Part shown: piece after piece, positions 1-64,000 of the stretch | How positions within the stretch are numbered: position 1 is the first letter of the stretch | Layout of the letters: every line of letters begins with the position of its first letter | Assembly: GCA_914767715.1 (NCBI GenBank) | Contig: OU612071.1 | Coordinates: forward strand, 10,153,493 to 10,217,492 | DNA: 64,000 bases | Direction of reading: 5' to 3' | DNA from: Membranipora membranacea | Lineage: Eukaryota; Bryozoa; Gymnolaemata; Cheilostomatida; Membraniporidae | Notes under the pieces: generated by a model | What the model was told of the DNA's origin: nothing | Database searches by the model: none | What the model saw: only the letters and a program-made list of their open reading frames with translations | Translations under genes and position numbers: made by a program

Positions 1-1320
1 ATTCGGGGCTTAAAGGGTCGGAGGGAGAAAAGGGCCAATCAGGAGACAAAGGTGAAATTGGTGTGAAAGGCGACAATGGGTTACCTGGTGAACCGGGAGG
101 CAATGGGACTGATGGAGCACCTGGAGCAACTGGTGCTGCAGGTTTGAAAGGTGATAAAGGTCAACTTGGGCCACAGGGGAGCAAAGGAGGGCAGGGTGTG
201 AGTGGGCCACGCGGTGAGAAGGGCGACAGAGGAACAAACGGGCTAGTTGGTCTGCATGGACAAGATGGATTTCCTGGACTCAATGGAACCAAAGGAGTGA
301 AAGGGAATTTGGGAGAAAAGGGCCAAGCAGGAGACAAAGGTGAAATCGGTATGCCTGGTGTGAAAGGCGACAATGGGTCACTTGGTGAACCAGGAGGCAA
401 TGGGACTGATGGAGTAGCTGGAGCATCAGGTCAGAGTGGAATTAAAGGATCAACTGGTGCTGCAGGGTCGAAAGGTGATAGTGGTTTGGTGGGTGCTAAG
501 GGTGGGAAGGGTGAGCCCGGAATGAGAGGTGATAAAGGAGAAGGTGGGAGGTGGCATCTGTCGGCGGAGTATACACAATATGGGGACGGACTACCTGCCC
601 TTCCAGTTCCACCCTGATTTATGCTGGTAAGATCATCAGGCAAACCTTTGCCTTCAAGTTTGTAATTACTATTCGATATGATAACTTGTGTTAATTTTAA
701 TTCAACTCGTTTATCTTGATATTGATTGCTTGAAATCTTCTCAGTGAGGAAATTAATTAAGTAGTTTTATTAGAGTGTGCAAGGACAATAATTTTCCATG
801 CCCTTTATTTGTAGGCATCATAGCAGGCGGAGCTTTCAATGCACCCGGAGCTGGAGTTAACTTCCAGTGTCTTCCTCTCAACCCCCAATGGTTGAACTAC
901 AACACAAGCGTACATGATCCTACACTCCATCTCGTCTCGAAAATCAGATCCGTGGAGTTCATCACCGGAAACCTCGGGCTGTTCTCGAACACAGTACATC
1001 AGAAAAGAGCATTGTGTGCTCAATGTTATACTGAGGGCAGACCTTCAATCACTACAATACCGGGACGTACATCATGTCCCCCTAATTGGAACCGAGAATA
1101 CTACGGTTATTTGATGGCAAGTTATGAGAATTATGCGCACCCCTCCACATATATATGTGTTGATAAAGATCCTGAGTCTAGGTCACACTCAAATAACCAG
1201 TACGGGGGAGGGCTTGTCTTTGTGTCAGTTGATTGTGATGGGCCAGGGACTCTAGATGAGTGTAGCACTGGTGAATACATCAACAACAGGCAGATGACAT
1301 GCACCGTATGCACACGATAG
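1..1320 (+). CDS. Short-chain (C4/spongin-type) collagen, 5' end outside window
   Basis: Extracellular-matrix collagen. From about base 6 to 548 the frame is an unbroken Gly-X-Y helix of about 60 triplets, and a block with GEKGQ, GDKGEIG and GEPGGNGTDG occurs twice (about 27-135 and 315-425), an internal duplication. The C-terminal domain starts with VYTIWGRTTCP at 569-601 and continues across an intron (donor GTAAGA at 627, acceptor TTTGTAG ending 814) into the exon 815-1320, with CLP, CAQC, TSCPP, ICVD and a terminal CTVCTR. This is the signature of sponge short-chain collagen C4 and its invertebrate relatives. Oddity: the triple-helix frame and the WGRTTCP frame differ. A shift equal to two extra bases lies near 548-551, so this is either a real lesion or a sequence error. 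A possible poly(A) signal AATAAA is at 1567. The signal peptide and first exons precede the window. Confidence 0.85.
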
Positions 1321-2099
1321 ACTGTGGTCACATGCACCGTATGCTAGCTGTAGACTGTGGTCACTGAATTGACTCCTTGCCAATATATCTTGGCAATATG
1401 TTTAATGTTGGATATTGATTCCCCTAATATCTTTCCAGTTTCACCAATTCTACTTTTATGATAGCCTTGATAGTTTTGTTTTGACGTGTGAATTGTATCA
1501 ATGTTCATGCATTCCTTGGTATTTTATTTTCAACATTACTATAGCATGAACAATATTGAAGCTAAAAATAAACTGACGATCAAATGTACAAAAAGTAAAG
1601 GTTTTGAAAAGTATGAGCCATGGAGAGTGAGAGTAAGTTTGACCCTTATACCTCAAGATTGTATGTATTTGCCGCAAGTAAATTGAAATATTATGTAACT
1701 TCAATTACATTCCATAAAATAGCCAAGCTCTAACAGATCATAAAAGATGAATTCAAATTCAACACACAACAACAACTTGCTACATGCTAACATGCTCCAA
1801 ATACCGGAGCAAATCAATCAACGAAGCATGAAGCATCAGGTTTAAACTTTGCATCACTTATTGAGTGAACTGTTATTTTGTGGACTAATGACATTAACAT
1901 CAGGAAGTTACACACATCTATCCCTCAAAGATGTGAAGCAAAGTTTTTACCGAGCCAATGTGGAGTTTTCAGTAACAAAAAGAATAGACAGTTGTTGTGA
2001 AATAGAAAGAGTTGTCCTCTCCCAGAACAAAAGGGCACAACTCCGATAGTGATTTGACGTATTTACACTTTGTTTCCGGCTACCATGACAAACTCTCGC
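1321..2099. other. Intergenic, collagen 3' flank
   Basis: No gene is supported. A short direct repeat containing ACTGTGGTCA follows the collagen stop at about 1320-1365. AATAAA at 1567-1572 may be the collagen poly(A) signal. Short open frames here show no domain or splice context. Confidence 0.5.
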
Positions 2100-2845
2100 T
2101 TTGATACAGTATTTTCAAGCTTGGTCTTGTGGATTCTACCGCATTATGCCATGAGACTTCAACCGATATTGCTAACCTGATTATCGCCAGCTACACATAT
2201 AAGCTCGGTGACTATGTCTTCCATCCAAACATAGTTAATTGGGTTTATAGTTTCCTGACCGACCGAAAACAGAAGGTAATAACATCAACCAACACATCCA
2301 AAATCATCAGCACGTCAACATGAAGTCCACATGGCTGTGTCCTGAGTCCGTTCCTGTTCTCTCTGTATGTAGCACAGATGCCCTTAGTCCATCAATCAAC
2401 AACTGTAATAAAATATGCTGACGTCACAGTTCTACTAGAATATCATTCTGAAACAACACAAATAAAGTTACAAGAAGAAGCTACCCATCTAGAAAACTGG
2501 TGCTTCTCCAACGACCTTCTTCTCGATGCAAAGAATACTAAGGAGCTAGTATTCAGCAATGTAAGAGGTAACCCTCCGCCAGCGCTGTCACTAATCGTCA
2601 ACAATACTAACATCAAAGTTGTTGACTCATTCACCTATCTGGGCACAGTTTTATCCAATAAACTAGACTTTACACTTAACACCAAGAAGACCATCAAGAA
2701 AGCTCGTACTAGAACCCACATACTTGCCAAGCTCTACCATCTAGGCATAAACGAGAAAATCATACGAACGTGTTACAAATCTTTGCACCACAAAGTCAAA
2801 ATAAATGTATATACCTTTGATGCCTTCAACGATCACACCTTATAA
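2100..2845 (+). pseudogene. Decayed non-LTR retrotransposon reverse transcriptase fragment
   Basis: Remnant of a reverse transcriptase palm and thumb. The order of motifs is that of LINE-type elements: a SSxFDT-like start near 2100, WVYSFLTDRKQ at about 2240-2275, then SPHGCVLSPFLFSLY at about 2325-2370 (cognate of the G-S/A-P-Q-G-C-V-L-S-P motif 4), the active-site segment KYADVTVLL at about 2410-2440, and the thumb-like LYHLGINEKIIRTCYKSL at about 2730-2790. It is dead. A TGA stands where the glycine before SPHGC is expected, the second aspartate of the YADD box is valine, and at least one frame change separates 2129-2323 from 2378-2845. No endonuclease domain or 3' tail is recognisable. 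The family could be CR1/L2- or Jockey-like; I cannot decide. Confidence 0.85.
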
Positions 2846-3832
2846 TTGTGATCCAGAATAATTAATATATGTCACTTCAAATCTGAGTATATGTTTGATC
2901 TCTGTATAGTGCCTGGAAGCCCAATCAGGTAATAAAAGCGGATTATCAGAATCACAGGCCTCTTAGCACAATGTCAACTATGCTAATTTAACCCAATTTA
3001 ACCTGTATGTAGGGGAAATCAATCTGTAGTCACTCGGAATTGTAGTTATACTAAAATCTATATTCAAATGCTAAACCAATTGTTTCCCAAGATCAGAGTT
3101 ATCTTACCTGAATCAAAGAGCCGACAACTCCTTAAACACAGGATACTCTGTTTGGATCAGGACCATAAATACAGGAGGTCTACTGTGTGCTTGCATGCAG
3201 TATAAAGATCCCCCTCTGCCTCTTCGAAAAAAGAGTAACCGGCAACGGCTGGCAAGGGTATAGGGTACTACCCCACACAAGCCACTCGAGCTTAAGGGGG
3301 CCCGTTAAATAGGACGGTCAAATAAGACCTAGTGCATAGAAAAAAAACAAAAAACTATTGTTCCGAAACTTAATCTATTTAACCCCCAAGCAAATATGAT
3401 TACTACTTATTTCTGTCCTGCTTAAACAGTAATTCAAAATGATACTATCTATAATTCAAACTTGATATGAGCACAGCCGCGAATTACCTGCGTTTAACTG
3501 TGGGTCACAATAACTTTCAACTTGGTAGGAGTTGTTTCTCTGCTTTCTTGCGAGTCAGTAATCACAATAATAAAACCTCCTAAAGTGACTCTGAATCCTG
3601 TTTCTGGGTGCTGTTATAGTAACAATTAATCACAGCTTACTCCAGTAGATTATTGAGTGTACTTCATGAAGTCTAAGTAAATTAGACCTAATGCTTGTGC
3701 ACCAGTGTACTGTCAATTTACAAAAGGAAATTAACAACAGCTGTTAATTGATAAGAGTTATGCTTTATTTACTTCAACAACTTATAATAAATATATATGT
3801 TACTTACTCATTATAGAAAATTGTTAAGGCTC

Positions 3833-3872
3833 CAATGTGGATCGAACCTGGGTTCTTGCGGCAGCCACCCAG
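3833..3872 (-). repeat. tRNA-derived SINE fragment (B box)
   Basis: Read on the minus strand, this stretch contains the pol III B box GGTTCGATCC with a T-arm-like surround (CCCAGGTTCGATCCACATTGG). No complete A box is seen nearby, so it is a scrap of a tRNA-derived repeat and not a tRNA gene. Confidence 0.5.
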
Positions 3873-6404
3873 AGATCCACTATACTTTCACCTTAAATTG
3901 AGAGAAATTGAGAATCCTGCCAGAGTAGACAGCTCTACTATCTTAAAATTGAGAAAATATATGCCTTCAATACATTGTCTCGCATTTTCTCAATTTTTAT
4001 TTTTTCTCAATTGGTTGGTTAATTAACATAAACAACACTAATTAATCTAAAATATGTAGTTATTTGCTGACCGACATTACCTCATAACTCAATGTCACTG
4101 TTGTGGTTATACTATAGTATTCTGGTGTGTTGTTGTTTAGTGATATCTGGCACTCAGTCTAGCATCTACTCAGTCTAGGAAGTTACTCTTCTATTTTTAG
4201 CTCTTTATATTTATTTTTGTCGTGTGTTGTAATAGATCATCTTTCAGTCATGGTTTATGACATCAGCTACACACATTCTGTTGTTATCATTACTTCCTTG
4301 ATGGATATATTCTGTGTAACGTTGCTTGCAGCTATTTCTGTTGATTGCTGTATATCATGGAGGCTACTTGGTACATATTTTGTATGAACATCTAAATCGT
4401 ACCATCTGGTATCTGCGGAACCTAAATTGAAGCATCACCGAATTTCCTATTTTCAGTACTGACAAAGCTGAGGCATTTCATGTGCACTACTACCAAGCAC
4501 TGCAATAATTACTCATAGCTTGAACTTGTCTCCCTCGATTTTCTAAAGTCTCTGTTTAACTTTGCCTCAAAGATTAATACAAATTCCATATTGTATTATG
4601 ATTAGCAAAATGAAACCTAAAGACAATTGAGGCCTTAACATTATTTTTTTCTTTCTTACTGAACAATATTTATCGATCAAAAGATTCGACTATTTTTTAA
4701 ATGTAAGTTCAATTAAAATTGGAAGCAGCCTCACCCGTATCCAAAGAAATGCTGAATTCGTACACTTACAGTTGTGTTATTGAAAATATGAATTCAATGT
4801 TCGACTTTTGCATGGGTGGTTGTAGTGTTAGCCTGTGTTTATGCTGTTTGTCATGCTTAGTGTTGCGTCTCAAGTCTCAAAGTGAAAGTAATAGCAATGG
4901 TTGTTAGTTTGATGGTGTGTTATGCCAATTTTTTATTAACCTTGAATATTTAAAACATGGGTTGATCAGAAAAACTGGGGGCACAAATCCGACTGTGGGA
5001 GATAATGTACAACCTGACATGCAAATTGACAGCGATCCCTTTTTCCTAGGAATTCGCAATGGGCAAGTCTTTGCTTCCTATATGTGAAAATATTCCGGAT
5101 AAAAAATATGGGTGCATTTATAACCTGGCGTGATAATCAACGTCATGGCCTTAAATCCAATTGCCAAGACCGAGAGTGTATCTTAAGGGCATAAAAAAAA
5201 ACATTTCTGTACCATAACTTTGTTTTTTTTTGTATTCTTTACAGCACAGTTGCATCAAGCATGCTGTGTTCTCCTGTAATATATTGGTAGAGCTTTGAAT
5301 CTTTCTACAGGGTTCGGACCTTGATTATACTGTCAGGACTAACCCATATATTCATGTTGGAGGAGTCAGTTGTGATGACGGTTTTTAGTAGCGGAGGAGC
5401 TGGATTGCAGTGTAATCAGATTTGTACCTGACTAAGCCTCTGTTATATCAGATTACTGCCCTGGTGGTCTTTAGCTATCCTAGCCTCTATTTCCCGTACA
5501 TTTGATAGTGATAGATAGTATCGTGAATTTGTGAGTTTTTACGTTTGGTGCCTTTCTCCACATCTTTTGTCGCCATGTAATCTTTTTTGTACACGCAAAG
5601 CTGCACCAATGGTTTGGTTTTACACAATAGTCACTAATTGCTCAAGAAATCTAAAACCCCTTGCCACACAGGTCAAATTGAGAGCAAAAACACTCAAAGT
5701 TTAAAAAAAATATATTCATATAATTAGTCATTATGACTCAAATCAGACCATAGATATAACTAGTTTTTGCCGGTAACCAAAAGCTGTTGATGAACAAACC
5801 TTTTTTTGCAAATAAAACTGGCAATCAAATCCAACATAATTGATCATATCTGCTCAGTCTCTAAGTTTGCCCTCCCATACTGTATCATGAAGCTGTGACT
5901 TTGCTGGGTCATAGCGTAGATAAGTATTTGAATTTGTAGATGGGTATATCAGTACACTACTTGTTACACTCTGCTCTCCATCAAATGGATAAAATGACTT
6001 ATACCAGCATTCTGATTTGCTTGGTCTCTGGAGTGATGTCTAATGAGTATAAAAAACTAGTTTGCCAGTTTAATATCAAACATGTCAGAGTTAATCACAT
6101 TACAACTCCACTACACTTGTACTAAACATAAGCTTAGTGAGCTTTTTTTTCATCTATTAAAGACTTAGTTTGAGGCTGCTATTTTGTATCAAATCTTATT
6201 CTCCATATTTAATTCTATCATGTGCGCAATTTCTAGCTGTGGAATCCAAACGTTGAGGAAGTTATGGTTTCTCAAACTTTCAAGGTGACGGCAGTCAATC
6301 GGAATTGAGAATCAGCGGGCAATCCATTTGGGACGTCTCAATGCGTCATACTTAATATGAGTATGTTCTACTAATATTTCCACAGATAAGATGATGATCA
6401 AAAT

Positions 6405-6530
6405 TTAGACCTAGGTGGGACTCGAGCGCCGCTACAATCGTACCACTAGGTCTAGCTCTGTGAGACTGTAGACAATATAGATCAGTTGTAGCGGTGTCGC
6501 CTGTTAGGCCAAGTGGATAAGGGTTAGAGG
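6405..6530 (-). repeat. tRNA-like repeat fragment
   Basis: The minus strand has a B-box-like GCTCGAGTCCCACC near 6415-6430. The plus strand has TGTTAGGCCAAGTGGATAAG near 6500, like the D-arm of class II tRNAs. Short inverted stretches (GTAGCGG...CCGCTAC) join the two. It looks like a SINE remnant with inverted parts. No cloverleaf can be folded. Confidence 0.35.
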
Positions 6531-7466
6531 CCTACTAAATCCCAGAACATTATCAGTCTCTTATGTACATTTTTGAGATATCTGTATCAAGAGTCATAAT
6601 CCCTTCAACTGTCCCTCATCAGGCAATCACATTATTTAATACCGATCACACCTATAATAGTATGGTTACTCAGGACGTAACAAACAGGTGCCTTTATTTA
6701 TCACGCAGAAGAGGAGTTGACAGGTACAATCAGGTCAAAGGCTCTGTGGTTTTCCCTATAGAAACATTTGATAGTTTTCTAGATAAAATCCAGTTATAAC
6801 AATGGATTTCCAGGCACCAAATGGTATTGCTCTCTATGCTCTAAACATCCTCTTGGTTGCTGAATACAGTGTAAACAAAATCTTTGTTATAAATCGAAAC
6901 GAATATGACGTCAGTATTATGCTTGGGTGACTGAGGACATAAAGATGATACTCTTCGGTGTGTGTTTGAGAAGCCGGGTGCCTTGTCGATGGTGAATGGT
7001 GCTTTATACGTCACTGCGAAAGGTAGAATCATCAAAGTCGAAGGTTTGTGCCTGAAATAAGAATTTCTGGGAAGTTTTTTTTCTCTTTGAGTGCTTGCAT
7101 TGGACCCTGTTGCGAGACTAATTAATTGTAAGAAAGCAAGTGTATCATCATCCCTCAAAGTTTTTGTGCAAGAAATTCATTATCTAAATGTCACCTGTTC
7201 AAGGTACCATGTCTTGCGGGTGGATTGTCACACACATTTCTAAATTCATGTTGTTTTTGAGAAAATCAAACCAATTTCTTTTTTCACAATTGACCTTTTT
7301 ATAGCAAAGACATGTTGAAGGACAGAGCCAAAGCTGTCAATACGTGGGAACTTTCTGGTCAAGATATCACTCCTTCTCTAACTTTTAACACCTTCAGTTG
7401 CGACATGATATTTCAAAAGCTTTTGATGGACACCATTCAGAATTTATGAACAGTTTTTATTTGTAG

Positions 7467-9764
7467 AAACAACTTGACATCAAATCTCCGCCCTAATATG
7501 ACAGAAAATTCCGATGACCGCACAAGCAACATCTCAAACATGTCAATCATTGGTGAGCATGTTAAATAAATATATAATATACTTATCTATTACAACCCTG
7601 TTAGTAGGTACAATTGTAACAATATATTTTCAAAAGTCATAAAAAAAGAGTTTAACACACCAAGTTGGCATACATGCGAGGCCAAGCAGATTCTGATAAA
7701 TCAATCTAATTTACAAATAAAATTTATCATGACTTTGTTGCTGCTAATGATATTTTATTTTATATCACTCAGATAACAAAGAGAAAATAGCTATTTTAAA
7801 CATCTCCAGTGAACCTCTTCAGACAAACAGAAGCACAAGCGTGCCAGGAAGGCAAGGTAGGAATGGATTTAACCATACAATTGATATATTGTTAACAATA
7901 ACATCTATATAGTCCGGACTTGAAGCTACTGACATGAAATGTCCTTTGTAGTTCAGCGCATCCCTCATCTTGCAACAACTCTGTCCTAAATCCTCTTTTT
8001 GAAGCATTACAAAAACTTTAAAAGCAAGTGAATGGAGATTTTTACTATTTTGAAAGAGTTTGAACTTCAATTTGACAGGGCAGGTGCTTTAAAAAGGTGG
8101 GAATTAAACATTTTCAAATTCAAGATTGCAAGTATTCTGACTATACTATTGAGATAATTTTATCGCAATAACCAGTCAAGACTATGGGGTTAGGCATTCA
8201 GATTGAATTAACTTGGGAATTATTGTATGCTCAAACTTAGAAGGTGGTTAGAAGTTTCTGTAAACAAAGACCAAATTAATTGAGTGAATCTATCTAAGGT
8301 CAAAAGCTTTTCATCGAAATTAAGACCATGAGGTGTGACATGGATAGTGCCCACCAATTTACAAACGAACGCATTGCTATCAATCTATTTGATCTTGTCA
8401 GTCTGTCAGTCATTTAGCAGACAGAAAGTTTGCCCTACTGAACGGAAATTTCCCAAATATAACTCTCCTAATTGAGTTATAACTTGTTTGCAAAGTTTCA
8501 AATAAATGATAAATGATTTTCAAAATCCATATCCCTTGGCATTTTTACAGTGAGATCAACTTGGCCAGGTAGCTAAATTAACCTCGGTTTGGCTAGATTA
8601 ATACAGGATATACAGACTAACCCAACAACAATTTCACGCTCCATATAATGTTTTGCATCTATTAACTGTACCAGGTTGTCAATGAGATCAAGATGAGGTC
8701 TGGTTTTCAACCAGATACAGCCTTTTTTGCATAATCAATTACCCTGGTTCACCAAACACCGGACTATCGTGCATCTCCCATTGGTAACATGCCCACTGTG
8801 TTTCTTGGCTTGTGATGACAGCTGAGAACTTTTTTAGTTCACTTTACTAATAATCCATTGAAGGCGAAATCAACAACAATGAAGATCAAATATTTACCGT
8901 GTACTGAGGTTTGTCTTGCTATGCAATACTATGAAAAAATGGATAGCACGGTGTCTTTGCGTTATGAGGCATGAACTGAATTAGGGAGGGAACTGAATCT
9001 GTATCAACTAGACAATGGTTTCCAGTCTTGGGTATTAATATGTCTATGGAATTACAAGTCAGGGCATACTGAGTCACAAACTGTTTAGCATTGATCATTT
9101 AAAAAAATAAGCTCGGATTGCATTATTGACCATTACATTTCATAACAACAGATGTAGCTAGAGTACTCCTAATATCTGACAATGAATAGTCACATTTGCA
9201 GATTATCTGAATCCTTGTCTAATTTTACGCTCATTTCATCATTATTTTACATATGTAGGTAGATGTTTTATACCTGAAACTAACATTATCTCCTTTTTAT
9301 GTTGGAGTAACTCATCTTACCTACTTGGAGATAGCGTTAATATCTTGCTCAACAGTGCTTACCTTCATCATTATTGGACTGGTTACAAGGAATGTCTTAA
9401 GATTAAAGATCTACAAAGAGGTGCTCAAAGCTCTATTAGGTTTGTCTGCCAATTACAACTACAGTATATGGACAAAGTGAGAGAAATGCATGAATGTTTG
9501 GCTCTTTGGTAATTGTTCAGTGAATATTCTTGTCTTCTTGAATCTTCAATGTTGGTTACATATGAAGATATAGCTGGTATCAAAATGCAAGAAGTTCGTG
9601 TCGGTAGATACCAGTCTCCCTGTGCTCAAGCAGTTAATCTCAATCAACAATCTGACGAAAGCTATGCAGTGCCAGAGAGGATACAACATAAAGATACAGT
9701 ATACACTTCATTGAATCAGGAAGCCCATCCTTCTACTCATGTGTATGCCTCTATAACATACTGA
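7467..9764 (+). CDS. Putative single-pass receptor, four 3' exons
   Basis: Four exons join with consistent phase: 7467-7552, 7773-7856, 9263-9439 and 9568-9764. The first two encode a Thr/Ser/Asn-rich stalk with many N-glycosylation sequons (NLT, NMT, NIS, NMS, NIS, NRS). The third holds one hydrophobic helix, CSTVLTFIIIGLV, followed by basic TRNVLRLKIYK, a normal stop-transfer. The last encodes a tail with YAVPE, DTVYTSLNQ and the C-terminal VYASITY, spaced like phosphotyrosine docking or weak ITIM-like sites. AATAAA at 9848 suits a poly(A) signal. All internal introns are phase 1, usual for modular extracellular proteins. The ligand-binding exons and start were not found, the donor at 9440 (GTTTGT) is weak, and the family is not recognised. 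Confidence 0.5.
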
Positions 9765-12337
9765 TGACTTATGGGAGTCACTACTTCGGCTCAACTCATA
9801 TTTTGTCTATTATCCAGTAATTATATATAGTCTAATAGAAAAAAATCCAATAAAAGCCAATGAAAATAGGAAAACAGTGTTCAGCACAAAAGGCATGGCA
9901 TAGCAGATATAGCTATGTATGTGGATTTGGACACCTGTATGCCAACAAAGCTGAATTCCTGTCCAGATTCAGCTGTCCAGAAACAATGTTTTTTTACAAC
10001 CTAAGAAATTGTATAATACAACTGTGTTATTGTATAAGATAAATACCTAGCAACAAAAGTGTGACATCAATAGCAACTCCTGCCACAGATACCAAACTTT
10101 CCAGCATCTACCCTCACATCGAAAAACTAAGTTGATGTGTGTAGTTTTGGAACAAGCGTCTATCTTGGAGTTTTACACTCACAGTTCTATAATACAAGCG
10201 CCAAAGATTGGATTATAATCGTAAGGACCTGCAAAGTCAACAAACCATTGTCATTTAGATGGTGGACTACTTGTGTATGTTCAGGTGGTATTAATTGTAG
10301 GAACGACAAACAATGATTAAACCTGCTAAAAATAGTTAGCCTCAATAAGTATAAGTAAAATCACAGATAATATGGTGCAACACTTGTGTGATATACAGAA
10401 AAGAGAAATCTTTTTAGAATAAATCATTATCATAAAACTTGGGCCTATATTATGTGAACCAGATAGAGAAAGATAGATAAAGAAGAGTTAAAAATGTGAA
10501 GTGTGTAAAATTATTTTACGTTCAGCCCAGGAGCATTTGTTTTGCATACCCTAGAGCAATACGTTCTTCGCAGGAGGAAGAGTTCACCTCTCTGCACTAA
10601 TTTGAAAATGTGATATTTATGGCTAGCCCCACTCTATTCAAGCATATTTCTTCATTATTCATTATAACTACAAACTAAGCTAGCAAAAATATTGTTAGCT
10701 AAAATTAGGTCATCTGTTGTAGCTACTCTACTCATTGTTATTTGGCATCATTAGAATTCTCTCGTACAATTCATTTACAGGAAAGCTTGAATGTGATTAG
10801 TACACAACAGAGGATTCTCTGTACATAGCTAAGATTATAGCTGAGATTAATTCTCAGATCAAAGCTCATGTCCCTCCCATGCCTGCTGCACAGTAGACGA
10901 CATCTGCGTGTCTCAATTAAGAGTTTGAATGACAGAAAACCCAACGTCTCAGAATCTTGCTTCCGCATTTACCTTCTCTGGGTGGAGTTATCTGAGCCTT
11001 GATGTTGAGAGCCCAACTTGTTATTTGCTTTATCAGTATTATAAAATCCACACACTCTAAATTCAGCTCATGCTCTGAAAAATTTCTAATACCGAAGTCT
11101 TCAAGGTTTTTATCGATCACCAATGGTATTTAGCTAACGTTTTTTTATTTTGCCAGGGGCTATGCAATAAGACACATTGTTTTTTATCGCAGCAATATTT
11201 ATATTGCTATTTTTGGGATACATGCAATGCAGGCGATGATGTGTTATCAATTTGCTGTGTTCCCTTCATACAGATATTGGAAGTAGTGAAATATTAATAA
11301 AATATTTGATATTTTCTCCAATGTAAATTAATGATTGCAAACGGTTGGTCTCAATGGTTGCGTCTCTCCCCCTCTCGAGCATCGAATGATTGATTTATTA
11401 AATTGTTATCACTAACTATAAAAGTTGTGAGAAAAAGTTTGGGTACACATACTGTCCTTGTCAAAGTAGTGAAGTTGTCTTTTATGCAAATTTAAAATTA
11501 GAAAATATTATTGTTGATATAAATTAATAAATGCATATGTGTCGCAAGAATCATTCTTTTCCCTAGGCAGTACAATATTTGTGTCAAACTAAGTGCATGG
11601 TTCTGAGATTAACAGCTATTGATGTACAAAAGGCTGCAGTCGTGTGTCACAATTTTAGGTTAACTTTTCTGTACAATGGCTCGCTTGATTGCTTCTCGGT
11701 CTATTGGCTAAGATCAAAGTTTTACTGCCAATGGCTTATTTGTGCCAGTTTCAGTTCAGTTCTGTCATGGCCTCACATCTAGGATGCATTTAAGTTTACT
11801 AGGATGTTTCATATTCTCAGTACAAGGTTTGGGGCACCTTGCATCCCTCTTTAGGGGCAGACCAATCTTCTGTTTCTCATTTAACAGCATGCTGCCTAGC
11901 CTTGTCTACTTCCACCCTGTATTACTGAAAAGCACAAAGATACAAAATAAAGATCTTGTGCATTTTTAGAATTTGTTTTCCGACAATGTCCAGATTTGGC
12001 AAAAGAAGATTGTCCACACTGATATGACACAGGACAACAATAGCATCGAGTCAGAAAATGGAATATGCTTTTGGGATAGGGAATCACTGTACTGTACAGC
12101 GGAGAGTGTGATTAACAAGCAATACCCAAAGGCCAGGTTTCCGTGTGATTAGTTCCAATTCCCATACGCTAACCCAGCCTATTGATACATGCCGAAGACC
12201 TCCAATATTCACATTTCCGATCCGAAGGTTGGTTTTGGTAATTGCTCAAGAGATGCTGTTAATAATGCTAGTCTTACAAATCAAACAAGGTATTCACATG
12301 TTTTTCCGATGAAACAGCTCACAAAAAGGTTTTTGCT
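9765..12337. other. Intergenic, nothing recognised
   Basis: AT-rich sequence between the receptor-like gene and the 3' end of the minus-strand peptide gene. Open frames at 10771-11123 (minus), 11579-11969 (plus) and 11896-12087 (minus) are short, overlap one another in different frames, and show no domain, codon bias or splice context. Confidence 0.45.
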
Positions 12338-12343
12338 TTATTA
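12338..12343 (-). promoter_or_regulatory. Poly(A) signal of the minus-strand peptide gene
   Basis: TTTATT on the plus strand is AATAAA on the minus strand, 87 bases past the stop codon (12430-12432) of the peptide exon. The position is normal for a 3' UTR and supports a real transcript. Confidence 0.6.
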
Positions 12344-12429
12344 TTGCAACCTTGCATCATGTCAAAATCTGAATGGATAATAAGGTAAATCGGGAATCAG
12401 TGAATCAGATTGCATCAGCAGCCGGATTT

Positions 12430-15400
12430 CTAGCCTTTAATTGCCTCAACAACTTTCTTGCCTACACTGATGGCAGCATCGATTGCTAAACCAGCAGCTG
12501 CTGACTTGGCTTCTGACTTTATCAACTTACTGAAGACCCAGCTTCAATCTGTACAACAGATATAAACAAAAGTATACTTAGAGTGATAACAAGAGCTTGT
12601 CAGAACCATATAAGAAAAATTGATGCACTAGCCATTGTGTATTATCAACTTCAGGGATGAATATGCTCTAAATATTTAGAGAATGAATTTATCTTCTATT
12701 GAAACAATCCTCATTCATTCACTAAATGCTAGCAATCCGAACATGAGAAAACAATATAACTTAATTAAAATGCAAAACGAAACGTTGCACCCATTGGACA
12801 GGTTATGTAAGAAATTCGTATGAAGGGTTATAATTTTGCTCAATCATTCACTATTTCAATATTCAATATTCTAGCAATCCTAAATTGTACATGAGAAAAT
12901 TATATAACTCAATTAATTCTCTAAATCAGTTGCGGCCATTGACAAAGTTATTTAAATAATTTGCATACTGCAGTTGCTACTGTGGCCCAGAAAGCCGGAT
13001 AAAACTAAACTTATCTGCTGTGAATTTAATTTAAAAAGGCCTGAATTGAATTAAACATTTCAGTGAATTTAATCAAACTTCTCTGCATCAAACTTTTCTG
13101 TTCTGCATCAAACTTTTCTTTTCTGCATTAAACTTTTCTACTCTGCATCAAACTTTTCTACTCTGAATCAAACTTTTCCGCTCCATTGATATCAACCACC
13201 CTATATTATATATTGCTGCATGTAGGTCCTCAGTCTACCAATAGTTCATAGTCAATAGGCTTTCATTTCAATCCATCATCGATGATTTGCAATAGAACTG
13301 CATGGCAGTCTTTATCAAGGCCACAGTCACACAGCATGGACAATACGTTTCTCCCAAACATTTCGAACAGCTACCCTGTAGGAGTTTAGTTTTCGCGGCA
13401 TTTAGGATTCGCTTTTCGGTTGTTGCCTAGGTTGCGAAATTTAGTGTAACTTAAATTAAACTCACTCACCATAGTTTCATAAACAACGTAGAATTATACA
13501 GGAATACACCTTCCCTAAGCATGCAAGCTAGTGTGGTGTAGTGGTCTAAGTGTCTGCCTAGCAATCAGATGGAGATTTATGCCCTGGGTTGGTATCCCAG
13601 CTAGGAAATTAAACTCTAGCTAAATTAAACTCCTATAGGGTATATCAGAAATCTCTATTGAAACTGGTTTATACAGGGAGACCCTCTGTTTGCTTTTCTA
13701 GACAGATTATTATTTCTTCATGTATGTTGGATTCTAAACCCGTCCAGCACATAAATGTGAAAAGTGAATCATCATAGAAATTGTTGATTGCCTTAACAGG
13801 CAGAAAGTCTCATTGTCTTCGGACCCATCCTTTCACAAATTTCGTTAGGCTATACGCTGAAGCTAAGCTATTATCATGTATGAGTCTGAGTATGTATGAG
13901 TCAGATTGCTAACAAAAATGTACAACATTCTGCTGATGCAAAGCAATAAAACCTCATAGAAAACAAAGAGCTGGCATCTGACCAGATTCAATTCTATTTC
14001 ATGACACCTGCTCTTACTAAAATAATTACCCTAGTAGAGGCTGGCCCTTGCAAAAACCTCTGCACCACTTGGAATACTATTATTACATCTGTATGTATTA
14101 CCTAGGTAAAAACTCCCTTTCCCTAATGTATTGGGATGTTTTCTTGAACTGCAATTTTAGCCTGTGCATATTATCAAAGTAGTATTATATCCTGTGTGGT
14201 TATGCAGCAACCCACTGGTGTGAATTGTCATGTTTGTGTCAGTATCAATTAAAAGTTTGACAAATTGTTTGAAATTGTGGTATTAGGTCAGACTCGTGCT
14301 AACAGAATGAATTAGGTTTTCGGGTGAGGATGGTGGCCAGCAAAACCATAAGCCCATTTATTTGTAGCGACCTCACTTAGATTGCTGCAGAGTTCATATT
14401 GTCAAGCCAGCAGAAAACAATGTCCATACATTAATTGCTTCATTTTTTTAAATGTTATATTGGTTACTATAGAAATTTCATGGAAATCGATTATTGGTAA
14501 TGAGTGGAAGAATAAATTTTATGACTTTACCATTAGTAAGATAGCAATGAAAATTCCCTTTTTGTACAGTATAAGAAAGATTTGAGGCCAGTCAGTCTAG
14601 GGCTGGTGATAAGTTGTTGCCCTTAGTATAGTAAAGGTCGCTATTAAAGTTTGTTCCCAAAAACTAGGCTTGTTTACTGACTAACAAGAATGATAAGAGT
14701 AGTGGTTAGGCCCACAAATGAAATCGAAGTTTCATCGTGACTGTATACGACAAAAGGTCCCACTTGTAAGGATTTCCGTTTGCTGTAAAAGCTATTTGGG
14801 AATTCAACAAATATTTATAAATGTATTGATTTCTTATACCTGTGTATTATTGAAATTCCCTGCTTAAAAACTTGTAGTTTATAAAGCTGAGGATAACAGC
14901 CTGCATGGTACCAAATCTTAAATAATGGACCTGCATGTATGGTATAAAATATTTGTACTGGGAACGCCCACAAATAGCTGGTTACCCATCTTTCATCTTC
15001 CTTCTAACAAAATGTGCACCAAAATATTATGTGAGGCAAATTTGTAGATTGAGGACCTGCATACAGTAATACATAGTATATAGGGTGGTTGATATCAGTG
15101 GAGCGGAAAAGTTTGATTCAGAGTAGAAAATTTTGATGCAGCAGAACAAAAAGTTTGATGCAGAGTATAAAAGTTTGATGCAGAACAGAAAAGTTTGATG
15201 CAGAATAGAAAAGTTTAATTCAGAGTAGAAAAGTTTGATTAAGAGGAGAAAAGTTTGATGCAGAACTTGAAAGTTTGATGCAGAAAAGTTTAATGCAGAA
15301 AAGTTTGATTAAATTCACTGAAATGCTTAATTCAATTCAGGCCTTTTTTAAATTAAATTCAAAGCAGATAAGTTTAATTTTATCCGGCTTTCTGGGCCAC

Positions 15401-15489
15401 GGTAAGTTGCTGTAGTAACAATGTCAATGAGTATTTAAAACTGAACTCAGTGCAGCAATAATCAGAGAGATCAGTGCGAAGACCTTCAT
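12430..15489 (-). CDS. Secreted amphipathic mini-peptide, paralogue 1 (spliced)
   Basis: Signal-peptide exon at 15499 down to about 15442: after acceptor TTGTTTAG the ATG at 15489 starts MKVFALISLIIAAL, close to the MKVLVLVSMLIAAI of the plus-strand gene at 18754. The mature part is at about 12529-12430: SEAKSAAAGLAIDAAIS then VGKKVVEAIKG and stop. It is short, alanine-rich and cationic, and would form an amphipathic helix. The terminal Gly could be converted to an amide. Non-coding exon 1 probably lies at about 15683-15635 behind a TATA box, and AATAAA follows the stop. The weak point is the signal-exon donor. The GTGAGT of the paralogue is eroded here, leaving GTTCAG or GTTTTA, and the acceptor choice (12526 or 12530) must match it. 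The gene may be decaying, or may use an extra exon. The intron holds a foldback transposon. Confidence 0.6.
12980..15402. mobile_element. Foldback-type DNA transposon with tandem repeats in its inverted arms
   Basis: The two ends are inverted copies. The left starts CTGTGGCCCAGAAAGCCGG and the right, read in reverse, CCGTGGCCCAGAAAGCCGG. Similarity runs inward about 255 bp (left, to about 13235) and 355 bp (right, from about 15045). Each arm carries a tandem array of about 20-bp units built on CTGCATCAAACTTTTCT, roughly 6 on the left and 10 on the right. This is the layout of foldback elements. TA dinucleotides flank both ends (12978-12979 and 15403-15404), so a TA target duplication is likely. 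The 1.8-kb centre has no transposase frame. It sits wholly inside the intron of the minus-strand peptide gene. Confidence 0.8.
13528..13612 (+). repeat. tRNA-derived fragment inside the foldback element
   Basis: TGGTGTAGTGGTCTAAGTG resembles a tRNA A box and D-arm, and about 45 bases later GGTTGGTATCCCAGC resembles a diverged B box and T-arm. The acceptor stem does not pair, so it is a tRNA-like remnant and not a functional tRNA. Confidence 0.45.
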
Positions 15490-15634
15490 TTTCTTGAATC
15501 TAAACAACAATAAACATTTATATCAGATTTGTCGTGTGGTAAGCAAGAATCTTAAAACATGACTAAAATATGAATATTTTCTTTCAGCATTTCTTTGTAT
15601 GAGATTTCCACAGCTAAATAAGCTGGATACTTAC

Positions 15635-15713
15635 TGTTGATAATATTATATAACTGTGAGTTGCTTTATTCTAGTTGACTTGTGCTCTCTACATCAAACG
15701 TACACTTCTTATA
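15635..15713 (-). promoter_or_regulatory. TATA box and non-coding first exon of peptide paralogue 1
   Basis: On the minus strand GTATAAG lies at 15714-15708, a start site would fall near 15683, and a strong donor GTAAGT begins at 15634. The acceptor TTGTTTAG before the signal exon ends at 15500. The arrangement matches the plus-strand paralogue and the peptide gene at 46.6 kb. Confidence 0.5.
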
Positions 15714-17997
15714 CAGCTGTGGGTCAGGCAATTCATCAGGATCTTGAATTTGGTAAGTTAAATTCAGGAATATTAATTATTATAAAAAAAATACAAATTA
15801 AAGATCATTGGAAATCTATTTAAACTATTTGTTCACCCTAACCACACCACTGCCACATGGTTTTTAAACGTTAATATGATTAATAAAGTGGAAACATAAT
15901 CATGAGCTCCTCTTTAAACTATCTTCATTCAAGCAAATGTGATACTGAATTTTCCTGAAATGACCACTAAACAGGAATTTGCATCAGGACATCCGAGACT
16001 CTGTTGTGACAACATTTAATTAGTTGTGTGTTCTAGGATACAAAGAACAGTTTTTATAAGAATAAATCATTGTGATTGAGCTTCATGACGCCAAAAAAAA
16101 GTTTAAACTTATATTAAGTCCACATCTCAGAATCATCCACGAAGGCTACTCCCAAATCAAAACGAGTCATGCATATTTGTTATTTTTTGATCCGCTGATG
16201 TTCCTGGACTCAGAGAGTATTCATAAAATATATTTTGAAATTAGCTTTATCAGAAACAAAGTGGAATTAGCACTGATGGTAAGAGCGTGTCATCTAGCCA
16301 TGTCACGCTACTTTCTTACCCCGAAACAAAATAAGAAGCCGCATTGCTAGGCTATTTATCCGTACAACATAAATATGAATATTCAGTTATTTTCACAGTG
16401 CAATCTCAATAAAGAACAATGTTCGTCCATTTTGTCTTATTCCCTCAAATATGAGATTTCTAAAAAATGCCGACAACATCTTTCATAGTAATTTATCTCA
16501 AGAATCATTATTTCTCGTGCCCCACAAATTTAGTTAAAAACGTCAGAGTGATATATCGTCTGACAGCACCATAATGATGCAATTTTTGTGCGCGCTTGGT
16601 CTTTAACCCTTTAATGAAAAAAACCCTAAATTATCTCAAACTGGTGGAAGTTATGATATCAGCTTTTTGGGAAATCTCACAATTTCCTAATTACTCCCAT
16701 AATAATCACACATCCTTATCAATAAAGCACATCCTGTAAGAACATGGCAGAAAAGCAGTTTTTGCCTGAGTTGTAATAGTAGATAGTATCATGTGAAAAA
16801 AGATCATACTATATGCCAATGCCAAATTACATAAGAAAGGGGCCATCAAATATGTGTTGCATTAAATACTTGAAAATGTGCAGATCATTGGCCAAAATTT
16901 GCCCAATGTTCTATGCTAAATATCTCAATATCTTAATGCTCAGGGTGTATGTCAGTTCATATGTACAGAGCAGTGTAAAAAGTTGATATTTAGCTGTGTT
17001 GCATTTACACCCCAGAAGGGTACATAATGAGTACATAATGAGTACATAATGAGTACATAATGAGTAATGAGTACATAATGAGTACATAATGAGTAACCTT
17101 TTCCCTACTTGTTCTCTTTTTGCTACAAACAGTGTCCAATAAAAGGAACATTGGAGACTGCAGTTCTTTGAACATTCTAGAATGAGGGAATCTGTACCCT
17201 GTTAAACATGTCATGTAAGTCATGTACTCAAATCAAATGTGGACTTGTTTTCAGAATATAATTGTTCTAATTCTAGTTCTGGAAGCCAATAGTTATGTAT
17301 AACTAGGACAAATGTCTTATCATTAATTGAGTAATGTCCTAATCACTTCCATGTTAATCACATTCACAATCACATTAATCCCATTTGAAATTACACAACA
17401 GGTCTTTGAACATCCTAGATTGGGGCAATTTGATCTAAATTGTATACTATTTAATGCAGCCATATTATTGGAATATTATTGTTCTAACTATCTTTTGGAT
17501 GCCGATGATCATTATAAAACTAAAAGCAATGTCTGCTTGTAATGAAGCCATATCCACAATTGAGTAATTGTATGGATAATGTCCTAATCACTTTCACATT
17601 ATTCACTCATTACCCTTACTGATGATGTTTGAAAATATTTTATGGCAGTTCCTTGAAAGCGACCACGATGTGTGTGCGTATCCTGTTATGAAAAAACTGT
17701 ATGCTCATGTTGAGTAAAAGACTTCAAAATATGAGCTTTTGGTTCCACAAGATAAACTCAGGCCAATTGAAAGCTGATTAATCTGATGATGTCAACATTT
17801 GATGTTTAATGTGCCTAATTAATTAATTAATTGTGCAATTGGTCTATAAAGAGTCACTTCCACCACCATCTTCACAAAGATTGGACAAAAATGTTGCTGT
17901 TGTTTGTTTTCCAGCAAAAACGGCAAGTAAACAGGAAAACCATTAACCAAATATTGATAACTTCCAGCAACAAGTCATCTGTTTGAAATGTTCCACA
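15714..17997. other. Shared upstream region of the two divergent peptide genes
   Basis: About 2.3 kb between the two head-to-head TATA boxes. No gene is supported; the open frame at 16072-16350 has no recognisable content. An 11-bp tandem repeat (17018-17095) and the near-duplicate stretches around 17120-17230 and 17270-17420 lie here. The latter share phrases such as TCTTTGAACAT followed by TAGAATG or TAGATTG and an ATGT(C)CTAATCAC motif. Confidence 0.4.
17018..17095 (+). repeat. 11-bp tandem repeat
   Basis: About seven units of GAGTACATAAT, one of them shortened. It is simple tandem DNA with no coding meaning. Confidence 0.8.
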
Positions 17998-18073
17998 TAT
18001 ATAACGAGGCCTCACCATACAACCAGCCATACACTCTCTGATAGTCATTCATCCACTGAAGTCTAATTTAACT
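17998..18073 (+). promoter_or_regulatory. TATA box and non-coding first exon of peptide paralogue 2
   Basis: TATATAA at 17998-18004 is followed about 30 bases later by the expected start site. The leader ends TTTAACT at 18073 against a strong donor GTAAGTTG. The next acceptor is TTTCCAG at 18746. The first exon has no ATG in good context, so the leader is non-coding. Confidence 0.6.
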
Positions 18074-18753
18074 GTAAGTTGTATATAATATAAGCGATAG
18101 ACAGTCTTTTTTCACAAACACATTGTTTTAGAGCACATAGACATTAATTAGTGATGTTCACAAGCTCTAGTCCTGCAAGTTTGCTTTTACTTCTTTTTTA
18201 ATAATCCGCGCTACAACTAGAGCTCATAGACACTACCTATACCTAGCACCAGCATGGTTCTCTCCGTGGTTTTTCACTCGTAACTTCTGGGCTTAGTGGT
18301 CAATCACCTTCATATTTTTGAATTATATTCATCGATCTTTCTCTGCAAATTGCTAAGTTTCAAAGATGGATGCGAAAAATATCCTGTGATATAGCCGTAC
18401 GAAACATGATGGTTTATTTGCTTGTCTTTATGGCTCCATTACATGCATTAGCATGGTGGAATGATGAGTTTTGTTTTATGTTTTGGTCTGTGTCTTTCAT
18501 CATTCTTTGGAGAAAATTTACAAAATATGGATTCTCTCAAAACACTGATAATGAATTTTATCCTTTGAAGTCCATTTTGGTGAAAGATATGTATGTTTGA
18601 TTATAAAATTTCCTAATAGTATTTACCTACATTGCACCCATGGTTAGCTATCCAGGAAAAAGGCCAAGATTTCCATTTTGATTATTATTCATTTCAATTT
18701 GATGAACCAATCAGTATTTAATAAAATACTTTTTTATTCTTTCCAGATAAAAA

Positions 18754-19611
18754 ATGAAGGTCCTCGTACTGGTATCTATGCTCATTGCAGCAATCGGTGA
18801 GTTGAATAAAAAGATCCTGATATCTTTGGCGTTGCTACCCAATCCACATAATACTAAAAACTCAGAATTCTTCTCATATTCATCCAAAGTGGGATTTTCC
18901 AGATTAAAGATTTGATTTTAATTGAGCATCTAGATTCTTATAAATTAAACTGAAAATATCACCATAGAAACCAATTGTATTTATCTGAAATGCCCTAAAT
19001 TCCACTTTGGTTTATGAGTCTGGAATTTGTCGGGAAGGCGTACAGAGCTCCATATACTCCTAAGCCATTCATGCAAAGGGTGTTTTGTGCCTTTGGTGTG
19101 GCACTACGTGATACAGCCAAAGCAAAAGTCAGAGTTTAGAATCTTCCTGGTGTCGCTAACCAAGCCTCATATCAACACGGAAAATAAGTCAAAATATATC
19201 ACATGAAATAATAATCAGGCCTGAATGTTGTTTATATTTGGTCTAACTCTTTAATACTACTCCCTACAACCATAATAATTAAGATCATCGACTCCCACAT
19301 TTCAGTCATTATATTGATGCGCTAGTTATTTATGAGGAGGCTTAGAAGATTCAATGTGTTGTCTTGAATGGTGATTTGTTACAGACAGTAACTGCCTGGC
19401 AAACCCGATTCTTCACTTCAGACCTTATTTGTCATTCTCTCACCATATATGTATATATATCAAATATATATATATATTCTTCTTTATCATAATATATATT
19501 TTATTCCCAGCCGTTACACAGACAGAAGCTAGTCAAAGTTCTGCGGCTGTAACAAGGATAATCAATACACCTGAGAAAATCGGAGAGGGTATCAAGAATC
19601 TATTCGGATAA
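18754..19611 (+). CDS. Secreted amphipathic mini-peptide, paralogue 2 (47-residue precursor)
   Basis: Two coding exons: 18754-18796 (ATG eight bases after acceptor TTTCCAG; donor GTGAGT at 18797) and 19511-19611 (acceptor ATTCCCAG), a phase-1 join. Exon one encodes the signal core MKVLVLVSMLIAAI. Exon two adds AVTQTEA, where cleavage after TEA is plausible, and then a mature part beginning SQSSAAVTRIINTP and ending EKIGEGIKNLFG, about 26 residues with no cysteine. The helix is amphipathic and the terminal Gly is a possible amide donor. The precursor size and design are those of secreted host-defence or signalling peptides, but I recognise no family. A 3' UTR intron (GTAGGG at 19621, acceptor TTTCACAG at 19910) and AATAAA at 20030 complete the gene. 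Its paralogue is on the minus strand at 12.4-15.7 kb. Confidence 0.7.
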
Positions 19612-20035
19612 AAAATCAAGGTAGGGATTGATATTCATGTGACCATTACTAGTGTGTAATTTTGCCACCCAATTTGATTTGCTAATAACTATGTTTCGTA
19701 CTTGTTTAAGTTAGGAGTATTTAACAGTCCAAACTGAAACTGACAACCCCCACAATCCAAGTCATGCACAAAATAACTTATTGTATGCACTAAGTTCTCC
19801 CTTGTATGTTTTACATGGAATCCAATTACATTTTAATTTTATATTATTTCTCTCCAAATATTATTATTTGATCACAATAATGACAAAAATATGTGTATTT
19901 TTGTTTCACAGGACAGGATATCATCAGTGAACAACGGAAAGATTCTACACCCAACACACCAAGGTCTCGCGGCTTTCTCTGAAGACTTACAATACTTTGA
20001 TCATTATTTATTTCTAATGGTCGTAATGTAATAAA
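19612..20035 (+). other. 3' UTR with intron and poly(A) signal of paralogue 2
   Basis: After the stop, AAG|GTAGGG at 19621 and TTTCACAG|GACAGG at about 19911 define a likely UTR intron. AATAAA lies at 20030-20035. An intron downstream of a stop can expose a transcript to nonsense-mediated decay, but the stop is only about 10 bases from this junction, too close to matter. Confidence 0.5.
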
Positions 20036-21404
20036 AACAGTGACTGTTGTTTCACAACTCATCATCTCAGTGATGGAGGCATCATTGGTGTGTCGTAACT
20101 ACTTCCATGTAGCTGACGCTACTCCACTTTTGAATTACATAGCTCAATATGATGGCTCAGAAACCATATATTCTAACAGTAGAAGAAAATCACCCTTGAT
20201 ATTGGTTACTCTGCTGTGAACGAGCAAAGTCAAATGATGAAAAAAAAGAAGGTAATTTGCCCTAAAAATAGGGGACTAGTATAATATCAGTCATGATGCT
20301 TCCGACAGCAGAAAAACCCCTAAAATAGGCATTTAAATACTCAAGTTGGTTGGGGCCATTTGAAAAACAAGTACAATATATAAAAACAACAGTGCATTGG
20401 GGAAAAGTGAAGTTGTCTATTAAAATTGTTTTTGTCGAATTTATTTTCAAAACAGAGTTATCATCTCATGTATTATGGTCAACGGCAAAAATGTATGAAT
20501 TGTACAAAGCAATCAATGATTTTAGTTCTTGAATGCTTAAAATTATAATGTCCTAGAAACAGGGTTCTATGACAAGGAACTGCCAATTTCAAGGATAAGG
20601 TTTAAGTTTTAACAAGCAATTCCTCCTTGGTTTTATAATATTCATGATGTCCATCATATTACTCCCTGCACAAGTAAACGGTAGATGGACTAACAAGTCT
20701 CTATAATTAATGCTGGAGTCCATATTCAACCTTAGGGGTATGTAAGGGATTTATATCATCATAAGAGTAGTATTTATTATCTTATCGTAATTGTCTTTGA
20801 GACTCATGGAAAAAATCTCCAAAACCTACACCGCACCTAATCGTTAGCAGCCTTACTGGTTATCAAGTTTAATTCTTTAATATTCATTTTTGACACTACA
20901 ACGTTATAATAGAATATTCTTTTACTCTTCATCATCAAAATTTGGGAGTAGATTAAATCAAGAATTTGAAAGTTGGTTTGTAACAACAATGAGCCACGCT
21001 GTATCCAAATTTAGCATACCTTATATCTCTGAGCTAGGCTGTGACCTTCATCCTATGTCACACTGTAAGACAAATTTATGAAAATACGTCACTAGCCATT
21101 GTTGATCTCCCATCAAAATCTTTGATATGTCACAACTAAAATATGAGGCATTTGAAATATTCTGTCACAATTATAAAATATGGTGCCACTGAACAATAGA
21201 AATGCCTTTTTAATGAGTTGGTTATGATACTATCCAGTATCCAATGTGGCTCATCCCATATTTGTCAGAGAAAAATAGTTCTTTCTAAGTTGCAGTGTAT
21301 ATCTTAGTTTTTGACGTTGTGTGAGTCGATATAAGCTGTTCTGCTGACAGTTAAATACATCCCTCCATGCACTCAGCAATATGAAGCTGCTCTGTCATCC
21401 TTTT
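20036..21404. other. Intergenic, nothing recognised
   Basis: AT-rich sequence with short unrelated frames (20262-20532, 20890-21081). No domain, splice or repeat signal is strong enough to name. Confidence 0.4.
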
Positions 21405-21548
21405 ACAAGAGCCAGTACAATAGCCAGTACAAGAGCCAGTACAAGAGCCAGTACAAGAGCCAGTACAAGAGCCAGTACAAGAGCCAGTACAAGCGCCAGT
21501 ACAAGAGCCAGTACAAGAGCCAGTACAAGAGCCAGTACAATGGCAAGT
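21405..21548 (+). repeat. 12-bp minisatellite, 12 units
   Basis: Twelve nearly identical units of ACAAGAGCCAGT, with single-base variants in units 2, 7 and the last. Being a multiple of three it stays open in several frames on both strands (RAST repeats on plus, LALV-like repeats on minus). Those frames are artefacts of the repeat. Confidence 0.9.
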
Positions 21549-21656
21549 ACAGTGTTAACAATATTAATCTTGTCTCCATTATCAAAAGTTTTACTTATTG
21601 CCTTGTCACCATGGGGCAGATAAATCTTAAATTTTGAAAATTGGTTTGTTACAGTA

Positions 21657-21690
21657 TAATGATAATAATAATAATAATAATAATAATAAA
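21657..21690 (+). repeat. (AAT)n microsatellite
   Basis: About ten AAT units, just downstream of the 12-bp minisatellite. Confidence 0.9.
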
Positions 21691-22317
21691 GTTTATTTAT
21701 GAAATGTTTAATAAAATTGTTTAAAAACAATGATTTCTAAGCGTTGTAAATTTGATAAAAGGTTAAAATAGAAACATATACTATGAAATAAGCCAGCTGG
21801 TAAAATAAATAAAATTGATTAAAATTTTGTTATCATAAAAATAATTAATGAGATGAGGAAAAAAAAATAATGAAAGATGAGATAACTAAGATAATTGAAA
21901 CCTACAGGTGGCAACTGCCCAGCACCTAAAAATCAACTATAAAATCTAAATATATGGGGTATATGCGTCCCGGAAACGATATGTTTTTAACTGTGTTTAC
22001 GCTGTTGCGCAACCAGGGAGGCTGCCAACTCTTCATCGTTTCAGTGCAACAATGTTCGCCCCGTCACTCTCATGTTTATACTCTAAGCCAAACCGAAACC
22101 GGCTAATATTAATAAAAAAATTAATATTAAATGAAAATATTCATTCTGTAAGGTAGAATCAAAGAAATTCTCTCCCATGCCATGATCTAACCTTCATGCA
22201 TAGTTCTCTCGCTTGTGTGTCCGATTGTCCACATAGTTTTGCAGACAGTCTCTACTGGTTGGCCAATCAGAAATACTTTTTTGATTGGCGGTCAGGAAAG
22301 TTATTGGCTGATGACAA

Positions 22318-22765
22318 TTGCATTAGTGGCATCGATGAACGGACCGTGTCATTTGCTGAATAGACAGAACATCTTTTGACGAATGGATTAGAGTGTACAC
22401 TGTTCAAGTATGGTCAGAGAGACAAATATCTGTGATTTGAGAACAGAGTAAGTTATTTTGCTGCATGCTATATCCCAAAATGACAAATCATCCAAAAATG
22501 GATGATTATGGGCATGTTAGTTAATGTACAGAAATTATCTGCATCACCCCTCAGCTTTATCCATTCATGATAAAATTATTGTAGAAGCTTCCAGTCAAGA
22601 GTGTATAGCTTTACATTCAAGTCATTATCTCCCCATCTCAATTGCGAATCTATTTGTGAACAACTCCTGTCTTTATAGCCCAATTATTGAACAGATAATA
22701 TTATTATTTGACAGATGGCATTTCAATTTATCAGCCCGATGTGCGACAATAAGGATGTGTACGGC
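22318..22765 (+). mobile_element. Retroelement-like repeat family R, copy 1 (5' part)
   Basis: This block recurs at 41995-42350 and 44562-45015 on the same strand. Shared phrases include GGATTAGAGTGTACACTGTTC, GACAAATATCTGTGATTTGAG and CATCACCCCTCAGCTTTATC. In the other copies it is followed by RNase H remnants. Here it stops after GACAATAAGGATGTG where the 125-bp element begins, so this copy is truncated or interrupted. The open frame at 22524-22793 is part of the repeat and has no recognised domain. Confidence 0.75.
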
Positions 22766-22894
22766 AGACGAGCTGCGCCACGGTGAACAATAAAATGGGA
22801 ATGGCGCAGCTCGGCTACATGCAATTTACATGTGGCGCAGCTCGGCTAGAGGCAATTTATGTGTGGCGCAGCTCAGCTAGTTTCAAATTTTGAA
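22766..22894 (+). mobile_element. 125-bp CpG-rich miniature element, copy 1
   Basis: It begins TACGGCAGACGAGCTGCGCC and ends GGCGCAGCTCAGCTAGTTTC. It holds three direct copies of GGCGCAGCTCGGCTA-like units spaced about 35-37 bp, plus one inverted copy at the start, so the ends can pair. A second copy in the opposite orientation lies at 36600-36722 with the same termini. It is far richer in G+C and CpG than its surroundings. Confidence 0.8.
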
Positions 22895-24499
22895 GCCATG
22901 AGAACACAACTCATGAATTTGATAGTCTGACTCTACTCAGTCCAGCTCAGTCGGAAACAAAGTTGGAGTCAACTTGCGTTTTGGAGGTACGATTGTTAAC
23001 AACTAAGTCTGCACCATCTTGATAGCTGAGTCTAATAATTGGGTCCTAGGCCTGACTTTGAGGTTAGAGCATCAATCACTGGCCTGAGCGCTTAAAGGTG
23101 ACCTTTTTAATGTTATCATTATCAGACATTCTCAACACAGAGCCACATTGAAAAAGATATATGCAGAGAAGAGGTAACTGTCAGGTGAATCTTACCTACC
23201 AAGGACCGGCATGGACTACCTAGGAGCAATGAACTAAACCTAGTTCATTGCTAGGAGTACTCCCTTGGTATGTCACTAAAGACAGTGCTTGGACCAATGT
23301 GTAGAATCTATGTTTGTATGGATTTATTTTTGTCATTGTTACAGTGAATCGGAGTCAAAGAATTGGTGGGATGTTGATGATGATGCAGCAGTACCCTCAC
23401 TGGCAGACTATCATGACCCAATGGTCCTACTCCAAAACCTGTCTGGGTCTGTGGCAATGTTTGACAGTCATATTACGTTCAATTCTTTCATTCAATGACC
23501 TCTTAGTTCTTTCTCTAACCCAGGAATATTAACTTTTTTTCACAGTTCAGCATCTCATTTGGTTTCTGCATAGATTGATCAAATTATCATTTTCCCTTTC
23601 AGTAAGGTTGAAGACAAGGTGATGACAACAAAATATAAACCAGCCTATGGCCCAGTAGTCTATCATAATATTGTTGGAAATAAAGTCATCTGGATGATCA
23701 ATATGCTGACACACAACTTGCCGATCAACTATGAGATACGAGTCTGCAATGTAGTGCCACAAAGAAGGCCAAATGACATCTAACTCCTTGGTCTTAGTAT
23801 CTATGCATTTTTTGATTGCTTGTGGGTCAGGTTTTCAGTTTAGGAACTAAAGCAGTCAAGCACACTTGAATTGTAAATGCCCAAAGTGCCACTGACAAGC
23901 TGATTCAAATCAATCGTGAGTTGTAATAGACAACAAATACATCGGTGAACTGACTTGTCAACTGTAATCTGTAAGTGGGTACCAAATTATATCAACGTTT
24001 TCTCTCTGGTCAGATTTTTATTTCTTCTTCTCACGTACCATGTTTGTTTGTTGTTGAGGAGCTGACATAACTGGTTCCTTCATTTTTGTTTCGTTATCTG
24101 TTTTGTGTAACGTAATTTAAACAATAATAATTATACTATGCCTAAGAAAGTTCACTTGACACATTTTTGTGACAGCTGTATTACCATCTATTCATGCAGG
24201 GATGATATGACTTGGTTGTTTAGTCTACAGAATAACGCATAGATGGATTGGAATTTTGTCAACAGTGATTGAAAGTTCATTGGATAAAAAACAGCTTAGG
24301 TGCCCTACTTAGGTCTCGTTCCCAAATCACTCTCTCATAGATAGAACTCAGAATGCATAGGTAAACGATATTTTGTGCACGAATTGTCTAATTGAGCAAA
24401 GTGTCGCTGTTATGCATATTATATTCAATGTACCTGAAAATGAAAATTAAAAGCACAATAGACTGTGAATCGATTAAAGGTTGATTATAATCCGATGTC
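22895..24499. other. Intergenic, nothing recognised
   Basis: Apart from the hairpin at 23225-23252 I see no gene. The frames at 23289-23532 and 23547-23762 (minus) overlap in alternative frames and lack any recognisable domain. Confidence 0.4.
23225..23252. repeat. Perfect 12-bp-stem hairpin
   Basis: AGCAATGAACTA, four-base loop AACC, then the exact reverse complement TAGTTCATTGCT. CTAGG-type bases flank both sides. No T-tract or element boundary is obvious. Confidence 0.7.
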
Positions 24500-24740
24500 A
24501 TATCACTCGCCCATCCCGAGGCATGGGCAGCAAAATATTAATGCCTTAATGGCGAGGCCGCAATATCTGCGCCAATTTGCTCTCGGTTTGCAGGCAGGTC
24601 AGAGCACACCTGGGGGCCAACCAATCCCCAGTAGAAGATGGACTGCAGTGGGATTCAACACGACCTTCAACACTTGTGTGTTGAAGTTCGTGGGTGTTGA
24701 AGTCCGGCGCTCTAACCAACTGAGCCACCACCTACTAATC
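24500..24740 (-). mobile_element. tRNA-derived SINE, copy 1
   Basis: On the minus strand the head reads GGTGGCTCAGTTGGTTAGAG (A box) and about 70 bases later TTGAATCCCACTGCAGTCC (diverged B box). The body then carries TGCTCTGACCTGCCTGCAAA and GGCGCAGATATTGCGGCC phrases. The same body occurs at about 25905-26020 and 27545-27660, and a related head at 63085-63250. Shared body and tRNA head define a SINE family. Confidence 0.8.
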
Positions 24741-25889
24741 ATTCGATCTAGTTACTATTGATAGATTTAAGCAGAGTATAGCAGGGTGCGAGGACTGCCT
24801 TACGCCATGAACCTTTTTCTCAGTTCTCTTGGGCCTGCACCCAGTGACCAAGCACCCTGATGAAGTTTGCTCATCTAATTGATACCGCAAAAACTCTCAA
24901 GGTATCACCATCAACAGTATTGAATACTAACTGAAGTCCACTGCTTGACATTGATTTATCATCTACATCAGCTGTGGGCAACCTGCGGCCTTTTTGCCAG
25001 TGCGGCCTAATGGGTAATCTTTTGCGGCCTAATTGTAGCCTTATGCCTAAAAAAATTATTACACATCAATTTTGTAGTAAAGTATGCATAGCGCTCTGAA
25101 AATACTATATATTTCAAAATTGTGGCCTTTCTCTAGTCTGCAATGTAGCAAAGCTTCCCCAGCCACTTTACACAAAATCATCATAACTTTGGTACTGGTG
25201 CCAACGACTCTCAAGGTGTTTTTCTTTCGAAATAACACAAAACAGTGACATTTGGATGATAAGATTACAAACTCAGTTCATTAAAGTCAATTTGGGCAAA
25301 TCTTAGGCTAAGAAGTTGTCTTCTCTTATTGTTGAAATTTGGTGGCTCATTTGCAGTATAGAGTTATCACCCCATCTATCTATCTTTGTAAAACATTTTA
25401 GTTTCAAGCATGTGGATAGACTGCTTCACAGAGTAAAGGGATTCAGAGTAAATATTTTAACAATAGTCAAGGAAAGAGTTTTTTACTCCTTGGTCAAGGT
25501 ACCTGCAAGCTTTGCGTCAAGGGGAAAGTTTTGGGAAGCTTGATGCCAAAAACTCCTTTCATCTATTTGTCACAATATAGGGTTCTGGAGAATGAACTGA
25601 ATTCAAAGTTTTTGATTACAGTAAAAAATAGAATATGCAGGCTCTCCCGTAAAAATTTCTCTTTGTACAGCCTTACTCCACAATTAGACATGAAGTTTTA
25701 TGCTTAAATTACACCTAACTATCCTAGCTAAATTGATACGGTGGGTATAGCTAGGAAGGCAGTATTGTGGCAGTTTTTACAATAGGATTAGCTATTACAA
25801 CCCTTGAATGATGCTGCCACAATGTACCCTTGGTCTGAGCAATCATTGAACCTTAAATTTATCGAAAGGGCCTCATATCAAATGTGTCT

Positions 25890-26418
25890 GCGGTCCATCG
25901 TCTACTGGGCTTTGGTTGGCGCCCAGGTGTGATCCGACCTGCCTGCAAAAAGAGAGCAACCTGGCGCAGATATTGTGGCCTGGCCACTAAGGCATGGAAT
26001 TTCGCCGCCTATGCTCCTGGATGTGGCTTGTGACAAGACATCTGATTTAAATCAACCTTCAATTTTAATCAGTCTTGAGACACAAAGGTTATCCTCAGGT
26101 TTTGATATTCTAATATTACATTGCCTTTAAATCATTTGGAAAAGATAAACAAGGCACAACATTAACAAATACTTTCCCTGTAATGAAACACAGAGACTGC
26201 AATACAACTGGTTGTTTACAAATAAGATTTTCTTGAGGGATTAGAAAATTTACTCTGAGAAAACAATGTCTGTAATTGCTCTAACTGATAACTTCATCCA
26301 GCTTAGGTCTCAATTGTACTTGGATCGTTTCAATGCACCGCGTGGAGAATTGCTTCAGATTTTGTTTGGAGGCCATCTCAGATTTGTTGTTTATTGAGGC
26401 AGCCCACCTGTTTGGCTA
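25890..26418 (+). repeat. Direct duplication, unit 1 left part
   Basis: Starting near CTACTGGGCTTTGGTTGG (SINE body) and running to TTGTTTATTGAGGCAGCCCACCTG and TTTGGCTA, this is nearly the same as 27535-28098. Unit 1 continues after the inserted element at 27110-27175. Confidence 0.85.
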
Positions 26419-27109
26419 AAGCTGTAGCTCCACGTAACGATGTAATCACAGGCCGATGGCATGTCTAGACATGCTAGGCCGATCTCACACTGCTACACAG
26501 GCCTATGAGTTAGTACTCGATGGTTTAGTGAGTCATAGTGGGGTAATAAATCAGGTGCCTAGATTGATCAATTAACTCCCTCAGTTCAATCGATTGACCA
26601 ATGATATTTAATGGGCGTGTTAACAAATGACCGGATATAGCTGTCATATTAAATCCGGGTCTTTGTCTCTTAGAATCTTCACCAAATAAAATTTCATTCT
26701 TCTGTAAAATTGATTTTCCTATGCTATACTATGGATGTCATGTCAGGACAGCTTCCATTTCCAAGTGATACAGCTATTACCTTCCATATTTTCACTACAG
26801 CACCACTCCTATCTTTGTAGTTATGGTCTTTTTTATCATAAATAGGAGGATGTGATTTAACTACAGATATATTATCAACTCCTCCATTTTTGATAACCTG
26901 TCACGATTTGATAGATGACGTGTTTAACCGCGTAATTATTTAAGCAAGCAATCAACAACCAATCAGCATAGAGGATCGTCTAGATCACTCGGGCAAAAGA
27001 CCAACAAGTTCGATGTCCACTTAACACGAGTAATCACTCGTGCAGATCCACCGATTAACCATTCGTGACCCCAAATCGATGTAAAAATCGTTACGTGGAG
27101 CTACAGCTT
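26419..27109. mobile_element. TA-flanked DNA transposon, 691 bp, with 23-bp terminal inverted repeats
   Basis: The left end AAGCTGTAGCTCCACGTAAC (26419 onward) is the exact reverse complement of the right end over 23 bp (27087-27109). TA lies at 26417-26418 and 27110-27111. The paralogous copy at 27535-28160 reads straight from TTTGGCTA into ACCGAATCCTC without the element, an empty site that dates and bounds the insertion. No transposase frame is visible, so it is a MITE-like non-autonomous copy. A TA target suggests a Tc1/mariner-type helper, but the termini are not ones I recognise. Confidence 0.85.
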
Positions 27110-27534
27110 TACCGAATCCTCAAAAGTAACAACATTATAAATTGTTGTAGTATAGATGCAGACCCAGGGCACCCTCTACTTGATTGTGCAATAACTCCCG
27201 GAAGAAGGATTACCCGGCTAACCAAGAGTGAAGTGATCGCAACCTTGTATAACTTTTTAGAAGCATGAACCATGTTTTTGTTGAGTAAAAGCAGTGTGGA
27301 TAATTGAATGTCGACAAGGTGTCATGGTCGATTGCAAAAATGTAAATATAGGAGTAGCCAGCCACTAGAGCCTATTGATTCAACTTAATATGATATGATA
27401 TTTTAGATGCAATAAAATTGGTATAAAAAAACGGGGCACTCAATATGGGCTAAATTTTTTGTATCAGAACTGAGGTTTCGGGCTTGGAATGCTGGTTGGA
27501 AGATATATTTGGACTGAGCAGGAATTACAAATTA

Positions 27535-28160
27535 TCTAGCACTGGGCTTTGGTTGGAACCCAAGTGTGCTCCGACCTGCCTGCAAACAGAGAGCAACCTG
27601 GCGCAGATATTGCGGCCTGGCCACTAAGGCAACAAATTTTGCCGACTATGCTCCAGGATGTTGCTTGCGACAAGACATCTGATTTAATTCAACCTTCAAT
27701 TTTAATCTGATGTAATAATGCTATAATACATAAATATCATAAGAAGCAACAAGTCTTGAGACACAAAGGTAATCCTCAGGTTTTGATATTCTAAAATTAC
27801 ATTGCCTTTAAATACTTTTGAAAAGATAAACAAGGCACAACATTAACAAATTCTTTCCCTGTAATGAAACACAGAGACTGCAATACACTGGTTGTTTACA
27901 AATAAGATTTTCTTGAGGGATTAGAAAATTTACTCTGAGAAAACAATGTCTGTAATTGCTCTAACTGATACCTTCATCCAGCAGAGGTCTCAATTGTACT
28001 TGGATCGTTTCAATGCACTGCGTGAAGAATTGCTTCCAATTTTGTTTGGAGGCCATCTCAGATTTGTTGTTTATTGAGGCAGCCCACATGTTTGGCTAAC
28101 CGAATCCTCAAAAGTAACAACATTATAAATTGTTGCAGTATAGATGCAGTCCCAGGGCAC
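27535..28160 (+). repeat. Direct duplication, unit 2 (empty-site copy)
   Basis: This is a copy of 25890-26418 joined directly to a copy of 27112-27172 (CCGAATCCTCAAAAGTAACAAC and following). A small insertion of about 45 bases lies near 27705-27750 relative to unit 1. The join sits exactly where unit 1 carries the 691-bp element. Confidence 0.85.
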
Positions 28161-29269
28161 GATTTTTTAAAAAATGTACAAATTCAACCGTAACATGAAT
28201 GCTGTCAATGGTTATTTCAGGACTGCAATTCCTTAATGGTGATAAATACACCAAGGTCGAACATACAGAAACCAGCTCACTGAAAATGCAGCAGAATATT
28301 TCACATAGAATATCATGTGTGTTATTAAGGGTGAGCCCTCCAGACACACAGTTATCATAATCCTATACGCATCCAGCATAGTAACATTAGTGTTTTTCAA
28401 TAATAAAAATATTGGGATGACATTCGAGTAAAATTTAAGCTCAAACATTTGGGTGTAGCTTTAAAATGCTATCATTGAACAGTATCCATTGAAAAAGCCA
28501 AATCCAAACCATGTTTCGGAATATTAATAATATTAATTATTTTGAGGTCTATAGTCATTCTGATAGAATTTGATGGGTGACTGATGGGTCACCACGATCT
28601 ATACTGAAAAATTATATCAACCAACAGAAATATTCTTTTGTTCAAGTTCAGTATAGCATCTCCATTGTCATTTGTAAATTGCTCCACTCCTTTGATAAAA
28701 GGCAATTAGAATTTGTTTGAAACTGTACACAATGGCATAGAAACATATAGGCTCTTTGTACTGCCTTGCGCAACTTTGCCACTGTTGGATGAAATAAACA
28801 CCGTAATGAAAAAGTAAATCGCAATTTTAAATATGTTAAAAAAATATTTCAAGCATGCCCTCAAAAGCTCGTTTAGATAATGTGATGAACTAATGCTCCA
28901 AAAAAACCAGATCTCTGGGAGTTACCATGTCGAAGTTTAGTTCTGCCCAAAAAGAAAAACACGAACTTGGAGATTTTTTGTCAGATTTGGAGTTTTTTGC
29001 AGAAACAGATAAATGAATAGTTAGCTGATTGACTAACGATCCAGGTGACCAAATGTGGTTATTCTGAATTAAAAACTGTAGGAAGGAGATAGCTTTTGGA
29101 AAAGTAAGGAGGAGATAACTACAACTGAGCATTTTTGACTTTAAATAACTGAGAAGTTCTCTAAGATAAAAGCAATTAGTATTTTTTGCAAAACAGTCAT
29201 TTTAGACGAAAGGCAGATTTGTATCAAAAAGTCTCTTTATTACAAGTGCTCCTGCAGTATGGCATGCAG

Positions 29270-29303
29270 TATGGTATGGTATGGTATGGTATGGTATGGT
29301 ATG
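29270..29303 (+). repeat. (TGGTA)n pentanucleotide tract
   Basis: About six TGGTA units between two GCAGTAT phrases. Confidence 0.85.
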
Positions 29304-29668
29304 CAGTATATATTTTCATTTCACAACCATTTGCAAAAGATTGCCCCCTTACAGGAGGGTGGGCGCAGTAAGCTGAAGATGATGACAGGACGCAAAGAAT
29401 TCCAAAAAAATTTTTCGCTGCACGAAAATACTCTTTTCTCCGCCACAACTGCCCGTTATGAACTTTTTACACTTTGACCGCTAGGAGAGCCCTACAGCAC
29501 CCATCCCACCCTGCCCTTTGCCATACACATGAAAAGCAGACACATACAAAATCCAATCATGAGATAAAATGACGTCACAAAACTCCAGAAGATTAGATAA
29601 ACCCACATTTCTGCTGAGTTAATGGTTCTTGCAACATACTGCAGTCTTTACACAAATCTGAGTATTAA

Positions 29669-30412
29669 AGAGGAACTTAACTTGAAATCCATATTTGCCC
29701 AAATTTGCCCAAATGTTCACAGTCATATAGAGTGTCATGTTCCAACTTTGGTCATGTGTGAAATTTCCCGCCTAGTGACATCACTCACCTCATACCTAGC
29801 AATTCATCAGAGCTGTGACATCACTCACCTGATCCTCATAGTATTGATTGTATCATGTGAATGATTCATAGATATTCATATAATATTTTCTCAGTAAATA
29901 TAGTATTTTTTATTTTGATTTAAAAACTCTGCCATAATAGTGAGTATTTTAAATATAATTAAACTAATAATTACTGAAATATCTCAATAATAATACTATT
30001 TTGAATTTTGGTGGGCGGAGCTTGGAGTATGAATACTAAGTAGATTTAGTATGTGAACTGTTTAGATGAGCAATAGAATGCATACTGACTCATGCTAGGG
30101 ATATAATGCCCATTAAATTAGTGTGTGCGGTGAGCCATAAATAAATTGCCATACTGCTGCGAAATTATACTGCCTGCTTTGAATGAGACAGTACATATGC
30201 ACCAGCAATATTTACTATCTTTGTACTGGAGTTGTCTGCTTTTTTCCAATGATGTCACTAATTATTGCTAATTTTAATTCTCCCAAAAAGAAGCTTTACA
30301 TTGCACGGATTGAATTTTAATTTTCATAACATTCCTCCCCCATGTCCTAAGTATAGTGTGCAGTAAAATGAAGGTCCAAGGTTGATGCGTTCAATCTATG
30401 TTAAGTTCCTCT
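29669..30412. mobile_element. TTAA-flanked miniature element, 744 bp
   Basis: Terminal inverted repeats AGAGGAACTTAAC at both ends are flanked by TTAA at 29665-29668 and 30413-30416. A TTAA target is typical of piggyBac- and Kolobok-type transposons. The inside has two GTGACATCACTCACCT phrases 56 bp apart and no transposase frame. It is nested in the hAT-like element. Confidence 0.7.
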
Positions 30413-30546
30413 TTAACAAAATAGGAAGTTCCAAAATTGTTAGTCCAGCTTCAATCTTATCCCTTATCCCTGTTGCGGCCTTTTGAGTTGAGCCTGCAGA
30501 AAATGTGGCCTTTTTCAAGAAAAGGTTGCCCACCCATGATCTACAT

Positions 30547-31049
30547 CATACAGCCATGTTACAAGGGTATATGAAGCACTTACAGTGAGATGTGGCAGGA
30601 CATGAGCTGTGCTGCAGCATAATTATTGTGTATAAAATCTCCTTGATCTGTAGTTGTTCATTGGAAAATACTTTAACTTGGCGAAGTCTCAGCATCTTAA
30701 ATCCGGCTAAGTGAACCAGCCACTGTCTTACCAATGCAATGCTGATACATGTTGAGGTTTACATGTGATCAAAGATTAAGTCAGTCTGGTGATGATTACG
30801 TATCATTTCAATGGCTTTTCTCTGATTAATCTCTAAAATGCTCCTTCATAATCATACAGGCTGTAAAATAAAAGTACACATACATACATACACATGTTGT
30901 TCGGACTTTGTCAGATTATTGACACATCAATCACAGTCAAACTTTGAACTAAGTAGCTTGATGAGCTCTAAAGCCCTCACTTGCAGCATATGCCCTCCAT
31001 CTAGCAGACATTACTATACGCCTTGCATTGTATGCACTATCTATATACA
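30547..31049. other. Flank of the hAT-like element, nothing recognised
   Basis: Unique-looking sequence between the hAT target duplication and the start of the inverted repeat family. No gene is supported. Confidence 0.35.
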
Positions 31050-32045
31050 CATGTCTACTCCAAAACCTGGGTTGGTCTCTCTGTCGCATATTCTACCCAC
31101 TTGGGGCCGAATACCCGAGCAGAACAGACACCACTATTTCATTCATTTTGCTCATGATTATTTTGTATGGAGTTAAGTTCTTCCTGTTGAGGAAGAAGGC
31201 AACTCCATACAAAAAGTGTTTTGTTTACCTAATCAAATTAATCCACAACATTGTTCTTTAGAATTTTGTTACAAGCAGATATTAGTTCAATTTACTAATG
31301 CCTCATAGTTGAGATGCCTTTCGACATTAAAATAAGACTTTATTTTGATTAAATGGTGGAAATAAGTTTAAACAGTCATCGTAAAAAAATAAACCATGCT
31401 CTATCATACCGTCAAAGTTTCCTGTGCAAAAGGTCAGAATAGGTCAACTCCAAAACAGTAAGTCGTAGTACGCTCCAAAATAGTAATACGCTCCAAAATA
31501 ATAGTAATACGCTCCAAAATGATAGTAATACATAAATATTGCAGAGTGATATGCTGCTGAGGGCTCTCCAAAAAGAACTGCCCTACCTTGATGTTCCCCC
31601 GGTTTTTATATGCACCGGGGTTCATCACGGCGGGTGAGCATGGCCAAAAGACCGGAGGTTGCATTTGCCCATCCTCTTGACAAAAGCGGAGATTTGATTT
31701 AGGTTTTGTGTCTGATAAAAAGGTTTTAATTATATATATCATTTAAATGCTTGCGTTTGAACCCTCCATAAGACGGAGATTGGACTTTAATTCTTGTCTG
31801 ATAAAAAGGTTTTAATTATATATATTATTCAAATGCTTGCGTTTGAACCCTCCAAAAAGACGGAGATTGGACTTTAATTTATGTCTGATAAAAAGGTTTT
31901 AATTATTTATATTATTCAAATGCTTGCGTTTGAACCCTCCAAAAAAACGGAGATTGGACTTTAATTTATGTCTGATAAAAAGGTTTTAATTATATACATT
32001 ATTTTGAAGTGGTTGACGCCGTCTGGCATAGGCGTATTTAACTAT
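31050..32045 (+). mobile_element. Repeat family H, copy 1 (hairpins plus 93-bp tandem units)
   Basis: Most of this block returns inverted at 51640-52280. Internal parts are: a long hairpin at 31167-31210 (TATGGAGTT arms plus CTTCTTCCT / AGGAAGAAG type pairing); four CTCCAAAAT-based units of about 21 bp at 31445-31530; a GC hairpin CCCCGG...CCGGGG enclosing TTTTTATATGCA at 31599-31622; and about four tandem units of about 93 bp at 31687-32005, each with CTGATAAAAAGGTTTTAATT and TGCTTGCGTTTGAACCCTCC. No protein frame is supported. It is probably a non-autonomous mobile element. Confidence 0.65.
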
Positions 32046-33769
32046 CTCGAACTCGAATGTTAGAGGCAAGGATGGTTAGAGTGTTGGGAAAAATGTTCCA
32101 CCCTCGAATCAAGTAATGAGGAATTGTCTTCTTTTTCTGTTATTATTATTAGTTGTCCTCTCCTTGTCACTGGACATAAAAGTAAAATTTTGATATGAAA
32201 CCAGTAGACTCTTTGTTGTCTATTGACATTCCAAGGTCATCTTAATTAATACTTTGGGATGCAACGAAGTTACAGGAAAATACAGATAGAGCAAATCTTT
32301 TCTCCCTAAAAACTTCCTCATGCTACCCTAATGCTACCCAAATCTCTGGAGTATTGCTCTGTATATATTGTTACCCAGAAAGTCCCTTGACTTTTATCCC
32401 TCCAATCCTCTCATCAATATGCATATTTAGCAACAAAGCAAAGCAAGCACACCTGTCTGTTTTTGTTTTTTTTTCATCATCATCATCATGATCATCATTT
32501 CATTATTGATGATGATGGTTGGTGGTTGATTGATTGCTTGTTGTTGATTCATTGATTTTATTGTTGTGTTGATTGATTGAGACTGTCAACAGAACCCCAC
32601 AGAACCACCACTTGGCCATCATAGTCATAGCTATCAATCATGGTCACAACACAGCCTCAGAGTCAGACCCACTGCAGTCATCATGGGCACCTGCTGGATC
32701 AGACATAGTACACAACATATTGCAAAAGTTAATATGTTGTCAAATGTTAATATTCTCTACTCTAACAATTTGTTAGAGATGTCAGATGACATTTTCTTAT
32801 GTAATCATCATGAAGGACATCATGTTTTATAATTACCTTAGTGTATAAGAGCAACCGTAGTTTCTTCCGAATGTGCAACGATCACTTACACAACATGGTA
32901 TTGAAGTATCCTTATTCTCAAATGATTTATTATTAAGTGCGACAGTACAAAACTAAAGGTCAATCACATATCATATAAAGACGCAGACCAATAAATAACT
33001 AGTTAATATTCAACAAATACATTTCTGTACCAGACCTTGAGCCGAAACCATACAATTGGTAACAGATCATAACCTGGATTAGAAATCCCATAAAAATATG
33101 ACACCTGTCAAAACTGATTACCCTTGCACCTATTATTGGTCATTGTTAGTTTCAAAAAGCGGAGAAAAACAATGAGCTTACAAAAGTCAAAAGCTAAGAC
33201 TAAGGGTGAACTCTAGGTCACCAGACATTATAACACAAATAGCACTGGTTTCTGATTATATTTTTTTTCTCATAAGTTCCATTGTCATCCACATGTTGTC
33301 AATTTGAATAGCTATGGTGATCTGTTTCGGCGTGATTATTATAGGCTTGACCTGCTTGTTGTGAGAGCTTTGCTGCTTGTTCGCTGGCTTCGAATTGATG
33401 ATATGAGAACCAAGGACTTTAGAGTTATAGATATGAAATCGAATCAGGGCAATAGTGTAGTAGAGTATGCATTGAGATTTAACCCAGCATGCTGTGCAGA
33501 CAGGAAATCATCATTAATAATAATCTGTAAAACAAAACAAAGTAAAGTTAGTTTAAATTCAATTATTACTAAGAGCTTAAACTGAGACCCAACGGATACA
33601 TACTTAGGCATTCAGTGCATGGTGAAGGGTAGTTTAGGTTAAGGCTTAATCATCATAGGTAATCATTATTGAAATTTATCTAGACACAGGCTATATGGTG
33701 ATGGAAAATAGTAATATTGTAGTAAATAGAGGGAATAATACACTGAGGGGTTATTGAAATATAACAAAA
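32046..33769. other. Intergenic, low-complexity patches
   Basis: A T-rich and TCA/TGA low-complexity patch is at about 32460-32580. The open frame at 33304-33585 has no recognisable domain. Nothing else is supported. Confidence 0.4.
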
Positions 33770-34140
33770 CATAATCACAGGGCCATGAGAAATCTGGGCA
33801 CGTGAAACAACCCGTGGAGAATCACACAACAGGAAAACAACAGAAGTCACAAAACATCTTCAAAATAACCACAGAGTCACGAGATCTTTGGGCACGTGAA
33901 TCAACCCTGGAAAGATTGCGAAATTAGAAAACCAATATATTGCACCATAGAAAACAAGTGCAGTTGACACCATAAGCTATTTTGAAAATAACGAGCAATA
34001 GAAGTCACTAAAGATCTTCAAAACAACCCTGGAAAGATTGCAAAATCAGGAAAACCAACAGATTACATCATGGATAAACAGGTGCACTTGACACCATAAA
34101 TTACCTAAAAATAACCAAAACAAAAATGAGGGAAGGTCAA
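33770..34140 (+). repeat. Degenerate tandem repeat of about 110-130 bp
   Basis: Phrases such as CACAGGGCCATGAGAAATCT / CACAGAGTCACGAGATCTTT, GGGCACGTGAA, CAACCCTGGAAAGATTGC and AACAGGTGCACTTGACACC recur two to three times in the same order with many differences. Confidence 0.6.
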
Positions 34141-34329
34141 GTAAAGGACAGATTAACCATGTTTTGACAGCTGGATAGTTAAAACTGACAAAACACGCAG
34201 GTCAAAAGAGAGTAATGACGAAATTGAGGCTAAAACCAATAACAAGGTAAACACCTTTACGCCTGTAAATGCAAACGTTGCACAATAACAGGACAGCAAA
34301 CCAGCACTATAAAAGCCTGATGGACACTT

Positions 34330-34495
34330 GTAAAAATCAGTCAGCGCCAGGAGGCGGGTTCACGACATATAAGAATATACATATAATCAGAGAATTATCT
34401 GATTCAGTCAGCGCCAGAGAGCGGGTTAACGACGTACAGCATTACAGATTTAATCAGAGAATTATCTGATTCAGTCAGCCCAAGGAGGCACATCT
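34330..34495 (+). repeat. Tandem repeat of about 65-70 bp, about 2.5 units
   Basis: Units start CAGTCAGCGCCAG and hold GCGGGTT, ACGAC and ATCAGAGAATTATCTGATT. The last phrase is itself a short imperfect palindrome. Confidence 0.75.
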
Positions 34496-34555
34496 ACAGA
34501 GAGGAAAATTGTCTAAAAACTTTAGACACATTCAGCCAACAGAGCTTTTGGCAAG

Positions 34556-35092
34556 ATATACAGAGATACAAATACCGCGATTCACAGCGAGGAACCCAGT
34601 CTAACATAGCTTAGATACAAATACCGCGATTCACAGCGAGGAACCCAGTCTAACATAGCTTAGATACAAATACCGCGATTCACAGCGAGGAACCCAGTCT
34701 CACATAGCTTAGATACAAATACCGCGATTCACAGCGAGGAACTTAGTCTAACATAGCTTAGATATAAAGAGATACATATACCGCGATTCACAGCGAGGAA
34801 CCTAGTCTAACATAGCTTAGATATAAGAGATACATATACCGCGATTCACAGCGAGGAACCCAGTCTAACATAGCTTAGATACATATACCGCGATTCACAG
34901 CGAGGAACCCAGTCTAACATAGCTTAGATACAAATACCGCGATTCACAGCGAGGGACTTAGTCTAACATAGCTTAGATATAAAGAGATACATATACCGCG
35001 ATTCACAGCGAGGAACCTAGTCTAACATAGCTTAGATATAAGAGATACATATACCGCGACTCACAGCGAGAAACCCAGTCTAACATAGTTTC
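34556..35092 (+). repeat. 49/57-bp satellite array, about 10 units
   Basis: Ten copies of CCGCGATTCACAGCGAG (the last with GACTC) are joined by CCCAGTCTAACATAGCTTAG. Unit lengths are 49 bp or, where an extra ATAAGAGATACAT phrase is present, about 57 bp. The longer and shorter units recur in the same order, so the array also has a higher-order period of several units. It has no variable spacers of CRISPR type. Confidence 0.9.
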
Positions 35093-35658
35093 AATACACA
35101 GAGATATCACACTGAATATCACACTGAATTCGAGGTCATCTGAACCAAGGGTAAGATCTTATTATAAAGATTTTGAATGTTTATGCATTTTTATGACTAA
35201 ATGATAAATGCCAAGATATTATTGTAAAATTATTGATTGATTTATTGCCTGACGAATAGAACCATATTTATATTTTGTTATTATTGTTTAAAATAAATCC
35301 TTGAGCAATTCCACCGAGAATTGCACCAAACTCAAATCTAAACCAGTGCTCAGTAGTTGAGGCTAGCGCACATTGTACGATAGTAGCTCTACTTACCGCT
35401 GAGGTATTGTTGATCAACAGTTCAGTTGTGTTTTTGGGGTCTCTCTTTAATAACCGAATTATCAGCAATTATAAGTCCAGATCTGCTACCATTGCATTTG
35501 CACTACTTGAACCATACATATCGCGGATTCTAAAACAGAAAATTGGAGGATATTTTATTATTTAGGATTTGAGACAAGGAGTGAACAACTCCAAATTACA
35601 GTCCGATTAATCAAACACAAAATTCATTCACCAAAACAAATTAAAAATTCCATGCTGA

Positions 35659-35690
35659 TAGAGACTCTAACAAATTTGTTAGAGTCTCTA
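35659..35690. repeat. Perfect 32-bp palindrome
   Basis: TAGAGACTCTAACAAA followed directly by its exact reverse complement, with no spacer. It lies about 65 bp left of a fragment (35755-35875) that is shared, inverted, with 51545-51655. Confidence 0.9.
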
Positions 35691-35754
35691 ACAGATGCTT
35701 GTCTCCTGAAAAAATTTTTCCGCTGCGCGGGGCTTTTTTTGTTAGAGAGTTGAC

Positions 35755-35875
35755 CAGACAGATTAAATACGCCTATGCTGTCTGGTATCACCTGCTCCCA
35801 TCCTCTTGGCTCCATTCTCTTTATCTGAAATCTCCTGAGCTGTGAGAACTTGAGCTCTCACATCTCCTCTGGCAA
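35755..35875 (+). mobile_element. Repeat family H end fragment
   Basis: TGTCTGGTATCACCTGCTCC through GAGCTCTCACATCT is the reverse complement of 51545-51655, where it directly adjoins the inverted copy of family H. Here it stands alone, so it is an isolated end. A run of 12 C follows at 35888-35899. Confidence 0.65.
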
Positions 35876-35899
35876 TATTTGACTGCACCCCCCCCCCCC

Positions 35900-36599
35900 A
35901 CCTGGTCGGGTTTCAAGCAACAAAAAAACCAAGGGGCAGTCAATTACTGCCAGTGACCTAGGTCCTAGGTGTTAGAGTAGGCCTGTGACCATTCCTCACT
36001 CATTAGCAGCCTGCAGTACTAGTAGGCTACTAGGTAGCCTGTGAGTGTGAGTAGTCACTCTTGCCTGAGTACATATTTCATCAACATCATTATTATCAAC
36101 TATCAACACCCACACAATAAAGTCCAAACCAACAAGAGTAAGGAAATGCAGTGATGTGAGTGGTAGAAGCAAAGAGTAACAGGGGAAGCCTGTTACTCCT
36201 TGGAAGAAGAAAGAACTAGGTAGTACAAGTAAGTAGCCCCATTTAAATTATTATCAACACTTCCAATCATTCCTGCACATGATGATGATACTCAATCACT
36301 ACCTTAAATTATAACTGTCATACATTATTGTGGAGAATACTACTTCATTTCAGAATGTCTATACTATACTCACAGCCATAGCATATACATATATAGCTAG
36401 GGAAAGTCGAGCAACTTCTCAAACACTGACTCCCACTCCTAGTTCAACTTATGTAAAATAGTCCTCTTGCTTTTTCAGCTAGATCTTGAACAATAGAGCT
36501 GTGATAGATTCCCGCTAATTTATCAATTCCGACAGATGAGCAAGTATGTGTAAGTCTATCAATATTAAGAATTATGTGCTCTTGGTTAGAGATTTTGAA
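35900..36599. other. Intergenic, nothing recognised
   Basis: No gene. A phrase AGAGTAACAGGGGAAGCCTGTTACTC at about 36173-36198 is a short imperfect inverted repeat. Confidence 0.35.
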
Positions 36600-36722
36600 A
36601 CTAGCCGAGCTGCGCCACACAAAAATCGCCTCTAGCCGAGCTGCGCCGTATGTAAATTGCCTCTAGCCGAGCTGCGCCATCTTAAATTATTTTCTCTCAT
36701 GGCGCAGCTCGTCTGCCGTAGA
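36600..36722 (-). mobile_element. 125-bp CpG-rich miniature element, copy 2 (inverted)
   Basis: Reverse-complement copy of 22766-22894. On the minus strand it begins TACGGCAGACGAGCTGCGCC and ends GGCGCAGCTCGGCTAGTTTC, again with three direct units and one inverted unit of GGCGCAGCTCGGCTA. It abuts the RNase H part of repeat family R (TATGCTATTATTACCATGAC at 36732). Confidence 0.8.
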
Positions 36723-36728
36723 TCCGTT

Positions 36729-37190
36729 AGGTATGCTATTATTACCATGACAAGAACATATGCGGTAGATAGTACGGGATGTTAAAGCTGATAACATTAT
36801 CAAAGTTTATACAGATGGTTCACAAACTTATCTCCACGTCGGATCGGCTGTATACATTACTAGTAATAATACTCCTCCGGTTGTACCAGATATAGTAGAG
36901 TTTCAATCCTTTGGAAAAGAGTCACAAAGCTGTCTCAAATGCTTCAACGATTGTCTGATTTTTAGAAGGCCTGAATAATGCTATCTTTATAAGCCAGGCT
37001 GCAACGCATATGCTTTAGTATAACATACACACTCCTTAAATAGTCTTGGAATGCCGGGACAAGCTCACATTACTTGGGCATAGAAATACTGTCAAGGTCA
37101 TCTAGGTGCCAGGACACATTGGATTTTATGGAAAGGTTCTTTCAGATCTAGAGTGGGAGGGAGTGGATAGGCTATATCTTTGATGCACTT
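36729..37190 (+). pseudogene. RNase H-like remnant of family R, copy A
   Basis: The frame reads IIKVYTDGSQTYLHVGSAVYI near 36797-36860, with the first catalytic aspartate of RNase H in YTDGS. Later it has VKVPGHIGFYG near 37090-37135, cognate of the W-V-P-G-H-x-G-I-x-G-N-E motif of retroelement RNase H. The middle is frameshifted and shortened, so no active enzyme remains. It belongs to the same repeat as 42349-42790 and 45015-45400. Confidence 0.7.
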
Positions 37191-37857
37191 GAAATGGTGC
37201 ACTTTGGGGTGTACACTAACAACTAGTTAATGGCAAATGCTCAATTTATATAAATTTACAACTCACCGAATTACACTATTCTACTTCTGAATCGACAACC
37301 ATCAAAGAAATTTAATCTTGATCTACCTGTCTTGTTACGGTGATATCGAACCTAGAGGTAGACAAAAATATGGGTGAGAGACAACGTCATGATAGAAAAA
37401 CATATACAAATATAAACAGAATAAAATATGAACTCGCAAGCACAATCACACAATCATCTTGGTTACTTGGCTGATTGCATTGTTTTTCTTGTTGTTTTTT
37501 TGTTGTTTTTTTGTAAGTTATAATAGTATCTAATACTGAATATGTGGCTATATATCTGTGTGCTGCTGCCACATATTTCAGCTCCAAGTAATGTTTTTGA
37601 TGTCCTCAGTTCTCTTGGTGGATCAAGAGTCCCCGAGCTAAACGCTTAACTTGCTATTGATACCTCACTCACTCTCCCTAATCATCCATGTTCATTCATG
37701 TATGAACTGGGGCTTCTCATTCATACTGTTTAACATATTATTTGTGATACTTTATAGTTGTCTTCTCTTGTACACGAGAAGGCAACTAGCAAATGTAATA
37801 CATAAAATTCCTCATACTCACAATCTTTACTAGCATTCACATTACGCGTAACCACAT
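37191..37857 (+). other. Segment of duplication A missing from copy B
   Basis: About 700 bases between the RNase H remnant and the coiled-coil frame. Copy B jumps from GGCTATATCTT straight to CTACAGTTTCC, so this piece was deleted there at a short ATCTT homology, or inserted here. No gene is supported in it. Confidence 0.55.
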
Positions 37858-38435
37858 TCATCTAAACTCGTTCACAACATCTTCTACAGTTTCCAGAGAT
37901 TTACTGGTTGGCGTGTCCGTGATTATCTCCTCTGTAGTAGTTTTAGGGATGAAAACCTCCTTTGTCGTGACGATTGGCGGTGCCTGAGGCTGAGAGGGGG
38001 GAGTGATTGGGATGATACCTACTTTTTGTCTTTTCTTAGCCTCCCTTTCCGCTTGAAACTGTTTAAAACGCTCCATGGCCAAAGCTCGTGCTGCCTCTGC
38101 AGCCCTCTCCTGTTCTAGTTCTGTTTCGAGGTCAGCTCTCAGGGAATTTGCTTTCTCCTCAAAGTTCTGTACTATGGGGAGGAGGTTTTCATGCAGATTA
38201 AGGCCATGAGTGGGGCACAAAACCTCAAGGTCAGAAGCTTGGGCCAATATCTTGGCTAAATCAAAGTCGAGGGCCCTATTAACTGTATCAACAGAGAAAT
38301 CAATATTATCAAACATGCTCTGGTAATCAAAGATAGACAAACTGATGTTTTTGATTTCATCACATAAATCACTTGCTTGCTGCCAGACTGAAACTCCGGT
38401 TTGCCAAGCCTCATTATTACAACTGTCATCAGATA
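37858..38435 (-). CDS. Unknown coiled-coil protein or mobile-element frame, copy A
   Basis: An open frame of about 190 codons reads from ISDDSCNNEAW (the paralogue has ATG at the ISDD isoleucine) to VEDVVNEFR and stop. From the internal ATG at 38340 it is 160 residues. The N-terminal part is mixed helical. The middle, with FEEKANSLRADLETELEQER then AAEAARALAMERFKQFQAER, is a charged coiled coil ending in AKKRQKV. The C-terminal part is Pro/Thr/Val-rich and disordered. I recognise no family. A near-identical copy lies at 42797-43346 on the same strand, and both are joined to family R repeat DNA, so it probably belongs to a mobile or duplicated segment. No promoter or splice signal was established. 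Confidence 0.45.
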
Positions 38436-38812
38436 TATTTACTCTATCTGCCTGAATACTACTTTGTTAAACCTATACTATACTACCGAGCAGTGAGATC
38501 TACCAACTCTAAGAGGACTTCTCCGATAAAATGTGAGTGACAGCACCTGCAGCAAATTCATAGTTTTTTTTTTCAAAACTTTACTAAACTTTTGGTTCTA
38601 TTTGGCTCTTCATTGAGCTGAAAGATAGACGACGCTGATACAATCGGATTATGAAGCCATAGAATAGTTTGGACGGTAGTGGAAAATTTATTGTAAGCAC
38701 CAAGTTCTTGGCTCATTATTAATATTCTCCATGTTCACAATGACATCCCTGTTTTGCTTCAATTCTAAGAATAACTTTATCACAGATAATTTTCTATTTC
38801 CTTTTTGAAGGG

Positions 38813-41455
38813 CACTCACATTATGTCATTAATGTGGCATTTGTCTACGATGAAGCTGTCTACAAGACCGCCAAAGAAGTTGGGTAAGATAATTTCTGAT
38901 CAGGATAAAGTTTAATATTGTTCCTTTGAGATTTAGTTTTGCACAAATGACTGCTTAAAAATCTTTACCTTCTTAGATGTTTTTAACAGGTTATCGATGC
39001 CACCTATTTACACAACTCACTTTCAGTTCTAGGTTCTGCCTTGAAAATATTTCACATGAGATCACAATGACCAAACTGTTGCATAGAACAAATGTGACAG
39101 CCATCACCTATCACGTACCAGGTTGTCACAAAGAACCATCTGGCTTTCACTGGGAATGCCATAATAATAATACTTTCCTATTTCACTTCCAGTGGCAGAA
39201 ATAAGTACATTCAAATAAACATTTATAACAATAAACAAAGATTAACTAATGGACTGTATCCTGGTGTGTGTGATTGTGCTTTGCCGTTTCTGTTGGGTGA
39301 AAGCTAATTATTTTTCGCTTTACTATTGCCTGCTTTTTATAATTTAATGGATATCCTATTTTCATATCCTTTTTGTTTGCTAGTATAACAAGATGGTTTT
39401 TAACTTGTTTAGTTGGTATTAACTGAGAGAGAAAATACATTTTAGTTATGCACACATACGCATAAGAACATTGTCTTATCTTCACCACTGGTGATTGGCA
39501 CACTGATTAAGTGCCGTCACACAAATCATGAGTGTACCATGAGTACTAATACCATAATCTTGTCAATATTTTCAAATGGGAAGCGACGCTATGTCGACAC
39601 TGGTACTTTTTTTTTCAGATTTGATGTCCAGACTGTGGTTGAGAGGCCATACCTCCACTTTATCGGCCGATCAAAGTGTTCTATTGAGGACCAATTGTTA
39701 TATATACTAGAGTGTATAATTTAACTCCAACAGTGCGGCACCCCCTTGTCTTTTCAACGGCTAGAGTATAAAGATGTTATACGATTTAATACAGGTAGGA
39801 AAATCACAGCAGAATACATTATTAGGTTTATTTTCACTTCCTAAATATAATGGCTTGGACCAAACTACATTGGATTTTAGACTAACCAGGATCTTTAATG
39901 GAGAATTGTTTTTGAGGAGAGGGGGTGGATTGTAACAACTTCCCATTGTATTTTCATTTTGAATAAAAATACACTTAGAATAATGTAAAGCCTCCATCGG
40001 AGTAAATGATGTCACAGGGATAAAATGTCTTTAAACCATGCAGCGTGTTATCCTTGCTTTCGTAGGTGATCTGCCAGCTCGCGAGTTTGAGACTGGCAAT
40101 GCGGGAGGTGGTGACTACCCATGTCATTGTGGCAGACATTCAGACTGCTTCACAAAGCCTCGTGAGCTCTTTTTAGACCCACCATATAATTCCTTACAAC
40201 AACGAATCTCCCTGATCAATAAAACATCAAACCCACAAGAAGGAGTGTACCCAGATAAAATGAAAGTAAGTAGTGTCAAATCATGTAAGTTTGCTAAGTA
40301 TGATGACTGTTACCTCAATCCGGAAGCTTGTCAGTATTAGGCTGCCCAGCGCCTAGGCGAATTTGCTTTGCTATTTGATCGCAGGGTTTAAAAGCATAAT
40401 TATTTATTTCCCTAAAAAATTGTAAAGAGAAGCTGTACAGCAACAACTGGACAACATGGGAGTAGAAAGGAGAGGAGATGAATGTGTAGGCACTCAAAGA
40501 CATGTTAAAGACTACTCTGAAAGGTAGCAATCCTTCAATTGTATCATATAAGGTCATTTAAACAGGTGGAAACCTCAGGTCACTGGCACCATTAATCAGC
40601 AACATCAGTATAGGCAAGTTATATAAAAGATGCTGTAACAACTTTTCCTACTAATGAAGGTTTTATTCATCTGAGGCCTTGAAACAAATAATGTTATTTT
40701 GCCAGGTGTGCGAAGACTACCAGCCCTATGCTCACAAGGGCATTCACTAGAGGAGCTTGGACTTGAATTGTATGAAGTGGTGCACTGTGATCCGCTGCAT
40801 GACTTCAAAAACAGTATTCAAAACATATTTGAGGAGCTACAACATCAAATCCAGGATTTGGAGCTGAAGTCAAAAGTTTCAGAGTTTTGTAAGTCATGTA
40901 TCGGTGAACGGCGCAATATCAGAGGAACAGATGCTAGGCAGTATCTGGTGAATCTCGCTCTGCTTTTGGAGAATGCAATTTATCAGAGAGATAGGTAAGG
41001 AGAGTATGATGAGTCATTGGCAATTTGCTCGCCATAAGCCTAGTTTAAATTATCCAGGCTCATACCTGATATGATGATCACAATCAATTTATCCTAATTA
41101 TTAGTTGACTCATAGAATCTACCTGAATAAATACTCTTAAAATTTAGGGTCTGAAGTTATGAATTAATGATTATTAAACTGCTACAATGATTTTCATGAA
41201 CACAGAAAATTCACAATGACCACTTGCTGGATCGCTAGCAGCGCTGCAGGGTACGGGACAGGCATAATGCATTTGGGTATAAGGCTATTATTCCACAGCA
41301 ATCAATCAGCTCATTATCATAATGACCAAGTATTTGCTTTTTACACCTACCTTCAACAAGAAAATACTCCGAATACTTCAAGCTATGAACTCATTTTTAT
41401 TACCCATTCTTCTGTTGTGGCCAAAAAACAGAAGTCGATAAAATAGGACTCTTGT
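38813..41455 (+). CDS. Spliced gene of the GDLPAREF transposon-like family (probably decayed)
   Basis: Exons chain as follows: 38812-38883 (HSHYVINVAFVYDEAV), 38990 to about 39031, 39619-39713 (VERPYLHFIGRSKC), about 40071-40264 (DLPAREFETGNAGGGDYPCH, then CG), 40490-40523 (34-nt microexon, ALKDMLKTTLK), 40706-40994 (GVRRLPALC, YEVVHCDPLHDFK, IFEELQHQ) and 41206 onward. Protein content matches a large uncharacterised animal family, common in cnidarians, with GD-x-PAR-x-F-x-x-GN, a CxC zinc-knuckle-like pair, GVQRVP and EPLHD blocks. It is thought to derive from a transposon. Several joins have strong donors (GTAAGT at 40265, GTAAGG at 40995). The donor after 39031 (GTTCTA) is poor, and a later piece at 41605-41760 (LRFHLNALVFSVLYTELFASPK) changes frame at a CCCCCAAAAA run. 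It is therefore likely a broken copy. No catalytic triad was identified. Confidence 0.6.
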
Positions 41456-41994
41456 GTATAATGATGGAACTAATTATTAAGTTCAAATTGGTTCTATTGG
41501 GTCTTAGTGATAATTTCAATCATCCCAGAGTATTTCATCTTATTGTGACACTGTTTATGTGCTATTTTTAGGCAGATAAGGAAAGTCTGAAGAATGATCA
41601 GGGCTCTGACAGAGCTCCAGAGATTGGCCTATCATACTCAGGAAGATCTGACCTGCAGAGATGCCTTAAGGTTCCACCTCAATGCTCTAGTGTTTTCGGT
41701 GCTCTATACAGAACTATTTGCCTCCCCCAAAAATATTTTCATCTTCACCACTATCATGAAACAATAAAATGCTTGCAAAGAAAGCAAGGCAAAGAAATCT
41801 GAGAAGAATATGATATTGAGCATCAACGTGTAACCTGTTTCACCTCAAGTTAAGCCGTTATAAAAGGCTGCTTTGTTATTTCTGCTAATTTTTGTATTTT
41901 TGAAGGCAAATGTCAGACACAAGTAACAAACACGCTCCGAATGTTACTGAAAATATCATAGTGATGACTCACTTTATCACTGAACACAGTATAT

Positions 41995-42350
41995 CAAGTA
42001 TGGTCAGAGAGACAAATATCTGTGATTTAAGAACAGAGTAAGTTATTTGGCTGCATGCTATATCCCAGAATGACAAATCATCCAGAAATGGATGATTATG
42101 GGCATGTTAGTCAATGTACAGAAATTATCCGCATCACCCCTCAGCTTTATCCATTCATGATAAAATTATTGTAGAAGCTTCCAGTCAATAGCTTTTCATT
42201 CAAATCATCATCTCCCCATCTCAATTGCGAATCTATTTGTGAACAACTCCTGTCTTTATAGCCCAATTATTGAACAGATAATATTATTATTTGACAGATG
42301 ACATTTCAATTTATCAGCCAGATGTGCGACAATAAGGATGTGTTCAAGTA
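41995..42350 (+). mobile_element. Retroelement-like repeat family R, copy 2 (5' part)
   Basis: Near-identical to 22404-22765, starting AAGTATGGTCAGAGAGACAA and ending GACAATAAGGATGTGTTCAAG. Here it runs on into the RNase H remnant without the 125-bp element, so it shows the uninterrupted order. Confidence 0.8.
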
Positions 42351-42790
42351 TGCTATTTTTACCATGACAAGAACATATGCGGTAGATAGAACGGGATGTT
42401 AAAACTGATAACATTATCAAAGTTTATACAGATGGTTCACAAAATTATCTCGGCGTCGGATCGGCTGTATACATTACTAGTAATAATACTCCTTCGGTTG
42501 TACCAGATATAGTAGAGTTTCAATCCTTTGGAAAAGAGTCACAAAGCTGTCTCAAATGCTTTAACGATGGCCTGATTTTTAGAAGGCCTGAATAATGCTA
42601 TCTTTATAAGCCAGGCTGCAATGCATATGCTTTAATCACACATACACACTCCTTAAATAGTCTTGGAATGCCGAGACAAGCTCACATTACTTGGGCATAG
42701 AAATACTGTCAAGGTCATCTAGGTGCCAGGACACATTGGATTTTATGGAAAGGTTCTTTAAGACCTCGAGTGGGAGGGAGTGGATAGGCT
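42349..42790 (+). pseudogene. RNase H-like remnant of family R, copy B
   Basis: Same content as 36729-37190: VYTDGSQNYLGVGSAVYI near 42424-42480 and VPGHIGFYG near 42725-42750, with the same internal truncation. Copies A and B therefore share an already damaged ancestor and were duplicated together with the coiled-coil frame. Confidence 0.7.
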
Positions 42791-42796
42791 ATATCT

Positions 42797-43346
42797 TCTA
42801 CAGTTTCCAGAGATTTACTGGTTGGCGTGTCCATGATTATCTCCTCTGTAGTAGTTTTAGGGGTAACCTCATTTGTCATGGCGATTGGCGGTGCCTGAGG
42901 CTGAGATGGGGGGTGACAGGGATGACACCTACTTTTTGTCTTTTCTTAGCCTCCATTTCAGCTTGGAACTGTCTAAAACGCTCCATGGCCAAAGCTTGTG
43001 CTGGTTTTGCAGCCCTCTCCTGTTCTAGTTCTGTTTCGAGGTCAGCTCTGAGGGAATTTGCTTTCTCCTCAAAGTTCTGTACTATGGTTTGGAGGTTTTC
43101 ATGCAGGTTAAGGCCATGAGTGGAGCACAAAACCTCAAGGTCAGAAGCTTGGGCCAATATCTTGGCTAAATCAAAGTCGAGGGCCCTATTAATTGTATCA
43201 ACAGAGAAACCAAAATTATCAAACATGCTCTGGTAATCAAAGATAGACAAACTGATGTTTTTGATTTCATCACATAAATCACTTGCTTGGTGCCAGACTG
43301 AAACTCCGGCTTGCCAACCCTCATTATTACAACTGTCATCAGACAT
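42797..43346 (-). pseudogene. Coiled-coil frame, copy B (frameshifted)
   Basis: Starts with ATG at 43346 (MSDDSCNNEGWQAG) and follows copy A closely through the coiled coil to AKKRQKVGVIPVTP. There a one-base difference in the C-run near 42911 shifts the frame, so the Pro/Thr-rich tail is lost and 42876 is the frame's end. The tail DNA is still visible to 42797. No family is recognised. Confidence 0.55.
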
Positions 43347-44561
43347 ATTTACTCTATATGCCTGAATACTACTTTGTAAAACCTATACTATACTACCGAG
43401 CAGTGAGATCTACCAACTCTAAGAGGACTTCTCCGAGCAGTGAGTTCTACTGACTCTAAGAAGGATTTCTTCGAAGTAACAGTGATGTCGCTGGCAGTTA
43501 AGAGGTTTTCTAAGCACTAGGAGCCTCCGACTAGAAATGTCACCACAAACAGTTCAAACCTCTGGAGAAACACCTTGTTCTTACAAATTTAAGCCACAAA
43601 GTACTACAGCATAGTACGCAGTAACAGCGAAATACACCACAGATTCTAAGCAAGACTAAATTATAGTCCTTTCTCCTTGGTTGAAGCTGGAAACAGTAAC
43701 CAGTCGTAGCATTAGAAGGCAGTGTTGCTGAGTTCAAAAAGTTTTATTCTTTTATCTCAATTAAGCAACATGTCAATCTTTTACAACAACACATGTTGTA
43801 TTATACTCCCCGAACCCTCCATTATCTGTTTTAGTTACTGGGTGCGAACGGATGTTGATGGTATAGCTGCCACCACAATAAGGATATCATTATCACAAAG
43901 CTTCAACCTAGGGAAACCAATATCAATCAATCATCACTAAATTATGTCAGTTGTCGATGTCATTATCCAAGTATTGTATTTTTTCCCTAATCACACTAAA
44001 CTTAATTTGAATCATTTGACATCTGGCAGTTTGAAAATATCCACATAATGTGACAAGTGTCCAAAACTTTTATTGGCATAATAATTGACCAAACAACTAT
44101 TCAAATCATCACTTCCCCATACAAACCGGGATTTATCTTTTGCGTAATTTCCCGTCCTAATGAACACACTATAAAATTGTCAATAATAATATTTTGACAG
44201 TTTGCAGTTCCAATTAACATTAACAGCTTACTAATATACATAAATAAACACTTTACGCTGGAAGCTATAGGTTATTTGATACAGGCTGAGCGTCCTCCCT
44301 CGTTCATCGCAATCCTCATGACACAACGGAACTGTGCTATCCTCTTATACACTTTTTTGTATAGCATTTGTATAAAAAATGGTGCATGCCCTACTTGAAA
44401 CTTAATTTAATTTCATTTTGTACCATTTACATTTTCTATCAAATATCGCACGATAGACTACGGTTCATCCTTATTCAGATTTTCAAAGATTTAACACTCT
44501 TAAGTATCGTAAATCAGTCTGCAACGTCCTAATGTATAAAATAGAACACATAGAGTTCATC
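43347..44561. other. Flank of duplication B, nothing recognised
   Basis: The first 100 bases (to about 43435) still match copy A's flank (CTACCGAGCAGTGAGATCTACC), and a short local repeat of the GAGCAGTGAG phrase follows. No gene is supported afterward. AATATCCACATAATG and related phrases near 44030-44080 reappear inverted near 46360-46400. Confidence 0.45.
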
Positions 44562-45400
44562 AATTGCATTGGTGGCACCGATGGACAGACCATATCCTCT
44601 GCTGAGTAGACAGAACAAGTTTTGACGGATGGATTAGAGTGTACACTGTTCCCTTACGGTAAAAATGACAAATATCTGTTATTTGAGAAAAGAGTAAGTT
44701 TACTTGCTGCATGCTATATCCCATATTGACAACAACATCGAAAGGTGGGTCATTATGGGCATTTTACTTAATGTACAAAAATTATACGCATCACCCCTCA
44801 GCTTTGTCGATTCATGATAAAATTATTGTAGTAGCTTCCAGTCAAGAGTCAAAGAGCGCTTCATTCAAATCATCATTTCCCCATCACAATTGTGAATCTA
44901 TTTGTAAACCATTCCTGTCTTTATAGCCCAATTAATGTAAAGATAATATTAATATTTGACAGATGGCATTTCAATTTACTAACCTGATGTACAGCAATAA
45001 GGATGTGTTTAAGTATCCTTTTTCTACCATTACAAGACCGTATGCGATGGATAACATTATCAAATTTTATATAGATGGTTCATAAAATGATCTCGGTGTT
45101 GGATCAGGTTACTAGTAATAATAATCCTCCTGTTGTACGGAATATAGTAGAGTTTCAATCCCTCAGAAGAAGAGTCACAGTATTCCAAGCTGAATTACTG
45201 CTGTCTCAAATGCTTTTGCCATTGTCTGATTTCTGAGAAGTCCTGAATAATGCTAATTTTATCGAGCCAAGCTGCAGTGCATGTGCTTAAATCACACATT
45301 CACGCTTCTAAAAAATTCATCTAGGTGCCAGGACACATTGGCATTTCTGGAAACGAATCAGCTGATTCATTGGTGAATAGGTTGTTTCGGTAACAGGCCA
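44562..45400 (+). mobile_element. Retroelement-like repeat family R, copy 3 (most diverged, longest)
   Basis: Contains the 5' part (GGATTAGAGTGTACACTGTTC onward), then RNase H remnants: KFYIDGS near 45060, a stop, then VEFQSLRRRVTVFQAELL near 45150-45200, which preserves the FQAE segment deleted in copies A and B, and VPGHIGISGNESADSLVN near 45327-45380. Together these establish an RNase H domain of a retroelement. Frameshifts and stops make it inactive. Confidence 0.75.
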
Positions 45401-46563
45401 ATCAAGGTGCACCTGCAAAGGTGCTGGAACCACATGCCAAATCTACAATCAAGGGAAGCACAGTACTTTTCATCAAATGGTACTAAAGGGGGCAGCTAAG
45501 CACACACAAACTCCAGTCGTATTTCGGAGCATTTTTTACAAAGATTTTAGATTAAACTTTGTTTTATGGAAGGTTTGAGTTCTATGGGTTTTTAAGACCT
45601 GAGCCCAGGTTATATAGAATTACCTCAGTCAGCCCGATCTCAAAGATAAAGACATTTTTCTATTCTTGCATTTGTATTAGTAAAGCATTGCCATACAGCC
45701 TGTAGAGCTAGTAAATGTTTCTGTTGTACTAACCTAGAACCTGTAACTATCCTTATTCCACAATTCTTTAAGTTTGACTTCAGAAATTTTTATCATGTAG
45801 AATGTGTCGAAAAAATAGTCTTTAAGGTTGTTTCAGAAGAACTATAACAACAAATAGGCTGCATTAACATTGCCATACAAATGAATACGATGCAAATTAT
45901 TGGCCAATACTACCTTGGGTAAATTTTTGTCTGATAAGGTAAGAATTGCAAATTTTGCCTGAGTTCATAAGCTTATTTATAATCTATAGTTAAGTACATA
46001 AAATCTATATTCTTATGTATGGAAATCAATCTGAATGTATAATTCTCTCCGCCATCCCTTTGTTTATTATCCTTATCAATATTAGCTTCTGGTACAAGGT
46101 TATATTAGATAGGTTCATATCAATTTTGTAACCATTTATACAGTTCACAGTTTAAGACTGCCCTAAAACAGACAACAAGTCAATTTTTAGTGTCATATCT
46201 AGGATGTTGTGATTGCAATTTGAAAAGAAAGATGAAATAATTGGGTTATTTAGACAAGAAAATTGCAAAAAGAACAGATCCGCAATTGATATGGGGAAGC
46301 GGTGATTTCAATAGTGTTATTCCTATGCTAAAGTCGAGTGAAGTATTTTACCAATGAAAATGTTGTCTCATTATGTGGATATTTTCAGACTGCCATATGT
46401 CGAATAAGTATTATAAAGTGTCGTATGATTAGGGAAAAAAGACAATACATGGTCAAATAACATTGACCACTGACAAAATTTAGTGATGATTGATATTTGT
46501 TTTGTTAAGGAACCTAGAGATATGATATCCTGATGGTGGTGGAGTCTATACCATTAACATGAC
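45401..46563. other. Intergenic, nothing recognised
   Basis: Unique AT-rich DNA upstream of the four-cysteine peptide gene. 46360-46480 resembles the reverse complement of about 43960-44075 (ATAATGTGGATATT, GACTGCCATATGTCGAATAAG, GTCGTATGATTAGGGAAAAAA against their partners), a weak inverted repeat. Confidence 0.4.
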
Positions 46564-46640
46564 TATAAAAATGACCATTGTAACGAAGAGTATCATTACC
46601 GCTCTGACTGCTCACAAGCACCATCACAACACTTCTTGCA
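46564..46640 (+). promoter_or_regulatory. TATA box and non-coding first exon of the four-cysteine peptide gene
   Basis: TATAAAA at 46564-46570, expected start near 46594, and leader ending CTTCTTGCA at 46640 on a strong donor GTAAGTTA. The layout equals that of the two amphipathic peptide genes. Confidence 0.6.
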
Positions 46641-46981
46641 GTAAGTTACCAGTTATTTTTATTCTTTGACTATTAGTCCCTTGGTTTATTAATATGAACT
46701 GAGCACGAAACCAACTCTAACATTTTTGCATGCAGATATTCTTAAAGCAGACCGAATTATTCCTCGAAGTTTCGATGAAAAATTTAATTTCTGAGGTTTA
46801 GAGTCTAAATTTTTGAGTTAATCTTATCATCTGGTGAGATAGGAAGACATAATCGATTCGTTCACATATCCAGTACTCAAATTTGGTCCATGCATTGTTA
46901 TCACTCAGATCCATACTGAAGATTAAATAGTTATTTCTATTGTCTCTATTATTGAAGAAATACTTGTTTAAACAAAAGAAG

Positions 46982-47892
46982 ATGAGAGTTTCGATGATTT
47001 TTGCAGCAGTTGCCTTGCTAATGCTTGGCGCAACTATAGAGGCAGTAAGTATTGAACTAAATGAACGTTCCCTGTTACAGAACATGATTCAGTCATAGAA
47101 TCAATAATAAACCAAAACAGGACACCATATACAGCTGAAGTTAGGCACTTACTTGTGGGGCGTCGTAACGTCATTGACGCGACCATTGATTTACTGTCCA
47201 TAATCCAGGTTTCTTGTTCACAACTTCGATTGGATTTCGAATTTGAAAATTGCTTTACAATCCACAGCATCCTGTTATCAATTCGATGCTAGTTCTTGTT
47301 CAACATTTTTTTTTATCCTGAAATTAGTATCTATAATCTAAATCTATTGTAATTCTCCGATCAAAATTGATCAAGTTATCAACAAAACCTTGATTTTGGA
47401 CAGTTAATCAACGATAGCATTATTGCTGTACCTTCCAATTTCACAACATCACCCACAAATTAATGCAATGCTAATGATCCATATAGTGTCCTGTCTAGGT
47501 TTATTATTATGTCCATGGTGACAATCATTTCAACCCCTATATCTATGATGAAACTAATTTTACAAGATGTCATTTCATTTAGTGAATAATGTGGCCAGGT
47601 GCAAAACATGATCTCAATCTCCTATTTGACACATATGACACTTGACACATGGGCATATTTATCTTGCACAAATAAATATACAGCTTTCTTAAAGGACAGA
47701 AATGTTTGTCGACATGAGGTTAAAGCCGATAAGTGTTATGAAAATGAAATCTTGTGTAAAATATTGAGGTGATACTATCACTATTAATTTCTGTTTCAGG
47801 CATCAGTGTGCGCTTCGATTTGTACACCCTCAATGAAAATAGATGGCGGAGCGACTGTCAATTGTAAAGTGGCATGTAATGACGAAAATTGA
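46982..47892 (+). CDS. Secreted four-cysteine mini-peptide, CX3C-X13-CX3C (51-residue precursor)
   Basis: Two coding exons: 46982-47044 and 47800-47892, phase-0 join (donor GCA|GTAAGT, acceptor TCTGTTTCAG). Exon one is an entire signal peptide, MRVSMIFAAVALLMLGATIE plus A, cut plausibly after IEA. Exon two is the whole mature peptide of about 30 residues: ASVCASICTPSMKIDGG, then ATVNCKVACNDEN. The cysteines follow C-x3-C-x13-C-x3-C, the frame of disulfide-linked helical hairpins (alpha-hairpinin type). That fold appears in plant defence peptides and some venom peptides, so by pattern alone the role may be defence, toxin-like or signalling. I recognise no homologue. AATAAA at 47913 gives a 3' end 21 bases past the stop. 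The acceptor in front of the ATG is uncertain (AG at 46978 or 46981). Confidence 0.7.
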
Positions 47893-48027
47893 TGTTTTGT
47901 TTTTTGGCGTGTAATAAAACCAGACAACTTATGCCAATGTTAGTAATATTGATTTCCAAACTGCCTTCTACTGCTACTACCTTCACTATTACTATGATGT
48001 AAATTCTTAGATTAACACACTGTTGAG

Positions 48028-48065
<38 letters not shown>

Positions 48066-51000
48066 ACAACAACAACATTGATTTGATGATTTGTTGATGT
48101 GATGTGAATGTCTTTATTTATTTCAAAACATGCATTTCAAGCTGTCTTCTTTTTGGCCATCTTAACAGTATATTAAAATCTCAACCCGGGCCTCCCTGGA
48201 TTCTTCCTCCTTTTCTTAAGTTGAGAATAGAGTAGTTTTTGAGGTGGGCATTGAGAGTTCATCCTTTTGACATGCCAAAGCCATCTCAAGTTCATGAAGA
48301 TGAAGTTTAAGGGGGGGGGGGGGTAGTCCTGGTATAACTTAATCACTGACTTTGCTTGAAAAAAAGGTAGTGTTATTCAACAGTCAGACCATTCCACAAT
48401 ATGTTGACTGACTGAAATTGTAATTAACTTCGTTAAAACAATGCACCCTCTGACTGTAAGCTGTGAGTGCTTGAGATCCCACAAGCTGTTTTGATGAATT
48501 TATGTACCAATGATGTTACCCTGAAGTAAATTGCATACTATAATTACCAATCAATTATTTCACATGTCATTTGATATGCTCTCGAATGCCAAAGTCAACC
48601 AAAAATCTTTTGCCGTCAACCATTGATGTTTTTTGTATGTGATGTGTCAAATTCCAGCTGTGTATATAAGTAGCAGTATATGGTAGTTATTTTGGTTGTT
48701 TCATATTTGTGTGCTGACATAAAATACTCAACCATCACACCGTTATACGTTGAACTACACACTCAAAAATTCTGGACTGTCCTGAAGCGTGCCAATACAC
48801 CCATCGAATGTTTTTCTTACTGTACAGATTGAAAAGAATTACTCGAATGCAAGCATCGGGTCTAAACCTGTTGGATACCCTCTAAGAGCATTTTACAAAT
48901 GCTACGAAAGTATTTGAAAACACTTATGTATCTTTCCATTCCTTCATCTACAGACGAATGTTTCAACATATTGAATGAATGATTTCAAAGGATTCCGGTC
49001 ATATATGGTAATCATATAACAAAGATTATCACTGCTTACAAATGGTTTTAAAATTGTCAGGTTTGTCATTGATTGATGAGGAAGGATATCAATTATGGTA
49101 AACAGTTTTAAAATAAATTGTGACCTCCCTCAAAACAAAAATGAAAATTGACATCTCATAGAATGGGAAAACACCAAGCAATTTTAAGCCAAAATGCTCA
49201 TCAAAAAATACAACTGAATCAGAGAAAATGTGAAACTGTAGTTTATGTGTGCTTAGCTGCCCCCTGCAGGATTCACTTTTCTGCTGGTAAAAATATGCCA
49301 GCTTTTCACTATGGTGGAAAGAAGAGATCGTTGCCAGCAGTTTTGTTAATAAAAATAGGCTAGTTGTTGTCTATCAAATATTACTTTAGTTGTAAATGCT
49401 TTATATTGTATTCGGCCCAAACAAAGCATTATTTTCATACACACCTACTTTGAAGATAATATAATCAACTGCAAGTAACATTAACCTGATGCAACAAAAG
49501 CTTGTGGCAGTTATTGACATTAATAATAATATTGCTGTTTGTCAAAGTGGACAATGATTGGCACTGATTTGCCTGTTTGGAAGTGTTTTTATAGTGACGA
49601 CTAGGTTTCCAAGTCATTAACCACTGACAACCTTTACCCAGTGTGAAGCAGATCGCTACATGGCCGGAGCTGCAGTGATTGGTGACAGCATCCTCCTGTA
49701 TAGATTTATCATACAGGAGGGTTATTTTATCTTCATGCACAATTTTGTTGTACATACAGAAGATCTCTATTATCGTGACTCCTGATCTGAAGGGACTATG
49801 TAATCAGTCAAAGTCAGAACTTCTTGTCAACATGCAGGCGATCCTACTGCTGAGCCAAACTGACTGACTTGACACTAGTTGTCTTTTTAATGCATATAAC
49901 TATAAATTCCAATAAAGCCTAATTGGACATATTGGACTGACAGGGATGCCTTAAAAATCAATCTTATGAGTGACAATAGTTACGCAAAGATTTTTGTACC
50001 TAACATGGCTTCCCAAAAGTTTCCCTGAATCGGTCAGCATCTTAAGTGTGGCGATTTCCAAGTGCAATGACTTGAGCGTTGGGTGTGTTGAACTGGATTC
50101 AGCAGCAATCTTATGTTGCATTATGGTAATGATACCCTCAGAGGTATAAAACAATCACAAATGCGGAAAATATATGTCTTATATAATTTGGATATTTTGC
50201 AGGCCTGTGCAAAACCTTTGACAAAGCAAATAATGATAGTGTGAATTTAAAGACTATAAGAGAAAATCTCAAATACATCATTGGTTTTTCCCCAATTCCG
50301 CCACGTGAAATAATTTTCATGCCCACAAACAAAGGCGTGTTCATGGAATTAAGGGTGTTAATTGAAAGAAGTTAAGAATTCCTGTCTCGTACAATCACTT
50401 GAAGAATTAATTATGAATAAAGTGCCTGCAGAATCTTTACACTATAGCTTGCTTGTCTTTGAAGCCCGACCACTGTATTCTGTTGTAACTTCTAATGTTA
50501 CGGGGACATGATCTTATTAAATCCGTGGCAACCTGAATGGAAATTTATCATTGGGAGAGCAGACCATTTTATTTGCGCTAAGGTCACCACCTTTTCTTTC
50601 AGGTATCTAATAATAATGGAATGTAAATGTGAATTTGGGCTGAACTTACACAAACAATCACAATGTTTTGTTACCAATTAATCATGCCCAGTGAATGCCA
50701 GGGTGGATCACTATTCTACTCTGAGTAAGATCCATGGTGAAGAAATAATCAGAATTCAACAAGTTGATGGATGGAAAATTCACCATTGTCTGGTGGGCAG
50801 GGAAAATGTAAATTCATTAATAAATTAATTACGCATTTGGCTAGAGGATCGGCCAATTATGCAATTTTGTTTAGTTCTGCAGGGCTGTAGTTAAGAAAAA
50901 ATGGTAGGGGAGGCAAAAGTCTGGGGCGAGTACAAAACATCATCAGGAGGGGTTGTTAATTCCAACCTAAGCAATTTAAGGCATTTAATTAGCAAATGGA

Positions 51001-51125
51001 AATCCCAGAGGAGCTGATTCTGACATAGATCATCCAGTTATAACGTTTTAGTCCGCTGTATTCATCTTTCTGGGGAAGGCAGTGCATCCCTGTCGCCACT
51101 AGAACTACGGGCCTGCTCTTAGACG
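47893..51125. other. Intergenic with simple repeats
   Basis: Holds (ATC)n followed by (AAC)n at 48028-48078 and a run of 13 G at 48311-48323. The plus frame at 49148-49363 and the minus frame at 49465-49755 lack domains. GGGAGGCAAAAGTCTGGGGCGAG at about 50910 resembles a phrase at 56196, a small dispersed repeat. An inverted ATACAGGAGG / CCTCCTGTAT pair with 11-bp loop is at 49692-49722. Confidence 0.45.
48028..48078 (+). repeat. (ATC)n-(AAC)n microsatellite
   Basis: About eleven CAT/ATC units then four to five CAA/AAC units. Confidence 0.9.
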
Positions 51126-51132
51126 TATATAA
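51126..51132 (+). promoter_or_regulatory. TATA box of the acidic secreted protein gene
   Basis: TATATAA, about 30 bases before an expected start near 51156 and 52 bases before the ATG at 51184. Confidence 0.5.
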
Positions 51133-51183
51133 GCAGGGACAGTGTATAAGTTCAATTACAAATCTTCTTGGAAAAGATCAAAG

Positions 51184-54100
51184 ATGACGCTAATCAAGCT
51201 ATCTATTGTCGTATTGGGCTCTTCTTCCTAGCAGAAGGTTTCGTATATGGTGGGACCGGAGCCCACAAGAGAATCATCTATCCTGGATGGTGGGAGAGAG
51301 AGATCTATGAGAATAAAGAAGAACTATATGACTCCACTGAGAGGTTATTGGTGAGTGGATATTCTAATTGATCACAGCTATTGAATTCCATGTCTGGAAA
51401 AGCATCGTATAAATTTCCAGTCCCTAGGAGCATTCTGAAAATGATATTTTTTTGGCATTTCCAGAATAGTAACAATTTACATGTATCATATTATGATACA
51501 TGTAAATTGTTACTGTTTGGAATGTTTTAAAGAAAACAATATCCCATGCTATATCACTCATGCTAGTAGTGTGAGATCTCAAGTTCTCACAGCTCAGGAG
51601 ATTTCGGATAAGAGAATGGAGCCAAGAGGATGGGAGCAGGTGATACCAGACGGCGTCAACCACTTCAAAATAATGTATATAATTAAACCTTTTTATCAGA
51701 CAAAGACTCTAAATCCAATCTCCGTCTTTTTGGGGGGTTCAGACGCAAGCATTTAAATAATGTATATAATTAAACCTTTTTATCAGACAAAGAACCTAAA
51801 TCCAATCTTCGCTTTTTCAAGAGGATGGGCAAATGCTACCTCCTGTTTTTTGGCCATGCTCACCCGCCGTGATGATCCCCGGTGCATATAAAAACCGGGG
51901 GAACATCAAGGCAGGACAGTTCTGGTTGAAGAGCCCTTGGAGCATGTTTTTCTGGTATAGTATAGATTGCTTTTCTGGTATCTAACTTAGTTTATTATTC
52001 AAGAATAAAAATTGATTTTAATGTCGAAAAGGCATCTCAACTATGAGTAAATTGAATTAATACCTACTTGTAACAAAATTCTGAAGAACAATGTTGTGGA
52101 TAAATTTGATTAGGTAAACAAAACACTTTTTGTATGGAGTTGCCTTCTTCCTCAACAGGAAGAAGTTAACTCCATACAACATAAACATGAGCAAAATGAA
52201 TGAAATAGTAGTGTCTGTTCTGCTCGGGTATTCGGCCCCAAGCGGGTGGAATATGCGACAATAGGGCCAGCCAAACATATCAATGTCAGATGAGTGCCTG
52301 TTTTTGAGTTTTCCAACTTTGATTCAGTAATTACTGCTAATATCACATTATAGGAAAAGACAGGAAAGGGTTTGAATTGCCAACTTTCCGTTCCATCAGT
52401 CTCTGCCGGCTTCACTATCCAGTATAGATATGGTTTGAAATGATAGATTTCTGGTTGAACACCAAAACATGATACAAGATTCTATTGGGATGATTTCGAA
52501 ATCTATAGGACATAAGTTGCATTTAATAACTCACTAAATTATTATTCTTATACTACAGAATGAAATAATTGAGAAACTCATCAGCAGTAAGTATGCTGTT
52601 AATGAAGAGAACGAAGACCTGAATACAGAGGATCAACCATCATCAGGTGAGATTGCAATATAATATTTTGTTTTGTAAATTTTCCAACACTTTGACTGTT
52701 GACTACTGGGTTTCGCTGGTTCACTGGCTCAGTGGCCTAAACTGTTAATTCATTACTTGTCCAGAAGACACCAACAGTTAGCTTTCAGTTTAATTTAACG
52801 GCTTGGGGGCAAGAATTTGACAGTGTTTACACGTGTAGATAGGTTGTCTTAATACTATGTCATAGTTTCTACACCTCTCAGTTTGTCAGTTTTGTTTATG
52901 TTGTTTGTTGTGAGTGATTAGGTTGTTAGTTTTTTATGTGAGTTTAATTATGGTACATGAACTTGGGGTCCCAGCAATGGGCCATGTAAGGCCAATAACC
53001 CTAACACGTACGCTGTGTTTCATAACATGGAATATGCTGTGAGATGAGAGAACACAACTCCGAGTAGTGAATAGCGGGCTCTCTAATTAACGCCATCGAC
53101 CCATTCTTTTTTTGGGGATGGTGAGATGGCGCAATTGGTTAGCGCGCTTGCTATTCACTGCCAGGCGATTAGTGCCGCAGGAGTTGTGGGTTCGAGTCCC
53201 ACTGGGGGAGCTTTTATTGTTGTTTGTTCCAGCCCCCAGCACCCTCGGGTGTATACCTCTCCTGTGTACTTGGCTACTGACTGACTAATGCAAAGACATG
53301 TGACAGCATGGAAAGACATGCTGACAAGCTGGAAAGACAGGTAAACCTACTACAAGGGGTCCCAGCAATGGGCCATGTAAGGCCAATAACCCTAACACGT
53401 ACGCTGTGTTTCATAGGGTGGCAATGGTGGATTGGAATGTGCTGTGAGATGAGAGAACACAACTCCGAGTAGTGAATAGCGGGCTCTTTAATTAACGCCA
53501 TCGACCCATTCTTTTTTTGGGGATGGTGAGATGGCGCAATTGGTTAGTGTGCTTGCTATTCACTGCCAGGCGATTAGTGCCGCAGGAGTTGTGGGTTCGA
53601 GTCCCACTGGGGGAGCCTTCATTGTTGATTGTTCCAGCCCCCAGCACCCTCGGGTGTATACCTCTCCTGTGTACTTGTCTACTGACTGACTCATGCAAGA
53701 CATGTGACAGCATGGAAAGACATGCTGACAAGCTGGAAAGACAGGTAAACCTACTACAAGGGGTCCCAGCAATGGGCCATGTAAGGCCAATAACCCTAAC
53801 ACGTACGCTGTGTTTCATAGGGTGGCAATGGTGGATTGGAATGTGCTGTGGGATGAGAGAACACAACTCCGAGTAGTGAATAGCGGGCTATCTAATTAAC
53901 GCCATCGACCCATTCTTTTTTTGGGGATAGTGAGATGGCGCAATTGGTTAGCACGCTTGCTATACACTGCCAGGCAATTAGTGCCGCAGGAGTTGTGGGT
54001 TCGAGTCCCACTGGGGGAGCTTCCATTGTTGATTGTTCCAACCCCCAGCACCCTCGGGTGTATACCTCTCCTATGAACTTGAGGCCACAGTGTACATCTA

Positions 54101-55212
54101 TAAAACAGGAAAACAAGGTTTTGAGTTATGGTGAATGAAACACTTGACCAAACAAACATAATGGGATGTAAAACATAAACAAGTTTGGGAGAAATCTGTT
54201 TTTTAACTCAAAAATATTGGAGGAGATAAGTGCCCATGGAATCCCATTATTTTGCCTTGGAATACCATAATATTCCCATTTAATCCATTTTAAGAACAGT
54301 TTAAAAGGAATTAGAGCAAGATTGTAAATGTTACTACAGGGTGAAATGTTATGAGACATGGTACAATTATGACTCAAAGTCAATTTAAGTCAGCGAATGT
54401 ATATCCAGAGAGATGTGAGTACATCTTAGAAAGAATTTAAAAAGCTACAGCCACCAAATTCAATCCAATAGAGGCAATTATCGTGTATATGCTATGAGCT
54501 CTTAATCAACCATTGCTATAAGTATAAGAGTTTGCAGTTCGGTATGTGAGAGGGCTGAATTGAGAGAAGCTGGCAAAGGAAGAAGCAGCTACTGGAGCTT
54601 TAACGATAGAACTTTTAACCACTTGCATTACTCCTTGGTTATAATGAAACCACCACATTCACCACTTGCAGACATAATTCATTCACCTTATAGCTGGCAA
54701 AATAACCCAGATGCTATCAAAATCTTTTGGTAATGTTATTGGTATTGACCTAATCATTTTGTTCTGTATGATGATCTGAGGCTATGTACTAGGCCACATG
54801 ACTGCTTCTCAAGACTCAAAGTTACCCTCCCCATACCACCCCGTAACATCTCAAAAGCCCTCGCAGTCCCTCAAGACTTCATGCAGGCTCTGCACGATAT
54901 TATATTTGCACAGCTGCTGTGATTGGTGTTTTTAGCCTGTCTTGACAAGCCACCCTCCCCCACCTGATTTCGAGGACTTGACACAGTGCCTTTTAATAAC
55001 AAATAATCCATTGTGATGGGTACACATCTTTGTGTGGGGTGACCATCCGATAGTGATGGCAACTGGGGTGTAGGGGAGGCAACTGGAAATTTCACAGACA
55101 TGAATTTAATGTATATAGCTGAGATTCTAGTATTGATCATTTCTTAGGTAGCAACTCTGCTCCAACAGCTGTTTCATGTGATTGTGATTCAAAGGCAAAC
55201 AATGTATTCTAG
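51184..55212 (+). CDS. Small secreted acidic protein, three exons, signal peptide frame broken
   Basis: Exons 51184-51350, 52559-52646 and 55148-55212 join in phase (0, then 1) with donors GTGAGT and GTGAGA and acceptors TACTACAG and TTCTTAG. From 51228 the frame reads GFVYGGTGAHKRIIYP, then GWWEREIYENKEELYDSTER, then LLNEIIEKLISSKYAVNEEN, EDLNTEDQPSSG and SNSAPTAVSCDCDSKANNVF with stop. It is a helical, acidic chain with a CDC near the end. The start MTLIKLSIVVLG is a perfect signal core but lies one frame away from LFFLAEG, which would complete it; the shift falls around 51215-51222. Either a one-base lesion or error exists, or the first exon is elsewhere and TTCTTCCTAGCAG (ending 51235) is an acceptor. 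A dibasic KR follows the signal region, as in peptide precursors. Family unknown. The first intron holds family H copy 2 and a palindrome. Confidence 0.5.
51468..51514. repeat. Perfect 23-bp-arm palindrome with one-base spacer
   Basis: AGTAACAATTTACATGTATC continues to ATA, one T, then the exact inverse. Weaker similarity extends outward on both sides for about 35 more bases (CATTTCCAGAAT against CATTCCAAAC; GATATTTTTTTGG against GATATTGTTTTC). It looks like two long inverted arms fused at their inner ends. Confidence 0.9.
51545..52280 (-). mobile_element. Repeat family H, copy 2 (inverted relative to copy 1)
   Basis: Reverse-complement counterpart of 31050-32045 plus the end fragment 35755-35875. 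It keeps the long hairpin (52133-52178), the GC hairpin with ATATAAAAA inside CCCCGG...CCGGGG (51878-51901) and about two of the 93-bp units (51660-51830). Since it joins two pieces that are 3.7 kb apart in the other locus, this copy gives the more complete element order. It sits in the first intron of the acidic secreted protein gene. Confidence 0.65.
52964..54085 (+). repeat. Tandem array of about 405-bp units with tRNA-type pol III boxes
   Basis: About 2.7 direct units. Each holds ATGGCGCAATTGGTTAGCG (A box, at 53126, 53531 and 53935) and GTGGGTTCGAGTCCCAC (B box in a perfect T-arm, about 60 bases later), with an interval suiting a class II tRNA with long variable arm. The acceptor stem does not pair, so these are tRNA-derived and not tRNA genes. 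Between heads lie GGGTGTATACCTCTCC, CATGGAAAGACATGCTGACA and GGGTCCCAGCAATGGGCCAT phrases. The second and third units are nearly identical, so amplification is recent. The array lies inside the last intron of the acidic secreted protein gene. Confidence 0.85.
53492..53866 (-). other. Antisense open frame over the tRNA-like repeat, not a gene
   Basis: A 124-codon frame containing PSGTRTHNSCGTNRLA runs antisense to the pol III boxes. That phrase is a common false protein produced by reading tRNA-like repeats backward. It is recorded here so that it is not mistaken for a gene. Confidence 0.7.
54086..55147. other. Intron remainder, nothing recognised
   Basis: Rest of the predicted last intron of the acidic secreted protein gene. 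A minus frame at 54871-55140 has no recognisable domain. Confidence 0.4.
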
Positions 55213-56541
55213 TTCAGATAATACACCTGGTTATCTATTTTTTCCCACCCAGTGCCTAAGCGGTTGAGGATGGGATATCTACGCACAGTGTTAGGAGTGG
55301 AAATATGAGGTAGGGGGATGCCAACCAGGCTGGGGGTCCAGGTGGCCGCCTATGCCCCCGGCTGGGTCGTGGGCGGAGTCCCGGCCTCCGGAGCCCTGTG
55401 GTGATTACAATTGAAAATGCATCAACTTTAGCCATATTTTGGAAAACTCATATTGAAGTACTTACCAGCTGGTGGTTACCTGGGTTTTGATATAAAGGGG
55501 GGGATGCATCCCCCTAGACAAAGTAGGAAGGGGGACACAATCCCCTTAAATCTCCCCTAAATTCTAACACTATCTACGCATATACATGTAAATGAGACCT
55601 TCACACTATCATTCAATAGTTGACCAGTTTACCAGGTTTATTAGCCTATTTCTCTGGTCTAAATATTTACAGAATAAGTCAGAGCAGCTAAAAGTCTGAG
55701 ACCGCGAGAACTATCAGAGCCCTGCGCTTATTATTCAAAAGAAATCACCAAGAAGGGAAACAATTTTTACAATATGAATAGAGAGAGATAGTCTATGCAC
55801 TTTGCAGGATATGCTCGGATTTTTCCTCTCATTACTTCTACATTAATCTTACTTCATATAGCCTAGGGTCCAATAATACACATTATATGACCTTTTGTCA
55901 ATGTCATGAATGACCGCCCTTATTCAAAATGAAAGAAATTCTGGCTGACATTTTCTTCACTACTTGGCAGTGAATATCTCTGCTCATGGGTATTTCCCAA
56001 ACATGAGGCTACTTTTCCCAGAGTCTGACTGGAAAACTCTCATACCTGGAGCAATATAGTAGGTGGCATGAATAGAAATCAATAGATATTGCAGTTCTAG
56101 TGCTCCCCTTGATTAACTTATAACACTCAAGGGCAGACAGCTCCAGCAAGATCCTGCATTGTTCTCAGGCTTTCTCTCGCCCGGGGGGCCGTCGGACGAG
56201 GGGCAAAAGTCTGGGGGGCTCAGACTAAGAGAGAGACTGAATGTGATTAGAATTATTTCAAATCAAAACAAGAAGGGTTATGACATGTGCTATGCAGGCC
56301 TACCATACAGAATAAAATCTTTCCCTAATTTTCCTTCTTGGTGATATTATAAATTTTCTTAGGGAAGACAAAGTTACGGTATGGTACTCCCATTTGACTC
56401 ATTCTGATTCTTCTCTTCTGTTCAGACATTAGCCAATGTCATTGAATACATTATATCCACTAACTCTAAGTTAAGCTATAAAATATTCTCTGGGTGTTGT
56501 TCAACACGGTTGTCAGAGGCAATCAGCCCTGTAGAACCCAC
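55213..56541. other. Intergenic with two GC-rich scraps
   Basis: GC-rich patches at about 55300-55400 (CAGGCTGGGGGTCCAGGTGG, GGCCGCC, CGGGCTGG types) and 56165-56225 (CGCCCGGGGGGCCGTCGGAC) stand out from the AT-rich background and look like dispersed repeat scraps. No gene is supported. Confidence 0.4.
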
Positions 56542-56542
56542 A

Positions 56543-56703
56543 AACGTCGCAAACGTCAAAACGCTGCAATCTAGCGTTCCACTAACGTCGCAATCCCAAA
56601 AACGTCGCAACGAAGGGTTTTTTAAACGTCGCAAACCCACAAACGTCGCAATTTTTTAAACGTCGCAATAGCTCGAACCCACTAACGTCGCAAATGTCGC
56701 AAC
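56543..56703 (+). repeat. Clustered AACGTCGCAA motif array
   Basis: Seven exact copies of AACGTCGCAA, plus variants such as AACGCTGCAA and AATGTCGCAA, occur in about 160 bases with irregular spacers (CCCAC, TTTTTTA, CGAAGGG). Spacing is not constant, so it is not an ordinary satellite. CpG is preserved at each copy. It ends at a hairpin CGAGGAG-T-CTCCTCG (56717-56731). Confidence 0.8.
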
Positions 56704-56716
56704 TCAACAAAAGCGC

Positions 56717-56731
56717 CGAGGAGTCTCCTCG
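56717..56731. repeat. 7-bp-stem hairpin after the motif array
   Basis: CGAGGAG, one T, CTCCTCG: an exact inverted repeat closing the AACGTCGCAA cluster. Confidence 0.7.
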
Positions 56732-57214
56732 TTAAATGCAAATCGATGAATACGATTTGCTGTGATTATTGGACAGAAGCATACAAATTTCAAAACAGTG
56801 TGGGAGTTGAAATATTGAAGATAGTGTCCCAAGTCGTATAAGAGAAAAAATTTGACATCCTAGAATCACGATAGAAATTGTTCCTTCAGAACTCATTACT
56901 GCTGTCTCATACAGGATGCTTATCAAAATTTAGCACAAGTAAGGTGAGTATCTGCATATATGTCAAGCCTGAAATATACTGTCATGTTTGATATAGGCTA
57001 TGGTCAAAAATTGTTAAGAGGTAGTTTGCACTACTTGAAATATCAGAAATTGGGAAAAATGTTAAATAATTTATGCATAAATTGCTCCATCTCTTTATGA
57101 ATTTCCCTTTATAAATATAGAATAAGCAATTTTACGTCATTCCCAATATTCAACTTTTTTGGTTTCCATATAGACTTTATGATAATAAAACCTAAACAGG
57201 TACCATATGAACCA

Positions 57215-57574
57215 TTAGCGTACAACAGCTGGTGGTGATTTTACGACATTGCATTGAGTAATGGTCATGGTGTTTTTATCACACTGCAATCCAGAGAGCA
57301 ACTTTGAACAAGATTTTGAGCTTGTCGCTCTCAGTTTTTGCAGTCTAATAAAAGTTTGAATTGACCACGACAGGTTGTAGCTCGATGCTGTTAGTAAACT
57401 CAAATCCCTGTGGAAGAAATTTGAGTTATGGACGAGAGACTGTCGACTGCAGGTCAATGATAGTTGAATCATATATTTACGGAATTTGATATTGCTTTCT
57501 GACCCAGCGGCAGAGACTATAGATAATGAGACCTTCCACTTGCCATGATAACGTATATACCGATGCGAATGCAT
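57215..57574 (-). other. 119-codon open frame of unknown status
   Basis: An ATG-to-stop frame rich in Ser and Lys, with several scattered cysteines and no signal peptide, membrane helix or domain that I recognise. No splice or promoter signal supports it. It is long for chance in AT-rich DNA, but not convincingly a gene. Confidence 0.2.
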
Positions 57575-58030
57575 TGAAAATTAGGCTCCCCCCTTTCTGG
57601 CGGTAATCGCTTGGAGGTAAGCGTACCCAGTGCAATGAATTTACTGTCAAAAATTGACTAGGTGAACGCTTTAATTGTTTATTTTATAAGTACCTCCACA
57701 CAGAACTTTCGATATTATCAACTGGGACATATGAAATCTAAGATGTCTTTTAAATAAAAAGTAGGCATCAAAGAAACAAAATACTTGGTGGATGAAAAAC
57801 CTTTTTGTAATGTAACCCCCCATATATATAGACAACTGAATTTCAATTCAATGTGAAAATAGTTTATTATCTATAGGTCTGAGAAAAATATCATCCTCAA
57901 AAAATTTAATTTTTTTCGGTTTATTCTAGCATATTGCTGTTTGTCGCCTTGCATCCAACAGCGCGTGGTACAACGCTTGGTTAGTTTTGTTGGCAGAAAG
58001 GAATGGATGGTATGTAGTTAGTGATAGTTA

Positions 58031-58135
58031 GGTCAGGTCAGGTCAGGTCAGGTCAGGTCAGGTCAGGTCAGGTCAGGTCAGGTCAGGTCAGGTCAGGTCA
58101 GGTCAGGTCAAGTCAGGTCAGGTCAGGTCAGGTCA
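58031..58135 (+). repeat. (GGTCA)21 pentanucleotide tract
   Basis: Twenty-one GGTCA units in phase, one of them AGTCA at 58111. Read across units each junction gives AGGTCA, the nuclear-receptor half-site, at a 5-bp period. Confidence 0.95.
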
Positions 58136-59165
58136 GTATCAAACACAAAGCAGGTACACAATCTAATAGATAGAAAGAATAAAAAATGAATTACTTTGTT
58201 TATCAACTTACATGAAATAGTTTGTCACAATGTTTTTTTTTTGTCATATGGCGGTTAGGACACTGAAAACGAATGCAAGACTACCAAGATGAAATCAAAC
58301 ACTGAGCCAATGATGGTTGTGCCTACCCCACTCAAGAAAGCCAGGAATAAAAAATCCAAATATTGTTGGCGCAAAATAATTAAAAATACAACATCAATTG
58401 AAAAATTATATTATAGAGTAGAAGGTACACGCTCTCTCCTGCGAGTTAGCTCTCTGTAAAGTAGGTTAATAAATTGGATCCATCTCTCGCCAAACTTGAT
58501 GATGCTAGAACTGAATATATATTCTTATGCTGTCCGCCTCTTGTACTACAATTCAGAAAAATACCTAAAAAACATGGTTGTTAAATATTTGAATACAAGT
58601 CATCACACAAATAGATGAGTCTTGCAGTAAATTTGAGTATTTTTTATAGAATTTCTTTTGCAAGACTTTCATGTTTACTTTCTATTTGTAAATGGTCTTA
58701 CATATTTTATTTGGCGTCAACCAACAGCATGACAGTGCAAAGAATTACAAGCAATATGTGATGGTTGATAAAATAAATTGTTCTTTTCAAATATGATAAT
58801 GTGATGTTTCACATTGGAGTCGCGTTAGTGTTACTTTCACTAGTCACAGTTTTTTTATCAAATATATTCATCCATTTAATGACTCTGACAAGGAATTGAA
58901 CACAGATTTTATGGTTGCCAACTATTTTTTTCATTATTTTACTCAACCCCTGTTCGTGCAAGGGTCAGTGAAATATTATCCGTCTTGAAAGTGGCTGGCA
59001 AATGTTGCATTATCCTGGGCTGGGGATTGGTTACAATTTGTGCTCCACTTTCAGTCTTTTCTAACTGTTTACATCTAGTTGTTTGACTGTTTGGTGACAT
59101 CATGTTGTAAAATCAAAGACTAATGAGGACCTTCTTTTTCTGAATTGGCTTACAATGTCCATATT
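58136..59165. other. Intergenic, 3' flank of the PAN-domain gene
   Basis: No gene. TTTATT at 58706-58711 is AATAAA on the minus strand and could serve the PAN gene, about 455 bases past its stop. Confidence 0.4.
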
Positions 59166-62100
59166 TCACGTGGCTAATAACTCACAATTGAGAGCATTGC
59201 TCGCTTCATTCACAGTGTCAGCATAAAGAATCTTCGGCAGGTTTTCCTCATCATCTCTTTCCCAAGTACAAGGAGTGATGTTCTGATTCTGTATGGCGAC
59301 CAGGTAGACAAAGTCTGTAGGACAGCCATCATGATCATGAACAATGTACATACTACGACAAGTAAGATGTCTGCAAAAGAAATATATGTAACGTTATATG
59401 TAGTGCAAGGTATGGTAAATGAGAGGACCTGCTCTTAACAATGTCACTTCTAGTATGAACTGCCCCCGGTGTGACAAGCATCCTTTATTGATTAGATTAG
59501 GCGACTGCAGTGGCCAGTCTCATTTTTGGTATGGTGCAAAATTTGACATGAAGAGACTGACAATCACTTCGGACACATGTAAGCATAGTTTTTTTAGTAA
59601 TTGTTAGAGCAAAATTACCGGTCCAAATATGAGCTGCTCATATAATGTATTCAAGAAGTTGTGCATAAAAATAGATATTTCTATTCATTAACTTTGTAAG
59701 TAAGTCCAGCTGTTAACAAGCCCACTGCAGCTGACTGGCAAATTTGTAGTATTTTTTTATTATTCAATATGTTTTTATTTCCTAGGGCGGTTTAATTGTG
59801 CAATATGTATGTTCCTTCTGATGGCAGCTTTAATGCAAGACTCCACAAATGGATAATTGAAGCAACACACATGTGAGCTTACTTTCGGTATTGCGGTGCT
59901 GTTTTGAATAATGTAACAAATTAAAAAAAGATTGCTGCACCTTCAATCACATGATGGACTGACATTCACAGAAAGTGTACTCTAACTGTCCATGTACTAA
60001 GATTTGAATTGCTACAAATAAATGTGACAAGAAATATGATTTTTGGGGTCAAGCTTTCAATCCGCAATTATCATGTGTGTGTGCATACTTCAGCTAAAGT
60101 CTTCAGTGGCAAATTGGTGCATGTGGAGAATAAAACAACATTAGGTTGACCATTAGACGATACGAAACATTTAAAATTTTATTGGGTTGAAACTCACTCT
60201 GCATCTGCGGGGCGCCAATACCAGTCTAAATCCAGAGGTTGGCTCCCTCTTGTGAGACTTGACCAGCTGCTTGAAATTAGATTTGATGCAGACAGCCATG
60301 ACTCATGTGATGTTCCTTCTCCCTCAAACAGCAGGTATTTTACCTCTGCTTCAGCAACATAAATCCCCAGACGAACCTGCTAAATATAATGATTGATTAA
60401 AGTTACTTTTTATTGCATATTTATTCATATTTATTACTTATTATTATATGCCAAGGAAACAAAATGGTTATCCGAACCATAGAAGGGAGTGGTATGGTAT
60501 GTAAGGAATGCACCCTAAATAATATTTAGTCTTAACAAATCACTAGAAAATTTCTGCTTCTTTTTCCCAATCTCATGTGCAAAAACTAGACTGCAAGGCA
60601 CCATCAAGCCCATGCAGATCAAACAATCAAGTGATGGTCATTTATAACCTCCCACGTACCACCCTCCCTGGGTATGAGAAACATGCTATGAAAATCAAAT
60701 CTTTCAGTGTAAGTACATATTGATAATATGATACATATTAACAGAGATTGGGCAATCATGTTGTGAATAGTGAACAGTTATACTACACTCTATTAATGAA
60801 CTTCATAGACAACTATATAGCACACTAGCCTGGTTAACATCAAGTTGCTCCCAGAATTGAACCGCACTACTTTTAATCACTTCAGCCTCACCACCATTGC
60901 ATGCCAGCTCATCCAAGTTGGTAGTTGTAGGAGTAGAAAACTCCTCATCCATCCATGGACCTGTAACCTGATTGCGCCATCTTGGGGTTTTGAGAAGCTT
61001 TGGTCGACAAAACACCATCTTCCATGAGTCTTTGAAAATGCAAAAATGTCAAGAGCTAGTAGGATTTTGGAACAATTCTAAATCTACAAAAGCGGCTCGA
61101 TTTATCATTGTTATTGAGACTAAAGCAATTTGCTTAACAGCAACAATACATACATGTGAGAGTATGATGGAAAGTTTAACTTTCATCATCGAGTAGAAAT
61201 GGAACACTGAATGGGAATTATAATGTTGGCCTGAGCTTGATAGCAAAGAGTTTGACTAGAGCCAAAGACTGTTTTAGCAAGCTAAACCAATGATGACCAG
61301 CATGAGCTCCCAGTTGCTCTTGTTATAAGTCAATGTACTTACCAGTTTTTCTTAGGGCTCCTGAAATGGGCTATGTAAGGCCAATAATTCTAATACATAC
61401 GGTGTGTTAATAGGGTGGCATAAGTAGAATGATCTGAGCTAGGCGTGTGCAATGGCATGGCTCAATTTTTCATCAGTTCATCCTTTTTTATTTATCTAAA
61501 TATTGCTACAAATGATAGTTTATTGAATGCGGTATTAAAACTTTGTTTTGTGAAGCTAGCAGTCACTCACAATTCCACAAAGCCAATGATATCAGTAATC
61601 ACCTCACCTCTTATATATCGGTAGTAAGAGGCTGTACCTTCCTCTGTGATCATATCTGTCCAATCGCCGTAAATGTCTAGAGAAGATACTGTGCATGTTT
61701 TCCGGACCATGCTGTAACTGCAAAACAAAGCAAAAAATACTGCCAATATTCTGGTATGAGGCTTGCACAGATGGCCAAACAAATATTAATTTGACTGTTA
61801 GACTGCATGAAAAACATTCCTAAAGATGATTGTAGATTGCCAATAAAAGTATATATATTTCAGGTGATATATTCTAGTGTAATAAAAAGTGGCTTCCAAG
61901 GAACACTAAAATTGAAGATTTAAATGTAAATAGCTTAGCATTTACATCTCTTAAATTGATTGTCTTATTTTTCTTTTAATGTTTCTCACCTGTACACATT
62001 ACATCTACATTTGAGCTTCAACAAACAAATATTGAGGCAGGCCTCAGCGCTGACAGCTCCTTCCTGTACTGTGTTCACAGTGTCAGCTCCTATCATTCCA

Positions 62101-63671
62101 TTCAACACTTTGACATTGTTTAGCTTTTTAAATTCATATTCTTCCAATGTCTCAAGATCCATATCTACAATGAATGGAAGCAAACCTTATGCAAAATATG
62201 TTGCAATGTCAATACGCTTCAATATGCTAAAGTCTCGAGAAAATTAGTTTGTTAGAAAAAAGAAAAGTTTAATTCAAGGGGACACTGATCTCCATAATTA
62301 AGACATCAGATTTCCAAAATAGTTTTATGATTGTTGTTTTAATAGTCGCAACACCTTCCCTTAAGGTCAGTCACCTTTTTTAATATAAACATCAGAGTTG
62401 TTAGATACAACATCCTTGATAGTGATCGGCAGAAGAGATGTTGTTACACAGTTTTCGGTGTCTTTCTCTTCATCAAAGCTGAATGCTACGCAGTCTGGCT
62501 GATGGTGACAGAGATATGCACAAGCGGTATGAGATTCCATCTGAGTGATATTATCTGGTGAACAGATAATGGCATCGGCTTTTATTCTTCTGAATCTGAC
62601 ATGTGTCACTGCACTATTTGCATGTGGTGATAAGATCTGCAAAAAGAAATTGCTCAAGAAATTGATATTCATGTCATTTACTTGTATTTCGAATCACTTG
62701 TACTGTTATCTTTACAGTTTTAAATCTTGCCATATATGATAAATCTGCCAGCATCCAGTCTCGTTGATCTGACATCTGTCACTGAACTATTTGCATGTGG
62801 TGATAAGATCTGCGAAAATTCAAATTAATATTTTGTTTTAAGAAAGTTATATCCATGTCAGCAACTCATATTCCAAACCTCATATACCGTTAGCTTTACA
62901 AACATGCCACACTACGGCGAACTTCAACTGAATATATATCTCTCGTCTTCCTTGTAAACCGGCGAGAAAGATTAAGTTATAAATATGTCAACATGACCTG
63001 CATTGTCCAAACACTGACACTACTTTACAGCATATCACTAGGAAGTTATGTCTCCACATTTTAAAGAATGGGCTGCAAAATAGTGGGAGTAAAGGCAAGG
63101 CAAGGTGGTAGTGTCTGGGCCAATTTTGCTTGCAGTTTGTGGGTCCAACAGGTCCCAGTAGTCAGTGGACCGCAGTGATTCGAACTCGCGCCTTCAACAT
63201 TTGCATGCCGAAGACCGGCGCTCTAGCCAGCTGAGCCACCTCCTATTCCTATGGTACTGAATTTTGACATCATCAAAATTTTTAATTTTCTAGCTGGGTG
63301 ATGCAAAAACAATAGAAAGGGCGTGCAAATGGTGTGCCACAATATTGAAACAAATGGTTACATACTTAACATGATTGCGTGTCAGACACTATACTATATT
63401 TCTATATGGAGGTTTATTTAAATGTGAAGCTGAAAATTAGCAGCAGCAGGACGAATATTTTAACTCCTGATAATCACTAATTGCTTTTTGACAGATCGAA
63501 TACCTAAGTTTCTAGCGGTACAAACACAATTTGGAGTCGAGATATTTCAGCACAATGTCCAAAAACATTTCAGCCGCACTATCCAAGAGAGGTGATTTAT
63601 GACTTTACCTGTTGGATTGAGCTGAGAGAACAAAATCCGGTGACAACAAAAAATAATGGGAGATACTCCAT
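59166..63671 (-). CDS. Secreted PAN-domain, lectin-like protein, seven exons, about 398 residues
   Basis: Exons 63671-63609, 62636-62375, 62164-61990, 61717-61608, 61029-60830, 60379-60198 and 59370-59166 total 1197 bases, an exact 399 codons, with matching phases. Exon 1 is a signal peptide (MEYLPLFFVVTGFCSLSSIQ). Exon 2 encodes a PAN/apple-like module (CSPDN, ACAYLCHHQPDCVAFSF, NCVT). Exons 3-4 give a second one (ACLNICLLKLKCRCNVY, then SYSMVRKTC). Exons 5-7 give a C-terminal domain found in many invertebrate secreted proteins (RWRNQVTGPWMDEEF, VRLGIYV, LISSSWSSL, GCPTDFVYLVA, PCTWERDDEE). Most splice sites are good. The exon 5 donor is best read as GC (CAG|GCTAGT) or a weak GT. The role is probably extracellular carbohydrate or protein binding. 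A TATAAATA box lies at 63737-63730. No lesion is seen. Confidence 0.8.
61350..61480 (+). repeat. Diverged piece of the 405-bp tRNA-like repeat
   Basis: GGGCTCCTGAAATGGGCTATGTAAGGCCAATAATTC and what follows parallels GGGTCCCAGCAATGGGCCAT...AATAACCC of the 53-54 kb array, with many changes. The pol III boxes are absent. It lies within intron 4 of the PAN gene. Confidence 0.6.
62752..62815 (-). repeat. Partial duplicate of PAN-gene exon 2 with its splice acceptor
   Basis: On the minus strand TTTTCGCAG is followed by ATCTTATCACCACATGCAAA and GTTCAGTGACAGATGTCAGA, nearly the start of exon 2 at 62636 (ILSPHANSSVTDVR against ILSPHANSAVTHVR). The frame ends after 29 codons without the cysteine part. 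Splicing to it would truncate the protein. Confidence 0.75.
63085..63250 (-). mobile_element. tRNA-derived SINE, copy at the right edge
   Basis: The minus strand reads GGAGGTGGCTCAGCTGGCTA (A box), GAGTTCGAATCACTGCGGTC (B box near 63180) and then a short body. Its head matches the SINE at 24500-24740 (CTCAGTTGGTTAGAGCGCCGG against CTCAGCTGGCTAGAGCGCCGG). It lies in intron 1 of the PAN gene. Confidence 0.75.
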
Positions 63672-63729
63672 GATGATTTTGTCCCAACACAGCTGAATCA
63701 ACTGACTGCTGTAGAAAGATTGATGCTCT

Positions 63730-63737
63730 TATTTATA
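63730..63737 (-). promoter_or_regulatory. TATA box of the PAN-domain gene
   Basis: TATAAATA on the minus strand, about 60 bases before the ATG at 63671, so a short leader with start near 63700 is expected. Confidence 0.6.
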
Positions 63738-64000
63738 AATCTTTCTATGTGTAAGCCGGTCACAAACAGAAAGCGTGCTCCAATGAGACTATGATATGAT
63801 AAGTATACGCTAATATTAGTATACGTTACTATTAATATATTCAGTGCCAATCAATATCAACTGTTAATATAACAAATTTATTATAAATTTGTGATATTTT
63901 TCAAAGGCTTTGGGCATAAATTACTTGAAACAATTCAAAGTGACATGTAAATGATAATACTTAGATGTTTGCCCAATCTGCAACAGTATCTGCTGCCAAT
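63738..64000. other. Upstream flank of the PAN gene
   Basis: AT-rich with a TAATATTAGTATACGTTACTATTAATATATT stretch of weak dyad symmetry near 63811-63841. No gene is seen. Confidence 0.35.

Follow-up and report, generated by a model that had tools for sequence, protein, structure and literature searches.

Cecropin and frog-skin dermaseptin-type precursors consist of a signal peptide and a short amphipathic, often amidated helix, and in the frog-skin peptides the signal is conserved and the mature peptide variable. Defensins are stabilised by cysteines. Bryozoan chemical defence is known mainly from small molecules. Bryozoans are also named, in an excerpt of the open literature, among the sources of cyclodepsipeptides. 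Among the open-literature titles and abstract openings examined, none reported a gene-encoded bryozoan peptide, and a big defensin is mentioned in the bryozoan Flustra foliacea in an excerpt of PMC7203481. Papillosin is a peptide of the ascidian Halocynthia papillosa (PMC4306955, excerpt).

The window, the whole 64,000-nucleotide stretch that we analysed, lies at 10.153-10.217 Mb on chromosome 7 (C7) of the cheilostome bryozoan Membranipora membranacea, the sea mat, a sessile kelp-dwelling colony according to an excerpt of PMC10290214. The initial annotation had placed here a pair of opposed genes for tiny secreted peptides with similar signal cores. Searches of the genome (339,339,785 bases, 18 contigs) indicated that both loci are members of a large Membranipora superfamily of short peptides with predicted secretion. 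The likeness of the signal cores was borne out, with 34 of 42 bases identical between the signal exons of the plus-strand and minus-strand loci, against best matches of 23-27 when the window was simulated 30 times with a first-order Markov model. By this measure, the minus locus is a true relative of the plus gene.

The plus gene has a TATA box at 17998..18004 and a non-coding first exon at 18028..18073 (start approximate) with a donor GTAAGT at 18074. Exon 2 (18747..18796) comprises a 7-nt leader and, from the ATG at 18754, 43 coding bases for the signal-peptide core MKVLVLVSMLIAAI, and ends at the donor ATCG/GTGAGT after 18796. Exon 3 (19511..19620), behind the acceptor CCCAG, encodes the rest of the signal region and the mature peptide up to the stop at 19609-19611, followed by a donor GTAGGG in the 3'-UTR. 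The last exon, non-coding, spans 19912..20050 (end approximate) and carries the annotated poly(A) signal, AATAAA at 20030. The precursor, MKVLVLVSMLIAAIAVTQTEASQSSAAVTRIINTPEKIGEGIKNLFG, has 47 amino acids and ends in Gly-stop.

A protein search of the genome found plus-type copies at five places: the window, C7 9.876, 10.040 and 10.547 Mb, and C6 26.009 Mb, the last a diverged member. All five have in common an acceptor immediately upstream of the ATG, the 43-nt exon, the donor and the second acceptor. The four C7 copies have the TATA box in common (TATATAA in the other three; the window's copy deviates at one base just behind the box), their non-coding first exon is well conserved and all keep the 3'-UTR donor GTAGGG; the C6 copy has a similar promoter and first-exon unit. 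The last exon and AATAAA are recognisable in two close copies and not in C7:9.88, the most distant of the four C7 copies compared. Because the splice sites and the 47-residue precursor recur in three other C7 copies and, in diverged form, on C6, we conclude that the plus gene is a real, intact member of the family.

Against C7:9.88, the window's plus gene differs at 3 of 47 residues, with a dN of 0.029, a dS of 0.319 and a dN/dS of ~0.09 (Nei-Gojobori); against the C6 copy, dN is 0.40 and dS 1.42 by the same method. Plus-type introns are 3-6% different among three C7 copies, about 36-39% different from C7:9.88 and 54-58% different from C6. Judged by these codon comparisons, the plus type is under purifying selection and strongly conserved.

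The minus-strand locus fared differently. Its signal exon survives as a remnant, MKVFALISLIIAAL, at 15448..15489 on the minus strand, with the ATG at 15489; the family donor has been removed by a short deletion. The second-exon remnant (12430..12555, approximate, minus strand) does contain the annotated helix ending in KG-stop, but VVQIEAGSS, the start of that exon, lies in a different frame from the helix, and the AG of its relatives' acceptor is absent. Within the intron, 12980..15406 is taken up by an inverted-repeat element some 2.4 kb long. Annotated as having a TATA box and a non-coding first exon like the plus gene, the minus gene showed no such unit of the family kind in the 4 kb upstream. 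We rejected it as a working gene: among the GT/GC-AG joins listed that lead in frame to the helix, none uses the position of the relatives' acceptor. With donor and acceptor lost and frame broken, the minus gene in the window is a disabled copy, a pseudogene, and only the plus half of the proposed gene pair stands.

At least 19 places in the genome match the minus helix piece, all on C7: the window, C7:10.033, C7:10.553 and 16 at 10.7046-10.8088 Mb. The C7:10.033 copy has the donor loss, the frame break and the element in common with the window. The C7:10.553 copy has kept its donor and does not contain the element; it too is without the acceptor of the relatives, and its frame runs on beyond the Gly end. 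Recent duplications of kilobase size (95-99% identity) were also present.

The 16 cluster relatives lie ~0.5 Mb from the window's minus gene, and 15 of them have an open, Gly-ended second exon behind the acceptor AG/CTG. Within the stretches examined, a signal exon with a GTGAGT donor could also be read at 12 of these 15 loci; one example, L037, reads MKVFALISLIIAALAVVQIEA-GVFSSVVKAAAKSAAAGLAIDAAISGGEKVIDAIKG. Several loci have a further in-frame acceptor upstream, which would give longer products; we used the acceptor shared by the family. Of 13 cluster loci scanned, 10 had a unit of TATA box, non-coding exon and GTAAG donor 228-279 bases upstream; the set leaves out L046, and L034 and L049 had no such unit. 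The reverse-strand control belongs to a separate scan of the same kind over 20 loci matching the signal-exon pattern described below: the unit appeared at 13 of the 20, and at 2 when the reverse strand was scanned. By these gene structures, the intact relatives of the minus pseudogene are clustered at a distance of about 0.5 Mb. Neighbouring cluster members lie on opposite strands in 13 of 15 pairs, so the head-to-head arrangement of the window recurs there.

The family proved far larger than the two genes first annotated. A degenerate signal-exon pattern of 35 positions, allowing up to three mismatches and built from members already seen, matched the genome at 85 places (36 forward, 49 reverse), most of them known from the pattern match alone, and the reversed control gave none. 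C1 has 32 matches (27 at 32.46-33.17 Mb, 4 at 37.31-37.33 and 1 at 34.88), C6 has 7, C7 has 23 and C10 has 23 (15 at 9.95-10.20 Mb, 7 at 6.32-6.44 and 1 at 6.82). Eight of the ten C1 loci examined have an open Gly-ended second exon; six of these end in ...AVSQTEAGVVSAVVKGAVK(S/T)GAAGFVADQAVKGLDKLFG and the other two in ...AVSQTEGGVAEAIYKAGVKSG(T/A)ALDNFFG. L068, also on C1, has an early stop, and we found no open second exon at L069 (C1) or L050 (C6:16.17). An open second exon was present in all five short stretches taken from other clusters: ...AVTQTEAGVASIAIKGALKSGAAGFVADKAVDGLKSLFG at C1:37.31, ...AVSQTEAGVASKVIKGAVKSGAAGYIADQAVKGLDKLFG at C1:32.464, ...AVTQTEADLKSTIGKIVNSDAGQKVISVVGNVYDKIKG at C10:9.946, ...AVVQIESRGLGTLVTRVGKAVATSVAATAVIEGGKKVIDKIKG at C10:6.32 and ...AVTHCDAKSLSEALEYYCNRNLCATVS at C6:25.44, the last with cysteine and without a Gly end.

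In all, 30 loci were read in both coding exons (5 plus-type, 12 in the C7 cluster, 8 on C1 and 5 in the other stretches). The plus gene and the 29 others have in common the features by which we define the superfamily: a 43-nt coding signal exon, a phase-1 GT donor and a second exon opening with an AV-x-x-x-(E/D) type motif. The window's minus gene has kept the signal exon, its donor and acceptor being gone. The annotated split between signal and peptide exons extends to all 30 loci, each interrupted at an equivalent point by a phase-1 intron; signal and intron position are constant and the mature peptide, of about 20-36 residues, is variable. Many members also have a TATA box and a non-coding first exon. 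The Gly-terminated, Cys-free character noted at the outset holds at nearly all of the loci read: 29 of 30 loci end in Gly-stop and 29 of 30 have a Cys-free mature part, the sole exception being L073, with two cysteines and no Gly end.

Among 13 representatives, the signal region (21 residues, up to an inferred cut) was more alike than the mature region in all 78 pairs, with means of 69% and 34%. In 13 of the 28 equal-length C1 pairs, namely those involving L072 or L074, dN was 0.04-0.14 and dS 0.40-0.54 in the signal part, against a dN of 0.09-0.23 and a dS of 0.13-0.30 in the mature part, which had the higher dN/dS; these comparisons are short and non-independent and carry no formal test. The introns of these C1 pairs were 32-48% different. 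In the C7 cluster, exon 2 gave a ratio of mean dN to mean dS of 0.61 across 91 pairs.

The window's genes probably belong to a repertoire of amidated, amphipathic host-defence peptides that has expanded in this lineage, with the plus gene as an intact member and the minus gene as a pseudogene. Signal peptidase would cut after ...EA, the exposed C-terminal Gly would be converted to an amide, and the peptide would fold as an amphipathic helix on membranes, where it could injure microbes or fouling cells. More tentatively, and at somewhat short of even chances, the 85 signal-exon places on C1, C6, C7 and C10, some of them broken, may descend from one ancestor and constitute a hypervariable, gene-encoded chemical-defence repertoire whose mature peptide is diversifying while signal and intron stay unchanged. 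A large family with a faster-changing mature part would also suit an offensive or deterrent cytolytic secretion, acting by the same membrane mechanism and aimed at neighbours, predators or settling larvae rather than mainly at microbes. The sessile, kelp-dwelling colony (PMC10290214, excerpt) would fit such a use, which we regard as unlikely.

The helices had been described as amphipathic and cationic. Amphipathicity is strong in the three plus-type peptides, whose moments were reached by 1, 2 and 8 of 1000 shuffles; the charge is mild, the plus mature peptide having a net charge of +1, or +2 if amidated. The remaining ten mature peptides are not outstandingly amphipathic, their moments being reached by 16-344 of 1000 shuffles; charges before amidation range from 0 to +5 and are mostly +1 to +2. 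The plus precursor contains no dibasic cleavage site (KR, RR, RK or KK). Single lysine pairs occur in other members, never as flanking sites, and we saw no acidic propiece between signal and mature part.

The Gly-stop at 29 of 30 loci, as an amide donor, and the strong conservation of the plus type would also be expected of secreted signalling peptides, such as neuropeptides or colony or larval cues, with one amidated, receptor-acting peptide per gene. However, 85 clustered signal-exon places with variable mature parts, and a plus precursor free of dibasic sites, are more in keeping with an effector repertoire than with a receptor ligand, and we consider signalling quite unlikely. Structural or adhesive peptides for the cuticle or larval settlement might likewise be secreted and encoded in many copies. 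Such materials usually contain repeats, whereas these sequences are short, amphipathic and without repeats, which makes this role improbable. That the loci are a decaying duplicated repeat without function is scarcely credible: broken copies (the window's minus gene, C7:10.033, C7:10.553, L049 and L068) and the recent kilobase duplications of 95-99% identity fit it, but frames and splice sites are conserved on four chromosomes though the introns differ widely, the plus type has a dN/dS of ~0.09 and promoter units are conserved.

Should the 85 places make up such a hypervariable repertoire, the phylum Bryozoa would gain its first described arsenal of Cys-free, amidated peptides, with possible uses in both defence and inter-colony competition. 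So large a gene-encoded family would add an effector system to the phylum and would supply new peptide scaffolds to synthesise. It would also be a case in which a conserved signal exon exposes a peptide family that homology searches with mature sequences would divide or overlook.

The family had not been recognised initially, and we found no named relative in Pfam, the PDB, predicted proteins or the open literature. The plus precursor matched no Pfam family; seven of the nine precursors or pieces queried likewise had no match, and the remaining two gave matches below the cut-off to other families (E 0.1 and 0.17). None matched Clavanin (PF05452). The PDB held no sequence matching the plus precursor, and the minus helix drew three weak viral or bacterial matches (E 0.5-1.6). 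No candidate for the plus peptide appeared among 5.8 billion predicted proteins; a cluster precursor matched two environmental proteins, both unnamed, whose sequences look like translations of cluster DNA without splicing. Six peptide strings were absent from 5.39 million open-access papers, subscription papers and preprints being outside this scope.

Papillosin, in the excerpt of its source, resembles these peptides in being Cys-free, rich in Ala, Gly and Lys and 34 residues long, with one similar 12-residue stretch (GIKAAAKSAAAG / GVKAAAKGAAVG). Its scores against three cluster peptides were reached by 2, 17 and 244 of 1000 papillosin shuffles, and those against the plus and C6 peptides by 604 and 699. 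This comparison covered mature peptides and not precursors, and we counted the Ala-rich composition as a difference. With up to 244 of 1000 shuffles reaching the score for the cluster and 604 for the plus peptide, we did not adopt kinship.

The Membranipora peptides apparently form a new family, of unusual size, within an already known type of peptide, with no such family found described in Bryozoa. Classical neuropeptide precursors have dibasic sites flanking the amidated peptide, and the plus precursor has none. The Flustra foliacea big defensin, as far as the excerpt goes, is likewise a candidate host-defence gene of a bryozoan; defensins, however, are Cys-stabilised, whereas the mature part here is Cys-free at 29 of 30 loci. 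Cecropins and dermaseptin-type peptides show no sequence relation to the family in Pfam, and no acidic propiece was seen in Membranipora, but the predicted layout of the precursor is similar.

Much of window positions 5635-24060 and 31607-43436 recurs at 10.027-10.054 Mb on chromosome 7 (C7), some 130 kb from the window, and comparison of the window with this copy indicated 95-99% identity across the long pieces. The second copy may have arisen by segmental duplication in recent times, or it may be an effect of the assembly.

The inverted-repeat element in the intron of the disabled minus-strand gene spans window 12978-15406 and carries a 20-bp tandem repeat in its arms, with about five and nine copies. 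The further copy of this gene at C7:10.553 Mb represents an empty site for the element. A 404-bp tandem repeat (2.8 copies) occupies window 52965-54081; within it, Rfam gave a tRNA-like match at 53126-53203 (32.5 bits), for which ARAGORN predicted no tRNA.

In the cluster of relatives of the minus-strand gene at C7:10.7046-10.8088 Mb (loci L033 and L035-L049), the strand switched in 13 out of 15 adjacent pairs, with divergent and then convergent copies by turns. At another superfamily locus, L073 (C6:25.4396-25.4408 Mb), the signal exon was kept, and the mature part was short, contained Cys and lacked the Gly end. Three further matches to the signal-exon pattern lay nearby on C6.

Pfam identified a PAN domain exon (PF00024) on the minus strand at window 62370-62690, scoring 23.4 bits against a cut-off of 21.4, and a reverse-transcriptase fragment at 2324-2845, scoring under its cut-off. 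Two minus-strand open frames, at 37858-38466 and 42876-43382, were much alike, and all of their Pfam matches were sub-threshold. The 187-aa open frame at 757-1320 had no Pfam match and eight homologues, the top one 96% identical; it resembles a C-terminal domain of short-chain collagen-like proteins.
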